From positions 1 through 42,269 of IMG/VR virus record IMGVR_UViG_3300028388_004293: DNA of 42,269 nt, one strand, 5' to 3'. The notes under the pieces were generated by a model. It searched no databases. It was not told where the DNA came from and worked only from the letters and a program-made list of their open reading frames with translations. Source of the DNA: a virus. The translations under genes were made by a program, and so were the position numbers. This document shows, in pieces, positions 1 through 42,269 of the stretch; the first letter of the stretch is position 1, and each line of letters starts with the position of its first letter.

Positions 1-3
1 GTA

Positions 4-108
4 ATGGCAGGAGCTACAGTAACGGCTGGTATTGGTGCAGGAGTAGGTACAGCAATATTTCTTTGGCCTTGGTTAAATGAAAGTTCAGAGCTACATTGTA
101 AGAGGTAA
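4..108 (+). CDS. Small glycine-rich membrane peptide, possibly the 3' end of a longer gene
   Basis: This short reading frame of 34 codons has an ATG at 4, but the frame is open to the window edge, so the true start may lie upstream. The peptide begins MAGATVTAGIGAGVGTA and continues into a hydrophobic stretch ending near FLWPW, which fits one membrane-spanning segment followed by a short polar tail with a Cys. It lies 6 bp before the holin-like gene, so it could be a second small lysis-cassette membrane protein. No family is recognised. Confidence 0.45.
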   Translation: MAGATVTAGIGAGVGTAIFLWPWLNESSELHCKR

Positions 109-114
109 TTTAAG

Positions 115-294
115 ATGAATATGTCTAATATAAAACCTGTCCGTAAAGTAGCTGCTGGAGGCATCAGCGGCGCAGCAGTTACTATGATTATTTTTGGTTT
201 TCATCAAGCAGGCATTACTATTCCTGCTGAAGTAGCTGCTGCTTCTGTTACTATTCTTAGTTTTGTTAGTTCTTGGTTTACTAAGGACAAGTAA
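115..294 (+). CDS. Holin-like small membrane protein
   Basis: The gene encodes 59 residues with a charged N-terminus (NIKPVRKVAAGG), a first hydrophobic segment (about residues 17-32), a short turn, a second hydrophobic segment (about 36-54) and a lysine-containing tail. Two membrane segments, charged ends and position immediately before the muramidase (its TAA overlaps the next ATG as TAATG) are typical of phage holins, which permeabilise the inner membrane so the endolysin can reach the cell wall. The PAEVA...SWFTKDK ending resembles small holins of many podoviruses. Function is inferred from topology and context, not from a unique motif. Confidence 0.7.
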   Translation: MNMSNIKPVRKVAAGGISGAAVTMIIFGFHQAGITIPAEVAAASVTILSFVSSWFTKDK

Positions 295-1112
295 TGTTAG
301 ATTTCTTGCAACAGGTTATGTGTTCCACTAATCAGTGGGACACTCCTCAGTACTATTTTTCATGGCTTCCTGAAGACGCACAGAAGGCTTTAGGAGAGCC
401 TGACAGTTCTTCTGGTACCTTACTACCAGAGAGCCCTGAGAAAGCCTCTACAGCCCGTTTTGTGGCTTCTCAGAAGGGTGGTAGCTTTCCTGATGGTCGT
501 TGGTCTCCTGTGTTGATTGCAGGAAAAGGAATTCCTGAACAACTGGCTCTTAGCGAACAAGACTTGGAAGAGTTGGCAGATATCTACAGAATAAACATCT
601 GTAATTTAAAAGCAGTACTAGCAGTAGAATCTGCTGGTTCAGGGTTTTTACTTAGTGAACCTGCCCCTTCTCGACCAAAGATACTTTTTGAAGCGCATTG
701 GTTTTATAAACTTACCCCACAACCTGTAAGCAAAGTTAGACCTGACCTAAGTACTCCTAGATGGAATAAAAGTTTATACAAAGGAGGAAGTGCTGAATAT
801 AGTAGACTTGAGGATGCTGTAAGCTTTGATTATCACAATGCACTTAAATCTGCTTCTTGGGGACTAGGACAAGTTATGGGATTTAACTTTGAACTAGCTG
901 GATGTGATAGAGTAGAGCAGTTTGTAGTCGAAGCTTTTGAAGGAGAAAAGCAGCAATTTAAGCACATGCTTAATTTTATAGAAAATACAGATTTGATGGG
1001 ACACTTAAGAAATAATAGATGGGCTGCTTTTGCAAAAGGGTATAACGGGTCAGGTTATAAAGCTAACAAGTATGACAGACGCCTAGCTGCAGCAGCAAAA
1101 CGATGCAAGTAA
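294..1112 (+). CDS. Endolysin, N-acetylmuramidase (DUF3380 type)
   Basis: This 272-residue protein should hydrolyse the glycan strand of peptidoglycan for host lysis. The catalytic domain covers about residues 95-270. It includes the likely catalytic glutamate in AVLAVESAGSGF (about residue 111), the substrate-groove motif RPKILFEAHWFYKLT, the SASWGLGQVMGFNF segment and the terminal WAAFAKGYNGSGY. These are the hallmarks of the DUF3380/N-acetylmuramidase family found in many phages. Residues 1-90 form a less conserved extension and could be a cell-wall-binding or regulatory part. There is no signal peptide, so export depends on the holin, whose stop codon overlaps this start. The enzyme family is confident; the role of the N-terminal extension is unknown. 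Confidence 0.88.
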   Translation: MLDFLQQVMCSTNQWDTPQYYFSWLPEDAQKALGEPDSSSGTLLPESPEKASTARFVASQKGGSFPDGRWSPVLIAGKGIPEQLALSEQDLEELADIYRINICNLKAVLAVESAGSGFLLSEPAPSRPKILFEAHWFYKLTPQPVSKVRPDLSTPRWNKSLYKGGSAEYSRLEDAVSFDYHNALKSASWGLGQVMGFNFELAGCDRVEQFVVEAFEGEKQQFKHMLNFIENTDLMGHLRNNRWAAFAKGYNGSGYKANKYDRRLAAAAKRCK

Positions 1113-1190
1113 TTTTTAAGGGTGGGAGATTCCCCTATCCTACAAACTAAAGTATAGTCGCCTCAGTGGGTTAGAGTGAGGCTGAGGCAC

Positions 1191-1628
1191 ATGAATGAAA
1201 CTGAAGACACCAACCAACAGAAACCAGAAAGAAGTACCCTTGAAAAAACACGGCCAGCAATACGTTTCACACTTTTTTTCGGAATTGTTGGTTCAGCCGT
1301 GGCCATTGGAACGTTATTTGACACTATTGCCTCTCGTTTTCTTGGTGACATTCATAGTAACGCTGAGTGCTGTAGAGACTACCAAGCATACAAACAAGAA
1401 GATTCCTCCCAGAGACGTTTTTGGGTCCGTGTTATTGAGGAACTCCGTAACAGAGATACCGATCACGACTCCACATTGTCAAAGTTGCGCACCGAAATCG
1501 AAGTCTCTAAAGCAAGGCTGCAAGCCCTTGAACGTATTAAATCAATACCAGACGGATCAAAACTTGAAAAGTCTTTAAAAGAAATTAGAAACGAAATTAA
1601 AGCTTTAAAAAATAACAATGAACCTTAA
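1191..1628 (+). CDS. Membrane-anchored coiled-coil protein, possible inner-membrane spanin
   Basis: The 145-residue product has a polar N-terminus (MNETEDTNQQ), one hydrophobic segment around residues 25-46 (FTLFFGIVGSAVAIGTLF) and then a charged helical region rich in K, E and L (about 75-140). That is the architecture of an inner-membrane spanin subunit, and the gene lies directly after the endolysin. The start at 1191 is preferred because GAGGCTGAGG precedes it. An in-frame ATG at 1176 would overlap this ribosome-binding region. A +1 frame from 1195 to 1578 also encodes a hydrophobic segment, but it lacks a lipobox cysteine, so a nested Rz1-type partner is not supported. The spanin role is inferred. 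Confidence 0.55.
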   Translation: MNETEDTNQQKPERSTLEKTRPAIRFTLFFGIVGSAVAIGTLFDTIASRFLGDIHSNAECCRDYQAYKQEDSSQRRFWVRVIEELRNRDTDHDSTLSKLRTEIEVSKARLQALERIKSIPDGSKLEKSLKEIRNEIKALKNNNEP

Positions 1629-1782
1629 AGAAGAAAATATCTACAAAGCAGGACAACTAATTCTTAGTTTGTTAACAACTTTACCTCCAACATCAAAAGA
1701 TAGTATTGATTGGGATAAAGTTGAAAAAAAAGCTAAAGAATTAGTAGATTTAGCACAGTTTTGTAAAGATGAAAAAGTGTAA
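1618..1782 (+). CDS. Small protein of unknown function
   Basis: A 54-residue helical, lysine- and glutamate-rich protein starting MNLKEENIYKAGQLIL. It overlaps the end of the preceding gene by 11 nt and the start of the next by 14 nt, which argues for translational coupling and for real coding use. No motif or membrane segment is visible. I do not recognise a family. Confidence 0.55.
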   Translation: MNLKEENIYKAGQLILSLLTTLPPTSKDSIDWDKVEKKAKELVDLAQFCKDEKV

Positions 1783-1960
1783 AACTTGTACATACTTTAC
1801 AAAAGTAAAAAATCCTTGGTCAGATTCTTTAATGCCAATAGGCTATTGTGGTTATTATTCTAAAATAAGCAAAAAACCTTTTTGGGCTGTAATGCATCAA
1901 GTTGAGGAAAATGATGGACAAGGTTGCACTGTTTGGGAATTTATATCAAAACTAAACTAA
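1769..1960 (+). CDS. Small cysteine-rich, probably zinc-binding protein
   Basis: The 63-residue product has an N-terminal KCKTC pair (CxxC), a further Cys in GYCGYYSK and another in QGCTVWEF. This spacing is compatible with one structural zinc ion. The gene sits in the chain of short overlapping genes between lysis and portal. Several small phage proteins have this pattern but no function is established, and none is assigned here. Confidence 0.6.
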   Translation: MKKCKTCTYFTKVKNPWSDSLMPIGYCGYYSKISKKPFWAVMHQVEENDGQGCTVWEFISKLN

Positions 1961-1972
1961 TAGAGTATACTA

Positions 1973-2314
1973 ATGGCTATTAACTTAAACCCTAATCAAG
2001 TATTTCCAAATATCACTGTTGATGCAACTCCTGGTTCTGAATCTTTGACAATCCCTTTAAGTGATTTTGTTAAAGAGCTAACTGTTGCAGAAGTAGACCC
2101 AACAGAAGCTAATCCAGATTTTAGAGAGCTTCTTTTTTCTATTGTAGAACAGTTTTCAGTACATTTAGCTGGACTAGCTGAAGTGGATAAACCAAACAAA
2201 ACGACTGTTAGTAAAACAGGGCGATTAAATGCGAATGGAGACATGTCTTATACGTACAGTATTGCAATAGACACAACTGTATCTGCAGAAAGTGTAGTTG
2301 ATGAGCCTAGTTAA
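1973..2314 (+). CDS. Hypothetical protein, 113 residues
   Basis: A soluble acidic protein starting MAINLNPNQVFPN. It has a central helix (about 45-65) and a C-terminal part rich in T, S and V (about 72-113, ...MSYTYSIAIDTTVSAES) that looks like beta strand. It lies 13 bp before the next gene within the late operon upstream of the portal, so a virion or assembly role is plausible by context only. No family is recognised. Confidence 0.65.
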   Translation: MAINLNPNQVFPNITVDATPGSESLTIPLSDFVKELTVAEVDPTEANPDFRELLFSIVEQFSVHLAGLAEVDKPNKTTVSKTGRLNANGDMSYTYSIAIDTTVSAESVVDEPS

Positions 2315-2326
2315 GGAAATTAATTA

Positions 2327-2560
2327 ATGAAAAATTCAAGTGGAAGGCTTTCTACTAAAAAAGCTAAAAAAGTTCCTGTTAAACCTAAAAAGCTTAAACT
2401 TGGTAAAAAGTCTTCTACAATAAAAGAAGGATCATTAAGAAATGCTGCTGCTAAAAAAAGGATGAGTATTTCAGAATATTGCAAACAGAGTAATTTATCT
2501 GAACTTGCTAAAAAAAGATGTAGATTAGCAAAAGCATTTTCTAAAATGCGTAAAAAATAA
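2327..2560 (+). CDS. Small, very basic protein
   Basis: This 77-residue protein is packed with lysine, especially residues 5-40 (KKAKKVPVKPKKLKLGKK), and has a C-terminal helical part with two Cys. Its stop codon overlaps the portal start. Such composition suggests nucleic-acid or capsid contact, and it recalls the other lysine-rich small genes near 7.8-9.4 kb. No family is recognised. Confidence 0.6.
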   Translation: MKNSSGRLSTKKAKKVPVKPKKLKLGKKSSTIKEGSLRNAAAKKRMSISEYCKQSNLSELAKKRCRLAKAFSKMRKK

Positions 2561-4671
2561 TGCCTACTAACTTAGACCCAGTACCAGATCTTCAGATAGC
2601 TCCCAAACTTACAGATTGGGAGAATGAACCTACTGTAGAAGATTTAAAAGAAGATTATAATGCTGCTAGGTCAGATCATGATCATTATGTTAGCCAAATA
2701 AACTATTGGCTAGATAACCTATATGTCCGTGGCAATGCTAAAATAAAGAAAAGAAAAGGTAGGTCAACTGTTGTTCCTAAACTTATTAGGAAACAAGCAG
2801 AATGGCGATATGCTTCTTTATCTGAACCTTTTCTTTCCCAAGAAGATTTATATAAAGGAAAACCTAGAACTTATAAAGATAAAGAAGCTGCACACCAAAA
2901 TGCTCTGCTTTTAAACTATCAGTTTAATAATGATATTGATAGAGTAAAGTTTGTTGATGAGTACGTAAGAACTGCTGTAAATGAAGGTACTGTAATTGTA
3001 AGAATTGGTTGGGACTTTCAAGAAGAAGAGCAGGAAGTAGAAGTTCCTGTACTAAAGTCTCAGCCTGTTACTGACCCTATAGCAGTACAGGCTTTACTAG
3101 AACAAGGACAAGAGCCTTTACAGTTACAAGCTGTAGGTACTAAAAAAGAGCTACAAACTGTAACTACTATCAACAGACCTACTCTACAGATATGTGATTA
3201 TAATGATGTTGTTATAGACCCTACTTGTGAGGGAGATACAGATAAGGCTCAGTTTATTATTTTTGGTTTTGATACTTCAATCTCTGCATTAGAGAAATCA
3301 GGAAAATATCAAAACTTAGATAATATTGATATAGAAAGAAACTCTGTTCTTTCTGAGCCTGATGCGACATCAGATGGTGAAGTAAAGTCCTTTCAATTTA
3401 AAGACACTCCCAGAAAGAAAATTAGGGCTTGGGAGTATTGGGGTTACAGGGATTTACATGGTACAGGTCAAGTAGAGCCTTTTGTTGCTACTTGGGTTGG
3501 GGATACCATGATTCGTATGGAAGAAAATCCTTTTCCTGATAAAAAACTTCCTTTTGTAATTGTTCCTTACTTACCTAGGAAAAAAGAGATTTATGGTGAG
3601 CCTGACGGAGAGCTATTAGAAGATAACCAAAAAATCTTAGGAGCAGTTACTAGGGGCATGATTGACATCATGGGCCGGTCTGCTGCAGGACAAAAAGCTA
3701 TCAGAGCAGATGCACTTAATGTCACTAACAGGAGGAAATTTGAGAACGGCGAAGACTACGAGTTTCAGTCTCATGTTGATCCTCGTATGGTTTTCTACGA
3801 TCACAACTATCCTGAAATTCCTGCATCTGCTCAGTTTATGATTCAGATGCAGCAGGCTGAAGCAGAGTCTCAGACGGGCGTGAAGGCGTTCCATGGAGGC
3901 ATGGACAGTGACAGCCTGGGTAAGGTTGCTACAGGCATACGGGGCGTCCTAGACGCTGCTGCAAAGCGTGAGATAGGCATTCTTAGAAGGCTTGCAGAAG
4001 GTCTCAAGCAGATTGGCTACAAGATAGCTTCTATGAATGCTGAGTTTTTGTCTGACGAAGAAATTATTCGTGTAGCAGATCAAGATGTAACTATTAATAG
4101 AGAAAACTTACTTGGTAAGTTTGATCTTATTTTAGATATTAGTTCTGCAGAAACAGATAATGTAAAAGCACAAGAACTTGCTTTTATGTTACAAACTGTA
4201 GGTCCAAATGAAGATCCTGAAATTAGAAAAATTATAATGGCTGATATTGCTAGACTTAGGAAGATGCCTGAGTTAGAGCAAAAAATTATGAATTACACAC
4301 CTCAACCTAACCCGTTAGAAGTACAAAAAGCTCAGCTTGAAATTGCAAAACTGCAAGCAGAAGTCCAAAAGCTTCAAGCAGAAATCAAAAACTTAGGCGC
4401 TGAAAGTATGCTAGACATAGCTAAAGCGCAGTCAGAGCAGCAAAAAGCACGTTACACCGCTGGACAATCAGACAAACTTGATCTAGATTTCTTAGAACAG
4501 AAATCAGGAAGAGATCACTTGAAAGAAGTCCATAAATTAGGTGCTCAAGCTAGATCTAATATGGAACTTAAAGAAAGAGAAGCTCAAGCCAAAGATAGAA
4601 ATACTTTATTAACTAAACAACTAGAGCTTCAAAAAGAAAGACTTTCCCCTAAAGCAACTATCAATAATTAA
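2560..4671 (+). CDS. Portal (head-to-tail connector) protein
   Basis: The 703-residue product is the probable portal, the ring at one capsid vertex through which DNA is packaged and ejected. Supporting features are its length (N4 portal gp59 is of similar size), its place two genes before the capsid protein, and its composition. It has an N-terminal region with YVSQINYWLDNLYVRG, a central region with PFVIVPYLPRKKEIYGEPDG and a conserved stretch ILGAVTRGMIDIMGRSA. The C-terminal 110 residues form a long, charged coiled coil (repeated QLEIAKLQAEVQKLQAEI), as in portals with a barrel or crown. The start follows the previous stop directly (TAATG). I cannot name a subfamily with certainty. Confidence 0.8.
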   Translation: MPTNLDPVPDLQIAPKLTDWENEPTVEDLKEDYNAARSDHDHYVSQINYWLDNLYVRGNAKIKKRKGRSTVVPKLIRKQAEWRYASLSEPFLSQEDLYKGKPRTYKDKEAAHQNALLLNYQFNNDIDRVKFVDEYVRTAVNEGTVIVRIGWDFQEEEQEVEVPVLKSQPVTDPIAVQALLEQGQEPLQLQAVGTKKELQTVTTINRPTLQICDYNDVVIDPTCEGDTDKAQFIIFGFDTSISALEKSGKYQNLDNIDIERNSVLSEPDATSDGEVKSFQFKDTPRKKIRAWEYWGYRDLHGTGQVEPFVATWVGDTMIRMEENPFPDKKLPFVIVPYLPRKKEIYGEPDGELLEDNQKILGAVTRGMIDIMGRSAAGQKAIRADALNVTNRRKFENGEDYEFQSHVDPRMVFYDHNYPEIPASAQFMIQMQQAEAESQTGVKAFHGGMDSDSLGKVATGIRGVLDAAAKREIGILRRLAEGLKQIGYKIASMNAEFLSDEEIIRVADQDVTINRENLLGKFDLILDISSAETDNVKAQELAFMLQTVGPNEDPEIRKIIMADIARLRKMPELEQKIMNYTPQPNPLEVQKAQLEIAKLQAEVQKLQAEIKNLGAESMLDIAKAQSEQQKARYTAGQSDKLDLDFLEQKSGRDHLKEVHKLGAQARSNMELKEREAQAKDRNTLLTKQLELQKERLSPKATINN

Positions 4672-4673
4672 TT

Positions 4674-5012
4674 ATGTCAGACTCAGAAGAATATAAGCAA
4701 ATCGAACTAACAATTGACCAATGTAAGGAATCTATTGAATTGTTAGATGCCCTAGATAGATTACGTAAAAATGCTGATTGGAAGTTTTTGATTGAAACTA
4801 ACTATTTAGAAAAAGAAGCTTCTAGACTTGTGTTAGCTAAAGCTGATCCTGCTCTTCAAGAGGATGCACAACAAGAACAGTTAGATAAGATGATTCATGG
4901 TGTTGGTTGGTTTAGGCAATATTTGCATAAAATTATTCAAATGGGTCTGCAAGCTAAACGTACTTTGCCTGAACACGAGCAAACTAGAGAAGAGATCTTA
5001 TCTGAAAATTAA
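4674..5012 (+). CDS. Small helical protein of the head module
   Basis: A 112-residue, predominantly helical protein (MSDSEEYKQIELTIDQCK) with many charged residues and no membrane segment. It lies 2 bp after the portal and 11 bp before the scaffold candidate. In N4 a small gene (58) occupies the same slot between portal gene 59 and gene 57, so the position is syntenic. Function is unknown. Confidence 0.65.
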   Translation: MSDSEEYKQIELTIDQCKESIELLDALDRLRKNADWKFLIETNYLEKEASRLVLAKADPALQEDAQQEQLDKMIHGVGWFRQYLHKIIQMGLQAKRTLPEHEQTREEILSEN

Positions 5013-5023
5013 TAAATATTGTC

Positions 5024-6154
5024 ATGTTTCCTGAAGAAAATAAAGAAGATAAAAAAGAAGAATCTCCAGAAGTAGAAGAAACTTCTGGAGATGTTTTAAG
5101 CATGTCTGATGACGAAATATCAGATATGTCTTTAGATGATTTTATAAAAAATCAGGCTAAACAAGATACTTCAGAAGAAAACGAAGAAAAAGATAGCCCA
5201 GAAGAAGAAGAAGATATTCCTGCAAGGGATGTTTATGAAGAAACGGGAGACTCTGAAGAAGAGGATGTTGAAGAAGAGGAAGAACCAGAAGAAGATGAAG
5301 ATGTAGAAGAGGATACGGAAGTCACGTTAGAAAAAAAGGAAACTGGTCCAGGGATTGATTACGAAAATGAATATAAAAAACTGTTAGAGCCTTTTAAGGC
5401 TGCTGATAGAACTATACAAGTAAATAATGTAGATGAGGCAAGAAGACTGATGCAAATGGGAGTAGATTATTCCCGTAAAATGCAGTCTTTAAAACCACAT
5501 CTTAAAATTACAAAAGCCCTTGAAAATCAAAAATTATTAGATGTTGATAAAATCAATCATCTAATTGAAATTTCACAAGGTAAAAAAGAAGCTATTGTTG
5601 AGCTTCTTAAAAAACATAATTTAGATCCTACTGATTTGGATCTAGAAGATGAAAAGGAATACTCTCCTAAATCTTACACTCCAAGTGATAAGCAACAAGA
5701 GTTGGAAGAAGTATTAGATTCCATTAAGGGCACTGCTTCTTATCAAAAAACTCTTGAAGAACTTGGTAACAAGTGGGATGAGGAGAGTAGGGCTATTCTT
5801 ATGGAAAATCCACAAGTAATTGCCAAAATCAATGATCATATAGAAAAAGGTATATATGACATGATTATGGCAGAAGTGGAAAGAGAAAGAGCTTTAGGAA
5901 CAATCAATGGACCTGACATCGCGGCGTACAAGACAATAGGTGAAAAATTACAGGCTAATGGCAGATTTGCCCACTTGGCTAGTATTAAACCAAAGTCTGA
6001 AAGCAAACCGCAAAAAGACTCTAAAGAGGTTAAGCAGCGTAAGCGTGCTGCAGCGCCTCCTAAGAGGACTACCAAAAAATCTGAAACTCTTTACAAAAGT
6101 CCTTTGTCTATGTCAGATGAAGAGTTTGAAAGAGAATTTGGTAAAGTTGGTTAA
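5024..6154 (+). CDS. Probable capsid scaffolding protein
   Basis: The 376-residue protein has an extremely acidic first third (about residues 1-110, runs such as EEEDIPARDVYEE and EEEEEPEEDEDVEE). Helical, charged middle and C-terminal regions follow, and it ends in a short basic patch (KQRKRAAAPPKRTTKK) before an acidic tail. Strong acidity, helical character and a basic C-terminal segment immediately upstream of the capsid gene are the usual signs of a scaffold that nucleates procapsid assembly and then leaves. The N4 equivalent by position is gene 57. Identity rests on composition and context. Confidence 0.65.
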   Translation: MFPEENKEDKKEESPEVEETSGDVLSMSDDEISDMSLDDFIKNQAKQDTSEENEEKDSPEEEEDIPARDVYEETGDSEEEDVEEEEEPEEDEDVEEDTEVTLEKKETGPGIDYENEYKKLLEPFKAADRTIQVNNVDEARRLMQMGVDYSRKMQSLKPHLKITKALENQKLLDVDKINHLIEISQGKKEAIVELLKKHNLDPTDLDLEDEKEYSPKSYTPSDKQQELEEVLDSIKGTASYQKTLEELGNKWDEESRAILMENPQVIAKINDHIEKGIYDMIMAEVERERALGTINGPDIAAYKTIGEKLQANGRFAHLASIKPKSESKPQKDSKEVKQRKRAAAPPKRTTKKSETLYKSPLSMSDEEFEREFGKVG

Positions 6155-6182
6155 TGCGAACTTTTAGTTAAAGGTAAATACA

Positions 6183-7718
6183 ATGGCAAATCTACCGTTT
6201 GAAACTGGTCATGCTTATAACGCACCTCCTGGTTCGGAGTCTAGCGTTGGTCCTCAAATATATACTGAGTATTTTTACAAAAATGCTCTAAAAGAAGCTG
6301 CTAAGGAGCAGTTTTTTGGTCAGCTAGCAGATGTTACTGCTATGCCAAAGCACTTTGGTAAGACCATTAAACTGTTTCATTACTTGCCTATTTTAGATGA
6401 TCGTAACATCAACGATCAGGGCATTGATGCCAACGGTGTAAGCCTTGCTGCTGACTTTGCTACAGACGAAACGTATGCAAAAGTTACTATCATGGCTCAG
6501 GCTCCTGACTCCCAAGGTGGTATGAAGTACTACTTTGAAGGTGTAGCTCAGGACGGCACCAACAGTGCTGGTGCTATCAGCAACGCTACTGGTATTGCTG
6601 AAGGCAAGGTTCTTGCCTTTATGAACGGCATGATGGGTTACACCAGTGCTAATTATGCAACTTGGCTAACTGACTCTAGTGCTGTCGAGGCCCCTACTGC
6701 CCGAGACTCTGCACTCTGGTATGTTGAAGTTACTGCCAGCGGTGAAGAGTACAACTACGGCAACCTGTACGGCTCTACCAAGGATGTCGGTACTATTGTA
6801 GGTAAGCTTCCAGTGCTTTCTGAAAATGGTGGACGGGTTAACCGTGTTGGTATGACTCGTCTTACCATTGAAGGTAGCATTGAGAAGTTTGGTTTCTTTG
6901 AAGAGTACACTCAAGACTCTCTGGATTTTGATAATGATTCAGAGCTTGAGATGCACATCACTGAAGAAGCCGTGAAAGCTGCCAACGAGATGACTGAAGA
7001 CCAGCTTCAGATTGATCTTCTCAACGGCGCTGGTGTAGTCCGGTTTACGGGCTCAGCAACTTCTACAGCGACTCTTACAGGCGGCACGGCTGTTGCTGGT
7101 GCAAGAGACCTTGTGACCTACGATGACCTTGTGAAGCTTGGTATCGAGCTGGATCAGAACCGCACGCCTAAGAACACACGTCTGATCACTGGCTCTCGCA
7201 TGATCGATACTCGTGTGGTCAACGCTGCCCGGTACATGTACATCGGCTCTGAGCTGCTTCCTACGCTCATGAAGATGGAAGACTACCACGGTGAGCGTGC
7301 TTGGATTCCTGTGGCTCAGTACGGCGCTTCTACGCAGCTAGCCCGAGGTGAGCATGGGTCCATTGCTGACTTCCGTGTAATTGTTGTGCCGGAGATGATG
7401 CACTGGGATGCAGCGGGTGCTGCTGTAGGTGACGAGACCGATGAAGTTTGCTACTGGTCTACTGATGCAGCCGGTGCAAACAAGTACAACGTCTACCCAA
7501 TGCTTGTTGTTGGTGATGGTTCCTTCACAACTATTGGTTTTCAAACCGATGGTAAGTCAGTGAAGTTCCGCATCACTCATAAGAAGCCTGGCATGGAAAT
7601 CGCTGATCGTAACGATCCTTACGGTGAGACTGGTTTCTACAGCATCAAATGGTGGTATGGCATGATGGTCCTCAGACCTGAGCGCCTTGCCCTCATCAAA
7701 ACTGTTGCTGAGATGTAA
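6183..7718 (+). CDS. Major capsid protein, N4-gp56 family
   Basis: The 511-residue product forms the icosahedral shell. It begins MANLPFETGHAYNAPPG and contains the family-typical stretch with NRTPKNTRLITGSRMIDTR, followed by YMYIGSELLPTLMKM, ERAWIPVAQYG and the IADFRVIVVPEMMHW strand. It ends with ...WYGMMVLRPERLALIKTVAE. These match my knowledge of the N4-gp56 capsid family, which has the HK97 fold. The gene is distinctly richer in GC and more biased in codon use than its neighbours, as expected for the most highly expressed protein. A GC-rich hairpin follows the stop codon. Confidence 0.88.
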   Translation: MANLPFETGHAYNAPPGSESSVGPQIYTEYFYKNALKEAAKEQFFGQLADVTAMPKHFGKTIKLFHYLPILDDRNINDQGIDANGVSLAADFATDETYAKVTIMAQAPDSQGGMKYYFEGVAQDGTNSAGAISNATGIAEGKVLAFMNGMMGYTSANYATWLTDSSAVEAPTARDSALWYVEVTASGEEYNYGNLYGSTKDVGTIVGKLPVLSENGGRVNRVGMTRLTIEGSIEKFGFFEEYTQDSLDFDNDSELEMHITEEAVKAANEMTEDQLQIDLLNGAGVVRFTGSATSTATLTGGTAVAGARDLVTYDDLVKLGIELDQNRTPKNTRLITGSRMIDTRVVNAARYMYIGSELLPTLMKMEDYHGERAWIPVAQYGASTQLARGEHGSIADFRVIVVPEMMHWDAAGAAVGDETDEVCYWSTDAAGANKYNVYPMLVVGDGSFTTIGFQTDGKSVKFRITHKKPGMEIADRNDPYGETGFYSIKWWYGMMVLRPERLALIKTVAEM

Positions 7719-7728
7719 ACCAAAGGAA

Positions 7729-7746
7729 GGGGGGCTTAGGCCCCCC
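7729..7746 (+). terminator. GC-rich hairpin after the capsid gene, possible attenuator
   Basis: Starting 10 nt after the capsid stop codon, GGGGGGC pairs with GCCCCCC around the loop TTAG (7 bp). Only a weak TAATCACTTT follows, so this may be a partial terminator or an mRNA 3'-end stabiliser that limits expression of the downstream genes relative to capsid protein. Confidence 0.65.
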
Positions 7747-7766
7747 TAATCACTTTGGAGTATGTT

Positions 7767-7871
7767 GTGGAAAAACCTATGACTTATAAGCCCAGTACTC
7801 AAATACGTACTGCTTATACTCCTAAACGTAAGAAGAAAAAATCTTCTACTAAAAAGAGCAACAGAAAATGA
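7767..7871 (+). CDS. Very basic small protein with GTG start
   Basis: 34 codons from a GTG at 7767, preceded by TTTGGAG at a suitable distance, to a TGA that overlaps the next ATG (ATGA). The C-terminal half is nearly all K, R, S and T (PKRKKKKSSTKKSNRK). An in-frame ATG at 7779 is an alternative start. It is the first of a group of four lysine-rich products behind the capsid gene. They may be minor DNA-binding or head proteins, but this is inference. Confidence 0.5.
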   Translation: MEKPMTYKPSTQIRTAYTPKRKKKKSSTKKSNRK

Positions 7872-8359
7872 GCAGCTTTCATATGAATGCTACGGGGTCT
7901 CAACGAAGTGTTGGGCCTAGACGTGTACCTAAAAAATATACATTTGCAGACTTTACCCAAGTAATATCTAAGTCTGTCTTCGGAGCAAAAAGACTAGCAA
8001 ATAAACTAGGTGAAATTCCAACTGTATCTAGAGCATATAGTAGAATTACTACTAAAATTGCTGGTACAGGAAGTACTACAGCAACAATTACAGTAAATGG
8101 AGGGTTTTCCCCTTACAAAGGTACTGTAACGCTTGCTTGTAACGCTGGTGCAGCTATTACTGGATTAACTGCTGTTCCTTTTGACAAAGAAACAACTAAT
8201 GCAGAACTTGCGGCTTTGATTGCTGCTGAACTTAACAATGCACAAGATGCAGGTACAACCGTAACTCTTGATGCCAGTGCTTCTGGTAATGTTGTTACAG
8301 TTACTGAAGATGGTGGCGCTAATATTGTTAGTTTGTCTGCAACAATTGCGAAAAGTTAA
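7868..8359 (+). CDS. Putative virion surface or decoration protein
   Basis: The 163-residue protein has a basic N-terminal half ending near residue 60. A threonine-, alanine- and valine-rich beta-type region of about 100 residues follows (TTATITVNGGFSPYKGTV ... VVTVTEDGGANIVSLSA). The repeated short strands and glycine turns look like an immunoglobulin-like or jelly-roll fold used in capsid decoration proteins. The position right after the capsid protein agrees. No family can be named. Confidence 0.6.
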   Translation: MSSFHMNATGSQRSVGPRRVPKKYTFADFTQVISKSVFGAKRLANKLGEIPTVSRAYSRITTKIAGTGSTTATITVNGGFSPYKGTVTLACNAGAAITGLTAVPFDKETTNAELAALIAAELNNAQDAGTTVTLDASASGNVVTVTEDGGANIVSLSATIAKS

Positions 8360-8370
8360 TGGTGATTTAA

Positions 8371-8550
8371 ATGAAGATGAAAAAAGGCAAATCTAGTAAG
8401 TTTTATACTTCCCCTGGTAAAAAGTCTCAAGGCAAGACTTCAGGTAGAAATAATTTTTATACTTCTCCGGGTTCAGGTAGCCAAAGTAAAGTAACTGGGA
8501 GAAATAGTTTTAAAACTGCCAACAACAGCCCTGAAACTAAGAAGGCTTGA
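8371..8550 (+). CDS. Small basic repeat protein
   Basis: A 59-residue protein, MKMKKGKSS at its start, with an internal duplication: KFYTSPGKKSQGKTSGRN is followed by NFYTSPGSGSQSKVTGRN. It is rich in K, S, G and N and looks intrinsically disordered. It lies between virion protein genes and shares its composition with the next two products. No family is recognised. Confidence 0.55.
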   Translation: MKMKKGKSSKFYTSPGKKSQGKTSGRNNFYTSPGSGSQSKVTGRNSFKTANNSPETKKA

Positions 8551-8552
8551 AC

Positions 8553-8687
8553 ATGGCTTACTCCAAGAAACCTTCTAAGAAATCAACAAAAAAAGCTAAA
8601 TCTGCTTCTAAAAGCTCTCCTAAGAAAAACATGAGAGGTTGTAGGGAACCTTTTACTGTAGGAGAAGATAGACCTTTTTACGGGTAA
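8553..8687 (+). CDS. Small basic protein
   Basis: A 44-residue product whose first 28 residues are almost entirely K, S, A and T (KKPSKKSTKKAKSASKSS), followed by MRGCREPFTVGEDRPFYG. The latter segment looks like a short conserved tail motif. It begins 2 nt after the previous stop. It could be a minor virion protein or a DNA-condensing peptide; no function is known. Confidence 0.5.
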   Translation: MAYSKKPSKKSTKKAKSASKSSPKKNMRGCREPFTVGEDRPFYG

Positions 8688-8693
8688 ATAATT

Positions 8694-9449
8694 ATGGCTG
8701 ACACAAGACGTTCTAGGAGAGAAAACCCCAAAAGGTATTCTTTACCTGAAATACCAAAAGGAAAAAGAAGAAGTGGTAAAGACAAAAAAGCAAAACCTTA
8801 CCCCCCTTCTGAGCAGTTAAAACGTTTAGGTAGTACAGTAGGTTATATACCCGTTGGAGCGGGAGTAGGTGCTGGAGTAGGGGCTGCAGTTAAAGGTGTA
8901 GGGGCAACAAATAAAGTAAGAAAAACTCTTCAAAAAGTAAAAGGAAATCCTGGAGCTACTAAAGCAGTAAAAGTTACTGCTCCAAAAAAAGTTCGCCAAG
9001 GAACAACTGAAGGAGCAAAAAAAGGTGCACCTATTGGTGCTAGTGGAGGAGCAGTTGTAGGGACTGCAAGCCAAGAAAAAACTTCTAATAAAAAGTCAGC
9101 ACCTAAGAAAAAATCTACTCAACAAAGGATTGATGAAAGAGAAGCTAGGATGTCTAGAAGAGGTAAGACTTCAGCAAAACCTGTACCTGCTGGTAGAACT
9201 GTACGTAAGCCTAAAACTGCCACTACTACTAACACTTCTAGTAAACCTACTACACGTACTGCTAGTTCCTCTAAACCTACTTCTACAAGAAGTAGTGCAC
9301 CAAAGAAGACTAACAAATCTCCACGTATGATGGATAGTATGTTTGGTGGTTCTAGTAACAACACTTCTACAACCAGAAATTCAGGACCAAAACCAAAAAA
9401 GAACGAAGGATATACAAACTATCAAAAAATTATGAGAGGAGTAAGTTAA
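8694..9449 (+). CDS. Lysine-rich low-complexity virion-module protein
   Basis: The 251-residue protein is basic and of low complexity. It has a glycine-valine hydrophobic stretch (about 50-66, GYIPVGAGVGAGVGAAVKG), a second glycine-alanine stretch around 111-124, and long tracts of K, P, S and T (about 130-235). The two Gly/Ala segments could insert in membrane, which would suit an ejected protein, but they may equally be flexible linkers. It is followed 1 nt later by the HeH-like gene. No family is recognised. Confidence 0.6.
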   Translation: MADTRRSRRENPKRYSLPEIPKGKRRSGKDKKAKPYPPSEQLKRLGSTVGYIPVGAGVGAGVGAAVKGVGATNKVRKTLQKVKGNPGATKAVKVTAPKKVRQGTTEGAKKGAPIGASGGAVVGTASQEKTSNKKSAPKKKSTQQRIDEREARMSRRGKTSAKPVPAGRTVRKPKTATTTNTSSKPTTRTASSSKPTSTRSSAPKKTNKSPRMMDSMFGGSSNNTSTTRNSGPKPKKNEGYTNYQKIMRGVS

Positions 9450-9450
9450 T

Positions 9451-10116
9451 ATGCAGGCAAGTTACAAGGGAAGAAAAAGTACTTTTGAAGAAAGGGAGCT
9501 TCGTAAAAAAGCAAAAGAATTGGGAATCAAAGTGCACCCTAGAACAGGTGCAGCCCGCCTCAAAGAAATGATCAACGAGCATCTACAGACTATGATTGAA
9601 ACCCCTCAAGAGACCCTCAACGGCTCTATAAGCCCTTCGCAGACTCCTACCTATCCTGGTGTACCGGATTACTCTGAGAAGCCTTCACAAGGGCTCCCAA
9701 GAGCTTCTGACGCCTCTGTGGAGTACATGACCCAAGAGGAGTACGAGCGCAGGCATTTCAACGAGGCAAAACGGAACGCAGGAAGGCTTGTTAGGATTCG
9801 GCTTACTTGTATGAACCCAGCTAAAAAGAACTGGACAGGAGAAATTATTTCTGTTGGTTCAGCAAAGCTTGGTACTTACAAAAAGTTTATTCCGTTTAAT
9901 ATGGAAGAACCTTATCATGTTCCTTGGATTATTTATCAATATCTTAAAGATAGACAGTGCAGAGTAGGGCATATAGTAAAGCTTCCAGATGGAAGAGAAG
10001 TAAACAGATACAAGCTGATTCCTGAATTTGCAGTAGAACTTCTTCCTCCTCTTACCAAAAAAGAGCTTGAGGAACTAAAACAAAGACAGGCTATGGCAAA
10101 TGGACAAGCGGCTTGA
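9451..10116 (+). CDS. Conserved podovirus virion protein with N-terminal HeH/LEM-like motif
   Basis: The 221-residue protein starts with a basic helical motif (about residues 8-40, FEERELRKKAKELGIKV followed by TGAARLKEMI) like the HeH/LEM or SAP fold often found at the ends of phage structural proteins. Residues 105-200 hold RLVRIRLTCMNPAKKNW, GEIISVGSAKLGTYKKFIPF and EPYHVPWIIYQYLKDRQ. This is a pattern I know from conserved structural proteins of many podoviruses with N4- or T7-like heads, where it lies between capsid and internal virion genes. Its last 17 nt overlap the next gene. Precise role is unknown. Confidence 0.7.
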   Translation: MQASYKGRKSTFEERELRKKAKELGIKVHPRTGAARLKEMINEHLQTMIETPQETLNGSISPSQTPTYPGVPDYSEKPSQGLPRASDASVEYMTQEEYERRHFNEAKRNAGRLVRIRLTCMNPAKKNWTGEIISVGSAKLGTYKKFIPFNMEEPYHVPWIIYQYLKDRQCRVGHIVKLPDGREVNRYKLIPEFAVELLPPLTKKELEELKQRQAMANGQAA

Positions 10117-11185
10117 ACCAGAAGAACAGTTTAGCCCTGAAAAAGGCCGTGATGAAATTATTACGGTCTTTGAAGGGCTTATGGCCTCTGCAAAAGAGCA
10201 TATTCAAAGTGAATATGATGCTCAAAGAATAAGAGGACAAGAATACTCTCAAGTATTTCTTGGTTCACTACAGTCTGCTATGGCGCAGGCTGTAACTTAT
10301 TTGATGGGAATGGATCTTAGTAACGAAAACAAAGAAAAAATATTAGCTGATATTGCCCAATCAAATTATGTAACTGAAACTCAGCTACCTGCACAAGTTG
10401 CTCAAGTTAATGCTGAAACAAGTAAAGTTGAAGCAGAGCAAAATTTAGTTGAAGAACAAACTAATGAAGTTCTTTATAGAATTAATAGCTTACTTCCTGC
10501 AGAAACAGCTTTAAAAACCGAGCAAAAGTATTTTGTTTCCAGTCAAATAAGTGAACTTGATTATAGAACTAACAACTTATTGCCTGCAGAGACACTTTTA
10601 AAAACTGAACAAAGAGATTTTGTTTCTAGTCAAATAAATGAGCTTGATTATAGAGCTAACAACTTACTACCTGCAGAGACATCTTTAAAAATTGAGCAAA
10701 GAGATTTCGTTTCTAGTCAGATAAGTGAACTTAATTATAGAATATCTAGCATACTTCCGAAAGAAAGTGCTTTATTAGATAGTCAAATATCTAAAAATAA
10801 TGCTGATACTGACCTTACAACAGTTCAAATATCTAAAACGAATGCTGATACTAACCTTATAACAGCCCAAATATCTAAAACGGGTGCTGATACTGCTTTA
10901 GTTAATACCCAAAACAATCTTACTAATTTACAGCTTGCTACTGAAGATGCTAGGAAAGTTAAACTTCAAGCAGAAGAGCAGTTAATTAATGCGAAGACAA
11001 GCCATGAAGTTAATTTTTTACAAAACTTAGCTTCTCAAAAAACTTTAACAGATGCTCAAACTGCAGCAATGCAACAAGAGCCTGCTATCAAAGTTTATAA
11101 AATTCAAGCAGATCTAACTTCTGCACGTTGGGTAGCTAATGGAGAAGCAGACACAACTACTCCTACTCCACCTCCTGGATTTTAA
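10100..11185 (+). CDS. Long coiled-coil virion protein with tandem repeats
   Basis: The 361-residue protein is almost wholly helical. Residues 1-110 are unique. Residues about 116-230 contain four copies of a 29-residue unit built on FVSSQISELDYRTNNLLPAE. Residues about 230-270 contain three copies of a 14-residue unit (QISKTNADTNLIT). A further coil and a proline-rich tail (TTPTPPPGF) follow. Such protein shape is typical of internal virion or tail-tube-length proteins of podoviruses. The repeats point to length change by slippage or recombination. No enzymatic motif is present. Confidence 0.65.
   Translation: MDKRLEPEEQFSPEKGRDEIITVFEGLMASAKEHIQSEYDAQRIRGQEYSQVFLGSLQSAMAQAVTYLMGMDLSNENKEKILADIAQSNYVTETQLPAQVAQVNAETSKVEAEQNLVEEQTNEVLYRINSLLPAETALKTEQKYFVSSQISELDYRTNNLLPAETLLKTEQRDFVSSQINELDYRANNLLPAETSLKIEQRDFVSSQISELNYRISSILPKESALLDSQISKNNADTDLTTVQISKTNADTNLITAQISKTGADTALVNTQNNLTNLQLATEDARKVKLQAEEQLINAKTSHEVNFLQNLASQKTLTDAQTAAMQQEPAIKVYKIQADLTSARWVANGEADTTTPTPPPGF
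10444..10776 (+). repeat. Four tandem 87-bp coding repeats
   Basis: Copies start at about 10444, 10531, 10618 and 10705. The middle two are closest in sequence; the outer ones have diverged and the last is incomplete. Each unit keeps the reading frame (87 nt = 29 codons) and ends in an ACTGAACAAAGAGAT-like block. Confidence 0.8.
10786..10911 (+). repeat. Three tandem 42-bp coding repeats
   Basis: In-frame units of 14 codons begin with CAAATATCTAAAA followed by an AATGCTGATACT-like block. They directly follow the 87-bp repeats in the same gene, so one protein carries two repeat families of different period. Confidence 0.75.
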
Positions 11186-11188
11186 GTA

Positions 11189-13579
11189 ATGTCTTTTCTA
11201 GGGCTGTTTGACAGTGAGTATAAATATTATGCTTTTGGTACTACTGAAAGCATAATAGAAAAAGAAGATTACATAGACACTATGTTGTCTTCTGTATATT
11301 CTGCTACTAAACAGCCTGACGAAGAAATAGTACCTAATTTAATAGCTTCTTATGTTGCTGGAGTGCCAGGGATGGCACATAGGTATTATAAATTTGCTCA
11401 AAACGGTAAGTACTACTGGGGTTTACCAGAAGGGGGGTTTAGCTACAGAAAAATATCCGACAGTACTATACTTCAAGCACTTCAAAACAAAACAGGTTTA
11501 AATGACGTAGCACTTGAAAAGGTACACTATGATTTAAATGGAGCTTATCAAGCTGCTTTAGACTATTTATTAAACTCAGCATGGTATGATTTAAATAATA
11601 CTGCTATAAGTGTTTGGCCTACAGTAAAGGCTATTGACTATATAGAAACTATTGAACCAGGTGAACCTGGAAACGAAGATGGAGAAGAGCCTTTAGAAAT
11701 AATACATTATTATTATTATGATTCTACGATCAGTGCATTAGATTTTTCTGTTATTGCTGAAAAAGTAAATGGAGAATTTACAGGAGCAATAAGAATTGTT
11801 TTCCGTAGAAATTGGGAAGGTGAGCCTAACCCAGGGATAGATTACTTTAATGGATATCATTCATCAGGTGATTATGTCTGGCACAATATTTTTTTTATTA
11901 TAGAACTAGATAACGCTTTTTCTCCTGAAACAGGTATTTTTAATTCGGGTACAGCTTATGATCCTTCTGTAGGTATCTGGGTAGTTTATGATAGAGCAAG
12001 TGAAGGATATAGTACAAATTATCAGACAACTTTGACAAATGCAGAAATAACAGAAGTTGGTGAATCTACTTCTCAACGGACTACTTTTTATCCTATTTCA
12101 GTTATTTATTCTGATAATATAAGTTACGAAGCAAACAGTGTTTGGGAAAATTCTTTAAGAAAACTTTTAAACATTTTAAATATTAAATTAGATACAATTA
12201 GGGAAGAGTTTGATAAAGCTGTAGCTGAAAGTAATGCAAATGATTTATACTTGTTAGATTTTTACATTTTCTTTGGTGCACAAATTACCCCTGATTATAT
12301 TGGTGGAAGTCTAGTTATAGATTCTGAAAGTCCTTTAAAAGTATATATTTTTGAGTTTTACAAACTTTTATATCAAAACAACACACTTAATAGATCAGAT
12401 TATGCTGCTTGGGAATCAGAGTATGCTGCCTATTTATGGGATAGAGAAAGTATTCCTACAAGTGATGATGATGATAGAAGTTTTGATTACGATCATTTAA
12501 ACGTAGCTCCTAAAGTTCCACAACAGTCTTTTGTAGTTAAAGAAGCAGGAGATAATGGATTTAAGTTTAGGTTTTCATGGTCTTATATAGAAAGATATGA
12601 AAGTTCTATTTCAACAACGGATGCTTTGAGTAATTTTAATCCTCCAACTTTAAGTACTGGTGATAATCATTTTTATTATTCTATTGAAGGAGAGGAAATA
12701 CAAGAAAATGGGGATACTCTCTACGTTGTATTTGTAATAGTAAACGGAGAATCTTCTTATCTAATTAACACTCCTGATGGAGAAAAAGTTGTACAAGGGG
12801 CAGATGTTAAATGTCCAATTTCTTATGAAGTAATTAAAAAAATGCCTTTTAGGGATGCAGAGTATGTTCTGCAAGAAGGGCTTTCTACGGCAGTACTAAC
12901 TGTTATAGAAGAAGAAATACAGTGGTATCAACAAAGCTTTTGGAAAGGTATTTTTGTAATTATTACTTTTGCTATAGTTATTGTAAGTTTTCAAATTCAA
13001 ATAGCAGGACTTGTAGCTGCTTTAGGTATAACAGGAATTGCAGCTACTACAGTAAGTTTTACTGTTAAGTTTGCACTAAGTATGATTGCATCTGTATCAG
13101 CTAGTTTAGCTTTTGAAGATCCAATTATTACTTTTGTAGTAAGCTTAGCAATGGGAGTAGCTTTAAGTGGTGGAACTCTCCAAACATTTTTAGATGGGAT
13201 TTGGAAAGACTTTCAAACTTTACCAAGTAGTCCTCTTAAAGCTTTGTCTCATGTAAGTAACTTAGGTGGAAGTTACACAAAACTTAGAGCAGATTTAGAC
13301 TTACAAGACTACTCTATAGATGAAGAGCTTGCTGAAGACCAGCTTAACAGCAGAGAACAAGAAGAGCTGAACCAAGAAAGGTTAACGAATATAAACATGC
13401 TGCCTTCATTGCGCAGAGTAGACGACACAGATGTTAGATTGACTCCAGAAGGTTTTATTGCTACAGCTTTAGAAACAGACCCTGCAAAAGGGTTTACAGA
13501 CGTTAACAAACTATATATAAGACCAAGAACAGATATTGACTATACTTATGGCATGGTGCCTGTTTCTGAATACATTTGA
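11189..13579 (+). CDS. Large virion protein with C-terminal membrane segments
   Basis: The 796-residue protein is acidic and tyrosine-rich over its first 580 residues. A strongly hydrophobic stretch follows at about 585-667 (KGIFVIITFAIVIVSF, AGLVAALGITGIAATT, FVVSLAMGVALSGG) that could form three or four membrane spans, and the tail is soluble. Placed between capsid genes and the giant ejected protein, it could be a head-tail or ejection protein that inserts into the host envelope. N4 genes 52-54 have a similar position. I recognise no domain; the membrane region is seen directly and the role is inferred. Confidence 0.65.
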   Translation: MSFLGLFDSEYKYYAFGTTESIIEKEDYIDTMLSSVYSATKQPDEEIVPNLIASYVAGVPGMAHRYYKFAQNGKYYWGLPEGGFSYRKISDSTILQALQNKTGLNDVALEKVHYDLNGAYQAALDYLLNSAWYDLNNTAISVWPTVKAIDYIETIEPGEPGNEDGEEPLEIIHYYYYDSTISALDFSVIAEKVNGEFTGAIRIVFRRNWEGEPNPGIDYFNGYHSSGDYVWHNIFFIIELDNAFSPETGIFNSGTAYDPSVGIWVVYDRASEGYSTNYQTTLTNAEITEVGESTSQRTTFYPISVIYSDNISYEANSVWENSLRKLLNILNIKLDTIREEFDKAVAESNANDLYLLDFYIFFGAQITPDYIGGSLVIDSESPLKVYIFEFYKLLYQNNTLNRSDYAAWESEYAAYLWDRESIPTSDDDDRSFDYDHLNVAPKVPQQSFVVKEAGDNGFKFRFSWSYIERYESSISTTDALSNFNPPTLSTGDNHFYYSIEGEEIQENGDTLYVVFVIVNGESSYLINTPDGEKVVQGADVKCPISYEVIKKMPFRDAEYVLQEGLSTAVLTVIEEEIQWYQQSFWKGIFVIITFAIVIVSFQIQIAGLVAALGITGIAATTVSFTVKFALSMIASVSASLAFEDPIITFVVSLAMGVALSGGTLQTFLDGIWKDFQTLPSSPLKALSHVSNLGGSYTKLRADLDLQDYSIDEELAEDQLNSREQEELNQERLTNINMLPSLRRVDDTDVRLTPEGFIATALETDPAKGFTDVNKLYIRPRTDIDYTYGMVPVSEYI

Positions 13580-13587
13580 GGTGATTT

Positions 13588-14118
13588 ATGGCTTTTAATA
13601 TACTTTCTGGTTTACTAGATACTGGGGCAGATTTTCTAGGTGGTATTGGCAACAACCTAGGAAACATGTTTTCTGGAAATAACATGGCTAACCAGTTTGA
13701 TTTTGGTAGCAGTGTTGGTAATACCCTAGGAGCTAATACTTCTGGTTTGTTTGGGCAGGAAGACTTGCTAATGCAAGGACTACAAAATCCTGTTACAAAC
13801 GCAGTAGCTCCTCAAGTAGCGGCTAACCAAGCAGGACAAGGGTTGTTTGGTCAAATGCTAAGCAATACTAGCTTAGGAGATATTGGTAATATTGGTTTAG
13901 GCGCTTTAAACTACATGGACAGAAAAAAGCTTAATGAAGAGCTTATGAAGCAGATGCAAACAGCTCTTGAAATGCAGAAGCAAGAAATTACAAATAGAAA
14001 TAAACTTCTTGAAGAAGAGCAAAAAAGAAGAATTGCTAGGAGTAGCCAAGGAAATCCTAATTTAGGTACTTCCAGTGTTTATAACCCTGAAGATTTAAAC
14101 TTTATTCCTTTGGCATAA
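13588..14118 (+). CDS. Putative internal virion protein, glycine-rich and coiled coil
   Basis: The 176-residue protein has a glycine-, asparagine- and phenylalanine-rich N-terminal half (FNILSGLLDTGADFLGGI and repeats of LG and FG). A charged helix follows at about 110-155 (MDRKKLNEELMKQMQTALE). This arrangement recalls small internal core proteins of podoviruses such as T7 gp14, which form part of the ejection channel. GAGGTGATTT precedes the ATG. No sequence family is identified. Confidence 0.6.
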   Translation: MAFNILSGLLDTGADFLGGIGNNLGNMFSGNNMANQFDFGSSVGNTLGANTSGLFGQEDLLMQGLQNPVTNAVAPQVAANQAGQGLFGQMLSNTSLGDIGNIGLGALNYMDRKKLNEELMKQMQTALEMQKQEITNRNKLLEEEQKRRIARSSQGNPNLGTSSVYNPEDLNFIPLA

Positions 14119-14122
14119 TATT

Positions 14123-15289
14123 ATGGCTGTTAAAAGTGCTATTACTTTAGATCCAGTAAGACCTTTAGACTTATCTGGATACTTAAACGTTATTAGGCAA
14201 AATAGACCTGAAGAAGCTTTTCTTAAAGCTTTACAGCCTACGTTTGAAAACCTGGAAAAGAGGAAAACTCAGCAGGTTTTTGGGGATTACTTGTCTGGTG
14301 GCATGAACCAGCAAGACGCCCTTCAGCAGCTTGCTCAGGGGCCTCTCAAAGGCGATACAGAGCGTTTCTTGGAGTTGATGGTATCTTCGCAGCAACCAGA
14401 GGCTACAGCGGCTAACATAGCCGCTCAGAGAGCCAGAGCAGCAAACCTTCAAGCAGACACTGGTTTTACTCAAGCACGTACTGAAGCGTATCCTGAAGAG
14501 TCTCAATCTCTTATAGAAAGCAGAAGAACAACTGCTAAAAATCAAACAAGAAGTCAAGATAGACAAGATGCAATACTTTTTGATGAAATAAACCAAAGAA
14601 GAAAAGAAGAACAAGAAGCACAACTAAGAGATAAAGTTTGGGCTGAACTTACTGCTTCTGAGAATCCCCAAGAAACTATTAGAACAGCACTTAACAACCC
14701 AGAAGTATCTGCAGATGTAAAAAGAATGATTTTATCTAGTCCTCAAGCTGAAGCTATGAACGCCTATGATAAAAACTATTATACAAACTTAGCAAAATTA
14801 GATGCTAAAAGAGAACATAACATGAGCTTTGAGGGTTATCCTCCTTCTCAGATTAGAGATATAAATTATCTAGAGCAACAAGAAGGCCCGCACGTTATCA
14901 ACAGCAAAGGAAATTATGTGCCTTTGTCTGGTTTACAAACATTAGACAACGAACAAGAAATGTATCATGCGTTAATTGGCATAGATGCTGCTGATGATCT
15001 TGGTTTAAAAAGCTTTATAGAAAAACAATTTCCTTTTGGTAGCAAAAGAGTAGAAAACTACGATTGGGCTGGAGAAGCTACTCCACAACAAAAAGAACTG
15101 TTTGACGAAATTAAAAATTGGCAGCAATACGTTGCACCTGAAGTTGTTATGGAAGAAATTAGTGGATACCTTGAAGCAGATAAAAAGTTAACAGGTGGAA
15201 GAAAGGATATTAATGATCTTGTAGAGCAGATGAGACAAGCTAGAATAGAAGTGCTTGAGCCTGCTTGGAAAGATTCACGTTTAAGATAA
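14123..15289 (+). CDS. Virion protein with central coiled coil
   Basis: The 388-residue protein begins with a hydrophobic-polar segment (MAVKSAITLDPVRPLDLSG). Long helical stretches rich in Q, E, R and A follow (about 90-200, IAAQRARAANLQADTGF and NQRRKEEQEAQLRDKV). It lies 4 nt before the giant protein gene and 4 nt after the previous gene, within the internal-core module. Helical core proteins that accompany the ejected RNA polymerase are expected here. No domain is recognised. Confidence 0.6.
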   Translation: MAVKSAITLDPVRPLDLSGYLNVIRQNRPEEAFLKALQPTFENLEKRKTQQVFGDYLSGGMNQQDALQQLAQGPLKGDTERFLELMVSSQQPEATAANIAAQRARAANLQADTGFTQARTEAYPEESQSLIESRRTTAKNQTRSQDRQDAILFDEINQRRKEEQEAQLRDKVWAELTASENPQETIRTALNNPEVSADVKRMILSSPQAEAMNAYDKNYYTNLAKLDAKREHNMSFEGYPPSQIRDINYLEQQEGPHVINSKGNYVPLSGLQTLDNEQEMYHALIGIDAADDLGLKSFIEKQFPFGSKRVENYDWAGEATPQQKELFDEIKNWQQYVAPEVVMEEISGYLEADKKLTGGRKDINDLVEQMRQARIEVLEPAWKDSRLR

Positions 15290-15293
15290 AAAT

Positions 15294-18200
15294 ATGTCTA
15301 ACAATCCTTTTCTACAGAGACTTGAAGAACAGTCTCCTGCTAATGTTCCAGAAGAAACACTGGAAAACAGGCAGGAGATTTTTTCATTGGATGCTATAAA
15401 AGCTGCCAGGCTTAGACAAAAAGAAGAAGAAAAACTAGACAGGATAGATCCTTTTGGTTTTGAGTTTTTAGATGCAGATACTCTTAGAAACCCAGAAACA
15501 GGGGAAAGATTTAGAGTGGCTCCTGCTAGCCCAGGCAGGACAGCTAACACTTATGAGACATCTCCTGAAGCCTACCAAGGTATAGGGGGGCGTAAGAGAT
15601 TTGAGGCTCATGCTGACGCCTATGAGCGTGAGTATGGAGTACGGCCTTCTGTCCAAGACTTAGTTAGAGAAGGGCAATCTGCTGCCAGACAAGTTAGAGA
15701 ACAATATCCTATTGAAGATATTACTGTCACTGACACAGGTGAGACAGACATCTATGATAGAAAATTAGTAACTGTTGGTTCAGAAAAACAAGGGGATTTG
15801 GGTACTCAGCTTGCTACTAGAGACAGAAACGCTGCTTATAACTTACCTGAGAACATAAGCCAAAGAACTAAAGACATAGGTTCTGGGAATCTGTTAGCTC
15901 GTAGAATAGGTAGTGGACCTAAGTCCAGAAGCCAGTACATGAGTGACTGGCTAGGGCAAGTTAAAAATGCTTTTGTAAAGACAGGAGCAGACTTAGTAGG
16001 AGAGTCTATTAGGTTAAGTCCTGTAATGCCTGTCTTAGATTGGTTGGCTCAGAAAGGACATAACTTAGTTGTTCCTGAAAATGAAAAAGATACTGGGGAT
16101 TCCAAAAACTTTATTGGTAGAGAATTTGGCATTGGCCAAGCTATCAATGAAGGTATCGAACAGTGGTCTAAAGATAATCTATCTATAGAAGAGCTTAAGA
16201 TAGAACAAAACTATAGAAGAAGACAACAAAGACAGGAACAACTGTTTGAAGAAGAAAAACAAGAAAAAATAGATAATGGGATGTCTCCAACTAAAGCTGA
16301 GTTGGAGAAACAAGGAGCTATGTTTAAGTATACTTTGGGTCAAATGAGAAGAGACCCGAGTAGAGCCATGAATGCATTGGCTCAAACAGCACCTGACTTA
16401 GTAGGTAGTGTTGGTGTTGCTGCAGTTAGAGCAGGTTTTGTATTTAAAAAGCTTGCTAAAAAATACGGTAAAGACTGGAAGAGTAATCCAGAAGCTGTAA
16501 AAGAAGCTACTAAGGACTTAGGTACTACTGCAATACTTGCAGACACAACATTTGAAGCGGTATCAGCTTCTGCTGAAGCAAGAGATCAAGTACTTAATTT
16601 ATCAGAAGAAGAGTTAAAAAAATCTCCCCTCTACAATATTTATCTTGAAGAAGGTAAATCTCCTGAAGAAGCTAAATTTCTTCTTGCTGATAATGTTGCT
16701 GCAGCAAACTTGGTAACTGCAGGAGCTATAACCGCAGTTACCAATAAGATTATTGGTTTAGGGGATGTATTGGGTCGTGTTGCGGGTGGCCTACGTACAC
16801 CACAAGCAGCTTCTGGAAACATTGCTAAAACGGTCTCTGAGCGTTTCAGAGACCTAGGGGCTACTACGGCTAGGGAGACTGTACAAGAAGGCGTAGAGAC
16901 GCCCTCACAGCTTGCTGGAAGCAATCTAATCACCCAGCAATTGGTAGACCCAGAACAGGGCATTACGGAAGGCACTGGTGCTGCTACAGCAGAAGGTGTT
17001 GTAGCTGGTGGCTTGGCTGGTGGCACTGTAGCAGGTGCTAGCACAGGTATGTCTGCTGTACAGGATGCTGTCACTTTAGGTAAAGGGACTGAAGTTCCTG
17101 ATACACCTGAAGCCAAAGAGATTGTTACTGGTATCAAAGCAGCAGTTAAGAACAATGAACTTCCTCCTATAGCAGAAGCTTATCTTACTGCTATTGCAGA
17201 TATTGAATCTAAGTTTAATCCTGGAGCAGTAGGTCCTCGTATTGGGATAGATATTGACGGAGATCCTGTACATTATGGAAAGCGTGCTAGAGGACCTTTT
17301 CAGTTTATGCCTAGTACTGCAGAGCAGTACGGGCTCAATAATCCCCATGATCCTACAGCATCTGCAAATGCTGCAGCTAAGCTTTTACAAGCTAACTTTA
17401 ATACTATTCGTAAAGCTAAGCCTAAGTGGTCAGATGAAAAAGTCTGGGCTGCTGCTGCTCTTGCACATCACTCTGGTGCAGGTAATGTTATTAAGGGCAG
17501 ATTAGGTAAACACGGTAGAAATTACCGTCAAATGTTAGAAGCTAGAATTGGTGGTGGTTTGCGTAAAGCTTTTGCTAAAGGCAAAACAAATAACATACGT
17601 AAAGCAACTAATAAAGAAGTATTTGGTTATGCAGAATCTCGTACTGAAGAAGGAGCTTCTAAAAAGCCTATAACAAAAGCCGCAAAAGATCCTGAAGAAA
17701 GGGCCAAAGAATTAAATTCTTCTGAGGATATGTCTATAGAAGAATTTAAAGAATTTGAAATTAATGTTGGAGAGGCTAAAATAAATATACACAAGGCAGC
17801 TAGAGAAGCTAAAGAAGCTGGAGATGAGGCTGCTTTAGTAGAATTAAGAGAGAGATATAGAGCTTTAAACGACGCTTTAGAAAGTAGAAAAGCAGAATTT
17901 TTAGCTTCTCCTACTCTAGAGTCTATTAACAACCTAAAAGGTAAAACTTTAGGTAGCGGAGAAGATATAGAAACTTCTGATAATATTGATGATAATTTAT
18001 CAGCAGCTACTGTTGGTTTAGCTAACGGTGTAGGGGAAAATATTTCCTTAGATAATATAGATGCTGCGGTACAAAAAGTATTAGAAGCCGCTAAAAAAAT
18101 ACCTGGAATTAGTGAAAGTCAGCTTAAAGTTACTGAAGATAAGCTTGGTGGTTTCAAATCTACTGGTCCAGGTAGGATAGGAACAAGAGGATTACTGCAT

Positions 18201-21200
18201 TATAGAGACCAGATAATTGGTTATGGTGCTGCTACAAACAATAAAGATGGCAGACTTGTGCCAAGGAGCCCAGGCTTTAAAGTTAAGCAAATGGATAGGG
18301 CGCTTACTAACTTAGCGTCTTTCATAGATGGCCAACTAAATAAAGAAGTAGATCAAGGTGGTGCTAATGAAGGATTAGATGCACTTAGACAAGAAGAAAA
18401 TAGTTTCTTATATGAAGCTTTTAATACCTTAAGAGATTATAGAGATTCTTGGGCAGAACTACATAATCAAAGACAAGCTGAAAATTCTAAAGATTATAGA
18501 GATACAGGAAATTCTTTTGAATACTATGCTGGGGGTAAAGCGGTTAGGGAAGGAACAGTTAGAACACAAAAAGCCCCTTTACCAGAAAACCTAAAGACTG
18601 CTGCAGAAGAAAACCAAGCAAAAGAAGCAGCCAAGGCTTCAGCGAGATCCCCTGCCCGCTCTCAAACTGGCTCTCAGAGAGGCTCTCCACCGCGCTCTCA
18701 AACGGCTTCTGCGCCTTCTGCAGAGGCTGCCCCTACTACGCCTACCCCTCCTGCCAACAAGCCGCCAGAGGGCGATTCAGAGCCTTCTAGAAGAGAACCT
18801 TCAAGGGCTGAGAAGCGTGCTAACGACATGCTCACAGTAACGGATAAAGCACTAAATAATAGTAAGCCTAGTGAATTAGGTTGGCTTGTAGCTACAGCTA
18901 CAGATTTAGCCAACGAACTGGAAAAAGAAGGAAAGACAGAGTTACAAGATAAAGTAACTAAGCTGAAAGAAAAAGCTGAAAAGATAGCTTTAGATAAAGA
19001 AGAAAAAATAGCAAAAGCCTCTGAGAGTAGTCCAAAGCCTTCTGAAAAAGGAGATGAAAATCTTACTCAAGAAGAAGCAGAAAAAAAATATCCAGGTATT
19101 TTACCTTGGGAAACTATTAAAGAGTATAAAGAACGTAAAAACATTAAGTCTTCTAAAGATAATACTGAAGAAGTAAGAGAAATAGCAGGATATAAAATAA
19201 CTTTTGTACCTGCAAATTCACCAAAACTTAAATTATCAAATGGCAAAGGGTACTCTTTAGCTAAATCAACTAAAAATGGTATAATAATACAAAAAGGTAT
19301 TACGGTACCTGAAGTATTAAAATATCTTTCAGGACATGGTACAAACTCTAGTGATGCAGCCCGTCAAAAAGAAGTAGTTACTAAACGTATGCTTAATAAG
19401 CATGGGGTTGATTTAATTAAAACAATCAAAGGAATGAATGATCAAAAACTTAGGTTATTTGTTATTTACCATGAAATTTCTCATGTAGAAAATAATGACA
19501 TGGGAAGTGGTAATTACTATAGTAATAAAAACCAAACTATTGCTAATCAATTTGGATTAGGGGATATTAACAATAAGTATTTATCTGATAGTGCTGTTCA
19601 AATTGAAACTAGGGCAAATATGTCTGCCCTTAAAAAACTGGGGTTATGGAAACCAACTTCTAAGCAACCCGAGCCGAAGAAGCCGGAGCCAGAACAGGTT
19701 GAGTTAGAAGATCCTGAAAAGGCTAAAGAACTATCTACAAAAATATTTCAGTCTGATTGGAAAAAGTCAGATATTAAAGAAAACACTAAAGAAGGTAGAT
19801 TTCTTTTTACACCTAATTTTAATAAAGTAATTAAAGTAGCAAAAGATAAAGTAAAGAGTTTAGTAGCTACTTTACCTAATCTTCATCTATATCTTAAAAG
19901 TAAAGATGAAGTAAATAAGCTTCTTGACAAACCTATCTCAGAAGAAGAATTTAAAGCTTTACAAGAGTTCAATGATTTTAGAGATAAAGTAGAAAAAGCT
20001 CTTACTAAGTTATTAAAGGGTATAGATCCAAAAAACACTTTTGCTTATCAAGCTTTTAACGAATCCCCCTATAACTATCTTCGTTCTAAAGAAGAAGGAA
20101 ACCCTTTAAATTCAAATACAGTTACAGCTATTGCTAGCAGTCTGTATGACTACATGGCTGTAATGTCTAAAGGTACAGCTTTTAATAATGATGAAGAGAT
20201 AGCTGATATTTTAGGTAAGCAGTTATATGATGTAACAGATGAAGATAGAAACGAAATAAGATTTAGAGGTAATCTAAGAAAGAATGTTGTAGATAGTTTA
20301 GGCAGTGCTGTATGGAAGCAGCATAATTTAAAAATTACGGGAGAAGATGCTTTATTACCTAACAGGATGAAAACTAGCCTGGGGCTTTTAGCTCTTGAGG
20401 TAGGTATTGATCTTGGTTTATTAGAACCAGAAGGTAAAAAAGATAAGCCCCTGACTGTTGAGAAATTCCTAAGTCTTTCTGAAAGAGATATCCAAGATAT
20501 AGCAGAAGGTACTAATGTACCTTTTGTAAGAGTAGCTACTACAGAAGAGAATAAAGTTACAGAAAATGTTCAAAGCATTATAGATAACTTTGTAAACTTT
20601 AAAGATGTAGCTAAAAATATTTTTGATATATCAGATGAACCAAGAGATATTCAGTTAGAAGAGCCTGATGAAGTTAATACAAATATAAGAGGTTCTATTA
20701 ACAAGGCACCAGAGCAACTAACTGAACTACTAAAAGAATTTCAAAAAGAAAAATATATCCCTGATCCTAGTTTAAAAACTTTAATTGAAAGTATTCCTAG
20801 ACAGGAATTTATGGAAACAGTTATGGGTTGGAAAGACCCAGAAACTGTTCAACAACATTTTAGAGACTCTCAAGAAGGTAAAAATTTACAAATAGAGTAT
20901 GCTTATACGGATTTAGTTAATCACTTTAAAAAGCATGGTAGTAACCCTGCTTATTTTACTTACAGTACTAAAACTAACACCAGAACAATGATTGACAGTA
21001 ATACTGTCAATTATCATGCTAGTAAATTGCACCGTGCTTTTATGGTGAATGCTAACTGGAAAGTAACAGTACCTTTAGATGGTTCTAACCCAGATTTACT
21101 GGATGCTTTTAAATTAGCTGTTGGTTTATGGTTAGGTGTTAAAACAGATAAAAAAGTTGTAGATCAAAAACTTATTGAAGAAATTGACGCTAAGTTAGAA

Positions 21201-24200
21201 GGGCCAAAAATAAAAGCAGCTTGGCAAATGCTGCTTAGCAAAGAAAAAGGCAGCCAGTACAGCGAGGAAGACTTAGCTGTATTGAAGCCTGTCCTGGACG
21301 CTGAGGAAGGCCCTGAGACGCTTGCAGCACTACGAGCTTGGGCTGACTACACCAAGGCCCTGAACAGCGGTGAGAAAGCGTTTGAGACCTATCTGAGCGA
21401 CGAGGTAGATGGGCTTACTAACGGCCTAGCAATCACCCTGCTTCAGATTCCTTCTGGTTCAGGGGATGCAATTAAAGAACTGCTCTCTAAAGTAGGTATA
21501 TTTTCTAAAGAGTTTACTCAAAGTGGTATAGACTCTTTTGCAAAGATAAAAAACAATGTACCTGGTTTTCTTGATAACTATGAAGAGTTAGCCTTAGTAG
21601 TTAACAGGTTTATTAATGACTTTTCTGACAGTAATGAAGTAAGCAAGACTTTAAGAGAAGCAGATAATTCAAGTATACCTCAAAAAGAAATTGATCAATT
21701 AAAACAAAAAATAGTTAGAAGAGCTTTAGCTGGACTTAGGATTAAGAAGTTATTGCCTGAATTGTATGATGAGGAAACAGGCACAGTTTCTAAACCCGGC
21801 AGAGACTTTAGTAAAGACCCTGTTATGCAGGGTAACTATGGTGCAGGTGAAGGTGCTCTTAAAAGGGGAGTAGAAAACTTAGCAATAGACAAGTTTTATG
21901 AAGATATTTCAAAAATTGCAGAAAATCCAGAACTGCCTATACAGGACAAACATAGCCAAATAAAAGATAAATTGGCTGGTATTGAATTTGCTGTTGCTAA
22001 TTTTAGCCAAGCAGAAGTTAAAGCCTATGGTTTAACAAAAGATGCTAATAGAGTTGCTAACTCTGGTTTAAATATAAACTTACAAAACATTAAGTTAGAA
22101 GATTCTAACCAAAAACTTATTGAACAAATAAGAGAATATAAACTCCCCGAAGAAGTAGTTAGCAAGCTTCAGTGGCGTACAAGAGAGACCTTTGGGCAAG
22201 CTGCTTGGGATGGATTAAATGAAATTCTTGGTCCTCAGTTTGCTACTAGAGATCTTATTGTTAAAGCTCTTTATATAATGAATGTAGTTTATGTAAGTGA
22301 GTTTAACAAAATAAGAAATAATTTAGAAAAAGTAAAAGATAGAAAGCTTACTAATGATGAGATACTTAGGATAAAAAAAGATCTTAATAGTATTGGGTTA
22401 CTCCCCTCTTTTAGAACTGCAGGAAGTACTTCTAATATTGATTTTAAACAAATGCTAGAAGTTACTTCAGAATCTTTGGAGCTAGAAAAAGGTGACAGAG
22501 GTAAGGCAAGAGCTGGCCTAAAAACAGGAGATAAGACACAGCAAGTACAGAGACACATGCCTAATGCAGATATAGGCATGAAAGGATACGTGCGTGCTAT
22601 TCAAGCTATAGACTCTTATGTTATTGCTAAAATATTTGAAGGGGAGTCTGTACAGCATATCTTTGATGCTTTTAAAGGAAGCTTTAAAGATGTAGCTCGT
22701 ATAGCTGAAAAAGCAGATAGAGTGTTTATGGAAGTAAACCAAGACTATAGTCTTGTTGAAGCTATAGACGAAAGAGTTAAAGTATTTTTAGATAAAATTG
22801 AGGAAGATTTAGATCTGCAGGTATTAATAGACGACTCTTTAGGTGGAAGTGCAAGAAATTCCAATGACCCAACCTCTTTAGAAGAGTTTATAGGGAGTTG
22901 GGATACTACTGTCGAAGATGTAAAAAGAAACCGTGCTGTATTATTTGCAGATATTGGCGCAAGCAACCAATTTAATAGGGATGGTACTGCTTACCAAGTT
23001 AGTGACAGGGATAGTACTGCTTACCAACTTACTGACATTGACCTTGACGAGTTTATAGACGCCCTAGGAAGCTCATCAGATGAGTTTTATAGAAATTGGT
23101 TTGATGAAAAATTTACTGGCAATCTTACCAGTGAAACAGTAAAAAATATTTATGACAATGTAATATCTCAACTAGATCAGCAGGACATTAGTCCTGAACA
23201 TGCAGAGCATCTAAATAGAATTTTAAAAGATTTTATTATTCCTGGTTTAGAAAATGTAGATATTCTTCAGCTTAATGTTGGAGTAGGTCAACAGGTTTCT
23301 AATAACGTAGGTAGAATCCAAGGAAATGAAATATTTTTAGGAGCTGCAGGTAATAAAATTACTAACCCTCAAAGAATGTCTCTTAGAGAGACTGCTGTGC
23401 ATGAATACGTGCATGCTATTTCTAAAAATTTCTTAGAAGACCCTGAAAATTATTGGGCAGTTAAACAACTAGAAAGATTATTTAACAGAGCCAAGGAAAC
23501 TATTACTGTTGAAGACTTTATTGTTAGAGATGAAGAGGGGGTTGTTTTAGGAGACCCGGATGCTGCAAGAGAAGCAGCACAAAAAAGATATGATTATATT
23601 TTTAACAACACAGAAGGAAATCATTTACATGAATTTTTAGCTATTGGTTTAACTAATGATCCTTTTAGGAAAAAATTAAACCAAATAGATTTAAAACCTG
23701 CAAAGGGAGAGGAAAGTGTTGAAAACATCTTTTCTTGGAACCCTCTTCAGCTTCTGTGGAACATCTTTAACAGAGCTATCCAGTGGTTCAACACCCGCAC
23801 CTACGAGTCTGTAGGGATTGCAGAGCGTATTCAGAGAGGCTCAGGGAAGCTCTCAGAGAACTTGGAAGCTCTGACTACCCAACTGATAGCAGTGTCTGCA
23901 AAACAGGCTGAGAGCGCCCGTGAGAGCGCCCTGGAAAAGGCTTGGCGCACTACTCAAGAAAGAGCCAACGAGTACGTCAGTGAAAAAGCTGGAGACGTTG
24001 CTGAAGCTGCTGTTGCTGCATTGGCTAAGAAAGATGTTCGTCCAACCCTCAAAGCCCCCAAACAAGAAAGAAGAAGTATTCAAGTAGGGGTTATTAGAGA
24101 CGTTATTGAGAAAACAGGACAAAATCTTCAAGATCAAATTGAAGGTTGGTACAAGCAAACAAAAGACATTAAGCAAGATGCAGATGTTACTTTGTTTAAT

Positions 24201-26747
24201 CCTGTTAAAGACCTTTGGAGTGAAATAGCTGGGCTTTCTCAAAAAGACCGAAAGGATTGGAGAGTTTGGAAAAGAATGTCTATGCGACACATAGACCAAC
24301 AAAGACAAAGAATCAAAGATTCTGTTACTGCAATGGTTTCAGAAGCTTTTGATCCCAAAAAACCGTTAAGAGAACGTGAATGGGAAGCTCTTACTGCTGT
24401 TGGTTTAAAAACTGACATGGTTACTTTAACTAAAAAGTACACTATGAATCAGATTTTAGAAATGGTAAGAGATTCTCAAGAATTAGATGGAAATATTCGA
24501 GAACTTACCAGAATTATTAAGAATAGGTTTGGAGTAAATGGTAATGCTTATGTAAACCAAGCAACTGGCTTAGGTATTTTAATGGCTACAGGAAAAGGCA
24601 CTGTAGGTATTGAACGCCAGCAGCTTAATGCACATAACATTGCTAATATGTACTTTCTTGATGCAGATGAAAGACCTACATTAAACAATGTAACAGAAGC
24701 TGAAGAACTTGTTGATGAACTAGCTAGTTTAGTTGCTTTAAATCATACAGACGATAAGTATAAACAAGCCTTTTTAAAAGTAGCTGATCATGAAACAAGT
24801 AGAAACATTACTAACAATGGAATTGAAGTAATGTTAAGTACTGCTTTAGCCCATAAAAATATGGCTTTAGAAAGAAACTTTGATAATAACAAAATATCTA
24901 CAGTTAAAGGATATGTTAAAGAAAACTATGATCCTGATATCAGCATGGAAGTGCGTCCTACAGATCCTTTAACTAAAAGCCGTATGGAAAATGAAGGGTG
25001 GAAGCTTGTTGGTTCTGTAGAAAAAGATGAAGAGCATGCCAAGTTAGATAACACTAAGCTTGGTATTTATATTATGGGTATTGGTTTACCTGCCTATAGG
25101 AAATCTGTAATAGGTCTAGAAGATCAAAAAGTAAAAGGTGCTGACTTAGAAACAGCTTTTGCTGATTCAGTAGCTGCATTCTTAACTAAGGATGAGCAAA
25201 GAATGGCTATTGCTGAAATAGACAGATGGTTAAAAGCTAAAGCTAAGAAAATATTTAGAGATGATTTAGATTTAACCCCTAAAACAGGGAAGTTGATACC
25301 TGTATTATCGCCTACTAAGGATGGTAAGACTGTTAACTACAGGTATATGATGAATGAAGAGTCTAAAGTTTCTCTATTAAAGAAACAAGATTTAGCTCAT
25401 GATGTGCTTGGCAGCATGATGGGAGCTATTTCTGAAAAAGAGACTACCAAGACTATAAATAAATCTGTTATTCAGCATATGGCTGAAGAATATAATAATT
25501 TAAGAGATGAAGACTTTGTTTCTTTCGTAAATATTTCTCCTTACTCTCCTGATCCAAAGCGTAGAGAGCAATGGAAAATGCTTCCAGCAGATACAAGAAG
25601 GGAAGCAGAAAAAGCTTTTGGTGCTAAGCATATTATGCTTAGAAAGGATATGGTGGATTATGCTTTTGGTTTTAGGGATGTATCTTTAACTAGGCTTGCT
25701 ATACCACAATTAAACAAAGTTCTTGGTAAAGCTAATCTTAAAGTACCTGGACATATTGCTACTAGTGTACATCTCTTAGATAAGATATTTAAAGAGATGG
25801 TTGGTTTTGTAAGAGTTAGAAATTCCCTTTTACTGCCTAATGTAGCTATTGGCAACATGGTTTCTAACGTGCTGCTGCTTACAGCAGATGGCATACCACC
25901 TTGGTATATTCTTAAAAAGGGAGCTGAAGGAGCTGCTGCTATTAGAGAATACACAAAAATATCTCAAGAAATTGAGCAGTTAAAAGTAGCCTTAGTAGGA
26001 GCCAGAAACCAAAACAAGCCCACAAAACAAATAGAAGGTAGACTATCTTTCTTAGAAAGAAAGCAAGAGAATAGTCCTGTGCATGAGCTAGCAGAGGAAG
26101 CTCTTATTCAAACGATTGTTGAAGACGTAAACCCAGACACTCTTAAGAATCCTTTCTCAGCAAGTACTGGAGCTAAAAAAGTTGGAGAGCTTAGAGATAA
26201 AGGTTTGAGACGTTTAGGGGTAAACCCAGAAAGGGTTAAGGAAGCAGAAGAGACTAATCAATTGGTTAGAGGAGGAAGTACTGCTTTAAGAAATATTCTG
26301 ATGCTCCCTGGTTCAAGTACTTTCTCTACAGCTATTACTATGAACCAGATGGCTGATGCTGTATCTCGTTATGTAAAATATTCTTATGACACAAAAGTTA
26401 AGAAGAAGAGAAAAATAGATGCAATAAATGATGCTCTAGATTACTTTATTTTTTATGATGAGCCTTCTTCCCGTTGGGTTAATACCTTAAACGACTATGG
26501 CTTCTGGATGTTTAGCAGGTTCTTTTTAAGAATTCAGAAAGTAGTGCTTAGGTTATATGGTCAAAAACCTGCTAATATGATTATGCAAGGAATGTTAGAA
26601 AATACTTTTGGTGAAGCAGACACTGTTGATGATTATTTCTTCAACACAAGTAAACTTGGCTACAACACAAGCTTAACTCCACAAGTAGAGTTAGAAGACT
26701 TTACAGCAATTCCTTCCTTGGAATGGCTTAAAACTTTTACTCCTTAA
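15294..26747 (+). CDS. Giant ejected virion RNA polymerase with transglycosylase and zincin-like domains
   Basis: At 3817 residues this is the largest gene, similar in size to N4 gp50 (about 3500). Domains seen in order: a helical N-terminus; a lytic transglycosylase (SLT) domain at about 620-775 with likely catalytic E638 and GPFQFMPSTAEQYG; a first HExxH motif (HEISH, 1393-1397); a single-subunit RNA polymerase core; a second HExxH (HEYVH, 2703-2707, with HEFLAIG about 70 residues later); and a long helical C-terminus. The core has motif A D2039 in SDEVDGLTNG, motif B R2170/K2174/Y2182 in RDFSKDPVMQGNYG (same R+4 K+8 YG spacing as T7) and motif C D2458 in HIFDAF. The K-to-D distance of 284 is close to the 281 of N4 virion polymerase. 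The protein would be injected with DNA, cut a path through the wall and transcribe early genes. Metalloprotease activity is inferred only from HExxH. Confidence 0.82.
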   Translation: MSNNPFLQRLEEQSPANVPEETLENRQEIFSLDAIKAARLRQKEEEKLDRIDPFGFEFLDADTLRNPETGERFRVAPASPGRTANTYETSPEAYQGIGGRKRFEAHADAYEREYGVRPSVQDLVREGQSAARQVREQYPIEDITVTDTGETDIYDRKLVTVGSEKQGDLGTQLATRDRNAAYNLPENISQRTKDIGSGNLLARRIGSGPKSRSQYMSDWLGQVKNAFVKTGADLVGESIRLSPVMPVLDWLAQKGHNLVVPENEKDTGDSKNFIGREFGIGQAINEGIEQWSKDNLSIEELKIEQNYRRRQQRQEQLFEEEKQEKIDNGMSPTKAELEKQGAMFKYTLGQMRRDPSRAMNALAQTAPDLVGSVGVAAVRAGFVFKKLAKKYGKDWKSNPEAVKEATKDLGTTAILADTTFEAVSASAEARDQVLNLSEEELKKSPLYNIYLEEGKSPEEAKFLLADNVAAANLVTAGAITAVTNKIIGLGDVLGRVAGGLRTPQAASGNIAKTVSERFRDLGATTARETVQEGVETPSQLAGSNLITQQLVDPEQGITEGTGAATAEGVVAGGLAGGTVAGASTGMSAVQDAVTLGKGTEVPDTPEAKEIVTGIKAAVKNNELPPIAEAYLTAIADIESKFNPGAVGPRIGIDIDGDPVHYGKRARGPFQFMPSTAEQYGLNNPHDPTASANAAAKLLQANFNTIRKAKPKWSDEKVWAAAALAHHSGAGNVIKGRLGKHGRNYRQMLEARIGGGLRKAFAKGKTNNIRKATNKEVFGYAESRTEEGASKKPITKAAKDPEERAKELNSSEDMSIEEFKEFEINVGEAKINIHKAAREAKEAGDEAALVELRERYRALNDALESRKAEFLASPTLESINNLKGKTLGSGEDIETSDNIDDNLSAATVGLANGVGENISLDNIDAAVQKVLEAAKKIPGISESQLKVTEDKLGGFKSTGPGRIGTRGLLHYRDQIIGYGAATNNKDGRLVPRSPGFKVKQMDRALTNLASFIDGQLNKEVDQGGANEGLDALRQEENSFLYEAFNTLRDYRDSWAELHNQRQAENSKDYRDTGNSFEYYAGGKAVREGTVRTQKAPLPENLKTAAEENQAKEAAKASARSPARSQTGSQRGSPPRSQTASAPSAEAAPTTPTPPANKPPEGDSEPSRREPSRAEKRANDMLTVTDKALNNSKPSELGWLVATATDLANELEKEGKTELQDKVTKLKEKAEKIALDKEEKIAKASESSPKPSEKGDENLTQEEAEKKYPGILPWETIKEYKERKNIKSSKDNTEEVREIAGYKITFVPANSPKLKLSNGKGYSLAKSTKNGIIIQKGITVPEVLKYLSGHGTNSSDAARQKEVVTKRMLNKHGVDLIKTIKGMNDQKLRLFVIYHEISHVENNDMGSGNYYSNKNQTIANQFGLGDINNKYLSDSAVQIETRANMSALKKLGLWKPTSKQPEPKKPEPEQVELEDPEKAKELSTKIFQSDWKKSDIKENTKEGRFLFTPNFNKVIKVAKDKVKSLVATLPNLHLYLKSKDEVNKLLDKPISEEEFKALQEFNDFRDKVEKALTKLLKGIDPKNTFAYQAFNESPYNYLRSKEEGNPLNSNTVTAIASSLYDYMAVMSKGTAFNNDEEIADILGKQLYDVTDEDRNEIRFRGNLRKNVVDSLGSAVWKQHNLKITGEDALLPNRMKTSLGLLALEVGIDLGLLEPEGKKDKPLTVEKFLSLSERDIQDIAEGTNVPFVRVATTEENKVTENVQSIIDNFVNFKDVAKNIFDISDEPRDIQLEEPDEVNTNIRGSINKAPEQLTELLKEFQKEKYIPDPSLKTLIESIPRQEFMETVMGWKDPETVQQHFRDSQEGKNLQIEYAYTDLVNHFKKHGSNPAYFTYSTKTNTRTMIDSNTVNYHASKLHRAFMVNANWKVTVPLDGSNPDLLDAFKLAVGLWLGVKTDKKVVDQKLIEEIDAKLEGPKIKAAWQMLLSKEKGSQYSEEDLAVLKPVLDAEEGPETLAALRAWADYTKALNSGEKAFETYLSDEVDGLTNGLAITLLQIPSGSGDAIKELLSKVGIFSKEFTQSGIDSFAKIKNNVPGFLDNYEELALVVNRFINDFSDSNEVSKTLREADNSSIPQKEIDQLKQKIVRRALAGLRIKKLLPELYDEETGTVSKPGRDFSKDPVMQGNYGAGEGALKRGVENLAIDKFYEDISKIAENPELPIQDKHSQIKDKLAGIEFAVANFSQAEVKAYGLTKDANRVANSGLNINLQNIKLEDSNQKLIEQIREYKLPEEVVSKLQWRTRETFGQAAWDGLNEILGPQFATRDLIVKALYIMNVVYVSEFNKIRNNLEKVKDRKLTNDEILRIKKDLNSIGLLPSFRTAGSTSNIDFKQMLEVTSESLELEKGDRGKARAGLKTGDKTQQVQRHMPNADIGMKGYVRAIQAIDSYVIAKIFEGESVQHIFDAFKGSFKDVARIAEKADRVFMEVNQDYSLVEAIDERVKVFLDKIEEDLDLQVLIDDSLGGSARNSNDPTSLEEFIGSWDTTVEDVKRNRAVLFADIGASNQFNRDGTAYQVSDRDSTAYQLTDIDLDEFIDALGSSSDEFYRNWFDEKFTGNLTSETVKNIYDNVISQLDQQDISPEHAEHLNRILKDFIIPGLENVDILQLNVGVGQQVSNNVGRIQGNEIFLGAAGNKITNPQRMSLRETAVHEYVHAISKNFLEDPENYWAVKQLERLFNRAKETITVEDFIVRDEEGVVLGDPDAAREAAQKRYDYIFNNTEGNHLHEFLAIGLTNDPFRKKLNQIDLKPAKGEESVENIFSWNPLQLLWNIFNRAIQWFNTRTYESVGIAERIQRGSGKLSENLEALTTQLIAVSAKQAESARESALEKAWRTTQERANEYVSEKAGDVAEAAVAALAKKDVRPTLKAPKQERRSIQVGVIRDVIEKTGQNLQDQIEGWYKQTKDIKQDADVTLFNPVKDLWSEIAGLSQKDRKDWRVWKRMSMRHIDQQRQRIKDSVTAMVSEAFDPKKPLREREWEALTAVGLKTDMVTLTKKYTMNQILEMVRDSQELDGNIRELTRIIKNRFGVNGNAYVNQATGLGILMATGKGTVGIERQQLNAHNIANMYFLDADERPTLNNVTEAEELVDELASLVALNHTDDKYKQAFLKVADHETSRNITNNGIEVMLSTALAHKNMALERNFDNNKISTVKGYVKENYDPDISMEVRPTDPLTKSRMENEGWKLVGSVEKDEEHAKLDNTKLGIYIMGIGLPAYRKSVIGLEDQKVKGADLETAFADSVAAFLTKDEQRMAIAEIDRWLKAKAKKIFRDDLDLTPKTGKLIPVLSPTKDGKTVNYRYMMNEESKVSLLKKQDLAHDVLGSMMGAISEKETTKTINKSVIQHMAEEYNNLRDEDFVSFVNISPYSPDPKRREQWKMLPADTRREAEKAFGAKHIMLRKDMVDYAFGFRDVSLTRLAIPQLNKVLGKANLKVPGHIATSVHLLDKIFKEMVGFVRVRNSLLLPNVAIGNMVSNVLLLTADGIPPWYILKKGAEGAAAIREYTKISQEIEQLKVALVGARNQNKPTKQIEGRLSFLERKQENSPVHELAEEALIQTIVEDVNPDTLKNPFSASTGAKKVGELRDKGLRRLGVNPERVKEAEETNQLVRGGSTALRNILMLPGSSTFSTAITMNQMADAVSRYVKYSYDTKVKKKRKIDAINDALDYFIFYDEPSSRWVNTLNDYGFWMFSRFFLRIQKVVLRLYGQKPANMIMQGMLENTFGEADTVDDYFFNTSKLGYNTSLTPQVELEDFTAIPSLEWLKTFTP

Positions 26748-27507
26748 TAAGATTTTTTCCAATTTCCCAAGCTTCTTGCATTACGTAAGTTGTATTAACA
26801 ATCTCGGTTTTATCAAATTGTTGGTAAATTTCAATGCAAATACGTTCTGCTTCTGTTGGTCCAAGAGAAGTCATAAGCTCTCCATAAACCAAAGGAAACT
26901 TTCCTTTTACTACAGGTGCAATATTGTCCATAACAAACTGCCTAGTTTCAGTTTGTGCATTAGGGTGGTTTCTTTCTTTGATAAGATGAAGCCAAGCCAA
27001 CAAACTTCCTGTCCAAGTCCAGTAGACATACATAGACTGTGGTAAGACAGCTCTGGCCTGTTCTGGGGCTACTCCTGCTTCTAGAAGCTCAAGGTAAGTG
27101 TTGTAGAGGCTGGTGTTGGTCTTCTGAAACGCCTCACAGAGCTTCTGAGAGGCTTCTGGGTCAAAGGGGCTACCAGTGCCTTGCTTAGCGTTGTCAGGCG
27201 CTCTACGGACTTCTGAGGGCGTCCAGAAGGCCATTCCACCTGTCTTGTACCTTCGACTTACCTCGCTCCATGACATTCCTGTTTGGTGCTTGCCTAGCTG
27301 TCTGGCAACAAAAACAGGAGCTTCACACTCAAAACTAAGCTGAGGATGTCTAAAAGGCAGTAAATGCTTTTCTCTATGTAAAAAAGCAAGTAAGCTTTTA
27401 TCTCTAGGAGTTAAGTTTTCATGTTTATTGTTGAAGCTTTTTCTTGCTGCGTTAACAATGTCTAATTCTGTACCAGCGCATAGACTGGGAATCAATGTAG
27501 CTTTCAT
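26737..27507 (-). CDS. thyX: FAD-dependent thymidylate synthase ThyX
   Basis: The 256-residue enzyme converts dUMP to dTMP using methylene-tetrahydrofolate and FAD, releasing tetrahydrofolate. Residues 53-87 contain FRHPQLSFECEAPVFVARQL and the signature KHQTGMSWSEVSRRY (73-87). This is the phage form of the RHRxxSxxExSxRY motif, with K for the first R and Q for the second. RNHPNAQTETRQF near 195 is the second conserved block. An overlapping tail-to-tail arrangement (11 bp) joins it to the giant gene on the other strand. Together with the deaminase at 29.3 kb and NrdB it indicates phage-directed thymidine supply. Identification is firm. Confidence 0.93.
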   Translation of the reverse strand: MKATLIPSLCAGTELDIVNAARKSFNNKHENLTPRDKSLLAFLHREKHLLPFRHPQLSFECEAPVFVARQLGKHQTGMSWSEVSRRYKTGGMAFWTPSEVRRAPDNAKQGTGSPFDPEASQKLCEAFQKTNTSLYNTYLELLEAGVAPEQARAVLPQSMYVYWTWTGSLLAWLHLIKERNHPNAQTETRQFVMDNIAPVVKGKFPLVYGELMTSLGPTEAERICIEIYQQFDKTEIVNTTYVMQEAWEIGKNLIKE

Positions 27508-27555
27508 ACTAGAAACTCTCAGATGTCTTTATTGGTCTTAGATGTGTTTTTTGGT

Positions 27556-27660
27556 TCAGGCATAGAAAATCCGTCCTCCAATCTGGTCTATTAGCATATC
27601 GATTTCACTGTAGCAGTGATCTTCATCTAGCCATAGCCAGGCCATTAAGAAATCAAACAT
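27556..27660 (-). CDS. Tiny acidic protein
   Basis: 34 codons beginning MFDFLMAWLWLDEDHCYSEI and ending IGGRIFYA. The start overlaps the 3' end of the upstream gene by 8 nt (ATGTTTGA), as other genes here do. The tryptophan- and acid-rich sequence is not low complexity, so a real small gene is likely, but nothing shows its function. A 13-codon frame between it and thyX is too short to support. Confidence 0.45.
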   Translation of the reverse strand: MFDFLMAWLWLDEDHCYSEIDMLIDQIGGRIFYA

Positions 27661-27865
27661 TGGTAGTGTCTTTTCCGCCAGGTAGTTTTTCTACTTGCCA
27701 TCCTTTCATTTGGCAGTATTTAATGATTTTTTGTCCAGTCCATCCACACATATATTTAATAATGGGAGCAGCCCGAGTGCAAACTCCGTTTTGGCCTTCA
27801 CCTCCAGCTACAAAGTGAGGCGCTACGATTCTAAAGCCAGTACAGGAAGGTTTTGGTTTAACCAT
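27653..27865 (-). CDS. Conserved phage protein of unknown function
   Basis: The 70-residue protein begins MVKPKPSCTGFRIVAPHFVA and continues with CTRAAPIIKYMCGW and a C-terminal KYCQMKGWQVEKLPGG. The RIVAPHF...RAAPI...GW pattern is familiar from many phage hypothetical proteins of unknown role. The start at 27865 is chosen because AAAGGAAAAGGG precedes it at good distance. An in-frame ATG at 27904 lies within the upstream terminator and is unlikely to be used. Three or four Cys may bind metal. Confidence 0.7.
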   Translation of the reverse strand: MVKPKPSCTGFRIVAPHFVAGGEGQNGVCTRAAPIIKYMCGWTGQKIIKYCQMKGWQVEKLPGGKDTTNV

Positions 27866-27887
27866 ACTGCCACCCTTTTCCTTAAAC

Positions 27888-27915
27888 AAAAAAAAAAGCC
27901 CCAATTAAGGGGCTT
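27888..27915 (-). terminator. Rho-independent terminator
   Basis: On the minus strand AAGCCCC pairs with GGGGCTT around the loop TTAATT and is followed by a run of ten T. This is a strong intrinsic terminator after the 80-residue gene that ends at 27959. Confidence 0.88.
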
Positions 27916-27958
27916 AACTATTATTGAGGAAGCTTTTTGTAGCTTTTTTACTGTTGGT

Positions 27959-28201
27959 TTATGCAGATTCTTCAGCAGTGGCCTCTGTATTGGCCTTAGC
28001 CTGTGCAATCACAGCCTCACGACTAAGTTCCCAAGCGATAATAATATTTGCTGCTCGGGTAGCCATGCCTTGCTTACCCTCGTACTCCTCTGCAGCCCAC
28101 TCAAGAATAGTGGGGTAGTACTGAGCCATCTTTTCATGGTTCTCAGCCTTTTCCTTTGAATCAAACGTCTTGCCGTCGGAAGTCATGTAAACGGGCTTCA
28201 T
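27959..28201 (-). CDS. Small acidic protein with its own transcription unit
   Basis: 80 residues: a short beta-type start (MKPVYMTSDGKTFDSKEKA), then helices rich in A and E ending in TEATAEESA. The start with TSDGKTF.SKEKAE..E resembles small phage proteins whose first part forms a short hairpin, but no function is known. AAAAAAGGTAAG precedes the ATG. The gene lies between a sigma70-like promoter (28275-28303) and a strong terminator (27888-27915), so it is probably made as a monocistronic, abundant early transcript. Confidence 0.75.
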   Translation of the reverse strand: MKPVYMTSDGKTFDSKEKAENHEKMAQYYPTILEWAAEEYEGKQGMATRAANIIIAWELSREAVIAQAKANTEATAEESA

Positions 28202-28245
28202 AGTGCTTACCTTTTTTAGGGTTAAGTATGGGTTGTTGGTGTGTT

Positions 28246-28267
28246 CCTTGACCCCTAAGGGTCAAGG
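28246..28267 (-). promoter_or_regulatory. Perfect hairpin at the predicted 5' end of the transcript
   Basis: CCTTGACCC and GGGTCAAGG form a 9-bp inverted repeat around CTAA (plus strand). The predicted transcription start of the adjacent minus-strand promoter falls right at its edge (about 28268), so the mRNA would begin with this stem. No T-run follows. It may stabilise the 5' end or act as an operator. Confidence 0.6.
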
Positions 28268-28274
28268 TAGGCAT

Positions 28275-28303
28275 AGTGTAGTACCTGCTAAGCAAGGTTG
28301 CAA
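28275..28303 (-). promoter_or_regulatory. Sigma70-like promoter
   Basis: On the minus strand a -35 TTGCAA (28303-28298) and a -10 TACACT (28280-28275) are separated by exactly 17 nt. It points at the 80-residue gene starting at 28201, about 67 nt downstream of the predicted start point. This is the best host-type promoter I see in the window. Confidence 0.7.
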
Positions 28304-28336
28304 GTACTTTTTTAAGATTTTTTAGGTGGGAGATTT

Positions 28337-28633
28337 TTATCCTGTGTTCACAGAGTGTTCTGAAAATTCCATAGCTGCCTGAAGCTTGAAGTAATTTCTC
28401 CAATTTACCCCTTTTTCATTTAAGAATACTTTGTAACAAGTACTATTATTATATGATGGATGAGGAGAAGTAGTTTCATTTTGAATTAGATTGTATTTTA
28501 TTAATAGTTTATATACAATAGGTCCAACAAGATCATAAGTTTCTACTAACGGGGAAGAGTGAGATCTATAAATTAAAAAATTTTTTAACTTAAGGTCTAA
28601 AGAATTATCTGGTAAATGTGTTAAATCTTTCAT
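28337..28633 (-). CDS. Hypothetical protein, 98 residues
   Basis: Starting at the ATG at 28633 the product reads MKDLTHLPDNSLDLKLKNFL and has further hydrophobic-polar patterns (DLVGPIVYKLLIKYNLIQN) but no known motif. A longer form from 28666 would overlap the previous gene by 62 nt; the shorter start overlaps by 29 nt. AT-rich codon use matches the surrounding genes. Unknown function. Confidence 0.55.
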   Translation of the reverse strand: MKDLTHLPDNSLDLKLKNFLIYRSHSSPLVETYDLVGPIVYKLLIKYNLIQNETTSPHPSYNNSTCYKVFLNEKGVNWRNYFKLQAAMEFSEHSVNTG

Positions 28634-28787
28634 ACTTTTTAGCCACACAGCCCATACGAAAACCACTTACCCAAATCTTAAACTCTTCTTGGTTATTACA
28701 AACAGATTCTTTATCAAATTCTTTATTAAGGCTTGCACCACGTACAAAACCCTCGTTCCACAATAAATATTGTCGCTTTTTATTCAT
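28605..28787 (-). CDS. Small protein, 60 residues
   Basis: The product starts MNKKRQYLLWNEGFVRGASL and contains WVSGFRMGCVAKKY. The repeated pattern W-x-x-GF-x-x-G occurs twice (WNEGFVRG and WVSGFRMG), which suggests two related helical elements and supports real coding. It lies just downstream of the tRNA-Arg gene. No function known. Confidence 0.6.
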   Translation of the reverse strand: MNKKRQYLLWNEGFVRGASLNKEFDKESVCNNQEEFKIWVSGFRMGCVAKKYERFNTFTR

Positions 28788-28828
28788 CTTTTAAATTAGA
28801 AATTTAAAAAATTTAGTTTAAGATTGTT

Positions 28829-28905
28829 TGGCGCCCACAGTAGGACTCGAACCTACATTATCAAACTTAGAAGGTTTGTGTTTTATCCAATTAAACTATG
28901 TGGGC
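28829..28905 (-). tRNA. tRNA-Arg (anticodon UCU)
   Basis: Minus-strand cloverleaf: acceptor GCCCACA/TGTGGGC, D arm GTTT/AAAC, anticodon stem CAAAC/GTTTG with loop CTTCTAA (anticodon TCT), T arm GTAGG-TTCGAGT-CCTAC, discriminator G and encoded CCA. It reads AGA, the arginine codon that dominates the phage genes here. Confidence 0.95.
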
Positions 28906-28986
28906 ATATTTGTTAAAAAACTAACTACTGTTTTTATTTAAAATCTGGTTATAAAAAACTTCAGTGTTTACTTATGAAATGTTGTT

Positions 28987-29072
28987 TGGTACCTGGGGCG
29001 GGACTCGAACCCGCATGGCCGAAGCCGGCAGATTTTGAGTCTGCTGTGTCTACCTTATTTCACCACCCAGGC
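28987..29072 (-). tRNA. tRNA-Leu (anticodon CAA)
   Basis: Class II tRNA on the minus strand: acceptor GCCTGGG/CCCAGGT, anticodon stem GCAGA/TCTGC with loop CTCAAAA (anticodon CAA), a long variable arm with CGGCTTCGGCC, T arm GCGGG-TTCGAGT-CCCGC, discriminator A and encoded CCA. It reads UUG. Confidence 0.94.
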
Positions 29073-29078
29073 AAATAT

Positions 29079-29264
29079 TTATAAAGGGTCATACCATGCC
29101 ATTGATATTGATTTGTAATAATTATTTTTAGTATGTTTAAGCGCTAAATTGCAAGCTTGGTTTAAAGAGCTTGCTTTGCCTTTCCACCATTTTGTTTGTA
29201 TTTTATGTTGTTGTGGAATATACCATTGTACTAAAACTGAGTAATTTTTTAGTTTAGAGTTCAT
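29079..29264 (-). CDS. Small protein, 61 residues
   Basis: MNSKLKNYSVLVQWYIPQQH, then a basic aromatic stretch (KIQTKWWKGKASS) and a helix (LNQACNLALKHTKNN) before a final SISMAWYDPL. The ATG overlaps the stop of the upstream deaminase-like gene as ATGA, so translation is probably coupled; a start further upstream would overlap more. The alternation of strand and helix looks like a small alpha/beta fold. Function unknown. Confidence 0.6.
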   Translation of the reverse strand: MNSKLKNYSVLVQWYIPQQHKIQTKWWKGKASSLNQACNLALKHTKNNYYKSISMAWYDPL

Positions 29265-29569
29265 TTTGTATATTCCACAACTTTTACATTCCAATCCTTA
29301 ATAGCCAAACTGCATACAGGACAAGGCTTAGCTAGAGCAGGTTCTCCATTAGCATAATATCTTTCTATAACTATTTTATGAACTTTTTTGGTTCCTGCTT
29401 TTAGTAGTGCAGCCATTTCTGCATGTAGAAATTGTCTAGCAGGTTGTCCCGCTTTTTCAGCATATTTAGCTTGAATTGGATGAGTTTGTTTATAAGAGTT
29501 TATAGCTCTAGAAAGTAGTCTGTTTCGCTTATCATAACAACGGGCAACAATATGATGTTTTTTGGACAT
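29261..29569 (-). CDS. Small cytidine/dCMP deaminase-like protein
   Basis: From the ATG at 29569 the product has 102 residues, MSKKHHIVARCYDKRNRLLS at its start. It contains the two zinc-site motifs of the deaminase superfamily: HAEMAALLKA (catalytic His-Ala-Glu) and KPCPVCSLAI (PCxxC), in the right order. Such enzymes hydrolyse cytosine to uracil. With ThyX in the same strand, a dCMP-to-dUMP role feeding dTMP synthesis is the simplest idea, though a base-modification role cannot be excluded. A longer frame reaching 29686 is an artefact: its first 39 codons read through the tRNA-Ile gene. Confidence 0.75.
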   Translation of the reverse strand: MSKKHHIVARCYDKRNRLLSRAINSYKQTHPIQAKYAEKAGQPARQFLHAEMAALLKAGTKKVHKIVIERYYANGEPALAKPCPVCSLAIKDWNVKVVEYTK

Positions 29570-29607
29570 GATTATATTATATTTACATACACTTGGTTGT
29601 TGATTGA

Positions 29608-29680
29608 TGCCCGCAGTAGGAATCGAGCCTACGACTTGGCGATTATTAGTCGCCTGCACAACCAACCGTGCTCTACGGGC
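29608..29680 (-). tRNA. tRNA-Ile with unusual anticodon AAU
   Basis: Minus-strand cloverleaf: acceptor GCCCGTA/TGCGGGC, D arm GCAC/GTGC with loop GGTTGGTT, anticodon stem GGCGA/TCGCC with loop CTAATAA (anticodon AAT), T arm GTAGG-CTCGATT-CCTAC, discriminator A. The next three bases are TCA rather than CCA, and position 8 is G instead of U. The bacterial norm for this family is GAU; A34 is rare and would need conversion to inosine. Confidence 0.8.
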
Positions 29681-29879
29681 GTTCACTCATAGTCTCTACT
29701 ACTTCTTTTACAGACGCTCCTTTGCACCCGCACATATACCCATTGCAGCAATAATTTTCATCTGGATCGCGGCGCCAAACTTCGCGATACCAGAACCTAA
29801 TACCTATGTAGGGTGAGTTGTAGTTCTTCCAGGATCTTAACCGGAAGAACATGCGGATTTTCCAGAGTAGGTTTTTCAT
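29673..29879 (-). CDS. Small aromatic- and cysteine-rich protein
   Basis: 68 residues: a basic, tryptophan-rich N-terminus (MKNLLWKIRMFFRLRSWK), a tyrosine-rich middle (IGIRFWYREVWRRDPDENY) and CCNGYMCGCKG near the end. The four Cys in that block could bind zinc. The ATG at 29879 is used; a GTG at 29909 would begin inside the tRNA-like element. The 3' end overlaps the tRNA-Ile gene by 8 bp. The base composition is higher in GC than the neighbours. No family is assigned. Confidence 0.6.
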   Translation of the reverse strand: MKNLLWKIRMFFRLRSWKNYNSPYIGIRFWYREVWRRDPDENYCCNGYMCGCKGASVKEVVETMSERP

Positions 29880-29899
29880 TCTGCTTACCCATAGCGGTT

Positions 29900-29972
29900 T
29901 GGTGCCCACCTGAGCCTGCCGAGTTTATGGTATGTACCACAGGGGCTTTGATGCGTTGGTCTCAGGGTGGGC
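29900..29972 (-). ncRNA. tRNA-like hairpin ending in ACCA
   Basis: The minus strand starts GCCCACC and ends GGTGGGC-A-CCA, a perfect 7-bp acceptor-like stem with discriminator and encoded CCA, 73 nt in all. TGAG/CTCA extends the stem by 4 bp with one bulge, and a TGGTA/TACCA hairpin lies inside. There is no T arm and no 7-nt anticodon loop, so it is not a normal tRNA. It lies between real tRNA genes. It could be a degraded tRNA or a tRNA mimic; expression is untested. Confidence 0.45.
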
Positions 29973-29988
29973 GTTGATTGGAGCCCCA

Positions 29989-30046
29989 GGCTTACGGTTG
30001 TCTGCCAAGACAGGGGTTGAGCCCATATAACCCCTTACCGTAAGCC
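29989..30046 (-). ncRNA. Perfect three-way-junction RNA element
   Basis: Three fully paired helices are nested with almost no unpaired junction bases. P1 is a 10-bp stem of GGCTTACGGT with ACCGTAAGCC; P2 is GGGGTT/AACCCC with a 10-nt loop; P3 is TGTCT/AGACA with a 4-nt loop. The element is 58 nt and non-coding, between the CAU tRNA and the tRNA-like hairpin. Strand is assumed from its neighbours, since the fold works on either strand. It does not match a hammerhead, tRNA or riboswitch I know. Confidence 0.6.
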
Positions 30047-30058
30047 CAGAGCATTGCG

Positions 30059-30136
30059 TGGTGCCCGCAGAGGGAATCGAACCCCCGCAGTTCCTATTAT
30101 GAGTAGGGGACAGGAACCAACACCTGTGATACGGGC
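30059..30136 (-). tRNA. tRNA with anticodon CAU (Ile2 or Met)
   Basis: Minus-strand cloverleaf: acceptor GCCCGTA/TGCGGGC, D arm with ACAGG/CCTGT and TTGGTT in the loop, anticodon stem CCCTA/TAGGA (outermost C-A mismatch) with loop CTCATAA, T arm GGGGG-TTCGATT-CCCTC, discriminator A and encoded CCA. The anticodon alone cannot separate tRNA-Met from lysidine-modified tRNA-Ile2. The acceptor stem is identical to that of the nearby tRNA-Ile, which favours Ile2 reading AUA. Confidence 0.85.
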
Positions 30137-30154
30137 GTGAATAGGCTGCTTAAC

Positions 30155-30487
30155 TCAGTCAGGTGGGTCGTAGACTTCGATGGTATCGGTGACCCATCGG
30201 ATGAAATCACTGTTTGACTCGAATGTTTCTACATACTCAGGTTTTGTGGCTATGTTGAAGTAGTAATCTTCAATCTGGGAGTTGCGGAACAACCCGATTT
30301 TGAACTGACCTATGAGCTTGGGCTTTACACGCCATTCAAGAGCGGCGGAAAAGAAGTTGGGTACTTTGTGGATTGAGATGTTGTAGTCAGTCCAATCTTG
30401 TGTGAGGTTGTTTATGTACTGGCACTGGACGGTTTTACCGTCTGCCCATGCTTTTATCACGTCAGCCCACTTGTGAGGTTTGTTCAT
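30155..30487 (-). CDS. Conserved phage protein, 110 residues
   Basis: The product starts MNKPHKWADVIKAWADGKTV and carries a later LEWRVKPKLIGQF. The combination HKWADVIKAWADG...W.DY...EWR.KPK is a recurrent theme of small phage proteins with an all-beta C-terminal part, of unknown function. The gene has clearly higher GC than the AT-rich genes beside it (for example 30532-30729), so the segment from about 29.7 to 30.5 kb may have come from another phage. No enzymatic residues are evident. Confidence 0.7.
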   Translation of the reverse strand: MNKPHKWADVIKAWADGKTVQCQYINNLTQDWTDYNISIHKVPNFFSAALEWRVKPKLIGQFKIGLFRNSQIEDYYFNIATKPEYVETFESNSDFIRWVTDTIEVYDPPD

Positions 30488-30531
30488 GTTGTTGCTCCGG
30501 TGAATCTTTGCGGTATGTCTGTTGTGGGTTA

Positions 30532-30729
30532 TTAATCGTATTCAGTAATTGGAGTAAAGTTCATTACATTACCCTCTATACTCTCAACTTCAAAGTAATT
30601 TTCTCCGTTATGCCAAACTATACGTAAAATATCTTCTTCAAAAGATAACTTAATTCCTTGGGTAATGTGGTTAGTTTGGTAAACCTTATAGTTTTTAGTT
30701 ATAATTAAGTAAGTACCAATTGTCTCCAT
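30532..30729 (-). CDS. Small hypothetical protein, 65 residues
   Basis: METIGTYLIITKNYKVYQTN at the start, then a mix of short strands (FEEDILRIVWHNGENYFEV) and MNFTPITEY at the end. It looks like a compact all-beta protein. AT-rich codon use fits the main phage pattern. It begins 17 nt after the end of the next upstream gene. Function unknown. Confidence 0.6.
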   Translation of the reverse strand: METIGTYLIITKNYKVYQTNHITQGIKLSFEEDILRIVWHNGENYFEVESIEGNVMNFTPITEYD

Positions 30730-30746
30730 AATAACTTACCTTTGGT

Positions 30747-31064
30747 TTAGGTTGAATTTTGGGTAAAGGTATTTTTTTTTACTTTGTAAAAAATATTAGT
30801 TTCTTTTTCTTGTTTCTTTTTACCATAAACTGCTTCTTTAACGCAAAACTTACATAGTTTAGGAAATTTAAGCCTGCCTGCAGAAGTTTCTCTTAATTTT
30901 TTATATAAAGAATCTCTAGACCAGTTTAATACAGTATTACAACACTGATGTTCTATTTGTATTTTATTGTTGTTTATTTCTAATACAACAGCATCAATCT
31001 CTTCAATATATTGGTCTACATAAAAATAGTATTTTTTAGACATAGGTAAAAATGTATTTCGCAT
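30747..31064 (-). CDS. Small hypothetical protein with three cysteines
   Basis: The 105-residue frame starts MRNTFLPMSKKYYFYVDQYI; an inner ATG at 31043 (MSKKYYFYV) may be the true start because the first ATG lies at the edge of a terminator. Cysteines occur in QCCNTVLNWSRDSLY and KLCKFCVKEAVYG. The CC...CxxC pattern suggests zinc binding. The end is lysine-rich (KKKQEKETN). No family is recognised. Confidence 0.55.
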   Translation of the reverse strand: MRNTFLPMSKKYYFYVDQYIEEIDAVVLEINNNKIQIEHQCCNTVLNWSRDSLYKKLRETSAGRLKFPKLCKFCVKEAVYGKKKQEKETNIFYKVKKNTFTQNST

Positions 31065-31065
31065 T

Positions 31066-31086
31066 AAAAAGCCCCTTACGGGGGCT
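31066..31086 (-). terminator. Rho-independent terminator
   Basis: Minus-strand AGCCCC pairs with GGGGCT around CGTAA and is followed by TTTTT. It ends the transcript of the small-gene cluster at 31.2-34 kb, or attenuates it before the 105-residue gene. Confidence 0.8.
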
Positions 31087-31176
31087 AGTCGGCTAAATCA
31101 CTAAAAGCAGGGAAACCTTACTTAGTAAGGTAGTTATAGGTAAGCTCGCAAACCTAATAACATTTAACAATTAGCT

Positions 31177-31275
31177 TTAGCTGGTGGCGTTTTTACCATG
31201 AGTGGGTGTTGGGCACTGACAAAAATACCATGTCCAAATATTTCTGCCGTCATCAAGGCTTTGTATTCCAATCAG
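31177..31275 (-). CDS. Putative tiny zinc-ribbon-like protein with non-ATG start
   Basis: A 32-codon frame reads IGIQSLDDGRNIWTWYF, then CQCPTPTHGKN. It has a CxC and a His, is well ordered in composition, and fills an otherwise empty gap. No ATG is available: the best start is CTG at 31275 or the following ATT, 4-7 nt after TAGGTGGT. The sequence looks like a small conserved phage protein, but the unusual start keeps confidence low. Confidence 0.35.
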   Translation of the reverse strand: MIGIQSLDDGRNIWTWYFCQCPTPTHGKNATS

Positions 31276-31306
31276 ACTACCACCTAATCCCAGGAGAAAC
31301 TGATAC

Positions 31307-31489
31307 TTAAGGATATTTTAAAAAATGGGAAATTAGAAGATTTAGGTTTGAAAGCTGTGTGTTTAAAACATTATGTGCTTTAAGTTCTAAATTTGGGTCT
31401 CGTGATGAGAAAGCAAAATGTATTGCAGACTGTAAATCAGGAAGTTCATTGTAAATTTGCTTTAGAGTCTGTTTTTGTTCAGGTTTCAT
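31307..31489 (-). CDS. Small helical protein, 60 residues
   Basis: MKPEQKQTLKQIYNELPDLQ continues into helices with SAIHFAFSSRDPNLELKAH and ends LISHFLKYP. The start overlaps the stop of the membrane-protein gene as ATGA. Its overall helical, amphipathic character could support protein binding. Function unknown. Confidence 0.55.
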   Translation of the reverse strand: MKPEQKQTLKQIYNELPDLQSAIHFAFSSRDPNLELKAHNVLNTQLSNLNLLISHFLKYP

Positions 31490-31647
31490 AGAATTGTATC
31501 TCTAACTAAGAAGATAAGACCAAGAAAAGCAAAAACAGCTAACAAAATTCCTATAACAAAACCTACTAATCCCCCTGCTACTGTTAAAGCTGGTCCTATA
31601 GAAAAGTATAAGACAATAACACTGAGAAGAATTAAAAAGTTTTTCAT
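31486..31647 (-). CDS. Small two-span membrane protein
   Basis: 53 residues, MKNFLILLSVIVLYFSIGPA at the start, a glycine turn (TVAGGLVGF) and a second hydrophobic run (VIGILLAVFAFLGLIFLV) before a charged end (RDTIL). It overlaps both neighbours by ATGA, which argues strongly for coding. Two membrane segments recall holin-like or superinfection-exclusion peptides, but it is embedded in early genes, so a membrane-modifying early role is more likely. Function is inferred only from topology. Confidence 0.65.
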   Translation of the reverse strand: MKNFLILLSVIVLYFSIGPALTVAGGLVGFVIGILLAVFAFLGLIFLVRDTIL

Positions 31648-31877
31648 GGAAAAATATCTTCTTGTTCTTCTTCATTGTCAATTTCTGGTGCAGGACTAGT
31701 ATCTGCCGGCTCTTCTTGATTTTCAAGGACTACTGTAGCAGTGGCAGCCCCTGGATTGCCTCTTCTGCCTCCTTTGACAGAGACAGTAATTTTCTTGCCT
31801 CGCATACTGACACCTTTATGCTCTAGGTGTTGAGCAAATACTTCTTCTAAATCATGTTTTTCAAAAGTAATCTTCAT
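31644..31877 (-). CDS. Small protein with acidic C-terminal tail
   Basis: 77 residues. The first half is a compact mixed fold (MKITFEKHDLEEVFAQHLEH, then KKITVSVKGGRRGNPG), the second is disordered and ends in an acidic tail (EIDNEEEQEDIFP). Acidic, aromatic-ended tails occur in ssDNA-binding proteins and their partners. The gene overlaps the nuclease-like gene upstream by ATGA, so a helper of DNA metabolism is possible. Not assigned. Confidence 0.6.
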   Translation of the reverse strand: MKITFEKHDLEEVFAQHLEHKGVSMRGKKITVSVKGGRRGNPGAATATVVLENQEEPADTSPAPEIDNEEEQEDIFP

Positions 31878-32251
31878 TGGTTTAAGTCTTGTAAAGTAAT
31901 TTCAACTATTCGAGGAGACCAAACCATCTGCTTACCTCCTCGTACTTTTTTAAGCTTTCTCCAGCCAATTAGCTGAAGTTTAGCTCCTGCTTCTAACCAA
32001 GCAGCAACTTCTTCTGCTTTTTCTTCTGTAATCTTTTTATAGTGCCCTGAAAAATCAGAGCCGCAAGACTGAATACCTATAATACCATCTGCAGGAGAAA
32101 TACTGATTATATCAATAAAGCCAAATAAGTCTTTTCGTATCCCTCCTCCAGGTAATTTAGGGTTAGGTATCCATCTTTCTACTTGCCCGCAAATAAGACC
32201 TTGGTCTTTAAGATAGGCAATGGTTCTCTGGGTCGGGCTAAGTCCGGCCAT
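31874..32251 (-). CDS. Small restriction-endonuclease-fold protein (VRR-NUC or resolvase-like)
   Basis: The 125-residue protein begins MAGLSPTQRTIAYLKDQG. Its core RKDLFGFIDIISISPADG is followed by IIGIQSCGSDFSGHYKKI, a pattern (D...D-I...Q-x-C...H..K) that matches small PD-(D/E)XK-fold nucleases with the acidic residue in FGFID and a Gln in place of the usual Glu. In N4 a protein of similar length (gp44) lies in this neighbourhood, next to primase and SSB genes. A DNA-end or Holliday-junction processing role is inferred; the fold assignment is moderate. Confidence 0.6.
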   Translation of the reverse strand: MAGLSPTQRTIAYLKDQGLICGQVERWIPNPKLPGGGIRKDLFGFIDIISISPADGIIGIQSCGSDFSGHYKKITEEKAEEVAAWLEAGAKLQLIGWRKLKKVRGGKQMVWSPRIVEITLQDLNQ

Positions 32252-32276
32252 GATTAGATAATTCTGACATATTTAT

Positions 32277-32681
32277 TTAGTGAAGTTTTCCATTTGTAGC
32301 AGGTATAATATTATTAAAAACATTATTCATTTCTTGTATAATACATTTAGTTCCTTCTTCAGGCAATGCTATAGTAAATACTCCTTCCCTTGTTTGAAAG
32401 ATAATATTAGAACTTTTGTCCAACCAAACATGAAAATATGTCAATTCAATTTCAGTTAAATTATCTTCTTCTTGGATAATGTTTCCTTCTTCCAAAAGAT
32501 TCTTAATTTTGTTAGCTAACTCATCTCTAAAAGTAAAGGAATTCCATAAAAGGGGTTCAAATAGATTTATAGAAGTAATGTCTGGTTCTTTTTGTTGTTC
32601 AGAGTAAAGATCTACAAGTTTGTTAGAAACATTTCCATAAACTTCAGCAGTTCCAATATAGTTATATTCAGTAGTACTCAT
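32277..32681 (-). CDS. Acidic hypothetical protein, 134 residues
   Basis: From ATG at 32681: MSTTEYNYIGTAEVYGNVSN, with later NLFEPLLWNSFTFRDELANK and FHVWLDKSSNIIFQTREG. It is acidic and rich in N, I and E, with alternating short strands and helices. An ATG at 32687 is possible too. It overlaps the next upstream gene by 14 nt. No family recognised. Confidence 0.6.
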   Translation of the reverse strand: MSTTEYNYIGTAEVYGNVSNKLVDLYSEQQKEPDITSINLFEPLLWNSFTFRDELANKIKNLLEEGNIIQEEDNLTEIELTYFHVWLDKSSNIIFQTREGVFTIALPEEGTKCIIQEMNNVFNNIIPATNGKLH

Positions 32682-32874
32682 AATCAACCGCTTGGTCCAG
32701 TTGTTCTTGTGTTAAATAAAGAGAAATAATATCTTCCTGGATATTAGGGTTATTGTTTTTAACCCAAATACCTATAGCATACTCTCCTGTAGGAAAAGAA
32801 GAAACAATTTCATATTCCTGCTTTGGAAGCAGATTTCCAAGAGCATCATAGGCTTCAAAACTTGCTTTTAGCAT
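32668..32874 (-). CDS. Small hypothetical protein, 68 residues
   Basis: MLKASFEAYDALGNLLPKQE, followed by VSSFPTGEYAIGIWVKNNN and a final helix (LTQEQLDQAVDYEYY). It looks like a small beta-sandwich with an acidic helix. It overlaps the next gene by 14 nt. No function can be given. Confidence 0.55.
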   Translation of the reverse strand: MLKASFEAYDALGNLLPKQEYEIVSSFPTGEYAIGIWVKNNNPNIQEDIISLYLTQEQLDQAVDYEYY

Positions 32875-32876
32875 AG

Positions 32877-33227
32877 TTATTTTTTACCAAAAATTTTTAC
32901 GTATTCTTTTACTAAGTTTTTGATGTTTTCGTCTGGTGCAACGCACTCAAACCCGAGTTCATGCAAACTGAACCACAAGTCAGAACACGTCTCACACAAC
33001 CACTTATCGGCAAGTGGCACGTTGTGTCCATCGTAGATGTCGTACTCGATATCAGATTTTGGTGGTCGGCTACAGTTAAACTGGGTTACTACCTCGCCTG
33101 GATTTAAGAATGTGTTACATGAAGAACATCTAGCACGTTTTTTACGTGTAGGCATTTCTGTGTAGTCATCAGGGTACTCGTAATACCAGGAGTACTCGTC
33201 GTAATCACAATAACAGGTTAAAGGCAT
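32877..33227 (-). CDS. Cysteine-rich zinc-finger-like protein, paralogue of 39354-39707
   Basis: From the ATG at 33227 (MPLTCYCDYDEYSWYYEY) the 116-residue product carries CYC, then RARCSSCNTFLNPGE, and LCETCSDLWFSLHELGFECV. These Cys pairs suggest two zinc sites. It shares the frame W-YY-YPDDYT..PT...R-RC-SC...CETC-DL-F-L-ELGF...VAPDE with the gene at 39354-39707. A start at 33257 would place the first codons inside a hairpin and is rejected. AT-rich codon use matches the rest of the phage, unlike its GC-rich twin. Function unknown; zinc-mediated nucleic-acid or protein contact is inferred. Confidence 0.7.
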   Translation of the reverse strand: MPLTCYCDYDEYSWYYEYPDDYTEMPTRKKRARCSSCNTFLNPGEVVTQFNCSRPPKSDIEYDIYDGHNVPLADKWLCETCSDLWFSLHELGFECVAPDENIKNLVKEYVKIFGKK

Positions 33228-33255
33228 AGTAGTTGATGTGTTCCAAAAGGCTCTC

Positions 33256-33275
33256 AAAGCCCTTCCTTGGGCTTT
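33256..33275 (-). promoter_or_regulatory. Hairpin between the SSB candidate and the zinc-finger gene
   Basis: AAAGCCC and GGGCTTT form a 7-bp stem around a 6-nt loop. On the minus strand it follows the ssDNA-binding-protein stop by about 25 nt but has no long T-run. It may be a weak terminator or RNA processing site. Confidence 0.45.
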
Positions 33276-33299
33276 GCAGCTTGCAGGGATACCTACCCC

Positions 33300-34031
33300 T
33301 TAGTCAAAGAGGCTGGACGTGTCAGCAGGCTGTGAGGGGCTTGTGGGAGCCTGTGCCTCGGGGTCTACTCCCTTGTTTGGATCATACTTGTCTCGCATCT
33401 GGCCCTTGTTCCGTTCAAGCCACTTTTCTTTGAGATTTGCATCTTCTCCTGCAAGAACTTCTTGGGCAGTCTTACCTTCTTCGCTGAAGATACGGTCTAC
33501 TTGATTGTAGACCCTGGGTTGGTTAGACATAACCCAATTTCCGTTGACTTGGGTACGCTTATTTTCTTGTACCTTTTGGATACCAAGCTGGACCTTCTTG
33601 CCTAGCAAGTCTACAAAGACTTCTGCCTTAGTAGGCACTTCCTTTTGTTGATCACGATCATAAATATTAACTAGCTTTTCTTCTCGATTACTTGTTTTTA
33701 GAGAAGTGCCTGTGGCAATGCGACAAAGATGGTCTGCATGGGTAAAGCCAGGTAGAGGATACTCAACACCATCACGGGTATAAGTTGTCTTGTTGCCTTT
33801 AGCATCTCCTGATGCAATCCAAAAAGATTCCTTGAACTCAAAACCCGTGTCACTTTCAAAGTGACAATGCATTGCAAGAGCACCGCTTGCAGACTTACCA
33901 AGATAAGCCAGCTTTACTGTCATGGGGTAAACATCGCTTTCTACAGTGCGTACAGGACTGCTTGGCAAGCTGTCTGAAGTATCTTTGGCTTGTTCTGCTT
34001 CGTTCAGATTAACGTCGTCTAGTAGGCTCAT
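33300..34031 (-). CDS. Probable ssDNA-binding protein (N4 gp45-like by position)
   Basis: The 243-residue protein has a polar N-terminus (MSLLDDVNLNEAEQAKDTSD). A beta-rich core follows at about 30-175 (YPMTVKLAYLGKSASGALAM, KESFWIASGDAKGNKTTYT, KVQLGIQKVQ) that could be an OB fold. A charged helix comes next, then a disordered P/S/Q tail ending TSSLFD. An acidic tail with terminal aromatic residue is the usual partner-binding tip of phage and bacterial SSBs. It lies directly downstream of the RecA-like ATPase and primase genes, as in N4, where gp45 is the SSB. The hairpin at 34082-34096 lies just upstream. No signature motif exists, so this is a moderate call. Confidence 0.65.
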   Translation of the reverse strand: MSLLDDVNLNEAEQAKDTSDSLPSSPVRTVESDVYPMTVKLAYLGKSASGALAMHCHFESDTGFEFKESFWIASGDAKGNKTTYTRDGVEYPLPGFTHADHLCRIATGTSLKTSNREEKLVNIYDRDQQKEVPTKAEVFVDLLGKKVQLGIQKVQENKRTQVNGNWVMSNQPRVYNQVDRIFSEEGKTAQEVLAGEDANLKEKWLERNKGQMRDKYDPNKGVDPEAQAPTSPSQPADTSSLFD

Positions 34032-34073
34032 AATAAGTTTCTCAAAAGTTGTTGAAAAGAGTATTAATATACT

Positions 34074-34097
34074 CCAAAAAAGGGGGCGGAGCCCCCT
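34074..34097 (-). promoter_or_regulatory. TCC-loop hairpin: N4-type virion RNA polymerase promoter and/or terminator
   Basis: On the minus strand GGGGGC-TCC-GCCCCC is followed by TTTTTT and GGAGTAT. On the template (plus) strand the loop is GGA. As I recall the N4 P2 early promoter, its template hairpin is GAAGC-GGA-GCTTC followed by four A and CC. Here the key template bases G-11, G-10 and G-8 are the same, and an A-run then CC follows. It also meets the definition of an intrinsic terminator after the gene at 34125. It points toward the SSB gene. Confidence 0.6.
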
Positions 34098-34124
34098 AAG
34101 TTACTAAATATTACATGATATATA

Positions 34125-34847
34125 TTAAGGATTATAATAACTGTGAGTGTGGTCAAGTACTGCTTGAATATCATTATCAATATAGGTATAGGACTTGTCC
34201 CACATACCCATAGGAGCACGAATACGTTCGTTAACAGTATCCTTAGTTAGTTTGGTTTGAAAAACATATTTATACCCTAAAACCTCATCCTCCTCTGTAA
34301 TATTAAGTAAAGGGTTTTCATAGCCTTCTAAAAGTTTGAGAGGGACTTTTTTAGCCCCTATTACTTGAGTAAAGAAGGCTTCTATTCCCTTAGTCATTAG
34401 GCTTCCTTTTACTTTCACCATAGTTTCTACAACAAGTTCTTTATCATTATAGATATCTGAAGTATGGGCAATAAAGATAATATTTTTAGTGCTTTTTGCT
34501 ACTTGGTCTTGCATCAAGTCTTGAAAGAACTTTGCATAACTTCCCCATGCTCCTCTTGTATCTGAAGAAGGAAGCACATACTGAGACTCATACATATCCA
34601 TAAGGAAGGTAAGACTATCTACAACAACAGTATGGATATTTTCAGATTGTTCTACTGCTTCAATAGCAGAAGGAACAAACAAAGGGTCAGTAACAACTTT
34701 ACTTTTAAATTTATATGGAAAAGGCAGATCTTTTCCAGATTCACAGTTTAGAAAGTAAACTCCTTCTGGATCATTAATATTGTGCAGAGAAGCGCTTTTA
34801 CCTGATGCACTTTTGCCTGAAATAAGAATAAGCTTTTTGTTAATCAT
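34125..34847 (-). CDS. RecA-like ATPase (Sak4-type recombination/replication protein)
   Basis: The 240-residue protein begins MINKKLILISGKSASGKSAS, a Walker A motif (GKSASGKS, residues 11-18). A Walker B-like strand HTVVVDSLTFLMDMY and a later strand NIIFIAHTSDIYND follow. The length and layout match the small phage RecA-fold ATPases annotated as Sak4 or AAA ATPase, which act with the phage SSB in strand annealing or recombination-dependent replication. Its start overlaps the primase-helicase stop by ATGA and the SSB gene follows, a natural functional unit. The exact activity is inferred. Confidence 0.75.
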   Translation of the reverse strand: MINKKLILISGKSASGKSASLHNINDPEGVYFLNCESGKDLPFPYKFKSKVVTDPLFVPSAIEAVEQSENIHTVVVDSLTFLMDMYESQYVLPSSDTRGAWGSYAKFFQDLMQDQVAKSTKNIIFIAHTSDIYNDKELVVETMVKVKGSLMTKGIEAFFTQVIGAKKVPLKLLEGYENPLLNITEEDEVLGYKYVFQTKLTKDTVNERIRAPMGMWDKSYTYIDNDIQAVLDHTHSYYNP

Positions 34848-37021
34848 TGGTTAGCTTCAATATACTTTTTGCTGATAGATACCATGATGGTACCTAAAAT
34901 TTCACTGGTATCTAAGGGAGTAGAAAACTTTTCATTCATAGCAATAATGTTATTTTTGATAGAATCTAAATCCATGTTCTGTTCCACAAGATAGGCTCCA
35001 TACTTAAACAAAACATTATTTCTATTACCCTCATCAGACTGGTTTAAAAACCATCTTTCTAGCTTAGAAAGATTACCTTGTTTATTATGGAGAGCTTGTG
35101 TTTCTTGGGCTTTTTTAGTGTTAGGAATAAATTGGATAGGGTTTAAGAGTTCTCCTTCGTTAAACCAAGAGTCTCCAGGGTATGTTTCCCACTTTCTAGC
35201 CCTATCGGCAGTTGCTGTGTCACAGTCGAAGGGTAGCCAGTTATATAGATTACGCATAAATTGCTTATAATCATTTTTATCCAACTCTACTACTAGGCTA
35301 AGCGGAAGAATAATCCTAAACCTGTTATTTTCTGGAGTATGTGACTTGGTAGTGTGCATAAACCAGGTATACTCAGACAATAGTTGCTTAGCGCTTGAAA
35401 GTGAAACCTGTCCATCACAATCAATTACTGCTAAGTTGAATCCTGGAATTACAAACGTGTCGGCTCTATAACCTCCTTTATTGGGTAATTCCGGGTTTTC
35501 TTCTAATCTGTGAGCACACCAGTGCATCCCTGATGCTGTACAAAGCTTTTGGATGTTTAGCCATTTACCTTGCTTATTTGTATAATTTTCTGTAATTTCC
35601 CTACTCATGGACAGAATAATATTGTCCATACTAGTAGGGGCCATAGTTTTGCCAGAATGAAAAGAGATATCATCAGCTTTTCGTGTAGTAATAGCCATAT
35701 TATGTTGATAGCCATGTGCTATGGCTAACTTCATCATGTCCCGTCTGGTTGCTTCACTTCCCTTGTAAAAAGGTAGGTCTTCCATAAGGTCAGCTTCCGT
35801 CACCTCTCTTCCTATCGTACAAATATAACTTGCTAGTTTTACATAAGGCTTATCTCTATTTAAAATTTGTTGAAAAGCAGTACCACTTTCTTCAGCCAAA
35901 GCAATAGCATACTCTAGATGCTCTTCTTTTACAGAAATACTTTGATCCACAAAAGCATAGATAGCAGCCATTTTAGCTGTTTTGAAATACCTGTTTTTCA
36001 TTTCTGCTCTACGCACTTCTTCATATTCAGAAAATGCTTTAGAGCGCTTATCACAGTATAACCTATAATCAATAAGCTTAAGGGTTACATCTTTGTCCAT
36101 TTGTTTAGTAGTTCCATGAAGAACAGCTTCTGCTAAATTTCCAAATTGAGAAGATAGTTGTAAAAGAAAATCTTGTGCTTTAGTGTCTGTAAAAATATTA
36201 TATACTTCTTCTGGAGTATACTCTTTAGAGTTTGGTTTATATTTACTATATCCAAAGAAACAACGTCTGGCAAAACCAGTATCTAACATGTCATAGAATT
36301 CTTCTTCTGTCTTGGAGCCATTAAGAAGTTTGGTAGGAGTACCAAATAGCAACATGTTAGCTGGAGTAATGCCAAATAGCTCTTCCGATCTAGCATTATC
36401 TTTTGTATGCTTAACAAGTTTTTGTTTGATTTTACCTACATCATAGAGTTCCAAAAAGCTTGTAAGTACATCCATATTTCCTAGAAGATTAGAGCCAATT
36501 TCATCTAGCTCTAAGTTCATAGAGCCAGTACCTGCTAGAAGCAGTTTATGGCGCATTTGTTTGATTGCTGCGCTAGTGCCTGAATCAAAGCTAAAGACCA
36601 TAGGTCCTGCAGCTTCAAACTCTTGTTCTAGCATTTCTTGTTCAACTTGCACGTCTCCAGTACGCCCAGCTTTGTTAGCCCGCTTGATTGCGTGTTTAGC
36701 AAGAGTCTTTTCAGCAATAACACCAAAGGTTTCTGTAAGGTAGCGGTCTCTAAAAGTATTAATTACTTCGTCTTCTAAGATATGCATACTTCTACCTTTA
36801 CCAGAGCCAGAAGTAGCTAGATTGATAACATAAGCATTTACTGGAATAGTGCCTGTACCTTCTATCTTTACCTTTACCCGCATCATAGATGCTAGCTTTG
36901 CAAAGTAGTATGAAACCATCATACGAAAGAAAGTGCGATCTTGGTTTTGTGTTTTGTCACATAGAATGTCTACTAACTTTTCTGTAACAGGGTGAAAGGG
37001 AAACTTTTCAATACCTTTCAT
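34844..37021 (-). CDS. Helicase-primase: N-terminal DUF3987-like ATPase, C-terminal archaeo-eukaryotic-type primase
   Basis: The 725-residue protein carries a P-loop ATPase at about residues 60-260 with Walker A SGSGKGRS (71-78), Walker B NLELDEIG (169-176), LLFGTPTKLL (sensor-like) and an arginine finger in GFARRCFFGY. The C-terminal part from about 485 holds a primase-polymerase domain: motif I AVIDCDG (D534, D536), motif II TTKSHTPENNRFRI (H561, R567, R569) and motif III FDCDTATADRARKWETYPG (D599, D601). A helical tail ends the protein. The N4 primase gp43 has similar length. The protein would unwind and prime phage DNA. The order ATPase-then-primase is the reverse of the usual primase-helicase. 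Confidence 0.78.
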   Translation of the reverse strand: MKGIEKFPFHPVTEKLVDILCDKTQNQDRTFFRMMVSYYFAKLASMMRVKVKIEGTGTIPVNAYVINLATSGSGKGRSMHILEDEVINTFRDRYLTETFGVIAEKTLAKHAIKRANKAGRTGDVQVEQEMLEQEFEAAGPMVFSFDSGTSAAIKQMRHKLLLAGTGSMNLELDEIGSNLLGNMDVLTSFLELYDVGKIKQKLVKHTKDNARSEELFGITPANMLLFGTPTKLLNGSKTEEEFYDMLDTGFARRCFFGYSKYKPNSKEYTPEEVYNIFTDTKAQDFLLQLSSQFGNLAEAVLHGTTKQMDKDVTLKLIDYRLYCDKRSKAFSEYEEVRRAEMKNRYFKTAKMAAIYAFVDQSISVKEEHLEYAIALAEESGTAFQQILNRDKPYVKLASYICTIGREVTEADLMEDLPFYKGSEATRRDMMKLAIAHGYQHNMAITTRKADDISFHSGKTMAPTSMDNIILSMSREITENYTNKQGKWLNIQKLCTASGMHWCAHRLEENPELPNKGGYRADTFVIPGFNLAVIDCDGQVSLSSAKQLLSEYTWFMHTTKSHTPENNRFRIILPLSLVVELDKNDYKQFMRNLYNWLPFDCDTATADRARKWETYPGDSWFNEGELLNPIQFIPNTKKAQETQALHNKQGNLSKLERWFLNQSDEGNRNNVLFKYGAYLVEQNMDLDSIKNNIIAMNEKFSTPLDTSEILGTIMVSISKKYIEANQ

Positions 37022-37155
37022 TTTGTATACCTTTTCCTACGATAGGGAGCTTTTCTTTTTAGCTTATACTTACGTCTGTTTCTTTTTGGTTCAGACAATT
37101 GATTTAGTATTTCTTGTACAGCAACGATAATAATCTTTCTTGTGAAAGAGTTCAT
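37018..37155 (-). CDS. Tiny, highly basic protein
   Basis: 45 residues: a helix (MNSFTRKIIIVAVQEILNQL) followed by a tail composed mainly of K, R and Y (SEPKRNRRKYKLKRKAPYRR). It starts 3 nt after the nuclease stop and overlaps the primase start by ATGA, so it is translated between two replication genes. Its charge suggests DNA or RNA binding. No family is recognised. Confidence 0.55.
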   Translation of the reverse strand: MNSFTRKIIIVAVQEILNQLSEPKRNRRKYKLKRKAPYRRKRYTK

Positions 37156-37158
37156 AAG

Positions 37159-38136
37159 TCATTTAAGTAAACCTTGTTCTTTAAGCTGTTCTGCTTGTAA
37201 GCAAATGGGTTTAGCTGCACAGTAGTGGCAGCGTTTAACTTGCCCAGGTCGCTTGATAACAACACCTGAACTGTTGTCCATCATTTTCTTTTGGTTTGCT
37301 TCCAACTCAGAAGTAAACAGTTTAGTAGCTCTTTTTAAATTATTGGGGTTTTTATAATAAGCCCATTTAGTTTCTTCTGGCCAAAGCTCTTCTAAAGGAC
37401 ATTCAGGAATATCTTTTTGGTCAGCATCAATATACATATCAACTAGATTAACCTTATTTTTAATATATTCCTCTGTTTCTTCTATAGACATTAAAGGATA
37501 TTGTTTTACTAACACACGAGTTTGAGGGTAATCTTTGCTTCTTTCAGCTTCGTAAGGTTTCCAGTCTGTAAACAGATAATTAATGTTTAAAATATCGCTT
37601 GTAATAATATTAGGGTTTAACCACTTATAAATACTGCCTTGTTTAATGTAATTGTTTACATTGCTACCGCTAATGTAATTGTAAGTTTGTGTAGTTTTTA
37701 TGTCATACAGCTCACCATCAAAAACTAAATCAAACTTACCTGAAATAGTATACCCATAAACTTCTTTGTTTGTTCTTTTTTCAATATGAACAAAAATAGC
37801 ATCTGTAGGGTATTCTTTTTCAAATACTGGATTGATTACAATTCTATTAATTAGTTTATCTGAGTAGCCTAACGCTTTTAAAGCTTCTTGAGCTTTAAAC
37901 AACCAAGCTCTTTCTACTGCATCATGAACTGCAGTTCCTAGCTTAGAAGAGACTAATTCTAAAATATCAACTTCTACAGGTGCTTCTTGTACCCTATTAC
38001 TAAGAATGATACTTTTTATTGGTTTTTGTAAACTAGTCCCACTAATGATTTTTTTGCTAGACGCAAGATCATAATCAGAACTAGCAGCTAGCCATACAGC
38101 TAAAGGTAAGCCAATATCATCTTTGTAAGTAAACAA
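37159..38136 (-). CDS. PD-(D/E)XK exonuclease (Cas4/RecB-like)
   Basis: The 325-residue protein contains the nuclease core GKFDLVFDGELYDIKTTQTY (about residues 133-152), where the D of FDLVFDG and the DIK triad bind the metal. KLGTAVHDAVERAW around 70 is the typical leading helix with His. Near the C-terminus KRCHYCAAKPICLQ shows three cysteines, as in RecB/Cas4-type nucleases with an iron-sulphur cluster, but the fourth Cys is less clear (a Cys near 245 is a candidate). The start is TTG at 38136, preceded by AGGAG. The nuclease would degrade host DNA or process recombination ends. Fold assignment is confident; cluster binding is inferred. Confidence 0.78.
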   Translation of the reverse strand: MFTYKDDIGLPLAVWLAASSDYDLASSKKIISGTSLQKPIKSIILSNRVQEAPVEVDILELVSSKLGTAVHDAVERAWLFKAQEALKALGYSDKLINRIVINPVFEKEYPTDAIFVHIEKRTNKEVYGYTISGKFDLVFDGELYDIKTTQTYNYISGSNVNNYIKQGSIYKWLNPNIITSDILNINYLFTDWKPYEAERSKDYPQTRVLVKQYPLMSIEETEEYIKNKVNLVDMYIDADQKDIPECPLEELWPEETKWAYYKNPNNLKRATKLFTSELEANQKKMMDNSSGVVIKRPGQVKRCHYCAAKPICLQAEQLKEQGLLK

Positions 38137-38148
38137 TATTATTCTCCT

Positions 38149-38170
38149 AAAAAAGCGCCCGGAGGGCGCT
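38149..38170 (-). promoter_or_regulatory. Second TCC-loop hairpin: terminator and/or virion-polymerase promoter
   Basis: Minus-strand AGCGCCC-TCC-GGGCGCT is followed by TTTTT and then AGGAG, which is also the ribosome-binding site of the nuclease gene. The loop trinucleotide equals that of the 34-kb hairpin, but the template base equivalent to -8 is C rather than G. It ends the nrdB transcript in the terminator reading and starts the nuclease-primase-ATPase operon in the promoter reading. Confidence 0.6.
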
Positions 38171-38193
38171 CTTATTTTACGTAAGTATATAAA

Positions 38194-39279
38194 TTACATA
38201 ACTGAATCAAATTGGGAATCCTTTGTAATACCTTCAAATGTTAAGGCACCCCCTGTTTGATATTCAGTTACTCTAGTTTCAAAGAAATTTTTCTCTTTAT
38301 TAAGCTCAAGTACTTCACTGAACCAAGGAAAACAGTGTGTAGGCTTAGGTTCTCGGAAATAGTCAGGTAAACCAATACTGCGTAATCTCATGTTTACAAA
38401 AAATCTTGTAGTTTCTTTATGCCCAGCAACAGAATAACCTACAAGTTCCCCTTGAGAAAAAGTATATTCTACAAATTGATCTTCTAGCTCAACAGCCCTA
38501 TCAATATCTTTGTGAATAGTAGCAATAGTTTTTTCGGTTAAAATTTCAGGGTGCTGTTTTAGAAGTTCTCTAATAAGCCTTACACCAAATAAAACATGTT
38601 GCTGCTCATCACGTAAAATATATTGGAATTGCTCTGCTGTATTTCTGAATCTTTTTTGTCTAGCAAGTGCTTGAACAGGACCAGAAAGGTTCATCCAAAA
38701 CCATACGCCCTCAAAAATAAGGAACCAAAAGAAAGCAGCACGGAAAAAGTGGATACGTTCTTGTTCAGTAATACCATCTCTTGTCATAAAATTTGTATAG
38801 GCAGTATGTATCAAAGGCTCACTAATCTCTTGGGCCATCTTGACACGTTGTTGCATAACAGGAATATGTTTCCAACGGTCATAAATATTATTAGGGCCTG
38901 AAACAGGAATACCTAGATTTTCAATACAGTATCTATAACTACGAGTATGTAAGGCTTCATCCCACACAAGCCTTTTCATAAAGTGCTTAAGTTCTGCTGG
39001 TTCTAGAATCTGTAAAAAAGTTTCTGCTGCATCATCCCCTCGCTCAATATCAAATGTAGTGAGCTGAGCCATAACAGATTCAAAAATATGTTTATAGTTT
39101 TCTGGTAAGTTTTGATCATTATAGTCAGCTACATCCCAATGGACTTGAATTTCTTCAGGTGCCCAATTGTTGTTTTCTTGTTCTCGTGACATCTCCCACG
39201 CCCAAAGATATTCAAAAGGCTCAAGCTGGTAAGAGTCACAAGGACCAAATAAGGGTTTAGGGTTAGATTTGTTGTTCAT
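38194..39279 (-). CDS. nrdB: Ribonucleotide reductase small (beta) subunit, class I
   Basis: The 361-residue protein houses the di-iron/tyrosyl radical cofactor that supports reduction of ribonucleotides. Candidate metal ligands are D77 (TTFDIERGDD), E108 and H111 (WDEALHTRSYRY), E190 (FLIFEGVWFW), E225 and H228 (ILRDEQQHVLFG). The radical tyrosine is Y115, with the same E-x-x-H-x-x-x-Y spacing as E. coli. The C-terminus ends SQFDSVM, a tail expected to dock into the large subunit. No large-subunit gene (nrdA) appears in this window; it may lie beyond the right edge or be supplied by the host. The gene is followed by a hairpin with a T-run. Confidence 0.93.
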   Translation of the reverse strand: MNNKSNPKPLFGPCDSYQLEPFEYLWAWEMSREQENNNWAPEEIQVHWDVADYNDQNLPENYKHIFESVMAQLTTFDIERGDDAAETFLQILEPAELKHFMKRLVWDEALHTRSYRYCIENLGIPVSGPNNIYDRWKHIPVMQQRVKMAQEISEPLIHTAYTNFMTRDGITEQERIHFFRAAFFWFLIFEGVWFWMNLSGPVQALARQKRFRNTAEQFQYILRDEQQHVLFGVRLIRELLKQHPEILTEKTIATIHKDIDRAVELEDQFVEYTFSQGELVGYSVAGHKETTRFFVNMRLRSIGLPDYFREPKPTHCFPWFSEVLELNKEKNFFETRVTEYQTGGALTFEGITKDSQFDSVM

Positions 39280-39353
39280 GCTGTGGTCTCTTAGTTGTGA
39301 AGTTCAGCGTGTTTGAGGGCTTCAAAGGTTGAATCCTAGTCTTTACTGTCTAG

Positions 39354-39707
39354 CTACGTAATCGTCATGGTTGCGTACTCATGCACGAGCGCGTGCATGT
39401 CTTCGTCGGGCGCTACGCAGAAGCCTAGCTCAAGTAGATTAAAAGCAAGGTCGGCACAGGTCTCGCAGTGCCAGTAGGGCGCCATCGGGATGGGCTCACC
39501 TTCGCCCCAAATGCTCTCCTCAATGCTGAGGGGTGCGGGGTAGCGCTCGCGATCCCAGCGTGCTGTGAGCGCGCCTTGTTCAATCAGCTCGCCGCAGGAC
39601 TTGCACCTCCGCCGGCGGCCGTCAGTCGGCGTGTTGGTGTAGTCGTCTGGGTACGTGTAATACCAATCGGCATCATCGTTCACTTCGCATTCGCATGTGA
39701 GTGTCAT
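39354..39707 (-). CDS. Cysteine-rich zinc-finger-like protein, GC-rich paralogue of 32877-33227
   Basis: The 117-residue product starts MTLTCECEVNDDADWYYTYP and contains CECEV, RRRRCKSCGELIEQG, HCETCADLAFNLLELGF and FCVAPDEDMHALVHEYA. It shares its whole domain plan with the gene at 32877-33227. The base composition is strikingly high in GC compared with every neighbour, and codons such as GCG, CGC and CTC are used freely. This suggests recent gain from a GC-rich phage or host, or a source that also gave rise to the older paralogue. GAGGAATAACG precedes the ATG. Function unknown, zinc binding inferred. Confidence 0.7.
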   Translation of the reverse strand: MTLTCECEVNDDADWYYTYPDDYTNTPTDGRRRRCKSCGELIEQGALTARWDRERYPAPLSIEESIWGEGEPIPMAPYWHCETCADLAFNLLELGFCVAPDEDMHALVHEYATMTIT

Positions 39708-39819
39708 CGTTATTCCTCATGGATGTTAATAATCATTGGTTTCTCTTCTTTAAGTTTAATGTTTATTGCGGTATCTTTTGGTTTCTGTCAAAAGGTTCCA
39801 TAAGTTTCTTGTATGTCTG

Positions 39820-39956
39820 TTAGTCGTCTTTGCCGGTGAGGTCGTCAAACATTTTGTCCTCGCCATGCCTGTAACCGACTGAGTAACCCCAGCCAAATAC
39901 GGCGATGGCTAAAAGACGGCGATGGCTAAAAGTATGTATCCTGCTGCTTCGATCAT
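39820..39956 (-). pseudogene. Small membrane-protein gene frameshifted by a 17-bp tandem duplication
   Basis: The start (ATGA overlap with the upstream gene) and reading give MIEAAGYILLAIAV, then the frame breaks at a stop because ACGGCGATGGCTAAAAG is present twice in tandem (39899-39915 and 39916-39932). Removing one copy restores a 39-residue product: MIEAAGYILLAIAVFGWGYS, a single membrane span, then a polar end with YRHGEDKMFDDLTGKDD. The intact frame has a regular stop at 39820, so it was recently coding. The current product would be a 15-residue peptide. Confidence 0.65.
39899..39932. repeat. Perfect 17-bp tandem duplication
   Basis: Two exact copies of ACGGCGATGGCTAAAAG lie head to tail. 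The length is not a multiple of three, so it shifts the frame of the gene around it. Slippage or an assembly error could each explain it. Confidence 0.9.
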
Positions 39957-40351
39957 TTGTCAAACCTCTCGGTTGATTCGTAGTGTGGGTTGGGGTGATT
40001 TGGGCGATGCTTTTCTAAAAGAAGGTAGTTGAAAGCATCAACAAGAAACTCTTGGTTGCCGGTCTCTTCATAGAGGTCGATTTTTTCTTTCAGTCGCTGG
40101 ATGAAAGTCTTGGCTTTACCTTGTCGGGCTGCCTCATCGTAGGACATTCCTTCAGCCGAGCGTTGTTCATAGCGAAAAGCTCCCATCAGCTTGCGAGCTG
40201 AAGCATGGTGAATAAACCAGTTAATGACTCCTTCCTCACCGAAGAACTCGTTGTGAGAAGCTTCAGCGTTTGAGGAAGAAAATGTGCCAACGGGAGAAAG
40301 CATGCACTGAGCATAAATACGATTTCTAAGGTGGTCGTTGATTCGTTTCAT
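39953..40351 (-). CDS. Conserved phage protein of unknown function
   Basis: The 132-residue product reads MKRINDHLRNRIYAQCMLSP, then NEFFGEEGVINWFIHHASAR, and ends with AFNYLLLEKHRPNHPNPHYE. The C-terminal pattern RLKEK...Y.ETGN.EFLVDAFNYLLLE..HPNH is familiar from several phage hypothetical proteins and resembles all-alpha nucleotide-pyrophosphohydrolase helices without the clear metal motif. Composition is richer in GC than the polymerase genes. Its stop overlaps the small membrane pseudogene as ATGA. No function is claimed. Confidence 0.65.
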   Translation of the reverse strand: MKRINDHLRNRIYAQCMLSPVGTFSSSNAEASHNEFFGEEGVINWFIHHASARKLMGAFRYEQRSAEGMSYDEAARQGKAKTFIQRLKEKIDLYEETGNQEFLVDAFNYLLLEKHRPNHPNPHYESTERFDK

Positions 40352-40369
40352 GGTTAAAACTTAGCACTA

Positions 40370-40381
40370 GGTTATATAACC
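40370..40381. promoter_or_regulatory. Perfect 12-bp AT palindrome
   Basis: GGTTATATAACC lies in the 41-bp gap between the polymerase C-terminal gene and the 132-residue gene. It could be an operator, or the TATAAC could be a -10 element on the minus strand, but no good -35 lies 17 nt upstream. Confidence 0.35.
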
Positions 40382-40392
40382 AATAATTTTAA

Positions 40393-41427
40393 TCATGTTA
40401 GTATACCTATAGTGTTTAAAGTATCTTTAATTTCTTTTAAAGAAGCATTATTTTTTATTTTGGTTTTATCAGCCCAACTAGGATAATAGATTTCTAATTC
40501 TGCCTCTAATTTTACTTGGTCATGATAAAGTTCAGGCAAGTCATCATAGTAGGTCATACATTCTACTAAATTAATATTTACCCAATGTAAAATATCTGGT
40601 TTATTTCTAATTATAAAATAAGTAGCATCATGTATTTGTGCTACAGGTAAGATAGAGTACTTATAAGAAGTGTTTCTAACTCTTTCTAGAAACATATTTG
40701 TAGAACGGGTAGTAAGCAAACCGTAACTCTGGGTCAAAGCATTCCCTGCCGTCTTAGCTTCTTTAACAGCCTCGTAGGGCTTCTTAGGAGCGTTCCAGAC
40801 GGTTTGATAGAGGAGAGGGGTACGTAGCCTTAGGCCAAAGGCAAGAGTGGCGTAGCCGCGCTCTGAGGCTTCCACTTGTTTTTGAAGTTTTAAAGAGTTA
40901 TCAAGTAAATCTTCAATACCTAATTCTTTTGCAAGTTTTCTTAATTTTACGGATAAAAAAGGAACCTTATAAGATACTCTTTCTGAAATAGAAGCATAAG
41001 ATTCACCCTCTATTACAGCATCTAAACACTCTATAAACTCTTCTCTAGTCAAACGATTAGTATAAACTTTAAGTCCGGTCTCTATAGCATGTATTTTATT
41101 TTCAGAAGATGTTACCCACTCTAAGTTTGTAATAACATTATTTTGTCTATTACCATCTTTATGATTTACTTCTGGTTTATTCTGTAGATTAGGAATAAAA
41201 GCTTCAGCTACTAATCTGTGAACATAGAAAGTTTTTTGTTTATTATCTTTCCATAAATGTACTGTTAAACAGTTTGTACTTTTATTTAGAGATTGAACAA
41301 TAGTTCTTTCTCTAAATGGATAAATAACACCATCTTTGCCTGTAACTGTTCTAGCTAGGGAAATTACTTGACCGTCATCTGTTATGTCGTAAAAACCTTC
41401 ATAATCTTTTATGGATGAACGCCTCAT
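40393..41427 (-). CDS. HNH homing endonuclease fused in frame to the C-terminal part of DNA polymerase A
   Basis: The 344-residue frame has two parts. Residues 1-120 are an HNH homing endonuclease: a NUMOD4-like start (KDYEGFYDITDDGQVISLAR), then RLVAEAFIPN and the zinc-type HNH core with NHKDGNRQNN and NLEWVTSSEN. Residues 126-172 look like a helix-turn-helix DNA-recognition part. From about residue 176 the sequence is family-A polymerase: SERGYATLAFGLRLRTPLL, then AGNALTQSYG and the palm motif C in PVAQIHDATYF (H266, D267). The frame overlaps the preceding polymerase fragment by 29 nt. The fingers O-helix (motif B) is in neither piece. Whether this fusion protein is made and active is unknown. 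Confidence 0.82.
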   Translation of the reverse strand: MRRSSIKDYEGFYDITDDGQVISLARTVTGKDGVIYPFRERTIVQSLNKSTNCLTVHLWKDNKQKTFYVHRLVAEAFIPNLQNKPEVNHKDGNRQNNVITNLEWVTSSENKIHAIETGLKVYTNRLTREEFIECLDAVIEGESYASISERVSYKVPFLSVKLRKLAKELGIEDLLDNSLKLQKQVEASERGYATLAFGLRLRTPLLYQTVWNAPKKPYEAVKEAKTAGNALTQSYGLLTTRSTNMFLERVRNTSYKYSILPVAQIHDATYFIIRNKPDILHWVNINLVECMTYYDDLPELYHDQVKLEAELEIYYPSWADKTKIKNNASLKEIKDTLNTIGILT

Positions 41428-41965
41428 AAAACTCTTCTCCGGTATACGTTTTGCCTTCGTATTCTAGCGTGTCAGAAGCCCTAAAGTGAATGTCGGTACC
41501 TCCGACTTTTGCAATATAGCAACGTTCTTCTGGAGAAGCGAGTTGGATATCTGGCATTTGATCGTGGAAATAAGCATAAGCTCTTAAGCAATGCCCATCG
41601 TAGCCATCTGTGTATACTTTTAATTTGTTAGGATCTTTGGTTTGTAAAGCAGATATACGATCTTCCAAACTAGAGTAATCTGCCCCTACTAAAAGCCAAC
41701 CTGGGGGAGGTTGAAAGCATTTTTTTATTGGTTTTGCGTACTTAGTCCCTGTACTAGGCAATTGTTGAAGGTTTGGCTGTGCACTAGATAATCTACCTGA
41801 TTTAACTCCTACATTAAAAGATCCATTGAGAAAATAAGAATCTTTTCTTTTAATAGATTTCTTAGAAAAAGGGGGAATAAAGGTTGTTATAATTTTATTT
41901 ACATTTTGAAGTTCTTTTATATTTTCTAAAAGATCAACTATTTCTTGAGCTTGTTGTTTATTCAT
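41399..41965 (-). CDS. DNA polymerase A middle fragment (motif A)
   Basis: The 188-residue frame carries the conserved polymerase stretch from KIITTFIPPFSKK through FLNGSFNVGVKSGRLSSAQP and NLQQLPSTGTKY to motif A, LLVGADYSSLEDRISALQ, with the catalytic aspartate, and then YDGHCLRAYAYFHDQMPDI. It ends with YTGEEFYEAFIHKRL followed by a stop. In intact phage polymerases the O-helix (R...K...F...YG) should follow. The start ATG overlaps the stop of the 79-codon frame (ATGA). The protein alone cannot be a full polymerase; it may assemble with the other fragments. Confidence 0.85.
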   Translation of the reverse strand: MNKQQAQEIVDLLENIKELQNVNKIITTFIPPFSKKSIKRKDSYFLNGSFNVGVKSGRLSSAQPNLQQLPSTGTKYAKPIKKCFQPPPGWLLVGADYSSLEDRISALQTKDPNKLKVYTDGYDGHCLRAYAYFHDQMPDIQLASPEERCYIAKVGGTDIHFRASDTLEYEGKTYTGEEFYEAFIHKRL

Positions 41966-42201
41966 GTAATTCTATAAATTTTAACAAGTCTAGAACGACT
42001 AGCAACAATTTCGCTAGGTACAAACCTTCCAGTCTCTTCTAAATAGCCAATACCTAAAAGAGATTTTGCTACAGTAGACCAGTTATATTTAGAACCAAAG
42101 TTTTCTTCTAAATCAAGTCTAATAGTATCCCAGGCAATATCCTGACCTGCCCATTTACGGCTTAAATGTTGACCCATTTCATAATAGATACGCTTTTTCA
42201 T
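41962..42201 (-). CDS. 79-residue ORF inserted inside the polymerase gene
   Basis: MKKRIYYEMGQHLSRKWAGQ leads into a helix-strand pattern (RLDLEENFGSKYNWSTVAKS, GYLEETGRFVPSEI and RLVKIYRIT) that resembles a winged helix. It is bracketed by two ATGA overlaps and separates two polymerase fragments whose ends would join naturally (KEHDL to NKQQAQEIVD). It is too short for a known homing endonuclease. Its identity is unknown. Confidence 0.6.
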   Translation of the reverse strand: MKKRIYYEMGQHLSRKWAGQDIAWDTIRLDLEENFGSKYNWSTVAKSLLGIGYLEETGRFVPSEIVASRSRLVKIYRIT

Positions 42202-42269
42202 AAATCATGCTCTTTTTTAAGATAGTTTATAAGGCCATCTATAGCTTTGCCATCAGTACTAGGCAAGCC
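42198..42269 (-). CDS. C-terminal end of an upstream DNA polymerase A fragment (partial)
   Basis: The frame runs off the right edge and reads LPSTDGKAIDGLINYLKKEH before its stop, which overlaps the next ATG. The LPSTDGK start matches the LPTT-x-GK block that precedes the KIxxTFIPxF segment in phage family-A polymerases. So this is most likely the upstream part of the same interrupted polymerase, continuing outside the window. Confidence 0.6.
   Translation of the reverse strand, partial: GLPSTDGKAIDGLINYLKKEHDL

What the first reader, a model, noticed from the sequence alone, without database searches (positions are those of the whole stretch)
15294..26747. N4-type virion RNA polymerase fused to a lytic transglycosylase and two zincin-like motifs
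One 3817-residue chain holds an SLT domain (E638), HEISH (1393), an RNA polymerase core (D2039, R2170/K2174/Y2182, D2458) and HEYVH (2703). T7 carries its transglycosylase on gp16, while N4 carries its polymerase on gp50. Here both functions are in one protein. The HExxH sites could process the giant protein itself after entry, or cut host envelope proteins. This combines wall penetration, early transcription and possible self-cleavage in one ejected machine.
Basis: partly seen in the sequence, partly recalled or inferred. Interest (0 to 1): 0.75.

Follow-up and report, generated by a model that had tools for sequence, protein, structure and literature searches.

The report
N4-type virion RNA polymerase, extra enzymes
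This gene encodes a giant RNA polymerase of the phage N4 kind that the virus carries in its head and injects into the bacterium; here the same chain also carries a cell-wall-cutting domain and one secure and one possible metalloprotease domain, a mix already described in outline for this protein family.

Summary
One 3817-residue frame (15294-26747) carries an SLT lytic transglycosylase domain (Pfam E=1e-12, E638), an N4-type RNA polymerase whose D2039, R2170, K2174, Y2182 and D2458 align with the N4 catalytic positions, and two HExxH motifs. It is the gp50 virion RNA polymerase (vRNAP) of an uncultivated Schitoviridae relative. The architecture is not new in kind: Iyer et al. 2017 reported that N4-like RNAPs always carry zincins and can carry a lysozyme/transglycosylase domain, and proposed self-processing or host cleavage. 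HEYVH2703 is a zincin with an invariant third ligand, E2780. It is orthologous not to N4's HExxH domain C1 but to the first 200 residues of N4 C2, which keep the fold and have lost the metal site. In 32 vRNAPs the intact zincin is C1 (15), C2 (14) or both (3), never neither; Vibrio phages JA-1 and phi 1 differ by a clean 218-residue C1 cassette. HEISH1393 is a plausible but unproven second metalloprotease (candidate ligand E1438; its model failed). Self-cleavage is untested, and N4 packages its vRNAP uncut.

The parts
15294..26747 (+). Giant virion RNA polymerase (gp50/vRNAP homologue), 3817 aa, no cysteine
   Evidence: PHROG 2206 E=1.1e-291; 0 Cys against about 22 expected
15783..17075 (+). 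vRNAP N-terminal (ejection/membrane) domain, residues 164-594
   Evidence: PHROG 2206 E=1.7e-23; residues 415-594 align to N4 293-453; blastp to Pollock, OLIVR1, C121, N4 NTDs
17166..17501 (+). SLT lytic transglycosylase domain, residues 625-735, catalytic Glu E638
   Evidence: Pfam PF01464 E=1.1e-12, 6.6e-16 in a one-genome search
18591..19013 (+). Low-complexity linker (about residues 1100-1240)
   Evidence: Low-entropy windows at 1101, 1121 and 1201
19161..19628 (+). Putative accessory metalloprotease segment, residues 1290-1445; HEISH at 1393, candidate third ligand E1438 (ETRAN)
   Evidence: phrog_87 metallo-protease E=0.0014; Pfam M48 E=0.011; single-sequence model pLDDT 37, unusable; no relative found
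19731..23093 (+). N4-type single-subunit RNA polymerase domain, about residues 1480-2600
   Evidence: PHROG 2206 E=4e-91 on 1791-2612; Pfam N4_RNAP_helical E=5e-4, below cut-off; N4 gp50 1307-1899 aligned
21408..21410 (+). Motif A aspartate D2039 (N4 D1556)
   Evidence: Invariant in 18 vRNAPs
21801..21839 (+). Motif B R2170/K2174/Y2182 (N4 R1663/K1667/Y1675)
   Evidence: R and K invariant, Y at consensus
22665..22667 (+). Motif C aspartate D2458 (N4 D1948)
   Evidence: Invariant in 18 vRNAPs
23091..23783 (+). Zincin domain (C2 type), residues 2600-2830: HEYVH 2703-2707, third ligand E2780
   Evidence: H, E, H and E2780 invariant in an alignment of 10; AF2 pLDDT 85; VIA-align Z 9.5 to N4 gp50 residues 2378-2579, Z 7.2 to anthrax lethal factor catalytic domain, 5.7 to PPEP-3
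23784..26744 (+). C-terminal helical region (rest of C2), residues 2831-3817
   Evidence: PHROG 2206 best stretch 2626-3793; aligned to N4 gp50 up to 3447
14123..15289 (+). gp51-position ejection protein, without an SLT domain here
   Evidence: Gene order as in N4; no SLT hit
13588..14118 (+). gp52-position protein
   Evidence: Gene order as in N4
2560..4671 (+). N4-type portal protein (context)
   Evidence: phrog_1216 E=7e-228

Best explanation
It is the gp50-type virion RNA polymerase of a Schitoviridae-like podophage, extended by two inserts (SLT, HEISH segment) between the membrane-active N-terminal domain and the polymerase. The protein is packaged in the head and ejected with gp51- and gp52-position proteins. 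Its N-terminal domain lodges in the envelope, its SLT domain opens peptidoglycan for the channel, and its polymerase transcribes early genes and helps pull DNA in. The zincin behind the polymerase is kept catalytically intact because the phage needs at least one active copy, most likely for a limited cut after entry, either in the vRNAP itself or in a host protein. Shown here: domain content, catalytic residues, orthology, fold of the C-terminal zincin. Inferred from N4: packaging, ejection, transcription. Inferred only: what the SLT and zincin domains cut.
For: Frame and residues. SLT. vRNAP family membership over NTD, RNAP and C-terminus, catalytic columns invariant. Same gene order as N4 and JA-1 from portal to gp50, then SSB/Sak4/primase on the other strand. 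Cysteine-free like the 17 other vRNAPs of the first alignment. C-terminal zincin: invariant HExxH and E2780, confident model matching zincins. Intact zincin motif at C1 or C2 in 32 of 32 vRNAPs. In two other Schitoviridae the SLT sits in the neighbouring ejection protein gp51 instead, which fits a role in entry.
Against: No experiment on this phage. N4 vRNAP is packaged uncut and purified without degradation (PMC5512222; PMC12633501), so the zincin need not act on its own chain. The N4 authors place vRNAP last in the ejection order, which is late for opening the wall. Loci L020-L029 were found with patterns that include the intact C2 motif, so they are not independent support for the 'never neither' pattern. 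HEISH may not be an enzyme.
Confidence: 0.85

Rival explanations
1. The zincin is an effector that cuts a host protein in the cytoplasm or envelope, and never cuts the vRNAP.
For: Nearest solved folds outside phages are secreted endopeptidases (lethal factor, PPEP); the C1 copy is a clean 218-residue cassette gained or lost between JA-1 and phi 1, as for accessory effectors; N4 vRNAP is packaged uncut.
Against: The position next to the polymerase is fixed across the family and one intact copy is always kept, which fits a core function at least as well as a host-specific effector. No substrate is known.
Confidence: 0.4
2. The zincin domain is mainly structural (in packaging or in restraining the polymerase), with the motif kept for zinc-dependent folding rather than catalysis.
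For: The N4 region around the zincin is needed for encapsidation (PMC5512222) and the N4 CTD restrains transcription (PMC12633501); N4 keeps a decayed C2 zincin fold.
Against: The catalytic Glu of HExxH is invariant as well as the ligands, and the decayed C2 copy shows that the fold can be kept without the metal site when another copy is intact.
Confidence: 0.2
3. The SLT and HEISH segments are passengers (recent acquisitions without a role in entry).
For: Among 28 related records only this one has SLT in the vRNAP; no relative of the HEISH segment was found.
Against: The SLT keeps its catalytic Glu and scores well above the Pfam cut-off; wall hydrolases recur in Schitoviridae ejection proteins (SLT in gp51 of C121 and XC38; Phage_lysozyme in the vRNAP of pVa5 and 1.026.O).
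Confidence: 0.15

Closest known systems
Coliphage N4 gp50 (vRNAP)
   Same: Same gene position, NTD-RNAP-CTD plan, same catalytic residues, no cysteines, a zincin behind the polymerase
   Different: N4 gp50 has no wall hydrolase; its intact zincin is C1 (HELVH 2228) and its C2 copy has lost the metal site, whereas here C1 is absent and C2 is intact; extra HEISH segment here
Polyvalent N4-like RNAPs of Iyer et al. 2017, e.g. Moraxella prophage DR90_1081
   Same: N4-like RNAP with one or more zincins and a lysozyme/transglycosylase domain in one chain
   Different: Domain order of that protein was not compared here; it also has a PBECR RNase domain, not looked for by a dedicated test in this window
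Vibrio phages JA-1 and phi 1 (Pacinivirus) vRNAPs
   Same: JA-1 is the closest match by tblastn over residues 1558-2856 (23.6%) and has the same single C2 zincin
   Different: No SLT and no HExxH before the polymerase; phi 1 has both C1 and C2
Vibrio phages 1.026.O and pVa5 vRNAPs
   Same: A wall hydrolase fused to a vRNAP with an intact C2 zincin
   Different: The hydrolase is Phage_lysozyme at about residues 30-124, before the NTD
T7 gp16 (from general knowledge)
   Same: Ejected internal protein with a lytic transglycosylase domain
   Different: No RNA polymerase; homology to this protein not tested here

Membership tests
Schitoviridae virion RNA polymerase (gp50) | T7-like single-subunit RNAP with motifs A, B and C as in N4 | tested here: met
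   Invariant columns D2039, R2170, K2174, D2458; Y2182 at consensus
Schitoviridae virion RNA polymerase (gp50) | Giant size (about 3000-4000 aa) with NTD and large CTD | tested here: met
   3817 aa; NTD and CTD match PHROG 2206
Schitoviridae virion RNA polymerase (gp50) | Late gene order portal ... major head protein ... gp51-gp50, followed by divergent SSB, Sak4, primase | tested here: met
Schitoviridae virion RNA polymerase (gp50) | Few or no cysteines | tested here: met
   0 in 3817; 0 in the 17 other vRNAPs of the first alignment; 0 or 1 in the rest
Schitoviridae virion RNA polymerase (gp50) | Packaged, ejected, active on single-stranded hairpin promoters | not testable with these tools
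   Needs virion proteomics and transcription assays
SLT lytic transglycosylase (PF01464) | Pfam match over cut-off with catalytic Glu | tested here: met
   48 bits against a cut-off of 21.3; E638 present
Zincin metallopeptidase, C-terminal copy (2703) | HExxH plus third ligand Glu, conserved | tested here: met
   H, E, H and E2780 invariant in 10 sequences; nine of these were found with patterns that include these motifs, but JA-1, pVco-5 and PhiImVa-1 agree too
Zincin metallopeptidase, C-terminal copy (2703) | Zincin fold | tested here: met
   AF2 pLDDT 85; VIA-align Z 9.5 to N4 gp50 2378-2579, 7.2 to lethal factor, 5.7 to PPEP-3; Foldseek against PDB best E only 0.018
Zincin metallopeptidase, N-terminal copy (1393) | HExxH plus conserved third ligand and fold | tested here: inconclusive
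   Candidate E1438; no relatives to test conservation; model pLDDT 37

The most novel reading that the evidence does not exclude
The N4-like vRNAP family needs one active zincin and keeps it at either of two tandem positions: C1 intact with C2 decayed to a scaffold (N4), C1 absent with C2 intact (this window, JA-1), or both (phi 1). The first 200 residues of N4 C2, reported as lacking structural homologues, would then be a dead protease of the lethal-factor/PPEP fold, and the active copy would perform a required cut during entry.
Probability: 0.5. Interest if true: 0.6.

Novelty: new member of a known kind. Interest (0 to 1): 0.42.

Why it matters
The N4 structural paper says peptidoglycan hydrolysis is probably needed but is not found in the N4 ejection proteins; this relative, with C121, XC38, 1.026.O and pVa5, shows where such a domain can sit. 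The tandem-zincin pattern gives a simple genetic test of what the universal metalloprotease of these polymerases is for, using natural variants that differ by one cassette.

Tried and rejected
HEYVH2703 as the counterpart of N4 C1: rejected, profile and structure place it on the start of N4 C2. HEISH as an M48-, Lit- or phrog_87-type protease: only weak or sub-threshold hits. Relatives of the HEISH segment, and of residues 601-1500, in phages, plasmids and viral contigs: none for HEISH, none for the wider segment in viral contigs; the tools note that very near records may be left out. Close DNA relatives of the gene: none by megablast. Bacterial or archaeal genomes with the C-terminal region: none confirmed. 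Foldseek against PDB gave no match under E 0.001. The HEISH model was not searched because it is unusable.

Full report
Observation. Pfam finds the SLT domain at 625-735 with E=1.1e-12. PHROGs assigns the protein to family 2206, virion RNA polymerase, with E=1.1e-291. HExxH would be expected 0.04 times in this composition and occurs twice.

What it is. The window is a 42 kb viral record, and its gene has no match by megablast among phage records. The gene order portal, gp58, gp57, major head protein, then gp55-gp51 positions, then the giant gene, followed by SSB, Sak4 and primase on the other strand, is that of N4 and Vibrio phage JA-1. The protein has no cysteine, like the 17 other vRNAPs of the first alignment; about 22 would be expected from the other genes of the window. 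So it is the gp50 vRNAP of a Schitoviridae relative.

Polymerase. In an alignment of 18 vRNAPs (17-22% identity to this one), E2037, D2039, G2040, N2043, G2044, R2170, K2174 and D2458 are invariant, and Y2182 lies in the consensus YGSG. These are the N4 positions D1556, R1663, K1667, Y1675 and D1948, which correspond to D559, R666, K670, Y678 and D951 of the N4 mini-polymerase (that numbering from my own knowledge).

Wall hydrolase. The SLT domain follows the conserved N-terminal domain (164-594, PHROG 2206 E=1.7e-23). Of 28 related records, only this one has SLT in the vRNAP; Stenotrophomonas phage C121 and Acinetobacter phage XC38 have it in the adjacent gp51-position protein, and Vibrio phages 1.026.O and pVa5 have a Phage_lysozyme domain at the start of the vRNAP. 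Delftia phage RG-2014 is annotated with a lysozyme-like domain in its gp51-position protein. Wall hydrolases thus recur in different ejection proteins of this family. The N4 structure paper states that hydrolysis is probably needed and is not seen in N4 ejection proteins (PMC12633501).

Zincins. All 18 vRNAPs have an HExxH behind the polymerase. On inspection there are two tandem domains, C1 and the start of C2. Profile comparison gives 99.9% probability, E=5e-32, between the intact C2 copies (this window, JA-1 and relatives) and the decayed C2 copies of N4-type proteins, and 97.7%, E=2.5e-12, between C1 and intact C2. In the 11 N4-type rows of the first alignment the first histidine of the motif and the third-ligand glutamate are lost in all, and the second histidine in ten (OLIVR1 keeps it; DFL12 aligns loosely). 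The window domain 2600-2830 models with pLDDT 85, and its best structural match is N4 gp50 residues 2378-2579 (Z 9.5), then the catalytic domain of anthrax lethal factor (7.2) and PPEP-3 (5.7). Z values under 8 may reflect only a common arrangement, as the tool notes, but the shared HExxH and Glu support the assignment; Iyer et al. had linked N4 C1 to lethal factor by profiles. N4's authors reported no structural homology for C2; the match suggests that its first 200 residues are a dead zincin.

Distribution. HMMs of C1 and C2 over 32 vRNAPs give 15 with C1 intact and C2 without the motif, 14 with only C2, 3 with two copies that both have the motif (phi 1, L024, and 1.238.A, whose first copy is recognised only weakly), none with neither. 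Six of these were added after the models were built and all fit. The ten loci were found with patterns that include the intact C2 motif, so they do not count as independent. JA-1 and phi 1 vRNAPs are 94-95% identical over two long pieces and differ by a 218-residue insertion that is the whole C1 domain.

HEISH 1393. A second metalloprotease is plausible: E1438 in ETRAN lies 45 residues downstream, and phrog_87 metallo-protease scores E=0.0014. No relative was found and the single-sequence model failed. It remains unproven.

Mechanism and novelty. Iyer et al. 2017 described N4-like RNAPs as always fused to zincins and sometimes to lysozyme/transglycosylase, and proposed self-processing in the head or after entry, or cleavage of host proteins. 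They also note that N4 vRNAP is packaged unprocessed. The window is therefore a new member of that kind. What is added here is the orthology of its zincin to N4's decayed C2 copy and the one-intact-copy pattern; I found no paper that states either, in a library that lacks most subscription journals.

Noticed in passing
L020 3-4814 and 4838-13438, with L030 1-2931 (G002:C1, about 32166-38930): In this related viral contig the vRNAP is split: an upstream gene of about 2254 aa holds the NTD (blastp to OLIVR1 E=2e-8) and a cpYpsA SLOG-type domain, and a separate 2866-aa gene holds RNAP, zincin and C2.
   Followed up: partly
L028 (Vibrio phage phi 1) residues 1841-2058 of the vRNAP, against L002 (JA-1): Clean 218-residue C1 zincin cassette present in phi 1 and absent from JA-1, flanking pieces 94-95% identical.
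   Followed up: yes
L018 891-2879 and L016 218-2245: SLT domain in the gp51-position ejection protein of phages C121 and XC38.
   Followed up: partly
window 40393-41427 (-): One frame matches HNH endonuclease families over residues 5-171 and the C-terminal part of DNA polymerase over 185-335: a homing endonuclease fused to or interrupting the polymerase gene.
   Followed up: no
window 28829-30136 (-): Four tRNA genes (Arg, Leu, Ile, Met) in a stretch of small ORFs.
   Followed up: no
window 15783-17075: The NTD also matches a DarB-like antirestriction family (phrog_10089 E=5.6e-11) and an 'endolysin' family (phrog_938 E=1e-4), so this domain may be shared with other giant injected proteins.
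   Followed up: no
L013, L014, L036, L021 vRNAPs: Further HExxH motifs N-terminal to the C1/C2 zincins in D502 (1537), DFL12 (1085), EE36 (1332) and L021 (1427); one of 14 scanned vRNAPs matches Peptidase_M90 and one SprT-like. Accessory metalloproteases may be common in this family.
   Followed up: no
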